From Clavelina lepadiformis (taxonomy: Eukaryota > Chordata > Ascidiacea > Aplousobranchia > Clavelinidae): a stretch of 64,000 nucleotides of DNA. The notes under the pieces were generated by a model. That model was not told the origin of the DNA. It was given only the letters and a program-made list of their open reading frames with translations, and did not search any database. The DNA lies in assembly GCF_947623445.1 (NCBI RefSeq), contig NC_135244.1, positions 20,212,860 to 20,276,859 on the forward strand, given 5' to 3'. Below, piece by piece: positions 1 through 64,000 of this stretch. The first letter of the stretch is position 1. Each line of letters starts with the position of its first letter. Both the position numbers and the translations under genes were made by a program.

Positions 1-3000
1 TATAAATCGTATAGTATCTCGAAAAAAAACTATAAAAGTTGTGTATATTCTCTCTATACTGTATGGTCTATTTAGTATCAAAGTTAGCACAACTGAATAA
101 GAAGCCAACAATTTGGAAATCCAACTATTTTTTGCGCATCATGTGCGCTGAATCTTTAAAGTCAATGAATGCCTGTATATTTTGAAAGCATATTTTTACA
201 AAAAATTTTTAATTAAGCTAAGTATATAGATTTGGTAGCCTCATAGTCAGCGGTTTATCTCGTTAAGGTAAAATTTCCCCCAAAGCTCTATCTTTTGCGT
301 GATGATAGGAAACAGCTGATGTAACAAGATTCAACGTGGCAGTTTGATTCAAGATTCAACGTGGCGCAGTTTTGACAAACGCCACATAATTTCGAAATGA
401 ACTTACAAAGGAAGCAAACACGTTTGTAATCAAAATTCTACCCAGTTTTATATTCTTTGCTTACTCAACAAACTTTTAATTTCTAACATGTAATGCCTCA
501 GGACCGTATATGGGGTGATTTGTCCCACCATACTCAACTCACATCGACCACACGCCTCTACTTCGGCTGAACTAGAACTAAATGCGCTTAGAATTGTGAA
601 GACGCCCATGCCTATCAAGAAAATTTAAGTCAAACACGCTTCGACGTGTGAATAACAAGAGCATAGAAATCATGATTTGTCAAGCGTAGATAATCTCCTA
701 TTTTATGAGTCTGAGGTCAAAAAAAAGTAAGTAACAAAAGGCTTACACACAGTGGCAAATATGTGTGTTGCCAGTAATTCTACGCAGCAGCGGATAAGAC
801 TATAGACTATAGAGTATAGAGTTTCAAACCAGCCGGGGTGGTCCGGCCAGCCTTGGGCCACCTTGGCTTAAACACTTCATTTTCTAGACAATAAGGTTTT
901 CCAATTCGTTAAAGTTTACAAAATGTGATCTTAAAAACTGCAATATTTTTTTTTCAAACGAAATTTTTCTTTGCGTGTCATCTTGAGAAGTCATCCATGT
1001 GACACCACTTCTCACATTTCTCCTTTGGTGGGATAATCCTTTGAAAACGAAACTTTTTCCGGGGTTAGCCGTTGAACTGAAATAATTTTTTTAAATTTCA
1101 TATCGTCGTTTCTGGGTTGTTCGCTTTATGTGGCAAATAATTCTTAGATCTTGATGGTGATTTTAGTTGTTATTTTTAATTATAAGTTTCATAATGTCAT
1201 TACATACAAGAGAACGATTTTCAACAACAAGTTCGATTTTCCACTAAGCGATATTCAGCTTTCATGGACCTTGTAGCGTTTTACCGGTAACAATACCACA
1301 GCTTTCTATCTGTGTTGTAACATGTACCAGCATCATGACGTATTGGATATGCACAGCACCTGAAGTCACTGGCGCCTATACCTAAAACCTCTCAAGCGTA
1401 ACGTAAATAACTTATAGAAATCAAAGAAAAACCAAATACAAGGAACAGTACCTTCTATTACAAAAACAAGTACAAAAGAGCGGAGTAATCAATTTCCCAT
1501 ATAAATTCAAAAATCATAAAGTTAACAAACCGTTGAACTAGGCAAAGCTTTGCTGTCAGTAGTTGTGTATTCAGACGATGCGATATGTCTTTATTCTTCT
1601 TACACAACGGATTTTACGAGGTCTTTCATGCGCTGATATTGTGATTCGTATCATCATGCTAGTCGCAGGAAGCATCACGAAGTGACGCCAACTGAACTGC
1701 TGACCCCAGTTGCAGCGCATTCGAAATTTAGCGTTCTCTCGTCTTACTACTTTGATGTGGTGGCAGCGATTCGGCGAAACTAAACAACAAATCAAAACCT
1801 TTCGTGCGCAGCCTTAGAAGTGTTTCCGATAAACATGATAAAAGAAATTGTAAAAAGTATCAACCGCTCTGAAACAAGAATCAAAAAGTTAAAACATATA
1901 TTAGCGTTTCATTTTTATCTCACCTGAAAAAAGGAGGAGATGCAGCTGTGCAAGTAAAAGATACCAAGTATAGAAAGTTCGATTTAAACATTATTGGTTT
2001 TGTGCGTCTATTTTATATCTTGTATCTTCTTGTTAATTTTTATTGTTGTATTTGGACAAGAAACGGACAATTTTGTTTAAACTTTATCCCTGTTATAACT
2101 TATACTAGTCTAATTTAAAAGGACTATGCTCTGTGTAGTGCAGACCAAAGACAACAGATCGAATTTCTTCACAAGCTTGTTATTTGCTCTCCTTTTACTG
2201 ACCCATGCAAAAGTTGAAGTTGAACACGTGGTGTTTGTTGTCCATAGATCACAGGATATACTCACGTGTGTTCTTGCCTTTGTTGTTGCAATAAAACACA
2301 ACCAGAGCTTCATGAGTTAACTCGACTTGGCTTAGTTATAAAGATAAAATACCTCAAAGTCACTTTTTCGATTCATGTTAATTGCTCATGAAAATGTTTG
2401 CGAACAACTATCAATAACCCTAAACTTATTGATTTAAAACTTTGATTTACTCGGCGTTTTTTTGTTTCATCAGAACAAATTGGCGACAGTTACATCAAAG
2501 TAATCCCAAGAATTATTCTTTGTAATAAAAATACCAAAGTAATTTGCCTTGTGGGTCGGTTGTTGTAGGCCAAAGAACTTCAAATATGTAAAGTGGTTTG
2601 TCAACGGAACCTTATAGTTAGGTCATAAAGCACGAATTTATATGATCAAAGTACTTTTTGTAGCAGACCTGCAGTTAAATTTAAATTTCTGCCTAAACCA
2701 CAGAAGGCGAAACAACGGTTGCTAACAACCTCCTGGGTCAAATGAGTTCGCTTAAAAAGGTCTAAAAAACATAGAGTGGAATGTTACTATAATGTTACTT
2801 TGATTCAATTGAACAAAATCAAATTTTTATTTTGGACAAAAAGTTTGGGTCGGATACATTTTTATGTAGCTACGTGTAGCATTCCTGGCTTTAACATGCG
2901 TATAGTAGTTTAAAGTTGCGTGTTAGCTATCTGAAGAAAATTTATTTCTCGTCTCGCAAAGGGAATGGCGAAAGTTCTTTTACTATTTTTATACCAAATT

Positions 3001-4820
3001 GCCTTCTTTTATTATTTCCATGTTGTAAAAATTTCAAGTTATTATCCTTTTTATTTGTATGCTTCAAATACAAATGTGAAACCTAATTTACACCAATATA
3101 TCTCCTACAAAGTTTATCACTGATATTTCCTTAGATTTTCATAAACGACTGTTTACTAATTTGCCTTTGAGCTTGACGAGCAGTGACAGACAGTTCTTCT
3201 AAACACTTCCAGTTAATATCATCTTGTACGCGATACCTTCTTGACTATAATTGCTATAATTGACTACAAGCTCTGAGGTTAAGCGTGATGTTTGTTCCAT
3301 CGTCAGAAAGTGTCAAAGATGTCACAAAAATAACAGCAACCAAGATTTCATTTACAAAAGAACGATTTTAATCACATGTTTAATCTTACTTAACAATCTG
3401 TTAATTCTAACAATTAAATTTAAATATCTTGGGTCTGAAGTTTACGATACAAGTAAAAAGAGAAAACTTGATTTTACTGTTGTGTGCAATATATGCAATA
3501 CCACAAGGTGAAGTTACGTTTTATGATACAGCATTTCTGTCGCAAAGGATAAATATGAATAAATTTCAAACTGTTTTAAAGCGGTTTTTTTTTTCAACGT
3601 CCTTACGAAAACCGAAAAAGATATGCAAAATGATGAACATATTTTTGTATACACTGAAAACCTTTAACACGTTTTAACGCTTTATCACTTTAAATAGCGC
3701 TTTAACAATGGCGATTTCATAATGGAGTCGCCCAAACAGCATAAATAGTTTCGAGTTTATTATAATATATAACTACTGTAAGTATACAGTTAGTATAAGC
3801 GTTAGATTAAGTTTAGTTCGAACTTCTTTAATTTGTTTTCAAACGAATTAACTTATGTCTACATTTTCTTCGATAAAGTCTGTGCTCTGCAGTTAAACGA
3901 TATCATACAACCACAAAAACAACAGCTTGACAGCAATGCGGACTATAAGACTTTGCTTGGCAAATAGGCTGAGGTTACTTATAGCCAGAAGTTCTAGTTT
4001 TAAATTCATTTTAAGTTTATAGAAAGTTGGTTTTGTAAACATTGGTTTGGACTTCACTAAAACCTTCAACAAAATTACAAGCTTATTGAATAAGTCTAAG
4101 AAAACGACAAAGAGATATTCTGAAAAGAGGTTTTCAATGTTTCCTAAAACGTGTACATTTTAAATGACGTAAACCAACGTTAATTTTTTATCATACAAGC
4201 AGCAATCGATAAAATGTTTTATCTAAATGCCAAACAACTTTCCTCTCCCATTGCAATATTGGATCGAACTTCGGCAAAGTGAACACTTGTACGCTAGAAA
4301 TGATAATTTAAACAGTTCTTAAAACGATATGTCATGCAATAAAGTATCAAAATTAAAATAAGGATTTATGTATGATGTTAATTTGTAAATGGGCTATGCA
4401 TTTAGAAATGCTTGCATTATATACGGTAACAAATAATGTATATAGCTTATATAAGTAAATGTGTAAATGCATTAAATTAAACGTCTATATAGGACATTTT
4501 TTACTCCATATACTGTATATTTGTTATAATTATTTATTATTTACAAGTATTTATGTAATAATAAATTTCATTTATTTATTTTTGTTTTATATTCAAGTAT
4601 CAAAATTTATGTGAAATTATATTTGTGAAATTTGTGAAATTATACTTGTATAAGTTTAAATTGTTATTGTAAAATGTATTATTAACATTTTCACGTGATT
4701 TGAAACCAAATAGAAAAAGTTTAATTAAATAGCTATGAAAACCTAATTTGAGTTATTCGATAAACAATAATGTATATGAAGAATGTATATATAGCAATTT
4801 AAAGTATTTTGCATTTCGAA
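1..4820. other. Gene-poor AT-rich stretch
   Basis: I find no gene I can support here. Short open frames exist (for example about 2126-2320 on plus, with a leucine-rich stretch near its start, and 3260-3511 on plus, opened by TTG), but they lack recognisable domains, splice partners or a second copy elsewhere in the window. The stretch 4440-4760 is especially AT-rich. No copy of the upstream block that marks the genes further right was recognised. Confidence 0.5.
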
Positions 4821-5151
4821 TTAAATTGTATTTTTTGTGCCAAAAATCTTATTTGTAAAGTCACGCAAAAACTCACCAATTTTTCTTTTTGTTCTGAAAA
4901 TTCCACAGCTACGAACAAACTTTCGGGTGTTCGAGTATCGATCACAGATGTGAAATCTCTTATGAAGGATACGGCACAACTTTAAAAGAGAAGGCTTTTT
5001 TCTACGGACCCTTCTGCTTCGCTTCTTATACGTTCCTATGAGTTGTTTTAACTTGGCAATTTTCAGACCACTCCGTGCCGACGCGTTAACTCTCCTGAAC
5101 CCACGTCTGCGCGCTGCATATCTTGCACCTTTTGGGGGCGCGATATGTTCT
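4821..5151 (-). CDS. Orphan terminal exon of a very basic protein (partial)
   Basis: An open frame of about 110 codons follows a good acceptor (TTATAATTTCAG at 5152-5163, minus strand) and ends at a TAA at 4821. If entered in phase 1, like the other genes of this window, it reads EHIAPPKGARYAARRRGF onward. The product is rich in Arg and Lys with four Cys (LCRI, HICDRY, RSCGIF) and hydrophobic residues spaced along possible amphipathic helices (FRTKRKIGEFLRDFTNKIFG). No family is recognised. The upstream exon was not found; no clear signal-peptide exon is visible between 5152 and 6100. GC content of the exon (about 42%) is above its surroundings, which supports coding. It could be the C-terminal part of a secreted cationic protein, but that is a guess. 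Confidence 0.4.
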
Positions 5152-5881
5152 GAAATTATATAATTTAACTTGTGATAAAAAACCATATATATAGAACAAA
5201 ACGACTATAATGGTTTTAGAGGTTAACAGCATTCACTTCATTAAATAAGACAATATATCCCTTTGGCGTCTCTCCTGAGAAGATTGCCTTTCAAGTTGTG
5301 AGGATCAGCGTGCTTCAAGTCTGAGTTTATTTGGGAAACCGGTCGGTTTTACACACGCTATATTTATGTTCCAACATCAATATAATATTCACATTGTATT
5401 TTTCCAACTAAAGCAGTGTATGGGTTAGTTTGTTTTAATGCTTGCAACTATACCACCATAAGCGTCACGACTGGAAAATCACTGAAAAACGTTCGATGAA
5501 AAACGGCCTATTTCCAAAATTGAAGCAAGATTTGCGCTTAAGCATTTCGTTGTCAAAACGCAAAATCGTTGCCACAAGAACTACTTTAATATTCAGTTGT
5601 TTGCAGACAAATGAAACAGACAATAATAAATTCCAAACACAATTAAGCTAACCCAAAAGATATACGTTTTGGTAATTGTTCTTTGTTTGTAGGAACTTAA
5701 AATATTTTTAAGAACCAGATAAAAATCTTTGCTTGATAATGTACACCTAGTTCTTTTTTTATACCATACATAACCAACTAATTAAACTTGCTTACAGTGT
5801 AACGTTAACTTACTTCTATGTCTTTTGAGCTTTTTCGTGTTCGAAGTGATGATGAAAGTTGCGAAAAAAAGAACAAGCAAG

Positions 5882-6058
5882 ATGAAGATTCTCATTATCT
5901 TTTCGCTCCAGCTTACAGTATTAAGGGATCAAGGATATCCTATAAAACAAGAACCTAAGAAGGCAATCCAGTGTCGTCCAACTAACGCTAAACAACGGCC
6001 AAAGTCTAAAATCCTGCGGTATATTAATGATTTCATACCGAAGTCGCCTTTACATTAG
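5882..6058 (+). CDS. Possible small secreted peptide (58 aa)
   Basis: The frame starts with a short hydrophobic segment that could be a signal peptide (MKILIIFSLQLTVLRDQG), followed by a Lys/Arg/Gln-rich stretch with a single Cys, and ends with TAG. The upstream in-frame ATG at 5825 would add 19 residues before the hydrophobic part and so seems less likely. There is no second copy in the window and no recognised domain. It may equally be a chance frame; only transcripts would decide. Confidence 0.2.
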   Translation: MKILIIFSLQLTVLRDQGYPIKQEPKKAIQCRPTNAKQRPKSKILRYINDFIPKSPLH

Positions 6059-9050
6059 CAATGCAGCATAAGAGTTGTTGATTAAAACCATGCTTCGACC
6101 TAAGACACCTGAGGCTCTTCAACGGTTAATTACAATCAAAAATAGATGAGAAAAAAAGGCAGATTTCATAGAAATTTTTGCGTTAAACGCAGTTGATGGC
6201 TGCTGTCTTACGTTTCGCAACAGGTCGCAGCGGATGTGGTTTCGTTATTATGACCTGTAAGACTTAAATGAGTAATGTCTGGTTTGACTTGACGAATAGT
6301 CACTTACTGTATATATAGCAAGACGATACAGCAATTGCATTTAAAATAAACAGAACATGCACATTTTATCAGAAGTAAACGTTACAAGCCACAGCCTTTT
6401 TGTCATTTTTCTCATAAAATAACTGCAAGTATAAACTAACTGCAACGAAATCATGACACAGTATGTGCCAGACAAGTATAGATCTAAACTATGTGTTGAT
6501 CGGATTTTTACAGGTTAAAGTTAATTTACCAGTAATTTTTGTTCCATAGATATGATCAGTTTGACGCAGAAGATTATTAAAGCGATAAAATATGTATTTA
6601 ATATGCTTTCAAATTATATATAATCTTTCTGAGCAAACCGCCACCATTTGAATTAATTAATCGGTTTGACATGGGTAAGCCCAAGTTACTATACGTTTGT
6701 TTAAGCTGCAGATTTAAAAAAACTTTTTTAAGACATTAAGCTGCTGATGGTTTACTTTAAAATGTAAATTTCTTGCGACTTGCGTCTCGCTTTCGAGGGC
6801 TCTGAGCTGAGTAAACTAACTCTTTGTTATTTGCTTTAAACGTCGGTTTGAGCTCACGACTACATAAGTGAAATGAATTACTGTAATTATAGTCAAAACA
6901 AGACCGCGTCCTATCTACAGAACATGGCAATCATGTGCAGAGAGTCATTAAAAGTGTCGACGGTCACCAGTCATTCGACAGGGGTGCACCAAATAATTTC
7001 TGGCGTGTTAATAGTCCATGGACTGAGTGCCACTGGAAGATATCTTTAAATATTAATGTCGGGCGTTGTCAGTATTACAATATATACAATATATACAATA
7101 TATACAATATTATTCACAATATCGAAAGGTTGGCTTACCTATTTTTATGGAAAAGTTTGAAATATTATAATAAGTTGAACTTGTATTGTTTGACCGGTTA
7201 ATCACATATAATGATAGACAACTCATTTTTTATGCGGACCCAATCCATTAAATTCTGAAACACTTCAGACAGCTTCACATTTTCCACATGTTTAACTAGA
7301 GTTGGCAGACCAAACGTTGACATTTCGTAACCACCAAACTGTTGAATTGAATGATTGACATTTTTTTTAAACCGGACTCGTGGATATGCGATTTAGATCC
7401 CAATCCGTGAAATTCGTCACGAGAAGAAACGTTTGCCTGAAAAACATTTTGCGCTATATTCTACGTAACAGCCCCATCTGGACTTTATTTAACAAACAAT
7501 GCATCATACCATGCTACAGCTGGGAAGGTTTATTTGTCGGATATGTAATCTTCTCCTTACAGGATGACGGGTTTCTGGGTGGGTTGCTGCTTATTAAAGT
7601 GGACTATGGTCTCGTAGTAAATGTATTTAGGCCATCTTCAGTGTTCTTTAGTGCTTGTCTGTTGCATCAAATGTGCATCAAATGATAATGTCATTTAGGT
7701 AGATTAGAACACAAATCTAATATTTCAACGGGTGCGAAAATGAAATTTGAGGACAAGCCTCTAGGTCAAAACACTCAATCAAGATAAAGGATTGTCGAGT
7801 ATGGAGGCATTTTCCGATCACTTAAGGTTTAACATCAACATTTGTTGGATTGACTCCAATGAAGAAAATTAGAACCAGAAATATTTCTGGAGTTAGCAGG
7901 TGGGTCGAAATAAAGTGATGGCAACGACATTATATGGTAATAAAATAAACGATCGTTTGTTATGTCATGTAATGGTAATTTTTAAATCAATAGTCTGACC
8001 TTGCATTATACTTTATTTGAAGTTGAGTCATTTTAAGCCGACTGTCCAAAAACACTTAATTAACCAGGGTGTGGGAAAACAAAAACATTGTTGGATGTAA
8101 AATTGTGTCTGTTTCGAAACGCCCGGTATGACGTAAGCAATATACCTAGTGAGACACTTTGTAGTAGAGTTTATGCATCATTTTTTTAAACAATACCGTT
8201 TGATATCGTCTATATATGGCTTTGTTGTTACACGGTTTTTAGTTTGTATTCATGCAATCCTCTTTTAAAACGTTTATGCTATACCTAAATTTGTAGCTGA
8301 AACAAGATTTGTGCACCCTACCAACAAAAGTATCCACAACACTTTAAGAAAATTCATTTCATGTTAAATCTCTGACTTAATTTCTCATTTCTTCATTTCA
8401 AATCATTTCTCCGATTTTTAAAACTGTGAAGAGAATTCCATCAAACATTACATACATAAATTTGTGTTTAAAATTCAAAGTTAATAAAATAAATGAGAAA
8501 GGATTTTTCAGTATACATTAAAGGTACATTTGCCCAGAAAACGAGGGCATGTAAAAAATCTTTTATTTTCGGAGTAATTGTTCAAGCTAAACTTTGCCAA
8601 AATTCATTTCTGTTATTCCATACACATTACTTTATATTATACTTGTCAAGTTGGCTAGAAAATTATGCAATAACGTAAGCGTATATTTCTTACAGTTCTC
8701 CAGTAATTCAACCCTTTTGCTATTTGTAATTATAAACAATTTATATTTTTAACAAGTCCCTTCGGCAGCAACTGTTTGCCGCTACCACACTGCGCAAATA
8801 AAAAACAGAAACGATACAGCAAATAAAATGATGTTATTCAAAAAATGGTGAGACAAGGGTTTGCCAATCAAGTTTTAACAACATATGACCATATTATCGA
8901 CGTAATTTTAGTAAAATTCTTATTTGATTCAACCGCTTAAATTAAAAACGCAACGAGTTTCGCGCAACGTAACTTGCCAATCAAGCTTTAATCTTGCTAG
9001 CAGCTAGAATTCTACGCCTTAAAAATGTTGAAAGGAACCTTGTTCAATCT
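6059..9050. other. No supported gene
   Basis: Open frames at 6935-7201, 7380-7685 and 8493-8678 have no recognisable features; the first runs through a short tandem repeat. Nothing else is seen apart from that microsatellite. Confidence 0.45.
7074..7112. repeat. Microsatellite, about four 9-bp units TACAATATA
   Basis: The unit TACAATATA is repeated head to tail about four times and ends in ACAATATTATTC. It makes an Asn-Ile-Tyr run in one frame, which is not evidence of coding. Confidence 0.85.
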
Positions 9051-9054
9051 TGGT

Positions 9055-9120
9055 TTGCGTGACCTTCTGTACCCCAGGCGTAAAACGGGACTGGCAAAAC
9101 CAAACCTTGATTGGCGAGGA
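9055..9120 (+). promoter_or_regulatory. Shared upstream block, copy 1 (diverged)
   Basis: The text TACCCCAGGCGTAAAACGGG, then CAAAACCAAACCTTGATTGG, matches the core of the block found before the other cluster genes. It is about 510 bp upstream of the adaptor-like gene at 9629 and in the same orientation. This is the most diverged plus-strand copy accepted. Confidence 0.5.
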
Positions 9121-9628
9121 AAACAGTGTTAGTCCCGTTTTTCTTAGCTATAAGCTGTGAGGAATGTAGATTTTGTTGTATCATTTTATTGGATGGTTTT
9201 AAACAAGAAGGGAAGGTTGGTGTATTCTGCAAAGTTGGACAGAAGCTGCATATTATCAAAAATGCCGTAACTATATTGAGGTGCATTGCTGTACAGAAGC
9301 GCAGTTTCTTTTATGCAAACCACTGTTTTAAAAGGAGAAAATGTTTAACTGTTAATCTTGAGGGTGTATAGATGAAATTTAAGAACTTATTCATATAAAG
9401 TTCTAATTACTGTGCAGCATGAGTTTTACATTGGTGAATAGCCTACAGGCGAATTATGTATTTTGTCAGTTCAAATGAAACTGTTCAATATAGTCTGATG
9501 ATTCCATTATTATCAATAAATGATGGGAGAGTGGGGTTGCTTTATGTAAGTGATTCTTGTACTCTGACCGGGCCTGTCATTGCAGATTTCACAAGTGTTA
9601 AGATCAACCTTTTTATTTAAAATTTCCC

Positions 9629-10067
9629 ATGCCTGAGTCAGATATCCAGAAAACTATCAATCGACTTTGGGCTGGATTAATTGGTTTTATAATTTTGTGC
9701 CTTTTGGCATTATTCATCCATTTTTATTGTAAAAGCAGCAGGGTATGTAAATCCTGCAAGCCGCGCATGTCCTGTGAGAAAGACGAAAGGTGACAATTTT
9801 TGCAATTAAACTCTCGTTTATTGACATGTAAAAAGTTTTTATATTTTTAAATATCAAGGTATTATGTAGACATATGATGTATTTGCATGTAATTAATCCT
9901 AAGTACATTTCAATTTTTTTAGAATATCTACAAGAACATACTTTGCCTCAGATTTTAAGCGGGAATCCTTCAAACCAAGATTTAAAAACAAATTTTTTTC
10001 CTCGTACGCGCCAATGAACAATGTTTCGTTTGAAACAAAAAGTTGCAATAATGAATTTTGGATTTAG
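9629..10067 (+). CDS. Adaptor-like single-pass membrane protein, 101 aa, two exons
   Basis: Exon 1 runs from ATG 9629 to 9789 and exon 2 from 9923 to TAG at 10065-10067; the intron has GT (GTGACA) and a T-rich acceptor (CAATTTTTTTAG). Joined in phase 2 the frame is open throughout. The protein has a short N-terminus (MPESDIQKTINRLW), one membrane helix (AGLIGFIILCLLALFIHFY, about residues 15-33), a Cys-rich juxtamembrane segment (CKSSRVCKSCKPRMSC), then a 48-residue tail rich in Phe, Lys and Ser. The helix followed by closely spaced Cys is also the layout of the genes at 13361 (-) and 27528 (+), and the position about 500 bp after a copy of the shared upstream block fits too. The tail has no acidic repeats or ITIM-like motifs. 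An alternative donor GTATGT at 9743 would end exon 1 after the helix. No family name can be given. Confidence 0.55.
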
Positions 10068-10700
10068 AGTGATGAAGATGTTCCCATTTTTTAATTTTGC
10101 TTCTTAACTGCGTTTTTCGTATGTTTGATATTGAATTAATGATTTTACCCCAAGTTTATGTTGTTACACATTTATTACATGTTGCGTTTATTTTACTTTA
10201 TCTTTGCAATTATGTGAGTACGTCAAATTTCCATTTGCATTTTATCTTTCTCTCGATGATGCATCTATGAAAAAAGTTATAGCACACTGTCGTGAGCTTT
10301 TTTGAGCAATTTTCAATTTTTTTAATGTCAATTTAGTGCAAGTTTTATGTGCATTATCTGAAAGAGAAAATATGACTTTTTTACGCTTTCTAAAGCAGAA
10401 ATCAAATGTTCTTTAGCAATAGGTTATGTCCAGTGTAGTGTCCAGTGTCCAGTGTAGTCAGCGTATTTGTGCATCTAACAGCCACAGCATGTTCGATCAT
10501 TGGCAATGATTTCTGGGATACTTTGAAATTCCAAGTATTATTTGCAAGGTTTCATTTCTAAAAAGATAAATAAAAGAAAACTTAGATAGCTTTATAGAAT
10601 GGTTTGTGCAAAGCCTTAAAATGCACAAGCAACTTTCTAATACATTTTACAATAAATTAACATTTAGGAAGTATCTAAACAGAACCTACCGAGAGTATGT
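10068..10700. other. No gene seen
   Basis: AT-rich sequence after the adaptor-like gene. A small tandem repeat of GTCCAGTGTAGT-like words sits at about 10429-10458. Nothing else is supported. Confidence 0.4.
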
Positions 10701-12596
10701 AAAATAATCACGGAGGAAATTACAACCGATGACCAGAAAGATCTGCGCTATACTGTAATTAAGAACCTCATCCATTTATTTAATTGTGACGACAACCAGC
10801 AGGCGTATACAATATTATTCCATAATTTTGCTTTGTTTGCTTCTGAACCGGTTAAACTTCTACTTATTAAACTTTATATTTTACATGTTCTTGCCGTTTT
10901 TTAAATTTGGAATTTGAATCTTTAAACCGCAATATACGAAACATTGGAATGTTTCCAGATATTTCGAAATATTGTCTTGAGGAAATCGCTTTGCGTGAAA
11001 AACTTACATACTTTGCAAGCATCTGCAACATATGGCCATCCGTTTAAAATTAAAAGATATTGTTTATGTACAAAAAAGTAGCTGTATAACAAAATGACTC
11101 AAATACAATAATTTGTGTGTTCTTTGTGTTGCTGACCATGCATATTGACGTATTGTTGTGTAACAAAACTATGTCACTTGTGATTTATATATTATCTTAT
11201 GTTTTTCCGTTTTTCATGTGTTAATTCTCTACTTGATGTGCGATGATTACTTCACGATGCTTTGCTTTTAGTTGATTACTTGCGATTATCATTGTTTATC
11301 TCACGTTTTGTGCGTTCTTATCTTAACCGTAGTTTGACAGGTCACATTTTGCATTCTATAAAATACGTTATTAAGTGATTTCAGCGGGTCGGTTTGGTTT
11401 TGGTCGTGGGAGCTGTTTCATGAAATAAATTGCTTTTTTTGGGTTTTACCGATGGTGTGATGGTGATGGATGGTGGGAAAACAACCTGGCACCAGAAGGC
11501 AAGAATCTTCGGTTACAGTTGTATGTGTATTAAAACATTCTATACGTTCCACACACTACAAAGGTTTGCTATTTATCCTCAATCCTTCCACAAAAATATT
11601 CTACACACATACTTGGATTTTAATGCACTAAAGAGTAGTAGAAATGCGACATTAAATAAAAGTTAAACTAAATTCCGCGTTGTACTATTGCACGTTATAA
11701 GATATTGCTTAAAATAATCTGTAAAGTGTTAAGAACAACCTGTATTGTTTATTAGAAGAATACGAGTTTTACGCTGTTATTCCAAAAAAACATTTAACAT
11801 CTTTAACAAGACTGTATTATCCTGTCAGTGATAACTTAAATCAAATTTTCAATTTCTCACTTTGAAACTTTACTGGATACTTCCCATCCAAAATTACTAA
11901 AAGCTCAAAACGTTTAAAAGCATCATGAAAAAATTAACAATCCGGTGTGGATGTCTATACACTAACTACATAGCTTTGCAGTCAAGACGCTTCAGCCACG
12001 ACAAAACTGCTTAGTTAATTTTTCAAAAAACTTATATTACTTTCTTTAAAACGACGTGATAAAATGTACATACAAACAACAAATTAATTGTCAATGATCG
12101 TTAAGTTACTAAAGATACATTTTAAATTCTATACTGAAACAGACAAATGCAGCATGATAGTATTGTGAAAGTTTCTGCTTTGTACATATATCAAAGACAA
12201 TTTCTTTCCAACAATGGGTTGTATCTTTCTATGCAGCAATTTTAACGCGCAATAAAATGAAACACAAGATTTCAGCCAATGCAGTTATTTACAACAGCGT
12301 TGTAAAATAAACGTAACAATAAACGTTTAACAAAATACAAATGCTACAAAAATATCCGACGACTATAAAACAGCTATACATACAAAAACTACAGTATTAT
12401 GATAAAAATTCTAAAAGATTACGTTAAAAATTGCCCATCACAAGGTTCTTGTTTCTTTTTTACGTTTCAATGCCATTCTCAAGGAATTATAGATCAGTAA
12501 TTAACCGGCAATCAAAAATTGCGCCACACGATGAACGATTTCCTTGTCTTTCTCTTTGTTTTGTAGGATTTTTGTTTTTAATAGAAAGCTGATTTT

Positions 12597-13361
12597 TTAT
12601 TCATTTTCGGGATCCTCGTGTATAACAGGAAGATAATTGATCTCCTCTGTAGAGCCGGGATCTTCGTGAAGAGCAGGAGGAAGTTGATCACCCTCTTCTT
12701 TACCCTCTGGGCCCTCGTGTATAACAGAAAGATAATTTATCTCCTCCGTACAATCGGGATCTTCGTGAAGAGCAGGAGGAATTTGATTACCCTCTTCTTC
12801 ACCCTCTGAATCCTCGTGTATAACAGGAAGATAATTGATCCCTTTCTTAGAGTCGGAATTTACGTAAAGAGCAAGAGGAAATTTATCACCCTCTTCTTCA
12901 CCCTCTGGACCCTCATGTATAACAGGAAGATAATTTATCTCCTCCGTAGAGTCGGGATCGTCGTGAAGAGCAGGAGGAATTTGATCACCCTCTTCTTCAC
13001 CCTCTGGATCCTCGTGTATAACAGGAAGACGATTTTGCTTTTGCTCAGTTTTCCGCCATTTCTTAACTGGAAGCTCAATATTCTCTAAATTTTCTTCAGA
13101 TTAAATTCTTGCCAATATATGCCCATACAATACGATGATAACACAACACATAAATATACTTTTTAAATTTAGATATAACGTAGGTTTTGATCTTAAAATA
13201 TAATTACCTGCTTCTTCTTCTTGGTCGAGTGGCCTCCAACATCGCCTGCATAACACGCAAGTTTTACTTTTCCAATAAAGGCAACATCTCCATATCAATA
13301 AACAACAGAGAACTGCTACGCTTCCGAACATCAAATAAGTTAGTATGTAAACAGCAACCAT
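12597..13361 (-). CDS. LAT-like transmembrane adaptor with tandem ITIM-like acidic repeats, 213 aa
   Basis: Exon 1 is 13361-13208 and exon 2 is 13084-12597 (TAA); the donor is CAG|GTAATT, the acceptor TTTAG, joined in phase 1 with no stop. Residues 2-26 form a membrane helix (VAVYILTYLMFGSVAVLCCL...), followed by Cys-rich RCCLYWKSKTCVLCRRCWRP, which could be palmitoylated as in LAT-type adaptors. After a basic linker (VKKWRKTEQKQNR), five units of 33 residues follow, the last cut short: [INY]LPVIHEDPEGEEEGDQIPPALHEDPDSTEE. Four units start INYLPV or INYLSV, which fits the ITIM consensus (I/V/L/S)xYxx(I/V/L); the first unit lacks Tyr. Acidic residues around the Tyr suit Src-type or Syk-type kinase sites. 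With so short an N-terminus the tail should be cytoplasmic. It is an adaptor by layout only; sequence homology to LAT is not claimed. A copy of the shared upstream block lies about 270 bp upstream. Confidence 0.7.
12600..13035 (-). repeat. Coding minisatellite, 99-bp unit, about 4.4 copies
   Basis: Inside exon 2 of the adaptor gene, the DNA repeats every 99 bp with marks such as CTTCCTGTTATACACGAGGA at the start of each unit. Length is a multiple of three, so changes in unit number keep the frame and change only the number of ITIM-like motifs. The inverted sister at 27845-28280 has the same units with more changes. Confidence 0.9.
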
Positions 13362-13629
13362 GGTAGCATATAATCGAACAGTTATCTCAAAACATTTTCT
13401 ACATCTTGATGAAATATGTAATTAGGGTAGATTAGACAATTATTTTCTGCTATACGAAATATATCAAGTAATTGTAATAATAATTTTCTGCTATATATAT
13501 CAAAAATACATCAAGATTACGTTATTATTAACTAGCAATCGTTTTCGGTCATTAACTTACGTTCAACTCGATTATCTTATTTAAAAAACTATATTTTCTA
13601 ATACCTTAAAGTTGTAAAATCAACGAATT

Positions 13630-13769
13630 CTGACAACTCAATACCAAAAGTAGAATTGATCTTGTGCGATTTGCTCATCGAAGTCCTGTCTGGTAAACGT
13701 TTTATGCTGCGGGTAGAGATAGCGCACAAAGCGCACTTAATGACGCCTACATTCCACACAAACACGGGG
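13630..13769 (-). promoter_or_regulatory. Shared upstream block, copy 2
   Basis: Read on minus: GTGTTTGTGTGGAATGTAGG, later CAGCATAAAACGTTTACCAG and TTCTACTTTTGGTATTGAG. It is the closest relative of the block at 26915, before the sister gene. The block begins about 270 bp upstream of the start codon at 13361. Confidence 0.65.
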
Positions 13770-14450
13770 AGGAGAATCACACCAACAATAAACCAACCTT
13801 CAAGTTTTTTTGGCATGATCAGTACATTAACAAAGTATTTCTTGTATATAAACACGCCCCAAACAGAATATATACTAACAAAAAATGCATCAAGATAAAT
13901 ACTGTATAATTGTTTGCATTAAAGAAAATAATTAATTAATTATTGTGTTGTGTAACATTGTTATTTTTTCTTATTAGCAGGAACATTTGGATTAAAGCAA
14001 AATAGCCAACACCTTCTCGTTATAAACACTTTTCGCATGACGCTTTCACAAACGTTAACTATCTCGAATATTTCGAATGTTTATTAATTTTCACTTTTTA
14101 CAAAGGTTATGCAGTAAAATTGGAATACTGTCATAGATGTTTGGATAATGACTTGAGAGCATATTGGAAAAAGTATTTCCGTAGAAGCGTCGCAAAGTCT
14201 AATGTGACATAAACATTTATTGTAAAAGGTCGAGATTAATTTGCAAGGAGATTTTCAATTTTTATTCTGATTTTTAATTTTTGATTTCTATATCAGTTAA
14301 TTAACAAATCAATAGCTATTACAATAATTAGGCTTTTTTTCATCACAAGGCTTTTACTGTCATAAAAAGAATCAGTGGTTTATGTTAAGACAGTGAATTA
14401 AACTATGCATAGATGGAATATCTTCACTCACTAAATAAAGAATAAAGTAG

Positions 14451-16700
14451 TTTAACTTTTTTACGGTTTCTCATCCAAACTCGCTTATTTGTAAATGAAA
14501 ATGGTTATATGTCATCCGCTTGTAACAGACGTTAACTAATATGTTGACACCTTAAGTTTCATTTTAATTAACAAACTTAGATACTATATATAGGTTGTAT
14601 TCAATCGTTATTTCTGAAATTTGTACATTGTCTTTTAAGGCTATTAAATGTTTTAAGAGCGTGATCATTTTCCATTAAGTTTTTAATACAAATCTATTTT
14701 AAGCGTGTCACAAGTTTTTAATGTTGTTTATTATAAATAAAAAAATTTGCCTACGAAATTTCGTGAAACTTAACCTGCTGTCCATTTATACTCCGTATTG
14801 AAGACAAAAACAGTAGCATAGCAGTACCAACGTGCTCTAACTTTGAGATATGCTTCGCAACATTATACGGTTCGCACCTGAGTAAAGTCACTATCACATA
14901 TACCTCCAGAAGTTGGTGAAAAACTATTCCTATATGATAAAACAAAACTATTATACATTCTTACTACTATTTATATACTATTTCTACAAAACCAGCCTAC
15001 AAATCACAAATATTTACATATCAATATATAGTGCAATTTGTAAATCGTTTAAAAGCTGATGTTGCCAAGTCATCAAAATTGTAACTAAAAACACAAATAA
15101 TCTCAGAAAAAGCTCATGTAGTCTATCTAATTACACTTTCATAATAAAATAGCCACCTAGCAAAAACTGATTATGCGAACAAAATCATCAGCACTGACTT
15201 CAGAAAAGACACAATCATCCTATATTGTCTTAGACTTAGAATAATGTTGTTTTATCGGTTACCTGAAGCATGTTCATAAAGGCGCAAATGCCATTTCTAA
15301 CTGTTATGCAACATTTGCCGTAAAATTATCACCAAATCCAAAACATAACATTATCATAAAACATTTAATAAACAAGAAATTACAAGGAAATTTAACACAA
15401 CATGTAATCACATGACACATTTAACTTTACATGTTTAACCAGAATAGCCTACCGGTAGTTATTTCAGTGGTAGCAAATCCAAAATAGCTGGGTTTATTTG
15501 TCCGGAGGCAACCTCAGTTTGCGAGTTGAACGTGCTTCGATATAGCAGAGGATGCCTCAAGACATGCACGTTTGGATAAATTTTCATATTCAGATTTCAA
15601 TCAGTCTCGTGTGTTTGTGATAGACCAAGCAATTGGAATTTCTATTTTCCTAAACTTCAAGTTACAGCATATTTTTGTTGGCGTTTATACTGCATGCTAT
15701 CTGGAAAGGTCAAGCATTCTTATTCTACAGTAGTTATAATATAGAGCTTGCAAGGAATCATCAATTAGCATTTATTTTTAACACTCAATTAATTATCCAA
15801 TGTTCTACATTTTCCAGTACAAAAAGTGATTTTTCACAAGGCAACATGTCGAAAATTGAACATACTGAAGTATTTGGATTATTTTGTAATAACCTTGAAG
15901 GTTGTAACATAATTAGATTGTTTTAATGAATTCAGGGCAATAGAGGAAAAGTAATTCCAATAAATATTTTTATTGGGAAATTTGTATGGTTCGCTGAACG
16001 AACTTATGTTGCGCAACAGTGCTTAAACTTTCGAAAATAAGCCCTAGTTGTATATATTTTTTTAAAGTTAATTCGGTATTTGCGTAGTCGGAAAAATGTA
16101 GATATATTTTTTATTATTACAAGGAATTTTTAAATTAATTATTTCTGTTAAACTGGGAGCTATTTTATAACATAAACAAATGCAAACATGATAAACCACA
16201 AAGACGCAATATAAACAACAAACAGTTTCTTACTCGTACTTGTAACGTAGACATGTATATATTAATGCATCAATATGCGTATAAAAAGAGTCAAATTATT
16301 TTTGATGTAAGAAAATAATTTCCAAGATACAGCAAAAATAAACTGAACGAACATTTTCTACAGTAAGTAAGTTGTAGAAATTTTATCCAACATGAGAAAA
16401 ACGCATGAAACCATAATGAAGGTTTTTAAACTTTTCATTTAAGACAGTTGTCCATTAAAATGTTTCTGAAACATCCTAATATTTTTTGGTTTCTAAAAAG
16501 TGACAAGTCAAAAAATTTATAAAAATTGCAGTGTTTAGTAATGCATTTCTTTTTCTATTTTGATTTAGAAATGTAACATCGCTTTAAATTATGTATAGTT
16601 CCATATTTCCTTCTTGCTTTCCAAAAATTGTAATCAACATATTTTTCACAGATACCAGCTAAAGTGAACCTTAATATTTATAAAGCAAAGAAATTTCTGG
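14451..16700. other. No confident gene; one doubtful open frame
   Basis: A 64-codon frame at 14751-14945 (minus) contains a possible small exon between TATAG and CAG|GTGCG, but I could not attach it to a signal exon. A sequence at about 15520-15560 on minus (GAAGCACGTTCAACTCGCAA) faintly resembles the core of the shared upstream block, which would fit a lost gene of the family. Downstream flank of the gene at 16766 begins near 15950, where homology with 18200 starts. Confidence 0.35.
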
Positions 16701-16765
16701 TAATATACAAGTAAAAGTAAACTTTAGTCGTAATTTATTCTTTCTCTATTTCCACAGAATGGTCA

Positions 16766-17181
16766 TTATCGGGGACGGAAGATGTAAGAGAATGCTACGC
16801 ATAAGATGAACATAACCCCGATCCAGATTATTCCCATAGTTATCTTCAAGAGAACATTTTTTTCATTTCCAATCTTTCCAGTTGTTGTTTTGCTGTCCCC
16901 TGTAACATACAGTAAAGCTGCTTCTAAATGCCACAGACTTGCGTATTTTGCAAAACTATATTAGGGAAAAGGTCTTTAACCTAATTTTATATACTTTTTG
17001 ACATTTTTGTGGAAATAAACTGTTCTTTTTTATATAAATAACAATATTTTAAAAAGCTTAAATACTGGTTACACCTAACCTTACATGCAGCAATGGTAAA
17101 ATCAGTTGTTGTCGTAACATCAGTTGTGCACCAGATCAAATAACTAATGCTTTTAATAAACAAAACTTCACAAAAATTCAT
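16766..17181 (-). CDS. Small single-pass membrane protein, 76 aa, type B
   Basis: Exon 1 is 17181-17085 (donor CAT|GTAAGG) and exon 2 is 16899-16766 (acceptor GTTACAG, stop TAA), joined in phase 1. The signal peptide begins MNFCEVLFIKSISYLIWCTT and is followed by a Thr-rich stalk (DVTTTTDFTIAA, then WDSKTTTGKIGNEKN), a membrane helix (VLLKITMGIIWIGVMFILCV, about residues 50-70) and a minimal tail ending SYIFRPR. The signal exon is shared with the other small genes, while the stalk and helix have diverged. The mature ectodomain is only some 25-30 residues, so the protein has no room for a classical ligand domain. A shared upstream block lies about 130 bp upstream. Function unknown. Confidence 0.65.
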
Positions 17182-17309
17182 TTTGAAACAACAATTGCTG
17201 TAAATAAGAAACGTGTTGCTGCTGATCGGAAAACTTCACCTTTACCTTTACATTTATGCCCTCCTGTTCACAATTATCCTATTAAATGTGGCAGCAAAAT
17301 GACTGAACC

Positions 17310-17465
17310 CTACAACTCAGCTTACAAGTAGAATGACACGCGAAATATACAGATGGTCAATTTATAGGTTTAGTCTTACGAGCGGCGTTTTATGCCTGGG
17401 GTAAGAATTGTGCCAAAAATGCAAGCAACAACGTGTACAGTTCGTACAAGCACAAATTGGAGTAA
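17310..17465 (-). promoter_or_regulatory. Shared upstream block, copy 3
   Basis: On minus it reads CTCCAATTTGTGCTTGTACG, then TTACCCCAGGCATAAAACGC and CGTAAGACTAAACCTATAAA. A 71-codon frame with a hydrophobic start runs across it, but the frame is not kept in other copies, so I treat it as non-coding. Confidence 0.7.
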
Positions 17466-17629
17466 ATTCTTGAAGATTGAAAACTTTGAACCCAGTGACT
17501 GTTGGGAATGTTTGTGTGATAAACACTAACAAAAGTAGGCTATACAGTATCTTTAACGGAGACGTATAAGCTTGCATAAATTAGTAAGCTACATATGCAA
17601 AAGCATCAATGACACAAATTACAATATTG

Positions 17630-17870
17630 GTGTGAAGTAGTGCTTCTCAATCTTTTTAATTCGCGGCTCACTGTTACAGAAAATACGCCTTTTGAGGCCC
17701 TTTATTCTGGATGACAACTTTTTACTGACAATATTTATAATAAGGTGATACGAATGAATCGAATCAAAACTAACCTTTTCAAAAAAGGTGCTCACAATAA
17801 CTTCTGGATTCACAGAAGCCAAACTTCCTATTCACTTTTTGCAGGTTGTAATATTTTTTCATTTTTTGCG
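17630..17870 (+). mobile_element. hAT-like DNA transposon remnant
   Basis: AGTGCTTCTCAATCTTTTTA followed by ATTCGCGGCTCAC looks like the terminal part of a hAT element (consensus-type CAGTGCTTCTCAACC...). A related fragment is present at the same place in the neighbouring unit (20180). The other end is not recognised. Confidence 0.5.
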
Positions 17871-18818
17871 GCCGGCCTGAAATATTTTCACCGACCTACA
17901 GTGGACGCAGCTGATCCGTAAGATACCAGCTGATCGCTGGTAGAACGACACTCGCCGAGGGATTCCGTGACAAAATTGTTTCTTTATACACAAACTTTAT
18001 TCTGAAATTGGGATTGCCATTTGCTTGTGAGCGTAATAGTTCCTTGTAAAGTAGTTAACTTTCTTTTGAAAAGCAATCTTTTAACATGGTTAATTGTGTT
18101 TCAAAAGGTTAATACCGCGAACCTTTTGAATTTATAAAAAAGTTGAAGCTGCAAGGTAGTTGTGCTATTGCTGTGAGGACAATGGCTATAGAGGGAAACT
18201 GGTGTGTCACTGGGAAATTGGCATGGTTGGCTAACCGATCTTATGTTTCACAACATCTGCACGGTTTAGAAAATAAACACCGGTTGTCATCTTAATTGTG
18301 TATTTGGGCAATTGGAAAAATATTGCTCTACTGATTCTTCTTTTTGTAGTGTTATAATGTATTTCTTAAATATTTCTATTAAAATTGAACTGTTCAATAA
18401 TCCGACCAAATGCAAAAGATGCATGATAAACAACAAATATATTACATGTAACGCAAACATGTATAGAAATGCATCAACACATACATAAAAAGACCAGTTA
18501 TTATTGATGTAAGAATAATAATTTCCACGATGAGGAAAAAACAAACTGGAAATAAACAAACATTTCAAAATCAAAACAAGTTGTATTGATAAATCTATAA
18601 GATCGCAGTATTTAGTATAACATTTTTTAACTATCTTGGGATACAAATTTAAAATGTTTTTATATACTGTATAGTTCTATTTTTCTTGTTGATTTTCCAA
18701 CGGTGTATTCAACTTGTTTTTAACAGACACCAGCTACAGTAAGCCTTTATCTTCAAAAAGAAAGCAATCCAAATTTATCGGCAGTATATACAAAAAAAGT
18801 AGAGTTCATTCCTACAAG

Positions 18819-19210
18819 TTAATTCGTTGTTTCTCTACGTCTGCAAAATGGCCTGCAGCGGGGGCAGAAAACGATAGAAAATATCAACGACACCACGACT
18901 GCAGCCACAACCCAGACTACAATAGCAAACATCTTCCGGTTAAAGGTTGTTTCATTTCCATTGTATGTGGTTGTTTCGTCGTAACCTGTAATATATAGTT
19001 TAAAGCTGCTTCTAAATGTTTCTTACTTTCGTACTTGACAAAAGTTTGTTTCGTGAAAGGTCAAAAGGGATTCTCTACGTTTGATAATGTCTTAAGAGTT
19101 AAACCTTACCTGCAGCAGTTACTGTAGCATCAGTTGTTGCTGTAACATCAATTGTGCACCAGATCAAATAACTTATGCTTTTAATGAGCAGAACTTTACA
19201 AAAATCCATT
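18819..19210 (-). pseudogene. Type B small membrane protein, probably start-broken
   Basis: Exon 1 (19210-19110, donor CAG|GTAAGG) and exon 2 (18985-18819) match the gene at 16766-17181. Exon 1 encodes the usual signal peptide in one frame (VLLIKSISYLIWCTIDVTAT), but next to the start codon the copy has six T where the sister has five, so the homologous ATG runs straight into a stop. Exon 2 is open: stalk GYDETTTYNGNETTFN with two N-glycosylation sequons (NET), helix MFAIVVWVVAAVVVSLIFSI, then Cys/Arg-rich tail FCPRCRPFCRRRETTN. It is either a young pseudogene, uses another start, or the extra T is a sequencing error in a homopolymer. Confidence 0.6.
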
Positions 19211-19738
19211 TTGAAACAACAATTGCTGTAGATAAGAAACGATATATTTACTACAAAGCACTATTGTAACTAATTCATGGTGTTAGGCTAATCCAAGTCA
19301 CAGTGAAAGTGTAAGTGGTAAATTTTCACAGAACTTTTACTAGTAGTTCCTTTCAAATTAAGCGGGTTGACGTGAGAGCATATTACTACAATAGAAGCAA
19401 TTGCAGCTCCACATGCTTTATCGGTATGACAATTTGTCATACTGTGTAAATTCGACAACAAGTTTTTGTTGCCTGGCGGCACGATTATCGTCCATGGTAC
19501 CATGAAAACATGCAAAGTATTTATGGCAAACCGGTAATGTACAAAAAATTCAATCCTATATTTCCATTAAATCTTCACACATTCAGTTGCAATGCAAGTT
19601 TTCCTTATCACAAATTTATTACTTTTGTCAACGCTTCAAATTGAGAAAGTTTAACTGTAGCTTGCTGTCTGGATTGTTCCAGTATATAAAACCGTTTTCA
19701 GTTTGAACTAAATTAACATGATTTTTCCAAACAAACTA

Positions 19739-19764
19739 TCTTTCTTTCTTTCTTTCTTTCTTTT
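19739..19764 (+). repeat. (CTTT)n microsatellite
   Basis: About six units of TTTC in a row; it lies between the gene at 19210 (-) and its upstream block. Confidence 0.95.
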
Positions 19765-19846
19765 TATTTATCAGTCTTAGAAATCATTTATGCTGCCCAC
19801 CTGTTCACAATCAGCTTACAATACGTTACAGCAAAATAACTAAACC

Positions 19847-20005
19847 TTGCAGCTCCGATCAATAGTAGAATGACATGTGAAAACTGAAAGCGGGCCAATA
19901 TATAGGTTTAATCCTGCGAGCGGCATTTTATGCCTGGGGTAGGAATTGTGCCAAAAATGCAAGCAACAACGTGTACGGTTCGCACAAGGACAAATTGGAG
20001 TAAAT
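19847..20005 (-). promoter_or_regulatory. Shared upstream block, copy 4
   Basis: On minus: CTACCCCAGGCATAAAATGC then CGCAGGATTAAACCTATATA. It is highly similar to copy 3 and lies about 640 bp upstream of exon 1 at 19210. Confidence 0.7.
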
Positions 20006-20179
20006 TCTTGAAGATTGCAAACTTTGAACCCAGTAACAGTTGGGAATGTTTGTGTGATGAACGACAACAAAAGTAGGCTATACAGTATCTTTAACGGAGA
20101 CGTATAAACTTGCATTAATTAGTAAGCTGCATACTGTATACAAAAAAACACTAATGGCACAAATTGCAATGTTGGTGTG

Positions 20180-20365
20180 AAGTAGTGCTTCTTTACCTTT
20201 TTTAACTTTCGATTCAATGTTTGAAAATACAGTTTTTGAGACCCCTTAATTTTGATTAGAAATTTTTACTGACAATATCTATAGTAAAATAATACGAATG
20301 AAACGAATCAAAACCAATTGTTTTGAAAATATGTGTTTACAATGACTTCTAGATTGTTGTTTTAG
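20180..20365 (+). mobile_element. hAT-like remnant, paralogous to the one at 17630
   Basis: GAAGTAGTGCTTCTTTACCT onward aligns with 17630 over about 180 bp, including AATTTTTACTGACAATATCT. It sits at the same place relative to the upstream block as at 17630, so the transposon was present before the unit duplicated. Confidence 0.5.
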
Positions 20366-21560
20366 ACTGTTTTTTCAAGTTGACCTTTTTCCGTTCCAGA
20401 AGTTGATTTCTAAAATATGACAAGCGCACCCAACTTTGTGGAGACGCAAATTTCCCCATAAAACATTTTCACTGAGAATCGAAACGGTCGTGTTTCTTCT
20501 ATGTAATCCTACGTGTTTTGATCCAAACTAAATCAAACGTTGTCAAAATGTAGATATCAATATTATATCCAAATGGGTATAACACTAAAGTTCCTCAAGT
20601 CGGGACGATGTGTCCCATCTTAAAAGCGTCGTTACACTGCCATTAAACCGTTTGTGAATGAAAAACCATTACGTCAGCCAATTTTAAATGTATGGCGAAT
20701 TAACCTGTGTCTTTTGAGTGTTAGCAACTTAAAACAAAAAGGAAATCCACTGCAATTACAAACTAACACCTCTAGCCATAGAGCAGCAAATTTCTGGTAT
20801 AACTTCGTGAAATTTTCTTTCGATTAAAATAACTCCAAACACAAAGTAAACTAGTCTTTAGCTAATATGTCAAAAGAAAATGGGCATAATGGACTTAAAA
20901 CCAGTCAATTTAGTGAGGATGGAAAAATTATATAGCCATCTCATTTTGGGCAATGTCTCAATATGGATGACTTTCCCCTATATGTTTGCTCAACGCCTAA
21001 TGTACTTTTCCTTTTTACGTGTTAAAGATCATTCTTACGGTTTTGCATAGTATCCGTTTTAAACGCTAATGTACACCAGTTCAATGAAATGTAGTAAAAA
21101 AGTAAATGTGAATATTTTTCAAGCAATTATCAACAAATAATCTAACTTTTTATTAATTAAGCTAACCGAACAAACTTTACTCAGCATACAACAAACAGGA
21201 AGCACATAATAGTAATAAAGTTGTTTTAAAGTTTTTATTAAAAGACCGACGAATGCAATGTTCTTGTATAACTTTCTCATTTTCTTCTTTTTTAACATGT
21301 CATAAATCAAACAATTTAACATTGTATAGTATTTAATAAAGAATTATTCTTTTTCCACATTGCTCTCGGAAGATTTCACCTTAAGGTTAGAATTTCTATA
21401 TTTTCTTGTTTCTTGTGGATTTTCTGAAAAAAAAGTAACCATCATATTTAAAAGAGATGCATGTTAAAATAAGCCTTGGTCGTGATAAAGAAACGCGTGC
21501 GAGTTTCCAGAAAAAAGTATAATTAGGCTTTAGCGGTAAAAATTAATCACCTTCTCTTCT
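20366..21560. other. No gene seen
   Basis: AT-rich sequence downstream of the gene at 22022 (-). A 67-codon frame at 21119-21322 has no supporting feature. Confidence 0.4.
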
Positions 21561-22022
21561 TTAACTACATTTCCAGATTCCGGGGCAGAAAACGCAAGTT
21601 AAAATCACCAGAATTATTACCACAATCACAGCAAAGGTGGTTGCACGAACTTCCGAAAACAGAGAAAGTTCTGGCTTACTTTCTAAATGACTTGACGTTG
21701 TTTCTTTATCATCTGTATGATACGACGATAAAAATTCACAACTCAAACAACAATACAACACAATTCAAAAATTCAAGAAATATGTGTATTTTGCTTAAAA
21801 AGTCAGTTACAGTATTGCATACAATCTTCAACAGTGTGTTAGAAATTGTTCAGTTTACATGCCAGCAACTATTTAAAAAAAAACTTGTAGAATGTTTGTG
21901 AATTCATGGTATTTGAATTTGAACCCACCTGCAATTGTTGTTGTAACGTAACTGCCGCACCATAAAAAACAGCATAGGCTTTTCATGAACAAAAATTTGC
22001 AAAAACGCCTTTTGAAACACAT
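21561..22022 (-). CDS. Small single-pass membrane protein, 81 aa, divergent member
   Basis: Exon 1 is 22022-21929 (donor CAG|GTGGGT) and exon 2 is 21712-21561 (acceptor CATACAG, stop TAA), joined in phase 1 and open. The N-terminus is MCFKRRFCKFLFMKSLCCFL, followed by WCGSYVTTTIA, the family signature at the cleavage region; the internal Met13 could be the real start, giving a more usual signal peptide. The ectodomain DDKETTSSHLESKPELSLFS is acidic and Ser/Thr-rich; the helix is TTFAVIVVIILVILTCVF, and the tail is just CPGIWKCS. The gene faces the plus-strand gene at 24011 across a 2-kb interval holding two oppositely oriented copies of the shared upstream block. Function unknown. Confidence 0.6.
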
Positions 22023-23074
22023 GTTAATGTGGAGAACTATTTCTGCTGCTTATTTAAAAAAAATACGTGCATAAAATTGAACCTGGTGAAGAGAAACTCA
22101 ATAAAAAGTATAAACATAAACGTATCATTTTAAGCCATTAAGTAAGCTTACCAACAATCAAGAAAGTCTTAATAGAAAACCCTGCTTAAAACTACTTCCA
22201 GTTTTCGGTATTCACAACGTCTTGTTCAAAGTGTATGAAGCCATTTCCTGCTCGATATGTTAACTTTAAGCTTATTACAAGATGACGAAGAAGAAGCAAG
22301 AAATCAATCTTGTCACTTACTGCTCCCACTGGTTACTTTGTTTTGCTGCTTGACATGGCAACACATAACCGGAAACAGTTCTAATCTAATAGAATAGAAA
22401 AGAATCTAATAGAAAGCATTTAACAACAACCGCTTGGAGCATCATCTTGCTGTACGGTTCGTCAATTGTACCACCAAAACACGCACAGAAGTATCAACCA
22501 ATTATCGTTAGTATTGCGATTACAAAATTACAATGAACATTGTCAAACAGAGTTGCAGAAGCTATTTTGCATCTGTCGTTCTTAACAAACGCACTGCTTC
22601 CACAGTAATTCAAATTTAACACTTTTTCTACCTTGCTCTCTCAAGTTGTATTTGACGACATTTTTACCTTGAACCAACTGTGTACGCTTAATCTAAACAA
22701 CCTTCTTTGTTAAAACTTCACTTTCATTTCACTTTCTGAACCACAGAAATAATGCAACATGTGTTTTTATATCATTTAATGACAGTCAAACCGATAAAGA
22801 AAGTACACTTGCACTAATAACTTTTGTTCATATTAACTTAGTCAATCGTATGGAACCGCTTTTACACATTATATGACCCTTCCCTACTAATTTTCACTTT
22901 TTATGTTTGTATTCCTGTCGGTTTTGTCATCTCAAATGTAATTAGAACCCACTGAATCCCTTGACTGTAGACTAGAGTTAAATTAACTTTTCTTTAAAAG
23001 GGTCACTCTTGTCTAAGGTTAGTTTAAAACAAGGTACATAAAACAAATGTTGCTTACAGTACAATCTTAAAATC

Positions 23075-23185
23075 AGATGGAATACCAAACGCTTTAACTC
23101 GACAATCTATAGCTTTAATTTTGCGAGTGGCGCACCACCAGTGGTAGGTAAGGTGCCAAGGGATAAACACTGTTTTATTGTAATT
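23075..23185 (-). promoter_or_regulatory. Shared upstream block, copy 5 (diverged)
   Basis: On minus: CCCTTGGCACCTTACCTACC, then GCGCCACTCGCAAAATTAAA. It corresponds to TTTGGCAC..CTTACCCC..CGCC.CTCGCAAGATTAAACC of other copies and points toward the gene at 22022. Confidence 0.55.
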
Positions 23186-23214
23186 TTTAAGCTCCCAGTT
23201 AAGTTGTCGAGCGC

Positions 23215-23385
23215 TGGATTCCACTTCGCATGTGTGTTTGTGTGAACTGCACGCATTATTAGACTCATCTTTTGCATCGTTTCCCGGGCTAGGCACACTC
23301 TTCCTCGCAGCATCAAACCTTAATAGACGAGTTGCGTCAAGTGCTGAGTGTAATTTATTTTTGAGACTGAGCTTTAAAAAGGGGT
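23215..23385 (+). promoter_or_regulatory. Shared upstream block, copy 6
   Basis: GTGTTTGTGTGAACTGCACG, then CTCGCAGCATCAAACCTTAA and TTTTTGAGACTGAGCTTTAA. The last part is nearly identical to copies 17 and 18 (50040, 59940). It is oriented toward the gene at 24011 and stands about 30 bp from copy 5 on the opposite strand. Confidence 0.6.
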
Positions 23386-24010
23386 AATTTTGTTGTACTA
23401 TTTTATATGCTAGATTTCAGACAGATCAAAGGTGTCAATGTGTTTTGTTCACGATGTTGAGACAAGTTACATTGTTATTGACATTAAGTCGACCTGTCGT
23501 AAATGCTGTAAACATGTTTGATAAATGTTTGTCTGATAATTATTAGAACAACATCAGTATGCACTGTATGTATCGAGTCTTCTAGTTTTTAAGGACTTTC
23601 AATTTCTGTCATATAGGAGCTATTTCGTATAGATACGCAACTGAAAAGTATACCTAAGTAAAGAAAACAAAGACGGTTAATTGCGTTTTTAAAGGCTCTA
23701 TTAATGAAAAGAACTATTTCGCAATTAGTGCCTTATCACGTACCATTCTTTAAACAGCGGGATCACACGCAATATTTCTTTCAATTTTAAACAAGGTGAT
23801 GACAACTTTGTTTTTATTAGTAAAGAAGTTCTCTGCGAGTTGGACAAAGTGAGTTTATTGTAAACGGTTTTTCTGCAAAAGGCTATATAGACTTCATGTA
23901 TAAACGTCATAATTATCCTAAATTTATGCATGTCTTTTAAACGGTATTTTCTTTATCTGTTCATGAATAGGGCGGTAACATATCTGTATGCTTAAAATTG
24001 TTATTTCAAA

Positions 24011-24442
24011 ATGTATTTTGGTAAAGATTTTTGCGGTTTTATTTTGATGTGGTGTGGAAATCTTGTTACAGTAGGAACTTCAGGTAATATTAATTTTACT
24101 GTAGCTTACATAAGTGTGGGTTTTAAATGGCATAGTATGAAACGATAAAGTAGACTATAAAAATGCAAAACAGCTTTACACGCTGACTGTAAATTATACG
24201 TCACAGATGACAAAGATATTTCAACGACTGAAACCGGAACTTCTTATAAGAAACCATCAACTAACCGGGTTCACTTTACCACATCTGAAATGATTTGTTT
24301 GGCTTTTGGATACCTACTCCTTTTTTCATTTATACTTGTATTAGGCTTCAACTTGCCTAGACGAAACAGAAGGAAGAAGATAATATTTATAGAAAGAAGT
24401 GCGGACCATTTACTTTTACAATTAAGCATTCTTTTTGCTTAA
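24011..24442 (+). CDS. Small single-pass membrane protein, 102 aa, divergent member
   Basis: Exon 1 is 24011-24083 (donor CAG|GTAATA) and exon 2 is 24207-24442 (acceptor GTCACAG, stop TAA); the phase-1 join leaves an open frame. The signal peptide MYFGKDFCGFILMWCGNLVT is a shortened form of the family pattern. The ectodomain (DDKDISTTETGTSYKKPSTN, then RVHFTTSE) is Ser/Thr-rich, the helix is MICLAFGYLLLFSFILVLGF, and a strongly basic stop-transfer (NLPRRNRRKK) leads into a tail ending HLLLQLSILFA. An extra 3' exon after TTATTTCAG at 24541 is possible, by analogy with the type A genes. It is the first gene right of the divergent centre. Confidence 0.55.
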
Positions 24443-26180
24443 ATTTGAAATTTAAGTCTTTTGCATGGTTAAGATCCAAATCCGCTTTGTAGCATGATTT
24501 TTGATATTTATTTATAAAAACGTTTTTGATATTTATTTCAGGAGGCCAAGACGTAAATGTTGAATTTCGCCTTTCAAATGGACATCTTGTAATCAGGCAT
24601 TAGAAGATGGAATCTCTTTAAATGTAACAGTCTTTGAATGCCAATTATCATTTTTTTTAAATGAATAAAAATGTAAGGAAGTTAAAATAATGTCATAACA
24701 AATCAATTTTAAAATACAAGTTTGGAAAATCTGTTTCATAATCTTTGCTTGTTTGTTTAGCTTTAAATATGTTTCAGTTTGTTTAATAATTGTTTTCTCT
24801 GTATATTGTGTTTATTTTGCTGCGTTATCACAACCCGATTGGATTATTAAAATGTTCATCACTTCAATGCTTAAGACAAGGCCATATGCCTGGAAGCCTG
24901 AAATAATGAATTTTCAGGGATGTATAGACAAGGCTGTAATACTACGTTCATAAACTTGAACGTGTTAAACTCGCTTTAAGTTAACATGATTTGAAGTTGA
25001 TTCGGTTAGATGAGAAAAAACTTTAACTTAAAATAAAATTGTAAATCGACATGACAAATGTACCTTGGACAGTTGTACATTTGCAAACACCAAGATTGGA
25101 AAATTATATTGCTCTTTCTGTTCATATCCTGCGCTAGTAATTACAAAGGTAAATCACAAACCCCTTACAAATGTCGTCATTCCGTTTTTTTGTGTTATTT
25201 GATATTCTGATGGAATCAGACATTTTAGAAAATTGACCCAATATTGACGGTAAGTTTTCAGACCCTGCAGGCCAGAAGCAAGAAGAAAGAAATATAGGGA
25301 TTACAGTCATTGAAGTAGTTTTTGAAAATTTTCCGGGAGTATAGAAAAGGCAGGAGATTTTAAGTTTCGTAAAATTTCGGAAACAAATTTTTTTTATAAC
25401 AAACAACATTAAGAATTATTGTGGAAAACATAAAATAGATTTTTTCAAAAATATTTTGATTTTAATGTTAAATAACTTAAAAACACATTCTACACAAGAC
25501 ACAACAAGTTGAAAGCAATACCTTTCTTAAAATAATATTTAAGTGTTCACTTAAGCCTTCACATTAAGTGTTATGTCACTTTACGGTCACTAATTGCTAT
25601 AACCAGATATACCTTTGAAATATTTAGTGTTGTATAATGTTTTAGTTACTGTAAAATGACTGCAACAAGCAGACACGAAAGCAAGGGGTTTAGGCTTAAA
25701 CGTTGGCGTGTTTTTGTTTTCTTTTTGTCTATATAAGAAATCTAATTAATATTTGGTCGCATAAATTAATTTTGGAATAATTAATTTGCAATAAACACAT
25801 TAATATTTGGTCGTTTTTCATTTCTGATCGTGATGAAATGGCTTTTGCGGCCAACCTGCTTTTAAAAGATTGTTTCAAGTAATAACACAAGTATTAACTT
25901 ATTTAACTGTAAAAGTAAAATTTACTTGACTTTTAATAAATAAAAAATTTACTTTGTGGTTACTTATTATCTTACCTGCACTAAGTGTTCTAACTTTTTT
26001 GCACTTTCCTGTGTATCACCGTTGAAATACGTCCTTAACCGTTTTGCGTACCAATCAGTAAACAGGCAGCAAGTAATTGATGGCATCTTCCAGCACCACC
26101 GTATAAAAAACATAAAGAATGAAGTTACCAATTTCATTTATAAAAACGAGTTAAGAAAATTAATCATATAAACTACTTTA
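24443..26180. other. No gene seen
   Basis: AT-rich sequence. Frames at 24753-24953 and 25134-25409 have hydrophobic or mixed content but no family resemblance or splice partner. The conserved arm of the inverted duplication begins near 26180. Confidence 0.4.
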
Positions 26181-26914
26181 TTCTTTTACTAATTGATTGA
26201 TCACATACGGAATCTAAAAAAATAAAAAAATAAATTCGTTGTTTTAACATAAACCGCTGACTAATTTTGTGACAGTAAAAGCCTTGTGATGATTGTAAAA
26301 TAAGTGTAATTGTTTTTAAAGCCCTTAACTTTTTAACTGACTTAAAAATCTGGATGACAATGGAAAGCACACCTTACAACTTATATAATATTGACTTTTT
26401 ACAAGAAATGTTTATGTCGCATTAGATTATGCGACGCTTCAACATTTTTACAGTAATGCATTTTCGACGCTCTCAAGCCATTATCCAAACATCAACGACG
26501 GCGTTCCTGTTTTTCTGCATAACCCTTGTAAAAATTAAAAAATTAATCGAGATACTTAACTTTCGAAATATAATATCATGCGGAAAGCGTTTATAACGAG
26601 AAGTGTTGTTAGTTACTTTTCTTGTGTGTAACATGCTCCTGTTACTAAGAAATAAAAACTTATCTATGTCAAAACAATGATTTATTATGGCGACTTATGG
26701 TGATGTATGATTATGGTTATGGTAATGATTTATGACCAATGATGGTGTTTTCACCATCGCTTGGCGTCTCTATGGTTTTTATCCGGATCTTGGTGCATTT
26801 TGTTGTGTATTTTTCTGTCTGGAACGTGCTTCCATACAAGATGTATTGTCACTACACGTATGGTGTCAAAAAGAAAAATTCGAAGGCTTTGTATCTTTTC
26901 ATGTTATTCTCCTC

Positions 26915-27070
26915 GCCGTGTTTGTGTGGAATTTAGGTGTCATTAAGTGCACTTCTTGCACCATTTCTACCCGAGACATAAAACGTCGATTGCAAGGCAG
27001 AACCTCGATAAGCAATTCGCACAAAATCCATTCTACTTTTGCTGTGGAGCTGTCATCAGTTGTGATTTGT
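26915..27070 (+). promoter_or_regulatory. Shared upstream block, copy 7
   Basis: GTGTTTGTGTGGAATTTAGG, then CGAGACATAAAACGTCGATT and TTCTACTTTTGCTGTGGAGC. It starts about 610 bp upstream of the gene at 27528 and is the inverted sister of copy 2. Confidence 0.65.
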
Positions 27071-27527
27071 GGTTTTGTAAGCTGGTTTTAGCCAGATGTC
27101 ACAAAGGACACATTTTACTTCAATTTTAAAGGCACACTGTTTGAGTTGCATGGTAGGTTTTGCTAAAATGGAAGAGTTTAACCTAGGATAATGATCGAAA
27201 ACGGTAACTAACTAACATTACGTTAACGATGATGTGTTATTTTGCTGAAGATAAGAAAAACAGTCGCCATAGTTTACAATACATTTTCAAGCTAACCAAA
27301 GTTTTGTGCTAGGTTTGAAACAGGAAATTACCAGAAATTACAAACGCTTTATCAGTTAGGTATAAGAATGTGATTTCAGTATACTTTATTCTATACTACA
27401 ATCAATAGCGTTATATCTGCCGTAAAATGACATACCAAGACTAGAGTTTTTTTTTCTTTTTATCTAACCCTTGATCACATATAATCAGAGATAAGTAACT
27501 GCTAAGATACTTCGCCTAGATGCTGCC

Positions 27528-28284
27528 ATGAACCATGCTGCTCAATATATCATAATGGGAGGCTTGGCAATTTTTATAATTTTTTTATGCTTAAGTTATA
27601 AATGGTTAAAAAATAAAGTTATGGGGATCTGCAAGCGATGCTGCCGGCCGAGCGAGCAAGAGAAAGATGACGAAAGTGGTATTGGCTTGTTTGTAATTAT
27701 GCCAGCGTTATGGCTAGATTTAAAACGTATAGTTATGCATATTGTTTTATTATTTTATTATATTGGCATGAATTAATCATAAAAATTTTTAGAGAATACT
27801 GATCTTTCTGTAATAAACCAAAAGCCCGAAACAGAGCAAAAGGCAAAATCGTCTTCCTGTTATATACGAAGATCCAGAGGGTGAAGAGGAAGAAAGTCAA
27901 CTTCATGTTGTTGAACTCAATGACCATGGAATTGAGGAAAGCAGTAATTCTCTTCCTGTTATACATGAGGATCCAGAAGGTAAAGTGGAGGGTGATCAAC
28001 TTCCTCATGCTCTTCACGTGGATTCCGACTCTACGAAGGGGGTAAATTATCTTCCTGTTATACACGAGGATCCAGAGGGTGAAGAAGAGGGTAGTCAACT
28101 TTCTCATGCTCTTAACAAATATCCCGACTCCAAAGAAGGGTTCCATTATCTTTCTGCTATACACGAGGATCCAGAAGGTGAAGAGGAAGGTGATCAATTT
28201 CTTGTTGCTCTTCATGAAGATCCTGACTCTACGGAGGAGATCAATTATCTTCCTGTTATACACGAAGATCCCGAAAATGATTAA
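27528..28284 (+). pseudogene. Sister of the LAT-like adaptor gene, frame-shifted in exon 2
   Basis: Exon 1 (27528-27678) encodes MNHAAQYIIMGGLAIFIIFL, the rest of a membrane helix and the Cys-rich VMGICKRCCRPSEQEKDDES, with a phase-1 donor like the gene on the other arm. Exon 2 (from 27793) starts in the homologous frame, but the copy has GCAAAAGGCAA where the sister has GCAAAAGCAA, one base more, so the acidic repeats fall out of the frame. The repeats themselves are open to the end (to TAA 28284) in their own frame: two of them keep an ITIM-like motif (VNYLPV, INYLPV) and one is altered (FHYLSA). A different splice site could restore use of the repeats, and the repeat frame being open suggests the break is recent or avoided. 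Confidence 0.6.
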
Positions 28285-30420
28285 AAAATCAGCTTTCTAT
28301 TAAAAACAAAAATCCTACACAACAAAGAGAAAGACAAGGAAATCGTTCATCGTGTGGCGCAATCTTTGATTGCCGGTTGATTACTGATCTATATTTCCTG
28401 GAGAATGGGATTGAAACGTAAAAAAGATACAAGAACCTTGTGATGGGCAATTTTTAACGCAATCTTTTAGAATTTTTATCATCATACTGTAGTTTTTGTA
28501 TGTATAGCTGTTTTATAGTCGTCTGATATTTTTGTAGCATTTGTATTTTGTTAAACGTTTATTGTTACGTTTATTTTACAGCGCTGTCATATAAAACTGG
28601 ATTGGCTGAAATCTTGTTTTTAATTTTATTGCGCGTTAAAATTTCTGCTTAGAAAGATACAACCCATTGTTGGAAAGAAATTGTCTTTGATATATGTAAA
28701 AAGCAGAAATTTTCGCAATAATATCATGCTGCATTCGTCTATGTTTCAGTATTGAATTTAAAATGAATCTTTAGTAACTTAACGTTCATTTACAATTAAT
28801 TTTGGATGGGGAATTTTCAGTAAAGTTTCAAAATGTGAAATTGAAAATTTGATTTAAGATATCACTGACAGCATAGTACAGTTCTGTTTTTAGATGCTAA
28901 ATGTTTTTTGGAATAACAGCGTAAAACTCGCATTCTTCTAATAAACAATACAAGTTGTTCTTAACACTTTACAGATTATTTTAAGCAATATCTTATAACA
29001 TGCAATAGTACAACGCGGAATTTAGTTAACTTTTATTTAATGTCGCATTTCTACTACTCTTTAGTGCATTAAAATCCAAGTATGTGTGTAGAATATTTTT
29101 GTGGAAAGATTGAGGATAAATAGCAAGCTTTTGTAGTGTATGGAACGTATAGAATGTTTTAATACACATACAACTATAACCGAAGATTCTTGCCTTCTGG
29201 TGCCAGGTTGTTTTCCCACCATCCATCACCATCACACAATCTGTAAAACCCAAAAAAAGCAATTTATTTCATGAAACAGCTCCCACGACCAAAACCAAAC
29301 CGACCCGCTTAAATCGCAACAAAGGATTTTATAGAATGCAAAATGTGACGTAACGCAAATTGAGACGTTTCATATGACGCAAATGAAAAGTAACGCATTA
29401 TAACACGGAAAAAACATAAGATACTCTATAAATAACAGGTGACATAGTTTTGTTACACAACAATACGTCAATATGCATGGTCAGCAACTCAATGAACACA
29501 CAAATTATTGTATTTGAGTCATTTTGTAATACAGCTACTTTTTTGTACATAAACAAAATCTTTTAATTTTAAACGAATGGCCATATATGTTGCAGACGCT
29601 TGCAAAGTATGTAAGTTTTTCACGCAAAGCGATTTCCTCAAGACATTATTTCAAAATATCTTGAAACATTCCAACGTTTTGTATATTTCGGTTTAAATAT
29701 TCAAATTCCAAACTTGAAAAACAACAGGAATGTGTAAAAAATTAAATCTTTAAAGTAAAAATTTAACCGGTTCAAAAGTAAACAAAGCAAAATTATGGAA
29801 TAATATATTGTATAATATACAATATATTGTATACTCCTGGTGGTTGTCGTCATCATACAAATAAATGGATGAAATGTTTAAATAACTAGAAATTGTCTGG
29901 TTAGCGATTGTACTTACACGCTTCTTTTCAAATTATTTATGTACAAATTTTGTTTATACAGACGCTTTTTGAACGTTTGTTCTTTGTAGTCTGTATATCG
30001 TATTTTAAAGGTTTCGCACAAACCTTTCCGGTAGCAAACGTTGCAATAATTATTACTTTTCATTTTTAGTCGTAAAAGCAAACGCTTGGGTCATGCCAAA
30101 AGTAAAGCTCGGGTTCGTGAGAAAACTTGACGTTCGTGCCGAACTTTCTGGCTTAGGTTCGGGCTCGGCACGTTTTATTACTTTGCAAGCATCTATTACA
30201 TACACACGACACGTTGCTTTCCTTATTAGAGGTTGGTGTTTGTGTATAAAGATATAATTATGACATAGAACGACGTAAAAAGTGTCGCTTACACCAGCAT
30301 TAATTTGTGCCATTAGTACATTTGTGTATGTGTTGTATGTATATACATCACCTGCAAGATGTTTGTTGTCATTTAAATTATCACTCAAACATTCCACACT
30401 GTTAAAAGTTGCGGGGTCAA
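28285..30420. other. 3' flank of the adaptor copy; no gene
   Basis: The stretch is conserved in the left arm. The 78-codon frame 29026-29262 (minus) and its mirror at 11430-11666 begin with TTG and lie in equally conserved non-coding DNA, so I do not call a gene. An AT palindromic repeat (AATATATTGTATAATATACA) is at 29801-29834. Confidence 0.45.
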
Positions 30421-30439
30421 AAGTTTGCAATCTTCAAGA

Positions 30440-30600
30440 ATTTACTCCAATTTGTGCTTGTGTGAACTGTACACGTTGTTGCTCGCATTTTTGACACCAA
30501 TCTAACCCCAGGCATAAAACGCTGATTGCAAGATTAAACCTATATATTGGCCAGCTGTATCTTGTGCGTGGCATTCTACTTTTAGCGGAACTGTGGTGTG
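30440..30600 (+). promoter_or_regulatory. Shared upstream block, copy 8
   Basis: CTCCAATTTGTGCTTGTGTG, then TAACCCCAGGCATAAAACGC and TTGCAAGATTAAACCTATAT. It lies about 900 bp upstream of the gene at 31495. Confidence 0.7.
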
Positions 30601-31494
30601 TAGTTAGTTTGCTGCAACATTAAGCTAATTATGAACAGGTAGTTACCAGAAATGGGTTTTCAGAAATGATATGATAAAATAAATTAAAATGAAAAGAAAA
30701 GGTATTTGGTTTGTTTGGAGAAAACATATTCATTTAGTTCAGGATGGAAACGGCATTTTATATAGGAAAAATGCAGAAAGGAAACTAGAAGCTTCTCAAT
30801 TTGAAATATTGACGAAAGTAGTAAGTTGGTGATAAATACTGTAGCAGGTGCAAGACTTATTATGCAACACAATGCGAAAGTATTTAATGTACATAGAAGA
30901 TTTTTTTACTGTAAGTTACATGATCAGTTTACTACAAGTAAATATGATTTATTTGCCTATTTGGATGTTACAATGGACGATAATCATGCCGCCAGGTGGT
31001 AGCAACAAAAAATTGTTGTCAAATTTACTGCAGTGATAAATTGCCATACCGACAGAGCATGTAGTGCTATAGTTGGTTCTATTGTAGGTAATGTGCTATC
31101 GCGTCAAGCGACTTAATTTGCAAGGAACTGGTAGAAGAGCAATGAAAAATGTACCACTTCCACTTACGTGGACTACCAGATCATGAGTTTAGTTACAGGG
31201 GTGCTTTGTATTAAACATTGCATTTTGTACAATGTTGATTAAGAGCTTAAATTATTTCCATGTATGCTTATGCTTATGCTTAGAATACCACATTTTGTAC
31301 ATGGAAACATGCAAGTCGTTACAATAGTGCTTCGTTGTAGTGAACATTTCTTGAAATTTGACAAGTAGTTAAAAAATATTTGCATTTTTATCTTTAATTT
31401 CGTTTCTTCTTTCTGGGCCCTGATTCATTTTCATGTAAATTTTTTAAATCAGCGGCAAAGTTTATTTATCTACAGCAGCAATCTTAATTTCAAA

Positions 31495-31902
31495 ATGAGT
31501 TTTTTTAACGTTTTGTTCATAAAAAGCTTAAGTTATTTGCTCTGGTGCACAACTGATGTTATTGCAACAACTGATTTTACAACAACTGCTGCAGGTGAAG
31601 ATAACCGTAACTAATATTAAACCTTTTTAAAAGTTTGCAATTTAGTATATTTATCGAGTTCTTTTAATGACCTTTTCCAAACGTTTTGTAAAATACGCCA
31701 TCTGTCACATTTAGCAACAGCTTCAAACTATGTTACAGGTTACAACGAAACAACACCTGGACATGATGTAACTAATGCAAGGTTTTCCTGGAAGATTGTC
31801 ATTATAGCACTTTGTAGTTTTGCGACTATGATAATAATATTTGTGTTGCTTTCTGTTACGTTCTGCCCTAGACACCGTCGAAGAAGAGGATTACTTCAAT
31901 AA
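31495..31902 (+). CDS. Type B small single-pass membrane protein, 87 aa
   Basis: Exon 1 is 31495-31594 (donor CAG|GTGAAG) and exon 2 is 31739-31902 (acceptor GTTACAG, stop TAA), phase 1. The signal peptide is MSFFNVLFIKSLSYLLWCTT, followed by a Thr-rich DVIATTDFTTTAAG and a second stalk segment YNETTPGHDVTNARFSW with one sequon (NET). The helix is KIVIIALCSFATMIIIFVLL and the tail is SVTFCPRHRRRRGLLQ, a Cys plus a very basic patch. A further acceptor at 32014, ahead of AAAATGAAAAACAAAAC, matches the third exon of type A genes at its start, so a longer splice form is possible. The gene has tandem sisters at 39369 and 44688. No enzymatic or binding domain is visible. Confidence 0.65.
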
Positions 31903-32799
31903 CATTTTCGATTAAAATTGACTTCTACATGTTTTTTGCCAGAATTTGATTGCTTTGCTCTGTGAAGATTAAGGTTCACTTTAGCTGACCTAAACAAATT
32001 GATTACTCTTTCAGAAAATGAAAAACAAAACATGATATAGATCTACTATATGTCATTTGGTGATTCATTTCTAACATGAAATAGGAAAATTACTTTTTTA
32101 ATACTGCAATCTAATATTTTTCCATTTGTCACTCTTGAAAACAGAAACGAAATAAGATGCTCAGGAGCATTGTAATAGACAATTGTCTTAAGAACATTTT
32201 AAATATTTCATTATTATGTCATCTGTAGAGTAGGATTTCTGTTACTTTAAATTGGAAAATGTTGCTTTATTTCTTGTTTATTTTGCTGCATGCTGGTTAT
32301 TTGAATTGCTTAAACTTATCTTTGTGCATTTCTTGGTTAAATGTTACTTTAAACGACCAAATGCACATTGATAAATACCCTTTAATCTTTTAAACGGTAT
32401 ACTGTAAATACAAAATATTTGACTTCTGCTGTTTTGTGCAAAATACAAAGACACTTTGTAAATGTTTCCCGAATTGTTACTTCAATATCTGTCTGTTCGT
32501 ATGGTCATGATAGTTTTACAGGTATAGCTGCTTGCAAAACGTAAAGAGTGTTTACTTTAAATACGTACATTAACTTGGTTCAAGGTTAGACTTTAACAAC
32601 CTTATGTAGATGTCTTGTAATGTGGTAAACTTGAACAGTAGAACATTTAGAGTCAAAAACAGTGGCGAAGTAGAATTTATAAATCATCATAAGACTGCAC
32701 AGAGCAGTTTTGACAAATATTTTCTGTTAATGATCAATGGCTGGGGTTCTTTTGGGGATTTTAATGATATCAACGAACCAACGTAATCGTGTCCCAAGC

Positions 32800-33075
32800 T
32801 GGTACAAAATTGTAAGTCGGTCGGGTTTGGGCTTAAGTTTCTAAAAACGTTCGGGCAAGATTCGAGCCCGAATTTATACACACATTCTGCTTCATTTGCA
32901 TTGTAATTAACTTGCTTTTTTTGCTTAGGTGTAGGAAAGGATGATGAAGATGTCAAGGAATGTCAAAGAATGGCATCAAAAATGGCTTCGATTCATTCAG
33001 TAAATTTAAGTTTCGGATCTAATTGGGGTTTGAAATAAATTTTCGGTTTCGGGCCGGATTCGAGTAAAAAATATA
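32800..33075 (+). repeat. Interspersed repeat R1, copy 1
   Basis: It is bounded by CGGGTTTGGGCTTAAG and TTTCGGGCCGGATTCGAG, with the internal part GTGTAGGAAAGGATGATGAAGATG. It contains the 89-codon minus frame 32687-32956 and a plus frame (GKDDEDVKECQRM...); both are probably by-products. Copies occur in both orientations in the window, as expected for a mobile element remnant. Confidence 0.6.
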
Positions 33076-33107
33076 AGTTTACAACTCTGACGTGCTAACA
33101 ACAAAAG

Positions 33108-33213
33108 AAAATTTAAGTCATTAGAGACACGGAAGGTGACTGTTCATGTCCTGCCAAGTCAAGCGTCATCCAAAGTGGAGTCATCCAGTGTTATTTCTCC
33201 AGACATAATATGA
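33108..33213 (+). other. 106-bp conserved open block, copy 1 (possible terminal exon)
   Basis: It follows CAACAAAAG and reads KFKSLETRKVTVHVLPSQAS, then SKVESSSVISPDII and a stop. All five copies in the window have exactly 106 bp, no indel and the same open frame. The donor exon is unknown. Confidence 0.35.
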
Positions 33214-33664
33214 AGCAAATAACAAGCAAAAAATAGGCTTAGTCGTAGTTTCTCTATCATTATATCATGTAAGAATAGACTGCAAATCAAGTTTGAGCGG
33301 ACGTAAACTGTCTGATTGAGTGAGTTATAGTATCTGCTGCTGGCATGGTTATACATATAGTTTGTAACTGTCGCAAAAATGAATAAAAACTCATGTTAAT
33401 TTTAAAACAATAAATAATCGAAAATTTTTATATAAAATTTTATAAAAATAGTCTCTTGTCAAAAGATCCTTGCTTTCTTTGATTATCCAGTCATTGATGA
33501 ATAGTCATTTACTATTACGTCAAAGTTAAGTCAAATCTGGAAGTTAGGTACGTGTCATTTCATACATTACGTTTTGTTTTAATGCATGGGATAACTGTTG
33601 CTTCTTTACTTGATTGTTACTTGTTGTATAAATTTGAATTCTTCTAATAATATCAATTGCAGCA

Positions 33665-33825
33665 ATAATCATTGCAAAGTATTTCTGTGCCTGTGCTGTG
33701 TAATCCGACCACAAATTCAGCTTTCCGTCCTTAGGCGTGGAACGTTGCTCGCAAGATTAAGCCTTGCTTGGCGAATTACACCAGGTCAGATTTATTCTGT
33801 TTTGGGGTGGAGCTGTTAGTTGTTT
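33665..33825 (+). promoter_or_regulatory. Shared upstream block, copy 11 (no gene follows)
   Basis: TTTCTGTGCCTGTGCTGTGT, then CTTAGGCGTGGAACGTTGCT and CGCAAGATTAAGCCTTGCTT. It is the type found before the type A genes, but here the unit ends without one. Confidence 0.65.
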
Positions 33826-34361
33826 TCCGTTAAGTTGTCATTACAGATGCAAAACGTAGTTAGATGATGCTTTCTGCCATGACAAGTATTCTGCAAAATA
33901 ATTGCTAAAGAATCAGTGAGAAGGTTAGTTCTTTGATATGATCGTCTTGTTTCTCTACTGACAGCTATAACAATAAGCTTTCAATTTTCACCGGAAAATA
34001 TCGTATGTTGGAAACTGTTTTTCATAGACTCTTGTTATTTTAGCTTAAATGTTATAACACAGGAACTTAACCCTAACCTAAATCTTCTGATTCTAAATCA
34101 AATTTTTCCAAAATCCAAAAAAATTCTTGTAAAATCCCCTCTTTTGTTTCCTTCTAAACTCGCCTAATGTCTTTAGCAACTGGTTGTACGACCATTATGG
34201 TGAAATAGTCTCTATTAAAACACACATGCTTTGATTACAAAAGCACAATAAGCTTAATACAGATCCTTTTAGTTTCAATGGTTTTGTATACGATATAGCC
34301 TACAGGGCTTTTATACGATTTTATTTGTTGGCAGCCCTTTCAAATGCTCAAATAATATTTG

Positions 34362-34386
34362 AATATTATTATTATTATTATTATTC
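34362..34386 (+). repeat. (ATT)n microsatellite at the duplication joint
   Basis: TATTATTATTATTATTATTA lies exactly between the two copies of the 1.19-kb duplication. Confidence 0.9.
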
Positions 34387-34811
34387 AGACATAATATGAA
34401 GCAAATAAAAAGCAAAAAATAGGCTTAGTCGTAGTTTCTATATCATTATATCATGGAAGAATATACTGCAAATCAAGTTTGAGCGGACGTAAACTGTCTG
34501 ATTGAGTGAGTTATAGTATCTGCTGCTTGCATGGTTATACATATAGTTTATAACTGTCGCAAAAATGAATAAAAACTCATGGTAATTTTAAAACAATAAA
34601 TAATCGAAAATAATCTCTTGTCAAAAGATCCTTGCTTTCTTTGATTATCCAGTCATTGATGAACAGTCATTTACTATTACGTCAAAGTTAAGTCAAAGCT
34701 TGAAGCTAGCTACGTGTCATTTCATACATTACGTTTTTTTTTAAATGCATAGGATAACTGTTGCTTCTTTACTTGATTGTTATTTGTTGTACAAATTTGA
34801 ATTCTTCTAAT

Positions 34812-34975
34812 AATAATCATTGCAAAGTATTTCTGTGCCTGTGCTGTGTAATCCGACCACAAATTCAGCTTTCCGTCCTTAGGCGTGGAACGTTGCTCGC
34901 AAGATTAAGCCTTGCTTGGCGAATTACACCAGGTCAGATTTATTCTGTTTTGGGGTGGAGCTGTTAGTTGTTTTC
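34812..34975 (+). promoter_or_regulatory. Shared upstream block, copy 12 (no gene follows)
   Basis: It is nearly identical to copy 11 because it lies in the second copy of the 1.19-kb duplication. Confidence 0.65.
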
Positions 34976-35387
34976 CGTTAAGTTGTCATTACAGATGCAA
35001 AACGTAGTTAGATGATGCTTTCTGCCATGACAAGTATTCTGCAAAATAATTGCTAAAGAATCAGTGAGAAGGTTAGTTCTTTGATATGATCGTCTGGTTT
35101 CTCTACTGACAGCTATAAAAATAAGCTTTCATTTTTTCACCGGAAAATATCGTATGTTGGAAACTGTTTTTCATAGACTCTTGTTAACTTAGCTTAAATT
35201 TTATAACACAGGAACTTAACCCTAAGCTAAATCTTCTGATTCTAAATCAAATTTTTCCAAAATCCAAAAAAATTCTTGTAAAATCACCTCTTTTGTTTCC
35301 TTCTAAACTCGCCTAATGTCTTTAGCAACTGGTTGTACGACCATTATGGTGAAATAGTCTCTATTAAAACACACATGCTTTGATTAT

Positions 35388-37800
35388 ACTGGTCAACACA
35401 CATTTTGGTGCCAAGAAAGTTTCAACGGTTTTAGGGTATTTTTATGTCGCTGAATCCAAAAATGGCATTAGTTTTTCCGAATTGGCTCTAGTTTTTGAGA
35501 TATTCCATGTTTTTGTTTCAAAAAGTGCTAAAAATACGCAAATTTTGACATAGGTAAAATTCTTTTTATACTACAACTTCGATGAGTCTACATCTGTCTT
35601 TTCAATCATGTCCATACAGTATTCATCTATTTCTGATGCGATATTGTTAAAGACGCAATCGTTAACACAGAGAGCCTTCTTTACGCGAATCATGTTTCAT
35701 GTGAAAATCAAGCAAAAATTATAAAACTTAGGCGATGTTAGCAGTAAACAACAGATTTTTGTAACGCAAAAACAGGCGACGTCAAAGCACAAACACTACT
35801 TTTAGTAACGCTCAATGTACATTTAGTAAGCTGTCAAAGCACGCTAATCAATCATATATCGGTACTGTAATACAAAAAAATTAGTCGATGCTTGTAAATT
35901 TTCTTTTGTACGACTTTCTGGAATGTGATGCAGCCAAGCAGTCACGTTGGAGACTCCAACAGTAGTCGGCCATCATATGGGCATCCCACCTGCCCTGATA
36001 CCTCTCTTCTATGACCTTAATGTCCTGGTGGAACCTTTCTCCCTGCTCTTCACTTAGATCACCAAGGTTTGCAGGAAAACGATCTAAGTGGCTGAAGAGA
36101 TAGTGAACCTTGATACTCATCTTCACACCCAAATCTTTCAACTTGGAAAGCATATCTTCCACCAATTCTTGGTAATTTTCAGCTTTTCGGTTACCAAGAA
36201 AGTTCTGTGTGACTAAAACAAACGATTGCCAAGCAGCAGACTCTGTGTCTGTCATGGACTGCACAAAACACACATCCTTTATGAGTTTGCGGATCTGAGG
36301 GCCATCAAAAATGCCTGCTTTAAGCTTTTCGATGGTCAAAGCAGGAAATGTTCTGCAAATATAGTTGAAGCAATCCCCAGTTGCAGGCAAGGCTTTCACA
36401 AATTGCTTCATCAAACCAAGTTTTATGTGCAGCGGTGGAATGATGATCTTCTCTCTAGCAACTAAAGCTTCATTTATGATGTTACCTTCACCTACTCTCA
36501 TGGAATCTCTAAGTGGCCACCCTTTCTTCACCCAGTGATCAGTGCGCGCTCGGCTATCCCACAAGCAGATAAAACATGGGTATTTTGTATATCCGCTTTG
36601 CTGGCCAAGCAAAAAATTTACCATCTTCAAGTCTACACAGATTAACCATTGGTGAGAGTCATAATCCAGTTTCTGTAATACCGTTTTAATGTTGTTGTAC
36701 TCTTCTTTTAGTTTTGTTGAGTGGCCAATTGGGAGAGATGCATATCTGTTACCATTATGTAGCAATACACATTTCAAACTCCTTTTCGAACTGTCTATGA
36801 ATAAGCGCCACTCTTGAGGTCTATATTGTGGCACTCCCATTTTCAGCAGAAGCCCTTCGATGTCTTTGCAGTAAACAAGGTCATCTTGTTGGCTAAAATA
36901 CGGAAGTAATTCTTTCTCTCTTGTACGGTAGAATGTTATTGAAGCTCCGGTTCCAAGGCAGTTTTTGTCTTTGAGTCAGGATGCCAAAATTTCTGCTGCT
37001 TCTTTGGATAAGTTGAGATCCCTGATAAGATCGCTCAGCTCCTCCTGCTTGAATGGCTCTGGAATGAATGGACTGCTTTCGAACACACTTCCACTGCTCT
37101 CACTTGCAGAGCATATATATATACTGAACGACAATGTGACAGGTTGTCAATTCAGTCACAGGAAAATGCATCCTCCCAGTGACAAGGCCTAAGCATATTG
37201 TCAAACTTCCACTAATGAACTCAATTCTCACTTGAATTACAAAAAACCTCCACGTTTTCCAAACTTACTTATGTGAGCAATAGCTTGAACTTGACTCGTG
37301 GTATTCCTTTCTCTGGCTACAGAACTATTAAATTCTGATTACAACATCTTTAGTCTACAACAATATAGCTATAAAATGAGATATTGATATGATGTGATAA
37401 CTGAAGGGAGTACTCTACACTGTACATGTGGTGAACAATACAAAGAAACTGTAGCTTATCAGAATGATGCCGAAAATGGAGTGTTTTCAATGCCTTGTTT
37501 CTGAAGTAATGGGATGCTACAATAACAAATAGACATAGTGGAGTATCTGGTCCAAAATAAGTAATGCATACTGCCTAAGAGACATTTCCAATATGCATTT
37601 TACTGATGCTTGTGTTCACAATTGGCAGATACTAAAGTTAACGATTTTTCTCTGGTCAAAAATAAAAAACATCGATATCTCAAAAACTAGAGCCGATTCA
37701 AAGAAACGAATGTTATTTTCGGACTCAGCAGCCCAAAATTACCCAGAAACCATCAAAATATCTTTGGCACTCAAAAAAAATGTTTTTTTTGTTGGCCAGT
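35388..37800 (-). mobile_element. 2.4-kb TIR DNA transposon
   Basis: The left end ACTGGTCAACACACATTTTG and the reverse complement of the right end (ACTGGCCAAC...) start imperfect terminal inverted repeats of about 140 bp that share GGCTCTAGTTTTTGAGATAT. TTAT occurs on both sides (35384-35387 and 37802-37805, one extra G on the right). The uninterrupted paralogue at about 42145-42165 (TTTGATTATATAAGCACAAT) shows the empty site. The element carries one transposase-like frame on minus. I do not place it in a named superfamily. Confidence 0.85.
35881..37165 (-). pseudogene. Transposase-like ORF of the TIR element (widespread invertebrate repeat protein)
   Basis: The uninterrupted part, 36975-35881, gives 319 residues from its first ATG (36840). 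It contains EWRLFIDSSKRSLKCVLLHN, ICVDLKMVNFLLGQQSGYTK, CFICLWDSRARTDHW, IIIPPLHIKLGLMKQFVKAL, NFLGNRKAENYQELVEDML, HYLFSHLDRFPANLGDLSEE and QGERFHQDIKVIEERYQGRW. From memory these are marks of a repeat-borne protein that is common in hydra, aphids and other invertebrates; I have no curated name for it. The FID..S, D and E/H-rich blocks suggest an RNase H-like fold, which is inference. Upstream, the same frame is open from about 37165 to 36979 (SDLIRDLNLSKEAAEILAS), then an in-frame TGA (36978-36976) separates it from the main part. The usual N-terminal region is not recognised, so this copy is probably inactive. Confidence 0.7.
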
Positions 37801-37929
37801 GTTATATAAGCACAATAAGCTTAATACAGATCCTTTTAGTTTCAATGGTTTTGTATACAACATAGCCTACAGGGCTTTTATACGATTTTATTTGTTGGCA
37901 GCGCTTTCAAATGCTCAAATAATATTTGA

Positions 37930-38400
37930 CCATATTTATTAGCATTAAGAAATTGAGCATTTTGCTATAGACTTAATGGTACAAAAAATTGAATCATGAT
38001 ACTGTAGTTTTTGTATGAATAGCTGTTTCATGGTCGTTGGATATTTTTGTAGCATGTGTATATTCTTAAAGGTTTATTGTTACGTTTATTTTACAGCACT
38101 TAAATATCTGGATTTGTTAAAGTTTTTACTTCACTTTATTGCGCGTTAAAATTGCTGCATAGAAAGATACAGCCCACTATTGGAAGGAATTTGTCTTTGA
38201 TATATGTACAAAGCAGAAATTTGTCACGAATATCATCATGCTTTGTTTATGTTTAAGTGTAGAATTTAAAATGTATCTACAGTAACTAACCGTTTTATTG
38301 AAAATGACTTTGTTGTTTTTATGTACAATTTTATCACGTCGTTTAAAGAAAGCAATATAAGTTTTTTGAAAAATTAACTAAACTCAAATAACTAGAAATT
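37930..38400 (+). other. Chimeric unit joint: type A leader fused to adaptor-gene 3' flank
   Basis: Up to TTAATGGTACAAAAAATTG (about 37995) the sequence matches the leader just before the type A start codons (47740, 57570). From ATACTGTAGTTTTTGTATG onward it matches the 3' flank of the adaptor genes (28485). The signal exon that should follow the leader is absent. The same joint recurs at 42335. Confidence 0.7.
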
Positions 38401-38977
38401 GTCTGGTTAGCGATTGTATTTACAAGAATATTTTCTTTTCAAATTTTTATTGTACAAATTTTGTTTATACAGACGATTTTCCAACATTGGTTCCTTATAA
38501 TATGTATATCGTATTATAAAGGTTTTGCATACACCAATCCGGTAGCAAACGTTGCAATAATTATTACTTTTCATTTTTAGTCGTAAAAGCAATCGTTTGG
38601 GTCATACCAAAAGTAAAGCTCGGGTTCGTGAGAAAACTTGAAAACGGGGACGTTCGTGCCGAGCTTTCTGACTTAAGTTTAGGCTCGGCGCGTTTTATTA
38701 CTTTGCAAGCATCTATTACATACACACAGCACATTGCTTTCCTTATTAGAAGATATTGTTTGTGTATAAAGATATAATTATGACATAGAACGACTTAATG
38801 AGAGTCGCTTTCACCAACATTAATTTGTGCCATTAGTGCATTTGTGTATGTGTTGTATATATATACATCACCTGCAAGATGTTTGTTGTCGTTTAAATTA
38901 TCACTCAACTATCATTTGAACTATCAATCACTCGACACACTTAAAATTTGTTGGGTCAAATGTTGCAATCTTCAAGA

Positions 38978-39125
38978 TTTTACTCTAATTTGTGTTTGTG
39001 TGAACTGTACACGCTGTTGCTCGCATTTTTGGCACCAATCTTACCCAAGGCATAAAACGCCGATTGCAAGATTAAACCTATATATTGGCCAGCTGTATCT
39101 TTTGCGTGGCGCTTTACTTTTAGCT
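38978..39125 (+). promoter_or_regulatory. Shared upstream block, copy 9
   Basis: TTGTGTTTGTGTGAACTGTA, then CCCAAGGCATAAAACGCCGA and TTGCAAGATTAAACCTATAT. It ends about 245 bp before the start codon at 39369. Confidence 0.7.
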
Positions 39126-39368
39126 TCTTGAATTATTTCTTAAATTAATTTTTGCTTAATTATTAGCTTAAACTTTTGCTTATGTCTATACAAGTAGCTA
39201 CAATAGTACTTCGTTCTAGTAAACATTTCTTGATATTTTACAGGTTGTTAAAACATTTGCATTGTTATATTTAATTTCGTTTCTTCTTTCTTGGCCCTGA
39301 CTCAATTTCATGTAAATCTTTTAAATCAGCAGCAAAGTTTATTTATCCACAGCTATTTTTTTTTCAAA

Positions 39369-39854
39369 ATGAATCTTTTTAACGTTTTGTTCATAAAAAG
39401 GATAATTTCTTTGATCTGGTGCACAACTGAAGTTATTGCAACAACTGATTTGACAACAACGGCTGCAGGTGACGTTGGCATTTAAGTAATATTAAAGCTT
39501 TTTAAAAAGTTAGATTTTTATAAACGAAGCAGTTTAATCTATTTATGGAGTTTGCCTAATGACCTTTTCCAAAAGGTTTGGAAAATATGCAAGTCTTTAA
39601 CATTTAGTGTAACAGCTTCAAACTATGTTGCAGGTTACAACGAAACAACACCTGGACATAATGTAACTAAAACAAGTGATACCTTTAAGATTGTCATGAT
39701 AACAGTTTGCGTTCTTGCGCTTATGACAGTAATAAGTGTGAAGCTTTATGCTACGTTCTGTCCTATACACCGTCGACGAAGACTCAGTAACATTATCAAT
39801 AACATGTTTGTTGAATTTAACTTCCACAACTATTTTTTTTTTTCCAGAATTTGA
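39369..39854 (+). CDS. Type B small single-pass membrane protein, 106 aa
   Basis: Exon 1 is 39369-39468 (donor CAG|GTGACG) and exon 2 is 39634-39854, phase 1. The signal peptide is MNLFNVLFIKRIISLIWCTT; stalk EVIATTDLTTTAA, then GYNETTPGHNVTKTSDTF with two sequons (NET, NVT). The helix is KIVMITVCVLALMTVISVKL, followed by YATFCPIHRRRRLSNIINNM. The tail runs 15-20 residues beyond the sister at 44688, through VEFNFHNYFFFSRI, because the stop used there is absent here. This extension crosses a T-rich stretch and may be neutral. Block, leader and both exons are arranged as in the sister gene 5.3 kb further right. Confidence 0.65.
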
Positions 39855-40714
39855 TTGCTTTGCCCTGTCAAGATTAAGGTTCACTTTAGCTTACCTAAAC
39901 AAATTGATTACTCTTTCAGAAAATGAAAAACAAAACATGATATAGATCTACTATATGTCATTTGGTGATTCATTTCTAACATGAAATAGGAAAATTAATT
40001 TTTTAATACTGCAATCTAATATTTATCCATTTGTCACTCTTGAAAACAGAAACGAAACAGGATGCTCAGGAGCATTGTAAAAGACAATTGTCCACCAAAC
40101 ATTTTAAAATTTCATTACGGTGTCATCTGTGGATTTAGAGTAGGATTTCTGTTACTTTTAATTGGAAAAGTTTGCTTTATTTCTTGTTTATTTTGCTGCA
40201 TCCTGGTTATTTGAATTGCTTAACTTGCCTTTGCGCTTCATTTCTTGGTTAAATGTTACTTTAAACGACCAAATGCACATTGTTAAATAAACTTTCATCT
40301 TTTAAACGGTATACTGTAAATACAAAATATTTGACTTCTGCTGTTTTGTGCAAAATACAAAGAAACTATGTAATGTTTCCCGAAATTTTACTTCAATATC
40401 TGTTTGTCTGTATGGTCATGACAGTTTTACAGGTTCAACTGCTTGCAAGACGAAAAGATTGTTTATTTTAAATACCTACATAAACTTGGTTCACGATTAG
40501 ACTTTAACAACGTTATGTAGATCTCTTGTAATGTGGTAAACTTGAACAGTAGAACATTTTGAGTCAAAAACAGTGGCGAAGTAGAATTTATAAATCATCA
40601 TAAGACTGCACAGAGCAGTTTTGACAAATATTTTCTGTTAATGATCAATGGGTGGGGTTCTTTTGGGGATTTTAATGATATCAACGAATCAACGTAATCG
40701 TGTCCCAAGATGGT

Positions 40715-40990
40715 ACAAAGTTGTAAGTCGGTCGGGTTTGGGATTAAGTTTCTAAAAACGTTCGGGCAAGATTCGAGCCCGAATTTATACACACATACTG
40801 CTTCATTTGCATTGTAATTAATTTGCTTTTTTTGCTTAGGTGTAGGAAAGGATGATGAAGATGTCAAGGAATGTCAAAGAATGGCATCAAAAATGGCTTC
40901 GATTCATTCAGTAAATTTAACTTTCGGATCTAATTGGGGTTGGAAATAAATTTTCGGTTTCGGGCCGGATTCGAGTAAAAAATATAAGTT
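40715..40990 (+). repeat. Interspersed repeat R1, copy 2
   Basis: It is nearly identical to the copy at 32800, including the long minus frame (40598-40867), which is expected for a recent duplicate and not evidence of selection. Confidence 0.6.
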
Positions 40991-41018
40991 TACAACTCTG
41001 ACGTGCTAACAGCAACAG

Positions 41019-41124
41019 AAAATTTAAGTCATTAGAGACACGGAAGGTGACTGTTCATGTCCTGCCAAGTCAAGCGTCCTCCAAAGTGGAGTCATCCAGT
41101 GTTATTTCTCCAGACATAATATGA
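41019..41124 (+). other. 106-bp conserved open block, copy 2
   Basis: It follows AGCAACAG. The translation is the same as copy 1 (…VTVHVLPSQASSKVESSSVI, then SPDII). Confidence 0.35.
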
Positions 41125-41587
41125 AGCAAATAACAAGCAAAAATAGGCTTAGTCGTAGTTTCTATATTATTATATCATGTAAGAATTTACTGCAAATCAA
41201 GTTTGAGCGGAAGTTAACTGTCTGATTGAGTGAGTTACAGTATCTGCTACTTGCATGGGTATACATATAATTTATAACTGTCGCAAAAATGAACAAAAAC
41301 TCATGGTAATTTTAAAACAATAAATAATCGAAAATTTTTATATAAAATTTTATAAAAAATAATCTCTTGTCAAAAGATCCTTGCTTTCTTTGATTATCCA
41401 GTCATTGATGAACAGTTATTTACTATTACGTCAAAGTTAAGTCAAAGCTTGAAGTTGGGTACGTGTCATTTCATACATTACGTTTTTTTTAAATGCATGG
41501 GATGACTGTTGCTTCTTTACTTGATTGCTACTTGTTGTACAAATTTGAATTCTTCTAATAATATCAATTGCAGTAATAATTAATCAT

Positions 41588-41735
41588 TGCAAAGTATTTC
41601 TGTGCCTGTGCTGTGCAATCCGACCACAAATTCACCTTTCCGTCCTTGGGCGTGGAACGTTGTTCGCAAGATTAAGCCTTGCTTGGCGAATTACACCAGG
41701 TCAGATTTATTCTGTTTTGTGGTGGAGCTGTTAGT
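41588..41735 (+). promoter_or_regulatory. Shared upstream block, copy 13 (no gene follows)
   Basis: It is type A-like: CTTGGGCGTGGAACGTTGTT and CGCAAGATTAAGCCTTGCTT. The leader that follows ends at the chimeric joint at 42335, so no signal exon is downstream. Confidence 0.65.
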
Positions 41736-42149
41736 TGTTTTCCGTTAAGTTGTCATTGCAGTTACAAAACGTAGTTAGATGATGCTTTCTGCCATGACAA
41801 GTATTCTGCAAAGTAACTGCTAAAGATACAGCGAAAAGGTTAGTTCTTTGATATGATCGTCTGGTTTCTCTACTGACAGCTATAAAAATAAGCTTTCAAT
41901 TTTCACCCGGAAAATATCGTGTGTTGGAAACTGTTTTTAATAGTGTCTTGTTAACTTAGTCTAAATGTTATAACACAGGAACTTAACCCTAACCTAAATC
42001 TTCTGATTCTAAATCAAATTTTTCCAAAATCCAAAATAATTCTTGTAAAATCATCTGTTTGTATTCTTCTAAACTCGCCTAATGTCTTTAGCAACTGGTT
42101 GTATGAACATTATGGTGAAATTGTATCTATTGAAACACACATGGTTTGA

Positions 42150-42720
42150 TTATATAAGCACAATAAGCTTAATACAGATCCTTTTAGTTTCAATGGTTTT
42201 GTATACAACATAGCCTACGGGGCTTTTATACGATTTTATTTGTTGGCAGCCCTTACATATAATATTTGACTATATTTATTAGCATTAAGAGATTGAGCAT
42301 TTTGCTATAGACCTAAAGGTACAAAAAATTGAATCATGATACTGTAGTTTTTGTATGAATAGCCGTTTCATAGTCGTCGGATATTTTTGTAGCATGTGTA
42401 TATTCTTAAACGTTTATTGTTACGTTTATTTTACAGCGCTTAAATTACTGGATTTGTTAAAGTTTTTGTTAAACTTTATTGCTCGTTAAAATTGCTGCAT
42501 AGAAAGACACAGCCCACTGTTTGAAAGAAATTGTCTTTGATATATGTACAAAGCAGAAATTTGTCACGAATATCATCATGCTTTGTTTATGTTTAAGTGT
42601 AGAATTTAAAATGTATCCATAGTAACTAACCGTTTTATTGAAAATGACTTTGTTGTTTGTATGTACATTTTATCACGTCGTTTAAAGAAAGCAAGATAAG
42701 TTTTTTGGAAAATTAACTAA
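42150..42720 (+). other. Chimeric unit joint, second copy
   Basis: It has the same leader-to-3'-flank fusion as at 37995 (GGTACAAAAAATTGAATCAT, then ACTGTAGTTTTTGTATG), so the rearrangement happened once and was then duplicated. Confidence 0.7.
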
Positions 42721-44300
42721 ACAATTTTGTCATGGGTGTACCGTTTTGACCATAAAGCTGTGTTGCAATGTTAATGTTTGTTCATATTCTCACATCAACT
42801 GTTAATTCTTTTCATGATACTTTTAAGCGTTTTTGGTTCGGACGTTTAGACAGGGAAGTTTTAAAAAGTCAAATTAAAAACTTTACTTAAGATATGACTG
42901 ATATCATATATCTTGGTAAAATATTTAAAAGTCTTAAAAACGACGTACAACACGCATTGTCTTAATAAGTTTTTTGATTATATTTTACAGGTTAGATTCA
43001 TTATAAGCAGATTAGACTGAAAGTTGTAAAACTGTTCCGGAGGGTCTTTGGATTGAGGTCGTCATCACACACTAGAATGACGAGTTATGTTTGCGCAATG
43101 AAATTATTTTGGAAGGCAATGGATGTTATATATACAGCATACATTTGCAGTTTTATAGAACCAGTTGGATATGTCAAATATCGGAATGGAAGTGTTTCGT
43201 TTACTCTTCAGTGCATTAAAATTCAAGTGTGTTTGTAGAACAGTTTTGTGTAAGGATTTACAGTAAACAACAAACCTATTTTTTATGCAACTTAAAAAAC
43301 ATATACAGCAATACATCAATATACACGGTCAACGACAATAAAAACACACAAAATATTGATGTAGTTTAGTCATTCCGTGACATAATTACTTTCTTATACA
43401 TAAACAATTTCGTTTAATTTTAAAAGGATGGTCATGTACTACAGATTCTTGCAAAGTTTGTAAGTTTTTCACGCAAAGCGATTTCCTCAAGATCATTTTT
43501 CGAAATATCTCGAAACATTCCTATATTTCGTATATGGCAGTTTAAATATTCAGATTCCAACCTTGAAAAATAACAGAAATGTGTAAAAAATTAAGTCTTT
43601 TAAGTAAAAATTTAACCGGTTCAAAAGTAAATAAAGCAAAATTATGGAATAATATTGCATACGCCCGCTGGTTGTCGTCATCATACAAATAAATGGATGA
43701 AATACTTAAATAACTACAAATTGTCTGGTTAGCGATTGTATTTACACGAATAGTTTCTTTTCAATTATTTTTTTGTACAGAATTTGTTTATACAGACGAT
43801 TTTCCAACATTGGTTCCATGTAATATGTATATCGTATTATAAAGGTTTTGCATAAACCAATCCGGTAGCAAACGTTGCAATAATTATTACTTTTCATTTT
43901 TAGTCGTAAAAGCAATCGTTTGGGTCATACCAAAAGTAAAGCTCGGGTTCGTGAGAAAACTTGAAAACGGGGACGTTCGTGCCGAGCTTTCTGACTTAAA
44001 TTTAGGCTCGGCACGTTTTATTACTTTGCAAGCATCTATTACATACACACAGCACATTTCTTTCCTTATTAGAAGATATTGTTTGTGTATAAATATATAA
44101 TTATGATATAGAACGACTTAATGAGAGTCGCTTACACCAACATTAATTTGTGCCATTAGTGCACTGGTGTATGTGTTGTATGTATATACATCACCTGATA
44201 GATGTTTTTTGTCGTTTAAACTATCACTCAATTATCATTTAAAGTATCACTCCACACAATTAAAATTTGTTGGGTCAAATGTTGCAATCTTCAAGATTTT
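42720..44300. other. Remnant of adaptor-gene 3' flank; no gene
   Basis: 43190-43260 and 43410-43740 match 29040-29100 and 29560-29900. The frame 43053-43238 is not preserved in the relatives. Confidence 0.5.
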
Positions 44301-44301
44301 A

Positions 44302-44445
44302 CTCCAATTTGTGTTTGTGCGAACTGTACACGTTGTTGCTCGCATTTTTGGCACCAATCTTACCCCAGGCATAAAACGCCGATTGCAAGATTAAACCTAT
44401 ATATTGGCCAGCTGTATCTTGTGCGTGGCACTTTACGTTTTGCTT
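44302..44445 (+). promoter_or_regulatory. Shared upstream block, copy 10
   Basis: TTACCCCAGGCATAAAACGC, then GATTGCAAGATTAAACCTAT. It ends about 245 bp before the start codon at 44688, the same spacing as copy 9. Confidence 0.7.
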
Positions 44446-44687
44446 CTTCAATTATTTCTTCAATTATTATTACTTAATTATTAGCTTAAACTTTTGCTTA
44501 TGTCTATACAAGTAGCTACAATAGTACTTCGTTGTAATAAACATTTCCTGATATTTGACAGGTTGTTAAAACATTTGCATTGTTATATTTAATTTCGTTT
44601 CTACTTTCTTAGCCCTGACTCAATTTGATGTAAATCTTTTAAATCAGCGGCAAAGTTTATTTATCCACAGTTAGTTTTTTTTTCAAA

Positions 44688-45140
44688 ATGAATCTTTTTA
44701 ACGTTTTGTTCATAAAAAGTATAATTTGTTTGATCTGGTGCACAACTGAAGTTATTGCAACAACTGATTTCACAACAACGGCTGCAGGTGACGTTGGCCT
44801 TTAAGTAATATTAAAGCTTTTTAAAAAGTTAGATTTTTATAAACGAAGCAGTTTAATATATTTATGGAGTTCGCCTAATGACCTTTACCAATAGGTTTGG
44901 AATATATGCAAGTCTGTAACATTTAGTGTAACAGCTTCAAACTATGTTGCAGGTTACAACAAAACAACACCTGGACATAATGAAACTAAAGCAAGTGATT
45001 CCTGGAAGATTGTCATTATAACAGTTTGCATTCTTGTGGCTATGATAGTAATATTTGTGATGCTTTATGTTACGTTCTGCACTAGACACCGTCGACGAAG
45101 AGTCAATAACATTTTCAATAACATTTTTGTTGAAAATTAA
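44688..45140 (+). CDS. Type B small single-pass membrane protein, 95 aa
   Basis: Exon 1 is 44688-44787 (donor CAG|GTGACG) and exon 2 is 44953-45140 (acceptor GTTGCAG, stop TAA), phase 1. The signal peptide is MNLFNVLFIKSIICLIWCTT; the stalk is EVIATTDFTTTAA followed by GYNKTTPGHNETKASDSW, with two sequons (NKT, NET). The helix is KIVIITVCILVAMIVIFVML and the tail YVTFCTRHRRRRVNNIFNNI ends FVEN. Compared with 31495 and 39369 the signal and Arg-rich segments are strongly kept, while the stalk and distal tail vary. An optional third exon (acceptor TTTCAG at 45169-45174) is possible. Function unknown. Confidence 0.65.
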
Positions 45141-46009
45141 CTTATACATGTTTTTTGCTTTGATTACTCTTTCAGAAAATGAAAAACATGATATAGATCT
45201 ACTATATAAAGATCATTTGGTGATTCATTTCTAAAATAAAAAAGGAAAATTACTTTTTTAATACTGCAATGTAATATTTTTCGATTTGTCACTTTTGAAA
45301 ACAGAAACGAAACAGGATGCTCAGGAGCATTGTAATAGACAATTGTCTTCCAAAAATTTTAAAATTTCATTATGGTGTCATCTGTTCATTTAGAGTAGAA
45401 TTTCTGTTACTTTTAATTGGAAAATGTTGCTTTATTTCTTGTTTATTTTGCTGCATCCTGGTTATTTGAATTGCCTAAATTGCTTTTGCGCTTCATTTCT
45501 TGGTTAAATGTTACTTCAAACGACCAAATGCACCTTGTTAAATAACCTTTCATCTTTTAAACGGTATACTGTAAATACAAAATATTTGACTTCTGCTGTT
45601 TTGTGCAAAATACAAAGTAAATGTTTGTAAATTTGTAAACTGTGTTATGTTTCCCGAAATTTTACTTCAATATCTGTCTGTTTGTATGGTCATGACAGTT
45701 TTACAGGTTCAACTGCTTGCAAGACGAAAATATTGTTTACTTTAAATACCTACATAAACTTGGTTCACGATTAGACTTTAACAACCTTATGTAGCTGTCT
45801 TGCAAAGTGGTACACTTAAACGGTAAACTATTCAGAGTCAAAAACAGTGGCAAAGTAGAATACATAAATCATGATAAGACTGCACATTTTGCCAAGATGT
45901 ATTTTCTGTTAACAATAAATGGGTGGGGTTCTTTTAGAGATTTTAACGATATCTACGATCCACCATAATCGTGTCGCAAGATGGTAAAAAATTGTAAGTC
46001 GCATGGGGC

Positions 46010-46260
46010 ATTTTAGTTCGGGTTTGGGCTTAAGTTTCTAAACACGTTCAGGCAAAATTGGAACCCGAATTTATACCCAAACACTGCCTCATTTGCATTG
46101 TAATTATTTTGCCTTTTTTTGCTTAAATGTAGGAAAGGATGATGAAGATGTTAAGGAATATCAAAACATGGCTTTGATTTATTCAGTAAATTTAACTTTT
46201 GGATCTAATTGGGGTTTCAAATAAATTTTCGGTTTCGGGCCGGATTCGAGTAAAAAATAT
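46010..46260 (+). repeat. Interspersed repeat R1, copy 3
   Basis: TTCGGGTTTGGGCTTAAGTT to TTTCGGGCCGGATTCGAG. The internal frames differ from copies 1 and 2 by small indels. Confidence 0.6.
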
Positions 46261-46293
46261 AAGTTTACTACTCCGACGTGCTAACAGCAACAG

Positions 46294-46399
46294 AAAATTT
46301 AAGTCATTGGAAACACGGAAGGTGACTGTTCATGTCCTGCCAAGTCAAGCGTCCTCCAAAGTGGAGTCATCCAGTGTTATTTCTTCAGACATAATATGA
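46294..46399 (+). other. 106-bp conserved open block, copy 3
   Basis: It follows AGCAACAG and ends in SSSVISSDII. Here the frame is open back to an ATG at 46199, giving 66 codons, but the part before the CAG lies in repeat R1. Confidence 0.35.
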
Positions 46400-46974
46400 A
46401 GCAATAACAAGCAAAAAATAAGCTTGTAAATTCTATATCATTATATCATGTAAGAATATACTGCAAATCAAGTTTGAGCGGACGTAAACTGTCTGATTGA
46501 GTGAGTTATAGTATCTGTTGCTTGCATGGGTATACACATAGTTTATAACTGTCCTAAAAATGAATAACAACTTATGATAATTTTAAAACAATAAATAATC
46601 GAACATTGTTACTTTTTGTTAAACAATTAGTACCATATTCTCTGTTAAACACTTTTTTTGTTAAAATAATCTCTTGTTAAAAGATCCTTGCTTTCTTCGG
46701 TTATATCCAGCAGATAAACGGTCATTTACTATATTCAGATTCATGTAAACCCTAAAGTTAAGTCAAAGCTTAAAGTTAGCTACAGGGTATTTCTTACATT
46801 AGGTTTTTTTAAAAGGCTGGGATATCTGTTGCTTCTTTACTTGATTGTTACTTTTTGTACAAATTGGAATTCTTCTCATCAAAATCGCTAAATGTATTAT
46901 CTCCACGTAAAATATGCAACGTTGTCTTTTCAACATGTAATAATTACTATAGTTCTTTTTAATTACAGAAATAA

Positions 46975-47125
46975 TCATTGCAAAGTATTTCCGTGCCTGT
47001 GCTGTGTAAACCGCCCGCAAATTAAGATTTCCGTCCTCAGGCGTGCAACGTTACTCGCAAGATTGAGCCTTGCTTGGCGAGTTACAGCACGTCTGATTTA
47101 TTCTGTTTTGTGGTTGAGGTGTGAG
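46975..47125 (+). promoter_or_regulatory. Shared upstream block, copy 14
   Basis: TTTCCGTGCCTGTGCTGTGT, then CTCAGGCGTGCAACGTTACT, CGCAAGATTGAGCCTTGCTT and a donor-like GGTGTGAGTTG at its end. It is about 680 bp before the start codon at 47806. Confidence 0.7.
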
Positions 47126-47805
47126 TTGTTTTCCGATCAGTTGTCATTACGGTTACAAAAAATAGTTAAATAATGCTTACTGGTTTGAAAAGTATTCTGC
47201 AAAGTAACTGCTAAAGATACAGCGAAAAGGTTAATTCTTTCATAAGATCGTCTGGTTTCTCTATTGATAGCTATAAAAATAAGCTTTCATTTTTGTTGTG
47301 TTGTCATTGTTTCATCGGAAACTATAAGACGTTCTAAACTATTTTTCATAGTCTCTTGTTAACTTAGCTTAAATGTTGTAACACAGGAACCTAAACCTAA
47401 CCTAAATCTTTTTATTCTAAATCAAATTTTTCCAAAATCCATTAAAATTCTTGTAAAATCACCTCTTCTGTTTCCTTCTAAACTCGCCTGCGGTCATTTG
47501 CAACTGATCGTATGGCCATTATTGTGAAATAGTCTCTATTAAAATACATATGGTTTGATTATAATGGCTTAAATAACTTAATACAGAAACTTGCAATTTC
47601 CACAGTTTTCTGTATGGTATAGTCTGCAGAATTTTTATACGCTTTTATTTGTTGGCAGTTCTTTGAATTGTTGAAAATATTTGACCATATATATAAGCAG
47701 TAACAACTTTAATATTTTGTTATAGACTTATTTGTACAAAACATTGCTTTAAGGAGATTGTTAAACAGTAAAGTGGTACCATTATCGTTTAGAATAGGTT
47801 TGAAA

Positions 47806-48398
47806 ATGTATCTTTGTGAAGTGCTGTGCTTAAAAAATTTGTTTTTCTTGATGTGGTACGGAAGCTATGTTACAGCAACAAATGCAGGTCAACTAAGCTA
47901 TAACTTACTAAAGTTGAAGTTACAAATAAGCACTTACAAACATAAAATCAAAGCAATTTATGAAACTACGCTAAAAATTGCAAATAGTAAACTTTAAATG
48001 ATGTCTTTCTCCAAAGCAAATAAACCGAATTAGTTAACATTCAGCAGTTTTATATGTTACAGATTCCGAGGATTCTACACCGGCACATGATTCAAGTAAA
48101 TCAGTCTCACATATTGCGCTGGAATCTATCTTGTTTGGAATGATAGCATTGGGGATGACCGTCATTGTGCTTTTCGTCTTTTACCGTATCAACAAACAAA
48201 CAGACAGGCAATTGAGAGAACCAGGTAACCTTTTCAAATATAACCTATACCAAAATGGAATACTTTACCATACCAACGTACATGCTCATTCTATCATATA
48301 CAGTATATGAATAACATGTTTGAACTTTTTCAGAAAATCAACAAGGAAATTCAGCATTTAGGTTTGTTAAGGGAAATGTCGTCAACAGACGACAATAG
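47806..48398 (+). CDS. Type A small single-pass membrane protein, 102 aa, three exons
   Basis: Exons are 47806-47887, 48063-48224 and 48334-48398 (TAG); all junctions are phase 1. The signal peptide starts MYLCEVLCLKNLFFLMWYGS and ends near YVTATNA. Exon 2 gives an acidic, Ser-rich ectodomain of about 20 residues (DSEDSTPAHDSSKSVSH), a helix with a conserved Glu near its outer end (LESILFGMIALGMTVIVLFV) and a basic juxtamembrane part (YRINKQTDRQLREP). Exon 3 encodes the tail ENQQGNSAFRFVKGNVVNRR. The first donor (CAG|GTCAAC) is weak. A polyA signal follows at 48717. The near-identical copies at 51942 (-) and 57638 (+) keep all three exons open, which argues for function. No known domain. Confidence 0.7.
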
Positions 48399-48716
48399 AA
48401 TATAATATCAGATGCATCAAGCTATGGAAAACATGGACAAATTTTTTTTGGAATTAGATATTAGTATTTGATTCACAGTTTAAGTATGTTGCAAAAAGTT
48501 TATTCATGCTTTCTTTGTATCTGCATCAAAGCAATTGTTTGGATTAATCAAGTATACGTCTATATACAGTACTTCATTACTTGGTGATGGTTCAACAGAA
48601 ATATTTTTCCTCTCTGTTAGGATGTTTGGCTTTGATATAAAAACATAACATTTTCACAAATATTTAATCTGTCATTTTCATGCCTTAACAACTGTTTTCA
48701 CAAACCCTGAAATATA

Positions 48717-48722
48717 AATAAA
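48717..48722 (+). terminator. PolyA signal AATAAA
   Basis: It lies about 320 bp after the stop of the gene at 47806. The same signal is kept after the type A sisters (58557; 51023 on minus). Confidence 0.55.
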
Positions 48723-49519
48723 GTTATTGGTTCGTTGATGTTGGTTTTCATTATCATTTCGTCTTCTGAATCACAGCAAACATTAATGGTATCAGCGTTA
48801 ACAGAACACTTCCTAGATTTAATCTGTCTACTTGATATTAATATTGAATATAATCTACTGTATTTGTTGAATATTAAATAGTAATGAATGCTTATTTTAT
48901 GTTATTATATAGCAATAAAGATTAAGTAAGTGAAGCTAAGACGAAGGTAAAATCTAAATCATGTTTAACCAATGCAGCAATTAATACTCCTTTATAAAGA
49001 GGTACACTCTAAGTAATATACGTTTAGTAAACGTTTCATAAAGAAAAACCCGAGCATGATAAATATTCCTTGATGAGAGAAGAGTTGATCAAGTTATCAT
49101 CCAGCTAATTAAGGATTTTCTTTGAACAACATGCTGTACTTGTCGGATGAAGCCAAAAAATTAATCAGACAATGCAAAAGATCTTATTTCGTCTTGGTTT
49201 AAATCACGTTTGTCAAATATTTAAGGAACTGAGGCGGCTGAGTGACTCAAAACCACTCAAATGTTTTTACTGGGAAGGTTTGGCTCGTCTCTATTTTTAA
49301 AAACTAAACGTGTTAACAATTGGTAAATCTCCACCATTGTGAAGAAGGTTCCGCGATCGCTGCCATTGATCAATAGGAGCAATGCACAATGTTAATAGTG
49401 ATGTTTTAACCAGGTCATCATATGATTGGCGCACTAAATCATCAACTATATTGTCGTAGACAAGATCAATAACGATAAACTATACTGTGTCAGACGGAAG
49501 TCGGGCAAACCAGAGTTAT

Positions 49520-49745
49520 ATCTGGCCGTTATAATATTAACCCGAACCCGAAAATACAAGCCAGAATTCGTTCCGAAAGCGACATTTTTTATTGAAGTCC
49601 GAAATTGGACCGAGATTTAAGCTTAATGAATGAATCAAACTCCACTTTTGACGCCATCTTTAGACCCTCATCCTGACATGAAAGAGTAATTATGAGTATA
49701 AATTCGGGTCCTAATCTGGCCCGATTGTTATTTTTCAAATTTAAG
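49520..49745 (-). repeat. Interspersed repeat R1, inverted copy
   Basis: On plus it reads TTAACCCGAACCCGAAAATA ... TTAAGCCCGAATATGC. Its reverse complement aligns with copies 1-3 through GGATGAGGGTCTAAAGATGG. Opposite orientation in an otherwise direct array shows that it is an independent insertion. Confidence 0.6.
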
Positions 49746-50039
49746 CCCGAATATGCTGTTGTGCAAAACCATTAAGTGTCTGTTCATTTAAATGCAGGCT
49801 TGATCGTCTGTATGTAAGTCACAGGTATAGAAAATGAACCAATCATGTGTTGCTACCTACCAGTAAAAAACTGACTATTACCAACACGTCACAATGGACG
49901 ACGCCTGTACTATAATTGTGCAAATTTGATTTTCTTAACCAGACATTTTGTGTATAAAAGTATGCACTACATACATGTTACTAGGCACTGCCGTTGCTAA
50001 CTTCAGTGTTTTGCAGCTTTTATTTAGTGCCGCTTTTCA

Positions 50040-50200
50040 TTTTGTTTGTGTTTATGAAAACCAGCACACCGTTACCGTGTGCACTTTTCACACCTTTTCT
50101 GCTCCAGGCGTGTTTCGCCGCTTGCACGATTAAACCTTGGTTGTCAATTTACATTATTTGAGATTCATTTTATTTTCGAGACTGAGCTTTAAAGAACAAT
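50040..50200 (+). promoter_or_regulatory. Shared upstream block, copy 17
   Basis: GTGCACTTTTCACACCTTTT, then CTCCAGGCGTGTTTCGCCGC and TTGCACGATTAAACCTTGGT. By comparison with 59940-60983 it belongs to the gene at 54054, from which it is now split by the inverted insertion at 50745 and the hAT element. Confidence 0.65.
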
Positions 50201-51022
50201 AATTTTGCGTTGTATTTTACAAGGTACAACAATTTAAGTCCAGAGGTTTAAGGTGTTTTGTCCGAGTATTTGAGATGAAATTTACATTATTATTGTAAAA
50301 TCTGAAGCAGTACAAACTTGATTTAAAGGAGTTTGCGTGACAATTCTTTGAACACTGTTGACCTATCTGTGTGACGTTGCTTGTGAGCGCAGTTTGAATT
50401 TTTGACATACCAGGACACTTTGTAATAAATTTGCCCAACGGTAACTAGGAATGTGAGAGTAAGTGCGATGCATAAGAATATGGTTAAATTTGAAGCATTT
50501 TATACTTGCTATTTTTAGTGTTGGGAATCTCTGGTTCGATGTAGCAGCGGCAATTAAAATTCAATGTATTATTAGTTGATAAGTTTCTGTTAAATCGTTT
50601 TGAAATAACAACTAATGGTTCTAAAACGCATTTGCAACAGCTCAGCTGAACATCTTAGCATTAGTGACAGACTTTATTCCACAATATTACAGTTTCGTGC
50701 AACAAAATATTTCAATTACGAAAACAACAGCTGTATTAAACAACTTATTAGCTGGAGTATTATTAGCTGCATTGGTTAAATATGATTTAGATTTTACCTT
50801 CGTCTTAGCTTCACGTACTTGTTCTTTATTGCTATATAATAACTTAGAAAAAAGCATTCATTACTATTTAATATTCAACAATAACAGTAGATTATATTCA
50901 ATATTAATATCAAGTAGACAGATTAAATCTAGGAAGTGTTCTGTTAACGCTAATACCTTAAATGTTTGCTGTGATTCCGAAGACGAAATGATAATGAAAA
51001 CCAACATCAACGAACCAATAAC

Positions 51023-51028
51023 TTTATT
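51023..51028 (-). terminator. PolyA signal AATAAA (minus strand)
   Basis: TTTATT on plus; it belongs to the inverted type A gene. Confidence 0.5.
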
Positions 51029-51348
51029 TATATTTCAGGGTTTGTGAAAACAGTTGCTAAGGCATAAAAATGACAGATTAATATTTGTGAAAATGTTATG
51101 TGTTTATATCAAAGCCAAACATCCTAACAGAGAGGAAAAATCTTTCTGTTGAACCATCACCAAGTAATGAAGTATTGTATATAGACGTATACTTGACTAA
51201 TTCAAACAATTGCGTTGACGCAGATACAAAGAAAGCATGAATAAACTTTTTGCAACATACTTAAGCTGTGAAAAATCAAATACTAATATCCAATTCCAAA
51301 AAAAAATTGTCCATGTTTTCCATAGCTTGTTGCATCTGATATTACATT

Positions 51349-51942
51349 CTATTGTCGTCTGTTGACGACATTTCCCTTAACAAACCTAAATGCCAAATTT
51401 CCTTGTTGATTTTCTGAAAAAGTTCAAACATGTTATTCATATACTGTGTATGATAGAATGAGCATGTACGTTGGTATGGTAAATCATTCCATTTTGGTAT
51501 AGGTTATATTCGAAAAGTTTACCTGGTTCTCTCAATTGCCTGTCTGTTTGTTTGTTGATACGGTAAAAGACGAAAAGCACTATGACTGTCATCCCCAATG
51601 CTATCATCCCAAACAGGACAGATTCCAGCGAAATATGTGAGACTAATTTACTTGAATCATGTGCCGGTGTAGAATCTTCGTAATCTGTAACATGTAAAAC
51701 TGCTGAAAGTTAACCGTTTCAGTTTATTTGCTTTGGAGAAGGACATCATTTAAAGCTTACAATTGGAAATTATTAGAGTAGTCTTATAATTTATTTCGAC
51801 TTCATATTTGTAATTGCTTATTTGTAACTTCAATATTAACTAAGTTATAGCTTAGTTGACCCGCATTTGTTGCTGTAACATAGCTTCCCCACCACATAAA
51901 GAAAAACAAGTTTTTTAAGCACAGAACTTCACAAAGATACAT
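51349..51942 (-). CDS. Type A small single-pass membrane protein, 102 aa, inverted copy
   Basis: Exons are 51942-51861, 51684-51523 and 51413-51349 (TAG), with the same lengths and phases as the gene at 47806. The signal peptide begins MYLCEVLCLKNLFFFMWWGS. Exon 2 gives DYEDSTPAHDSSKLVSH, the helix SLESVLFGMIALGMTVIVLF and VFYRINKQTDRQLREP; exon 3 gives ENQQGNLAFRFVKGNVVNRR. All three exons are open with only conservative changes, although the copy has moved and turned. No shared upstream block lies in front of it within the inverted segment; the 5' side (52106-52860) holds a foldback repeat and hAT sequence instead. It may therefore be a silent but still intact copy, or use another promoter. 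Confidence 0.6.
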
Positions 51943-52349
51943 TTTCAAACTTATTGTAAACAATAATGGTACCACTTTACTGTTTAACAATCTCCTTAAA
52001 GCAATGTTTTGTACAATTAAGTCTCCAGCAAAATATTAAAGTTGTAAGTGCTAATATATTTGGTTAAATATTTTTTGAGCATTTGAAAGGGCTGCCAACA
52101 AATAAAATCGTTAACAAGTCCTGCAGGTTTGCACAAATCTCAAATATGATAGCCTAATTTTATTGTTGGATAAAATGTTTAGTAAAATATTTTTACAAGT
52201 TTATACCAATTTCTATCAAGACCGCTAAATCTTTTAGTGTTGTTAAATAAACTTATTATGGCTAAATCTTCAATAGCGAAGAAGAGAAAATGGATGGCAA
52301 TTCAAAAAAAGCAAAGCGTTTCAAAAAACAATTCAATTTATCAATATAT

Positions 52350-52717
52350 CACCAGATTCGTCTGCTTTCCGCCCATTGAAATGGATGGAAATGCAGTAAT
52401 ATTTTCCCATTCGAATGGCAGGAAGTATGCCTTTCTTACCCTAAAGTAAGAAATATGTATTTGCAATGGGAGATGTTTACTTCGGCAGAATTATGGTTTG
52501 TGGGAAACCCCATTGCTGAAAGCAGGTCCATTGTAATGGGCGGAAAAATAGACGAATGGGGTTCACAAACCATACTTGTGCGGAAGTAAAATTCTCCCCA
52601 TTCCAAAGGCATAAATCTTACTCTAGGGTAAGAAAGGCAAACTTTCAATCATTGGAATGGGAAAAAATTCCCGTACTCTGGACCATTTTAATGGGCGGAA
52701 AATAGACGAATGGGGTG
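52350..52717. repeat. Nested foldback (palindromic) repeat
   Basis: The outer arms are about 52350-52446 and 52617-52717 (ATTCGTCTGCTTTCCGCCCA against the reverse of TGGGCGGAAAATAGACGAAT). An inner pair (52447-52525 and 52556-52615) shares ATGGTTTGTG with its reverse CACAAACCAT. A third TGGGCGGAAAAATAGACGAA lies in the centre. The unit could fold into one long imperfect hairpin, as in foldback or MITE elements. Confidence 0.75.
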
Positions 52718-52718
52718 A

Positions 52719-52818
52719 ATATATATATGAAAAATTCCATCAGAATTTTTTTGGGGGTACGAAGAATGCTCTGACCTGACAAAGGAGTACGAGCAGCAAA
52801 AAAGGTTGAGAACCACTG
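52719..52818 (-). mobile_element. hAT terminal fragment
   Basis: The reverse complement of the end is CAGTGGTTCTCAACCTTTTT, a classical hAT terminal form. The opposite end was not found. An open stretch from ATG 52258 (MAKSSIAKKRKWMAIQKKQS) might be a remnant of its coding part, interrupted by the foldback repeat; this is weak. Confidence 0.5.
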
Positions 52819-52857
52819 CTCTATAGTATAGCCTGCAGCATTTCCTATACTATATAC

Positions 52858-53868
52858 CAGGGCTTCTCAAACTTTTTTGTTCTGCGACCCCATTTTGAAA
52901 AAGATATTTCTATGCGACCCCATTATGGGGACATTCACGTTAATGACATTAAAACGGGGTTAGTTCTTTTGTCTATTAAGACTAGGGTTAATTAGGATAT
53001 CAATAATTTTTACTATCTGGATAACGGATATTTCCATTTAGTTAACCGGTTAACCAGCTAATTACCGCTAAACAAAACAGACCCAATTTGTTTCGGTTAT
53101 TTTTGGCTTTATAATTCAATTACCGAAGTAGCAAAACAATATCGAAAGGAACATGAAAACAACAACAATGAAACATGAAATAAAGCAACGAATGAAAACA
53201 AGAAATAACAAACGAATAATCCGACCCTAATTAAGACTATAACAAAACAATACAAATGCACCCAATTCACGAATCACAAAAAAATTCGCTAACATGATGA
53301 AAAGTGAGCAAAAACAAATCATTTAATGGGATGGATGCGCTTGATGTTTCTTAAACTAAACTCTTTTAAAACTTTCAACTAAACTTAAACTAAACTTTCT
53401 TAAACTCTTTCAGAAACTAGTTACTAGGCTACTCTGAAATCGTAATGCGAGCGGTAAGGTTACTTTTGGTCAGCACGTTACAGCAATGATAGCGTAACAA
53501 TGCATCAATTGTTACGATTGGTTATATTTTATTGTTCGACATTTCACACCAACGGTTGCGGTCAATCATTAAAAAACACATTTCTTGGAAATGGATAGCC
53601 TATTAACATGACAATAAAAATATTTAATAGCCTTTTTCCATGTGCACAGGCCGGGCTGGTTGTAAAGTCATCAAGGACCGCTTACATAACGGCCCTAAAA
53701 TGCAGTCATTTCCATGTGATTTTTTGAAAAACTTGGCCACTTCAGATTGACATCATGGCAAGACTACAACCTACCGGCACTAGACTAAATTAAACTATTT
53801 CATTACGACCCCAAAATTTCATTACGCGACCCCATTTGTGGTCGCGACCCATAGTTTGAGAAGCCCTG
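52858..53868 (+). mobile_element. 1.0-kb non-autonomous hAT element with 8-bp target duplication
   Basis: The ends are CAGGGCTTCTCAAACTTTTT and the reverse of ACTTTGAGAAGCCCTG-type sequence (…ATAGTTTGAGAAGCCCTG), a 16-bp perfect terminal repeat. CTATATAC flanks it on both sides (52850-52857 and 53869-53876). Inside, GCGACCCCA words recur near both ends. No transposase frame is present. The empty site is visible in the paralogue near 60790. Confidence 0.9.
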
Positions 53869-54053
53869 CTATATACTATATTACACCGTTTTATTTGTCG
53901 GCAGCCCTTTCAAATGCTCAAACAGTATTTGACCAAATATATTAGCATTAATAACTTTAATATTTTGCTATAGACTTAATTTTACAAAAAATTTCTTTAA
54001 GGAGATCGTTAGACAGTAAAGTGGTACCATTATCGTATACAATAAGTTTGAAA

Positions 54054-54663
54054 ATGTATCTTTGTGAAGTTCTGTGCTTAAATAACTTGTTTTTCTTGAT
54101 GTGGTGCGGAAGCTATGTTACAGCAACAAATGCAGGTCAACTAAGTTATAACTTAGTTATTATTGAAGTTACAAATAAGAAATTACAAACATAAAAAAGG
54201 AGCAATCTATAGACTACGCTAATGATTGCAAATAGTAAACTTTAAATGATGGCCTTCTCCAAAGAAAATAAACTGAAATGGTTAACATTCACAAGCTTTT
54301 TATGTTACAGATTTTATTTTTTTACAGATTACAATGATCCAACATCTGTATATTAGCCAGGAGAATTATCTTCACAGACTTTGCTGGAAACTTTCCTGGC
54401 TGGGATGATATAGGCTTGGGTATTGTACTCATAATAATGCTTTTGTGCATTTACCGTATCAGCAAACAAACAGTCAGGCAACTGAGAGAACGAGGTAATG
54501 TTTTCGAATACAACCTATACCTAAATGGAAGAGTTGGCCATACCAACGAACATGTCCATTTTCTCATGTATATCATTAACGTGTTTGAACTTTTTCAGAA
54601 AATCAACAAGGAAATTTGGCATTTAGGTTTATTAATGGAAATGTTGTCAACAGACGACAATAG
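54054..54663 (+). pseudogene. Type A membrane protein gene, dead copy
   Basis: Exon 1 (54054-54135) is intact. Exon 2 resembles that of the gene at 60983, but TCTGTATATTAGCCAGGAG replaces TCTGCAAATGAGCCAGGAG, giving an in-frame TAG in the stalk, and GGGATGATATAGGC has two extra bases against GGGATGTTAGGC within the helix. Exon 3 (to TAG 54663) is like the others. The copy lost its adjacent upstream block when the inverted segment and the hAT element came in between (now about 3.9 kb away), which may explain the decay. Confidence 0.75.
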
Positions 54664-55244
54664 AAAACATAATATCAGATGAAACAAGCCTACGAAAACA
54701 TGGAAAACTTCTTGTTTAAATTTGGATTTTAGTATTTAATTTTTTCACAGCTTAAATATGTTGGAAAAAGTGTATTTATGTTTTGCTTGTTTGTATGTGC
54801 ATCAACTCATTTGTGTAAGTTAGCCAAGTATAGGTCTACATACAATACTTCATTACTTGGTGATGGATCAATTGAAAAACATTTCCTCTCTGTTAAGATG
54901 GTTTGGTTTTGATACAAACACATAACATTTTCACAAATATTAATTTATCATATTTTGTCTTAACAACTGTTTTTCACAAACTCTGAAATATAATTAAAAG
55001 TTTTTGATTTTTTGATGTTGATTTTCATTATCATTTTGTCTTCTGCAACACAACAAACATTAATTGTTTTAATGTTAACAGAACGCTTCGTAGATCTATT
55101 CTTTGTACTCAATATTGATATTGAAGGTAATCTACTGTATATGTTAAATATTCAATAGTAATGAATGCTTTTATTCCATCTCATTATATAGCAATAAAGA
55201 ACAAGTAAGTGAAGGTAAGACGAAGGTAAAAACTAAATCATATT

Positions 55245-55490
55245 TAACAAATGCAGCAATTACTACACTTTTATAAAGAAGTACCCTCTTAAAAAGTATA
55301 CGCTTCGTAAACATTTCAAAAGGAAAAACCAGAGCATGATAAATATTTCTTGATGAGAGAAGAGTTGATCAAGATATCATCCTGCCAATCAAGGATATTC
55401 TTTGGATATCATATTTAACAAATGCAGCAATTACTACACTTTTATAAAGGAGTACACTCTAAGGAGTAAACGTTTAGTAAACATTTCATA
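55245..55490 (+). repeat. Local tandem duplication in the 3' flank
   Basis: AACAAATGCAGCAATTACTA occurs at about 55248 and again at 55418, with GAGTTGATCAAGATATCATC following each. Other type A units have one copy. Confidence 0.7.
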
Positions 55491-55849
55491 AAGAACAATC
55501 CGAGCATGATAAATATACCTTGATAAGAAAAGAGTTGATCAAGATATCATCCAGCCAATCAAGGATATTCTTTGTACAACATATTGGTCGGATGAAACCA
55601 AAAATTAATAAGACAATGCAAAAGATCTTGTTTGATCTTGGTTTAAGTCTCGTTGGACAATTGTCATAAATGAAGGAACTGAAGGGACCGAGTGACTCAA
55701 GAGCATCCAAATGTTTTTATTAGGAAGGCTTGACCCTCTCCATTTTTAAAAACTAAACGTGTTAACAATTGATAAATTTCCAGAAAAACTCGAGTTTCGA
55801 ACTTTGAATTATAAGTTAGATCTTAATTTTCTTAATCTTAAATTTCTAA

Positions 55850-56080
55850 ACACGTTCAAGCAAAATTGGAGCCAGAAGTTATACCCACACTCAGCCTCAT
55901 TTGCATTGTAATTATTTTGCTTTTTTTGCTTAGGTAGTAGGAAAAGATGATAAAGATGTCAAGGAATATCAAAGAATGGCATCAAAAAATGTCTTTAATT
56001 CATTCAGTAAATTTAACTTTCGGATCTAATTGGGGTTTCAAATGAATTTTTGGTTTCGGGACGGATTCGAGTAAAAACTA
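55850..56080 (+). repeat. Interspersed repeat R1, copy 4
   Basis: ACACGTTCAAGCAAAATTGG to GTTTCGGGACGGATTCGAG. It starts directly after a copy of the type A 3' flank. Confidence 0.6.
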
Positions 56081-56122
56081 TAAAGCTCGTTTACAACTAT
56101 GACGCATTAACAACAACAACAG

Positions 56123-56228
56123 AAAATTTAAGTCATTGGAAACACGGAAGGTGACTGTTCATGTCCTATCAAGTCAAGCGTCCTCCAAAGTGGAGTCATC
56201 CAATGTTATTTCTTCAGACACAATATGA
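56123..56228 (+). other. 106-bp conserved open block, copy 4
   Basis: It follows ACAACAACAG and reads KSLETRKVTVHVLSSQASSK, ending VISSDTI and a stop. Confidence 0.35.
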
Positions 56229-56807
56229 AGCAATAACAAGCAAAAAATAGACTTAGTAGTAGCTTCTATATTATTATATCATGTAAGAATAGACTGCAAA
56301 TCAAGTTTGAGCGGACGTAAACTGTCGGATTGAGTGAGTTACAGTATCTGCTGCTTGCATGGTTATACACATAGTTTATAACTGTCGTAAAAATGAATAA
56401 AAACTCATGATAATTCAAAAACAATAAATAATCGAAAATTGTTACTTTTTGTTAAACCAATAGCACCATATTTTCTGTTAAACACTTTTTTTGTTAAAGT
56501 AATCTCTTGTTAAAAGATCCTTGCTTTCTTCGATTATATCCAGCAGATAAACGGTCATTTACTATATTGGGACTCATGTAAACCCTAAAGTTAAGTCAAA
56601 TCTTAAAGTTAGCTACGTGTCATTTTTTACATTACGTTTTTTTAAATGCATTAGTATCTGTTGCTTCTTTACTTGATTGTTACTTTTTGTACAAATTTGA
56701 ATTCTTCTCATCAAAATCGCTAAATGTATTATCTCCACGTGAAATATGTAACGTTGTCTTTTCAATATGTAATAATTATTATAGTTTTTTTTAATTACAG
56801 AATTAAT

Positions 56808-56958
56808 CATTGCAAAGTATTTCCGTGCCTGTGCTGTGTAAACCGCCCGCAAATTCAGCTTTTTGTCCTCAGGCGTGGAACGTTGTTCGCAAGATTAAGC
56901 CTTGCTTGGCGAGTTACACCACGTCAGATTTATTCTGTTTTGTGGTTGAGGTGTGAGT
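56808..56958 (+). promoter_or_regulatory. Shared upstream block, copy 15
   Basis: CTCAGGCGTGGAACGTTGTT, CGCAAGATTAAGCCTTGCTT and GGTGTGAGTTG. It lies 680 bp before 57638, as copy 14 does before 47806. Confidence 0.7.
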
Positions 56959-57106
56959 TGTTCTCCGATCAGTTGTCATTACAGATACAAAAAATAGTTA
57001 AATAATGCTTACTGCTTTGAAAAGTATTCTGCAAAGTAACTGCTAAAGATACAGCGAAAAGGTTAATTCTTTGATATGATCGTCTGGTTTCTGTATTGAT
57101 AGCTAT

Positions 57107-57172
57107 AATATAGTTATATATTATATAATATTATATAATATTATATATTATATTGATAATATAATATAGCTA
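57107..57172. repeat. AT palindrome replacing unit sequence
   Basis: ATAATATAGTTATATATTAT ... GATAATATAATATAGCTAT. In the sister at 47270-47345 about 70 bp of ordinary sequence lies here. Confidence 0.8.
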
Positions 57173-57637
57173 TAGCATAGTCTCTTGTTAACTTAGCTTA
57201 AATGTTGTAACACAGGAACCTAACCCTAACCTAAATCTTCTTATTCTAAATCAAATTTTTCCAAAATCCATTAAATTTCTTGTAAAAACACCTCTTTTGT
57301 TTCCTTCTAAACTCGCCTGCTGTCATTAGCAACTGGTTGTATGAACATTAAGGTGAAATAGTCTCTATTAAAACACATATGGTTTGATTATAAAGGCTAA
57401 AATAACTTAAATACAGAAACTTGCAATTTCCACGGTTTTCTGTATGGTATAGTCTACAGAATTTTTATACGCTTTTATTTGTTGGCAGCTCTTTCAAATG
57501 CTCAAAAAATATTTGACCATATATATTAATATTAACAACTTTAATATTTTGCTATAGACTTAATTGTACAAAAAATTGCTTTAAGGAGATCGTTAAACAG
57601 TAAAGTGGTACCATTATCGTTTACAATCGGTTTGAAA

Positions 57638-58231
57638 ATGTATCTTTGTGAAGTTCTGTGCTTAAAAAACTTGTTTTTCTTGATGTGGTGCGGAAGCTAT
57701 GTTACAGCAACAAATGCAGGTCAACTAAGTTATAACTTAGTTAATATTGAAGTTACAAATAAGCAATTACAAACATAAAATCGAAGCAATTTATGAAACT
57801 ACGCTAAAAATTGCAAATAGTAAACTTTAAATGATGTCTTTCTCCAAAGCAAATAAACTGAATTAGTTAACATTCAGCAGTTTTATATGTTACAGATTCC
57901 GAGGATTCTACACCGGCACATGATTCAGGAAAATTAGTCTCACACATTTCGCTGGAATCTATCCTGTTTGGGATGATAGCCTTGGGGATGACGGTCATAG
58001 TACTTTTCTTCTTTTACCGTATCAACAAACAAACAGATAGGCAATTGAGAGAACCAGGTAACCTTTTCGAATACAACCTATATCAAAATGGAATACTTTA
58101 CCATAACAACGTACATACTCATTCTATCATATACAGTATATGAATAACATGTTTGAACTTTTTCAGAAAATCAACAAGGAAATTCAGCATTTAGGTTTTT
58201 AAAGGGAAATGTTGTCAACAGACGACAATAG
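57638..58231 (+). CDS. Type A small single-pass membrane protein, 102 aa
   Basis: Exons are 57638-57719, 57896-58057 and 58167-58231 (TAG); the phases are all 1. Exon 1 gives the usual signal peptide (MYLCEVLCLKNLFFLMWCGS). Exon 2 gives DSEDSTPAHDSGKLVSHIS, the helix LESILFGMIALGMTVIVLFF and basic YRINKQTDRQLREP. Exon 3 gives ENQQGNSAFRFLKGNVVNRR. A polyA signal AATAAA is at 58557. It is the direct counterpart of the gene at 47806 in the next 9.9-kb unit. Between these copies, changes in the coding exons are few and the frame is preserved, unlike the gene at 54054. Confidence 0.7.
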
Positions 58232-58556
58232 AATATAATATCAGGTGCAACAAGCCTAGGAAAACATGGAAAACTTCTTTTTGAAATTGGATATTAGTAT
58301 TTGATTTTTCACGGCTTAAGTAGCCTATGTTGGAAAAAGTATATTCATGCTTTCTTTGTATCTGCATCAACGAAATTGTGTGAATTAGTCAAGTATACGT
58401 CTATATACAATACTTCATTTCTTGGTGATGGTTCAACATAAAGATTTTTCCTCTCTGTTAGGATGTTTGGCTTTGATATAAACACATAACATTTTCACAA
58501 ATATTAATCTGTCATTTTGATGCCTTAACAACTGTTTTCACAAAACCTGAAGTATA

Positions 58557-58562
58557 AATAAA
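58557..58562 (+). terminator. PolyA signal AATAAA
   Basis: It lies about 325 bp after the stop at 58231, at the same distance as in the sister gene. Confidence 0.55.
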
Positions 58563-59439
58563 AGTTATTGGTTTATTGGTGTTGATGTTCATTATCATTT
58601 CGTCCACTGCAGCACAGCAAACATTAATTGTTTAAGCGTTAACAGAACACTTCCTAGATTTATTCTGCCTATTTAACATTAATATTGAAGATAATCTACT
58701 GTATATGTTAAATATTCAATAGTAATGAATGCTTTTTTTCCATCTCATTATATAGCAATAAAGAACAAGTAAGTGAAGGTAAGACGAAGGTAAAAACTAA
58801 ATCATACTTAACAAATGCAGCAATTACTACACTTTTATAAAGAAGTACGCTCTTAAAGAGTATACGTTTAGTAAACATTTCAAAAGGAAAAACGCGAGCA
58901 TGATAAATATTTCTTGATGAGAAAAGAGTTGATCAAAATGTCATCCAGCCAATCAAGGATTTTCTTTGAACAACATATTGGTCGGATGAAACCAAAATTA
59001 ATCAGACAATACAAGAGATCTTGTTTCGTCTTGGTTTAAATCACGTTGGTCAAAAACCAAGAAACTGAGGGGGCCGAGTGACTCAAAAGCACCCAAATGT
59101 TTTTATTAGGAAGGTTTGGCTCTCTCCACTTTTAAAAACTAAACGTGCTAACAATTGATAAATCTCCTTAAAAACTCGAGTCTCGAACTTTGAATTATAA
59201 CTTAGACCTTAATTGGGTCCTCCCATTGTGAAGAAGGTTCCGAGATCGCTATCATTGATCAATGGGAGCCTTGCAACATGTTAATTGTGACGTTTTAACC
59301 AGGTCATCATGTGATAGGCGCGCTAAATCATCAACTATATTGTCGGACAACTATAGTCGTAGAACAGGTCAATAACGATAAACTATACTGTATACACGGA
59401 AGTCGGGCAAACCAGAGTTGTAAATGACCCTTATATTAT

Positions 59440-59650
59440 TAACCGGAACCCGAAAATACAAGCCCGAATCCGACCCGAAAGCGACATTTTTATTGAAGTC
59501 CGAAACTGGACCAAGATTTAAGCTTGCTGAATGATCAGTCCACTTTTGATAATATCTTTAGACCCTCATCCTGACATGGAAAATTATGAGTATAAATTCG
59601 GGTCCTAATCTCGCTCGATTATTATTTTTTAAATTTAAGCCCGAATATGC
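59440..59650 (-). repeat. Interspersed repeat R1, second inverted copy
   Basis: It matches 49520-49745 at the same place of the ~9.9-kb unit, so this insertion predates the unit duplication. Confidence 0.6.
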
Positions 59651-59939
59651 AGTTGTGCAAAACCATTAAGTGTTTGTTCATTTAAATGCAGGCTTGATCG
59701 CCTGTATGTAAGTCACAGGTATAGAAAATGAAACAATCATGTGTTGCTACCTACCAGTAAAAAACTGCCTATTACCAACACGTCACAATGGACGACGCCT
59801 GTACTATAATTGTGCTAATTTGATCACTCGCATTTCTTAACCAGACTTTTTGTATATAAAAGTATGCACTATATACATTTTACTAGGCACAGGCGTTGCT
59901 AACTTCGGTGTTTTGAAGTTTTTATTTAGTGCTGCTTTT

Positions 59940-60105
59940 CATTTTGTTTGTGTTTGTGAAAACCAGCACACCGTTACCGTGTGCACTTTTTACACCTTTT
60001 CTGCTCCAGGCGTGTTTCACCGCTTGCACGATTAAACCTTGGTTGTCAATTTACATTATTTGAGATTCATTTTATTTTCTAGACTGAGCTTTAAAGAACA
60101 ATAAT
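59940..60105 (+). promoter_or_regulatory. Shared upstream block, copy 18
   Basis: CTCCAGGCGTGTTTCACCGC and TTGCACGATTAAACCTTGGT. It ends about 880 bp before the start codon at 60983. Confidence 0.65.
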
Positions 60106-60982
60106 TTTGCGTTGTATTTTACAAGGTACAACAATTTAAGTCCAGAAGTTTAAGGTGTTTTGTCCAAGTATTTGAGATGAAATTTACATTATTATTGTAA
60201 AATCTGAAGCAGTACAAACTTGATTTGAAGTTGTTTGCGTGCAAATTCTTTGAACACTGTTGACCTACCTGTGTGACGTTGCTTGTGAGCGCAGTTTGAA
60301 CTTTTGACATACCAGGACACTTTGTAATAAATTTGCCCAACAGTAACTAAGAAGTTGAGAGTGAGTGCGACTCACGAGAATATGGTTAAATTTGTAGCAT
60401 TATGTTATACTTGCTATTTTAAATGTTGGGAAACTCTGGTTCTATGTAACACTGGTAGTTAAAATTCAATGTATTATTAGTTGATAAGTTTCTATTTAAT
60501 CGGTTTGAAATAACAACTAATGTTTCTAAAACGCATTTACAACAGCTCAGCTGAACATCTTCGCATTAGTGACCGACTTTATTCCACAATCTTAGAGTTT
60601 CGTGCAACAAAATATTTCAATTACGAAAACACCTGCTGTATTAAACAACTTGCTGTATGACCATTACTCATGGTGAAAGAATCTCTACTAAAACATTTAT
60701 GGTTTGATAATATAAGCACAATTAAATTAATATAGAAACGTGTATAGTTTCAATGGTATTCTGCATGGTACAGCTTACAGGATTTATATACTATATAGTA
60801 TATACTATATTATACCGTTGTTTTTGTTGGCAGCCCTTTTAAATGCTCAAAAAATATTTGACCATATATATTAGCAGTAATAACTTTAATATTTTGCTAG
60901 AGACTTAATTGTACAAAAAAATTCTTTAAGGAGATCGTTAAACAGTAAATTGGTACCATTATTGTTTACAATAGGTTTGAAA

Positions 60983-61591
60983 ATGTATCTTTGTGAAGTT
61001 CTGTGCTTAAATAACTTGTTTTTCTTTATGTGGTGCGGAAGCTATGTTACAGCAACAAATTCAGGTCAACTAAGCTATAACTTAGTTAATATTGAAGTTA
61101 CAAATAAGTAATTACAAACATAAAATCGAAGCTATCTATAAGACTACGCTAATAATCGCAAATAGTAAACTTTAAATGATGGCCTTGTCCAAAGCAAATA
61201 AACTAAAATGGCCAACATTAACAAGCTTTTTATGTTACAGATTTTATTTTTTTACAGATTACAATGATCCAACATCTGCAAATGAGCCAGGAGAATTATC
61301 TTCACAGACTTTGCTGGAAACTTTCCTGGCTGGGATGTTAGGCTTGGGTATTGTACTCATAATAATGCTTTTGTGCATTTACCGTATCAGCAAACAAACA
61401 GTCAGGCAATTGAGAGAACGAGGTACCTTTTTCGAATACAACCTATACCTAAATGGAAGACTTGGCCATACCAACGAATATGTCCATTTTTTCATGTATA
61501 TCATTAACGTGTTTGAACTTTTTCAGAAAATCAACAAGGAAATTTGGCATTTAGGTTTGTTAACGGAAATGTTGTCAACAGGCAAAAATAA
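60983..61591 (+). CDS. Type A small single-pass membrane protein, 103 aa, subtype 2
   Basis: Exons are 60983-61064, 61258-61422 and 61527-61591 (TAA), phase 1. The signal peptide begins MYLCEVLCLNNLFFFMWCGS. Exon 2 differs clearly from the 47806 subtype: stalk DYNDPTSANEPGELSSQ, helix TLLETFLAGMLGLGIVLIIM followed by LLCIYRISKQTVRQLRER. A Glu again sits near the outer side of the helix. Exon 3 gives ENQQGNLAFRFVNGNVVNRQ. The tail exon is nearly the same in both subtypes, so the stalk/helix exon evolves fastest. The gene at 54054 is its dead counterpart. Confidence 0.7.
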
Positions 61592-62274
61592 AAATGTATA
61601 CGAGATGCAACAAGCCTAGGAAAACATGGAAAAATTCTTGTTTAAATTTGGATTTTAGAATTTAATTTTTTCACAGCTTAAATATGTTGGAAAATGTTTA
61701 TTTATGTTTCGCTTGTTTTTATTTGCATCAACACATTTGTGTAAGTTAGCCAAGTATACGTCAATATACAATACTTCATTACTTGGTGATGGTTCAATTG
61801 AAAAACAGTTCCTCTCCGTTAAGATGGTTTGGTTTTGATATAAACACATGACATTTTCACAAATAATAATCTGTCATTTTTTTTCTTAAGAACTGTTTTT
61901 CACAAACCCTGAAATATAATTAAAAGTTTTTGATTTTTTGATGTTGATTTTCATTATCATTTTGTCTTCTGCAACACAACAAACATTAATTGTTTTAGTG
62001 TTAACAGAACGCTTCGTAGATCTATTCTGTGTGCTCAATATTAATATTGTAGATAATCTACTGTATATGTTAAATTTTCTATAGTATTGAATGCTTTATT
62101 CCATCTCATTATATAGCAATAAAGAGCAAGTAAGTGAAGGTAAGACGAAGGTAAAAACTAAATCATATTTAACAAATGCAGCAATTACTACACTTTTATA
62201 AAGAAGTACCCTCTTAAAGAGTATACGCTTAGTAAACATTTCAAAAGGAAAAACCAGAGTATGATAAATATCTC

Positions 62275-62511
62275 TTGATGAGAGAAGAGTTGATCAAGAT
62301 ATCATCCAGCCAATCAAGGATTTTCTTTGTACAACATATTGGTCGGATGAAACCAAAAATTAATAAGACAATTCAAAAGTTTTTGTTTGATCTTGGTTTA
62401 AGTCTCGTTGGACAATTGTCAAAAATGAAGGAACTGAGGGGGCCGAGTGACTCAAGAGCACCCAAATGTTTTTACTGGGAATGCTTGACCCTCTCCACTT
62501 CTAAAAACTAA
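62275..62511 (+). CDS. Doubtful repeated open frame in the type A 3' flank, 78 aa
   Basis: The frame reads MMREELIKISSSQSRIFFVQ, then HIGRMKPKINKTIQKFLFDL and LGLSLVGQLSKMKELRGPSD. Related sequence lies after the other type A genes (49078, 55347, 55500, 58913), each time with an earlier stop or shift. It may be a remnant of an old coding or transposon piece carried along with the unit. Confidence 0.2.
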   Translation: MMREELIKISSSQSRIFFVQHIGRMKPKINKTIQKFLFDLGLSLVGQLSKMKELRGPSDSRAPKCFYWECLTLSTSKN

Positions 62512-62599
62512 ACGTGTTAACAATGGATAAATCTCCAAAAAAACTCGAGTCTCGAACTTTGAATTATAAGTTAGATCTTAATTTTCTTAATCTTAAATT

Positions 62600-62850
62600 T
62601 CTAAACACGTTCAGGCAAAATTGGAGCCAGAAGTTATACCCACGTACACTCAGCCTCATTTGCTTTGTAATTATTTTGCTTTTTTTGCTTATGTAGTAGG
62701 AAAGGATGATAAAGATGTTAAGTAATATCAAAGAATGGCATCAAAAAATGTCTTTAATTCATTCAGTAAATTTAACTTTCGCATCTAATTGGGGTTTCAA
62801 ATAAATTTTTGGTTTCGGGACGGATTCGAGTAAAAACTATAAAGCTCGTT
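62600..62850 (+). repeat. Interspersed repeat R1, copy 5
   Basis: ACACGTTCAGGCAAAATTGG to GTTTCGGGACGGATTCGAG; closest to copy 4. Confidence 0.6.
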
Positions 62851-62881
62851 TACAACTATGACGCATTAACAACAACAACAG

Positions 62882-62987
62882 AAAATTTAAGTCATTGGAA
62901 ACACGGAAGTTGACTGTTCATGTCCTATCAAGGCAAGCGTCCTCCAAAGTGGAGTCATCCAATGTTATTTCTTCAGACACAATATGA
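62882..62987 (+). other. 106-bp conserved open block, copy 5
   Basis: It reads KSLETRKLTVHVLSRQASSK and ends VISSDTI and a stop. Confidence 0.35.
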
Positions 62988-63567
62988 AGCAATAACAAGC
63001 AAAAAATAGACTTAGTAGTAGTTTCTATATTATTATATCATGTAAGAATAGACTGCAAATCAAGTTTGAGCGGACGTAAACTGTCTGATTGAGTGAGTTA
63101 TAGCATCTGCTGCTTGCATGGTTATACATATAGTTTATAACTGTCCCAAAAATGAATAAAAACTCATGGTAATTTTAAAACAATAAATAATCGAAAATTG
63201 TTACTTTTTGTTAAACCAATAGTACCATATTTTCTGTTAAACACTTTTCTTGTTAAAATAATCTCTTGTTAAAAGATCCTTGCTTTCTTCGATTATATAT
63301 CCAGCAGATAAACGGTCAGTTACTATATTGGAACTCATGTAAACCCTAAAGTTAAGTCAAATCTTAAAGTTAGCTACGTGTCATTTTTTACATTACGTTT
63401 TTTTAAATGCATTAGTATCTGTTGCTCTTTACTTGATTATTACTTTTTGTACAAATTGGAATTCTTCTCATCAAATTCGTTAAATGTATTATCTCCACGT
63501 GAAATATGCTACGTTGTCTTTTCAAAATGTAATAATTACTATAGTGTTTTTTAATTACAGAATTAAT

Positions 63568-63720
63568 CATTGCAAAGTATTTCTGTGCCTGTGCTGTGTA
63601 ATCCGACCACAAATTCAGCTTTCCGTCCTCAGGCGTGCAACGTTACTTGCAAGATTGAGCCTTGCTTGGCGAGTTACACCACGTCAGATTTATTCTGTTT
63701 TGTGGTTGAGGTGTGAGTTG
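63568..63720 (+). promoter_or_regulatory. Shared upstream block, copy 16
   Basis: CTCAGGCGTGCAACGTTACT and TGCAAGATTGAGCCTTGCTT with GGTGTGAGTTG. By spacing, a further type A gene should start about 680 bp downstream, beyond the right edge. Confidence 0.65.
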
Positions 63721-64000
63721 TTTTCCGATCAGTTGTCATTACGGATACAAAAAATAGTTAAATAATGCTTACTACCTTGAAAAGTATTCTGCAAAAAAAT
63801 TGCTTAAGATACAGTGAGAAGGTTAGTTCTTTGACATGATCGTTTGGTTTCTTTGCCGACAGCTATAAAAATGGGCTTCCATTATTTCACCGGAAAATAT
63901 CGTATGTTTGAAACTATTTTTCATAGTCTCTTGTTAACTTAGCTTAAATGTTATAAGTTATAACACAGGAACCTAAACCTAAACTAAATCTTCTGATTCT

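What the first reader, a model, noticed from the sequence alone, without database searches (positions are those of the whole stretch)
12597..13361. LAT-like adaptor with four tandem ITIM-like motifs in an invertebrate cluster
A two-exon gene encodes an anchor helix, a Cys-rich juxtamembrane patch and acidic 33-residue repeats, four of which start INYLPV/INYLSV. These fit the ITIM consensus (I/V/L/S)xYxx(I/V/L), and hydrophobic +1 and +3 positions are also compatible with some PLC-gamma-type SH2 sites. Vertebrate transmembrane adaptors (LAT, NTAL, PAG) share the layout: minimal ectodomain, Cys near the membrane, acidic tail with several Tyr. A repeat-built version beside tiny receptors would be a new kind of signalling module.
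Basis: partly seen in the sequence, partly recalled or inferred. Interest (0 to 1): 0.8.

Follow-up and report, generated by a model that had tools for sequence, protein, structure and literature searches.

The report
Sea-squirt membrane protein, acidic repeat tail
A sea squirt carries a pair of unusual, otherwise unknown membrane proteins whose tails repeat a tyrosine-bearing motif; they are laid out like the vertebrate immune adaptor LAT, but nothing yet shows that they are related to it or work like it.

Summary
The open frame, repeats and splice consensus are real. The window is chromosome 5 of the tunicate Clavelina lepadiformis. Gene A (minus strand, 13361-13208 and 13084-12597) predicts 213 residues: almost no ectodomain, one membrane helix, a Cys/basic juxtamembrane patch and an acidic, probably disordered tail of 33-residue repeats. 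Codon usage and an inverted second copy (gene B, 27528-28284) support this frame: 438 bp aligned, 85 substitutions, no indel. B has a one-base frameshift unless it splices differently. No other repeat-bearing relative was found in the genome; no Pfam or PDB match of note. The layout is that of vertebrate transmembrane adaptors, and SHP-, PLC-gamma- and Syk-like domain orders occur in the genome.

The ITIM reading is weaker. The motif is one event (about 4% by chance) copied by duplication. 4 of 5 A units and 2 of 5 B units fit it; the Tyr (7 of 10 units) and the -2 residue (Ile in 5 of 10) are among the least conserved positions of the constrained half-repeat. What is conserved is LPVIHEDPEGEEEG. 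Best reading: a membrane-tethered multivalent docking protein, LAT-like in layout only; phosphotyrosine signalling is possible but undemonstrated. It sits in a cluster of tiny orphan membrane proteins.

The parts
13208..13361 (-). Gene A exon 1: start codon, uncharged 24-residue stretch, juxtamembrane RCCLYWKSKTCVLCRRCWRP with 5 Cys
   Evidence: Translation and splice scan; hydropathy and charges; ACCATGG start context; codon usage inconclusive for this exon
13085..13207 (-). Predicted intron of gene A, 123 nt, GTAATT...TTTAG
   Evidence: Open-frame splice scan, pair chosen by eye; TTTAG|AGAAT also present in copy B
12597..13084 (-). Gene A exon 2: linker, then repeat tail, stop at 12597-12599
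   Evidence: Open frame; codon usage +0.33 per codon, other frames at most +0.035; AlphaFold pLDDT 35, all residues under 50
12600..13037 (-). Gene A repeat units A1-A4 (33 aa each) and partial A5; A2-A5 begin INYLPV/INYLSV, A1 begins QNRLPV
27528..27692 (+). Gene B exon 1 (inverted paralogue): helix and GICKRCCRP juxtamembrane patch; 33-36% identical to A exon 1 over the aligned part
27844..28281 (+). Gene B repeat units B1-B4 and partial B5, open frame, 438 bp ungapped against A
   Evidence: codon usage +0.31 per codon
27835..28284 (+). Gene B exon 2 if the donor at 27693 and the acceptor before 27835 are used (204-aa product). With the A-like acceptor before 27793 the frame is shifted by a one-base insertion relative to A and ends early
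   Evidence: alignment, splice scan, translation
13598..13826 (-). U_A: ORF for another small membrane helix with KCALC and a basic tail; its stop lies 236 bp before the ATG of gene A; separate gene or upstream exon
   Evidence: codon-wise conservation with U_B, dN/dS 0.52 over 58 codons; scan; codon usage +0.10, best of six frames but weak; gap
26849..27091 (+). U_B: counterpart of U_A upstream of gene B (436 bp gap), so the pair was duplicated together
10756..12596 (-). 3' flank of gene A shared with the 3' flank of gene B (28286-29872)
   Evidence: 1560 aligned bp, 128 substitutions, 14 indel events

Best explanation
Genes A and B are paralogues, known so far only from this genome, that encode small single-pass membrane proteins with the N-terminus outside and the C-terminus in the cytosol. 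Shown from sequence: the frame, a helix-length hydrophobic stretch, the charge bias, the Cys patch, the acidic repeat tail and the constraint on one half of the repeat. Inferred: the Cys patch is palmitoylated, and the disordered tail is a flexible multivalent docking rod that gathers a cytoplasmic partner at the membrane through the repeated LPVIHEDPEGEEEG block (four full copies and one cut-off copy per protein), in the way transmembrane adaptors work. The Tyr just before that block may act as a phospho-switch for an SH2 protein in the units that keep it, but it is not what the repeat is chiefly constrained for.
For: Frame: codon usage; 85 substitutions and 0 indels in 438 bp where the rate of the 3' flank predicts 9.3 indels (P about 1e-4); more synonymous than non-synonymous change, dN 0.19, dS 0.35, Fisher p 0.018. 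Constraint sits in the a-half (dN/dS 0.49), not the b-half (1.07), and within it on L4, I7, E9, E12 at 10/10. Topology: charge +4/+5 after the stretch against +1 (the N-terminus itself) before it, 24 uncharged residues, in A and B. Disorder: pLDDT 35, tail rich in E and P, net charge -34.
Against: No transcript, no partner, no palmitoylation data. B has a frameshift unless it splices differently. dN/dS of 0.55 is mild, and among A's own units it is 1.1. A single-sequence AlphaFold model of low confidence does not prove disorder. Conservation among tandem units can be recency rather than function. The indel test takes the 3' flank as its neutral yardstick, although that flank is less diverged (8%) than exon 2 (19%).
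Confidence: 0.45

Rival explanations
1. True phosphotyrosine adaptor: Src- or Syk-type kinases phosphorylate the four INYLPV/INYLSV tyrosines and SHP-, PLC-gamma- or Csk-type SH2 domains dock; a tunicate stand-in for LAT or PAG.
For: Layout; four ITIM matches and one YxN in A; Glu before three of the four tyrosines; SH2 stretches (C3:9162643-9163422 minus, three stretches read as two domains) beside phosphatase stretches (C3:9159785-9161289 minus), PLC-X with two partial SH2 stretches on C4 (21453562-21457289 minus), SH2-SH2-kinase in one ORF. A 2025 review states that LAT and SLP-76 homologues are not found in Botryllus or other ascidians although nearly all the rest of the pathway is expressed in Botryllus (PMC12065747, passages).
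Against: Tyr and the -2 position are among the least conserved columns of the constrained half; units A1, B1 and B2 keep LPVI without the Tyr; 3.7% chance of the motif from composition, then copied. The YxN is single and not kept in B.
Confidence: 0.25
2. The tail is an acidic, fast-evolving disordered bristle or charge partner (for instance for the basic tails of neighbouring tiny membrane proteins), with tyrosines incidental.
For: Net charge -34; b-halves dN/dS 1.07; A units dN/dS 1.1; some neighbours have basic stretches after the helix such as HRRRR and NRRKK.
Against: The a-half is constrained (0.49) with invariant hydrophobic residues, which charge alone does not need.
Confidence: 0.15
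3. Secreted precursor: the hydrophobic stretch is a cleaved signal peptide, the basic Cys-rich stretch a peptide, the acidic repeats a neutralising pro-piece.
For: Basic Cys-rich stretch followed by an acidic region in both copies; B has a permissible cleavage site before YKW (judged by eye).
Against: 24 uncharged residues without a basic n-region and +4/+5 directly after them favour insertion as an N-out anchor (positive-inside rule, recalled). No signal-peptide predictor was run.
Confidence: 0.07
4. Not a working gene: a minisatellite inside a decaying ORF.
For: B frameshift against A; exon 1 codon usage inconclusive in A; mild dN/dS.
Against: No indel in 438 bp at 19% divergence and no stop in 146 codons of either copy; a simulation gives 9% for no stop if all 85 changes fell on one copy and 27% for 43 changes, so the stop test alone is weak; codon usage strongly in frame.
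Confidence: 0.08

Closest known systems
Vertebrate transmembrane adaptor proteins (LAT, NTAL/LAT2, PAG, LAX, GAPT)
   Same: Few-residue ectodomain, one helix, juxtamembrane Cys, long tail with several Tyr (definition from PMC4861716, passages); CxxC in A and B
   Different: No sequence similarity found; most Tyr sites are copies of one repeat; a single YxN context in A and none in B; acidic 33-residue tandem repeat; no evidence of phosphorylation or palmitoylation
Botryllus FF/FcoR pairs (fester family and fester co-receptors)
   Same: Colonial tunicate, paralogues encoded side by side in pairs, ITIM-like motifs in tails of one partner (PMC12065747, passages)
   Different: FcoRs are 520-610 aa with a signal sequence and Ig and sushi ectodomains; A/B have hardly any ectodomain; sequence not compared
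DAP12/DAP10-type signalling subunits
   Same: Minimal ectodomain, signalling tail (recalled)
   Different: No charged residue in the helix of A or B; tail several times longer (recalled comparison)

Membership tests
Transmembrane adaptor proteins (TRAPs) | Ectodomain of only a few residues | tested here: met
   The hydrophobic stretch begins within the first residues in A and B, no charged residue in 1-24; assumes the ATG at 13361 and that U is not an upstream exon
Transmembrane adaptor proteins (TRAPs) | Single helix, tail in the cytosol | tested here: inconclusive
   One hydrophobic stretch and positive-inside charges; topology itself not measured
Transmembrane adaptor proteins (TRAPs) | Juxtamembrane palmitoylation motif (most members) | tested here: inconclusive
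   5 (A) and 3 (B) Cys in the 20 residues after the stretch, CxxC in both; palmitoylation not testable here
Transmembrane adaptor proteins (TRAPs) | Several tail Tyr that bind SH2 proteins when phosphorylated | not testable with these tools
   Sites fit a consensus; phosphorylation and binding need experiments
LAT (Pfam PF15234) | Sequence match to the LAT profile | tested here: not met
   No Pfam match for spliced A at E up to 5; 0 matches of the LAT profile in the whole genome at E up to 10
PAG (Pfam PF15347, accession recalled) | Sequence match to the PAG profile | tested here: not met
   A and B scanned against Pfam-A without a PAG match at E up to 5; the genome-wide PAG search did not complete
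ITIM-bearing inhibitory protein | [IVLS]xYxx[IVL] in the tail | tested here: met
   A 4 of 5 units, B 2 of 5 units; B has one further match at the end of its helix, Y24
ITIM-bearing inhibitory protein | Motif kept by selection | tested here: inconclusive
   Tyr 7/10 and Ile(-2) 5/10, lower than the columns after them, which speaks against; but only two copies from one species

The most novel reading that the evidence does not exclude
Tunicates, reported to lack LAT and SLP-76, built a LAT-like hub afresh by tandem duplication of one SH2-docking peptide; each hub is duplicated together with a tiny membrane partner gene (U_A/A, U_B/B), giving a two-part receptor-adaptor module inside a fast-evolving cluster of tiny membrane proteins.
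Probability: 0.12. Interest if true: 0.8.

Novelty: new variant of a known kind. Interest (0 to 1): 0.45.

Why it matters
Tunicates are the sister group of vertebrates, and Botryllus is thought to use ITAM/ITIM-type signalling in allorecognition, yet a 2025 review says that LAT and SLP-76 homologues are not found there or in other ascidians (PMC12065747, passages). A repeat-built membrane hub would show how such an adaptor can arise quickly and independently, and the repeats make valency directly testable. According to a 2020 review allorecognition had not been studied in Clavelinidae (PMC7344649, passages).

Tried and rejected
Other reading frames of the repeat: codon usage at most +0.035 per codon against +0.33; the antisense frame that is nearly open (one stop in A, none in B) gives dN/dS 1.24. 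Homology to known families: Pfam gave for A exon 2 alone one match far below its cut-off (Phage_TAC_18, E 0.82), for spliced A none, for B one far below its cut-off (RadC, E 0.18); PDB, asked with A exon 2 only, gave none at E up to 1. RNA genes: no Rfam match at gathering score in the window. More copies of the gene: genome searches gave only A and B; these searches score only the best candidates, and one search did not find B's exon 1, so a relative without the repeats could be missed. For U: U_A, U_B and a weak match (C5:22221381, E 0.006, three stops inside). A third divergent copy at 9.6 kb: a small helix plus CKSCKP ORF, E 0.16 to B exon 1, with no codon-usage support (-0.03); not accepted as a paralogue. 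U_A as first exon of A: phases allow it in A, but in B the strong upstream acceptor leads to a stop, so left open (by eye). Fold search was not run because the model has no confident residue. In one search the start of B's exon 1 was off by one, so its exon 1 row is discarded; one search gives 27528 (the first notebook entry says 27529). Codon-usage training used 7 ORFs of 150 codons or more from 7 of 10 fetched SH2 loci; two of them (from L014 and L018) may not be genes, and their own scores are not held out.

Full report
What the window is. The window is C5:20212860-20276859 of a 209.06-Mb assembly in 95 contigs. C5 is 24,617,235 bases long and C4 25,070,715. The genome note of Clavelina lepadiformis gives chromosome 5 as 24.62 Mb and a scaffold N50 of 25,070,715 (PMC10884593, parts 1 and 2 of 3 read). 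The held assembly is slightly smaller than the published one (209.06 against 210.09 Mb; 95 contigs against 102 scaffolds; C1 is 28,783,666 against a longest scaffold of 28,789,166). Two other nine-chromosome genomes of similar size do not fit: Bugula neritina (216.0 Mb, chromosome 5 of 17.72 Mb) and Ascidia mentula (197.0 Mb, chromosome 5 of 22.35 Mb, though it too has 95 scaffolds) (PMC11480708 and PMC11109543, passages). So I call it Clavelina with high but not absolute confidence. It is a colonial tunicate; the published consensus quality is QV 67.4.

The gene. On the minus strand an ATG at 13361 in the context ACCATGG opens exon 1 (13361-13208); CAG|GTAATT and TTTAG|AGA bound a 123-nt intron; exon 2 runs 13084-12597 with the stop. 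Other splice pairs keep the frame open too; this one has the best consensus by eye. The product has 213 residues. Residues 1-24 hold no charge; the best 19-residue window has hydropathy 2.31; the next 15 residues carry +4 and the next 20 hold five Cys. The tail from residue 25 has net charge -34, with E, P, L and D the commonest residues. AlphaFold on exon 2 alone, without an alignment, gives pLDDT 35 with no residue over 50.

Is the frame real? Four lines. First, codon usage, trained on 7 ORFs of 150 codons or more from 7 of 10 fetched SH2 loci (1972 codons; two of the 7 may not be genes): +0.33 per codon for A exon 2 and +0.31 for B exon 2, other frames at most +0.035; the training ORFs themselves score 0.03-0.21 in the 6 of 7 printed. 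Exon 1 is inconclusive in A (-0.016, with another frame at +0.079) and weakly positive in B (+0.084). Second, the inverted copy: 438 bp of exon 2 align with 85 substitutions and no indel, whereas the 3' flank has 14 indel events for 128 substitutions, so 9.3 would be expected (P about 1e-4). Third, dN 0.193, dS 0.351, ratio 0.55 over 146 codons, Fisher p 0.018; frame +1 gives 0.61 but with 3 and 1 stops, frame +2 1.08, antisense frames 0.73 to 1.24. Fourth, no stop in 146 codons of either copy, which alone is weak (9% by chance if all 85 changes fell on one copy, 27% for 43 changes).

Copy B. It lies on the plus strand, 27528 to 28284, as part of an inverted duplication that also includes an upstream ORF, U. 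Exon 1 is only 33-36% identical in protein over the aligned part but keeps a helix-length stretch, a basic patch and CKRCC. The shared part of exon 2 is 81% identical in DNA. B carries one extra base, relative to A, before the repeats. With the acceptor used in A (before 27793) the frame breaks. With the donor at 27693, whose GTAATT matches A's donor, and a later acceptor (before 27835), a 204-residue product keeps the repeat frame. Which is used is unknown. The 3' flanks are more alike (8% divergent) than exon 2 (19%), and the last partial repeat is 95% identical, which suggests conversion of the 3' end.

What the repeat conserves. Ten units (five per copy, the fifth partial) were set in register. 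L4, I7, E9 and E12 are identical in 10 of 10; N2, V6, H8 and P11 in 9; Tyr3 in 7 (Arg, Arg, Ser otherwise); column 1 is Ile in 5. The ITIM consensus is met in 6 of 10 units: 4 of 5 in A, 2 of 5 in B; B also has a match at Y24 at the end of its helix, outside the repeats. A has in addition one YVNS, a YxN context, where B has HVDS. The 33-mer is, by eye, two related halves; over 28 unit pairs the Tyr-bearing half has dN/dS 0.49 and the other 1.07. Among A's own units the ratio is 1.1, among B's 0.70. A shuffle of the unit gives the ITIM context in 3.7%. So the motif is a single, mildly unlikely event that was then copied, and the constraint is centred on the residues after the Tyr. That is compatible with an SH2 site, since those are positions SH2 domains read (recalled), but three units keep the block without the Tyr. 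Two copies in one species cannot settle this.

Relatives. The tail, and then the whole spliced protein, were sought in six frames over the whole genome (E up to 0.001 and 10): only A and B. One search missed the diverged exon 1 of B, so relatives without the repeats could be missed. No Pfam family reaches its cut-off and no PDB chain matches exon 2 of A. The LAT profile has no match in the genome; the PAG search did not complete. No other tunicate genome was available to search, so how widely the gene occurs is open.

Surroundings. The right half of the window and about 26 kb beyond hold tiny single-pass proteins. One family has a near-invariant signal-peptide exon (13 copies at 85% identity or more in a 120-kb stretch, 5 of them in the window), a helix exon (11 copies, one partial) and a short tail exon; another has four copies of its helix exon, three in the window. 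Genome-wide their helix exons were found at 10 places, all in C5:20.26-20.30 Mb, and at 7 places, 5 of them in C5:20.23-20.28 Mb and two weak ones elsewhere; these counts are lower bounds. A scan of the 120 kb for ORFs with a hydrophobic stretch followed by CxxC gave 11 rows, 7 of them in the left half of the window, A, B, U_A and U_B among them. One representative of the first family has no Pfam match above cut-off; the others were not scanned. Calling them receptors goes beyond the evidence.

Partners. SH2: 58 stretches matched. On C3 three SH2 stretches, which read as two domains, lie next to phosphatase stretches on the same strand (9163422 down to 9159785), the layout of SHP. On C4 a PLC-X region is followed by two partial SH2 stretches (21457289 down to 21453562), the layout of PLC-gamma. 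One 596-residue ORF on C2 has two SH2 domains and a tyrosine kinase domain, the layout of Syk. These assignments rest on domain order alone; the phosphatase list was cut short by the tool.

Literature. The Botryllus review (passages only) says that homologues of nearly every protein of the mammalian ITAM/ITIM pathway are expressed in Botryllus ampullae, but that LAT and SLP-76 homologues are not found in Botryllus or other ascidian genomes, and describes paired FF/FcoR genes with ITIM, hemITAM or core tyrosine motifs. The adaptor review (passages only) describes transmembrane adaptors by a few-residue ectodomain, one helix, a tyrosine-bearing tail and, in most, a juxtamembrane palmitoylation motif. 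Four searches (tunicate ITIM, adaptor evolution, Clavelina immune receptors, tandem-repeat ITIM tails) showed 12 of 80, 12 of 100, 10 of 22 and 10 of 38 papers; none of the titles and abstract openings shown is about this gene.

Verdict. The sequence observation stands. The layout is that of a transmembrane adaptor, and it may work like one; membership in the LAT family is not met by sequence. I rate a membrane-anchored multivalent docking protein as most likely (0.45), with the strict phosphotyrosine/ITIM version at 0.25.

Noticed in passing
window 46000-64000 and L004-L006: Array of tiny proteins with a near-invariant signal-peptide exon (13 copies), a variable ectodomain/helix exon and a conserved short tail exon; the helix exon was found only at this locus of the genome.
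   Followed up: partly
window 31720-31899, 39615-39782, 44934-45101 and L004: Second family of tiny membrane proteins (NETTPGHDVT... helix ...CPRHRRRR), four copies in the 120-kb stretch.
   Followed up: partly
window 9629-9789 and 9923-10067, + strand: Possible two-exon ORF of 101 aa: short N-terminus, helix, CKSSRVCKSCKP patch, then a tail with a YxxM motif (SSYAPM); another LAT-like layout, without repeats; codon usage gives no support.
   Followed up: partly
window 13598-13826 (-) and 26849-27091 (+): U_A/U_B: conserved small helix with KCALC/KCTSC directly upstream of A and B, duplicated with them; gene or upstream exon unresolved.
   Followed up: partly
L009:2516-4303: Open frame of 596 codons with two SH2 domains and a tyrosine kinase domain in one exon, a Syk-type layout.
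   Followed up: partly
window 35884-36975 (-): 364-codon ORF without a Pfam match at E up to 1; it reminds me of transposon-linked ORFs (recalled, not tested).
   Followed up: no
window 11749-12403 with 42333-42968, and 12011-12403 with 37993-38381: The 3' flank of A and B is also partly shared with sequence near the tiny-protein genes, 77-85% identical, so it belongs to a wider duplicated block.
   Followed up: no
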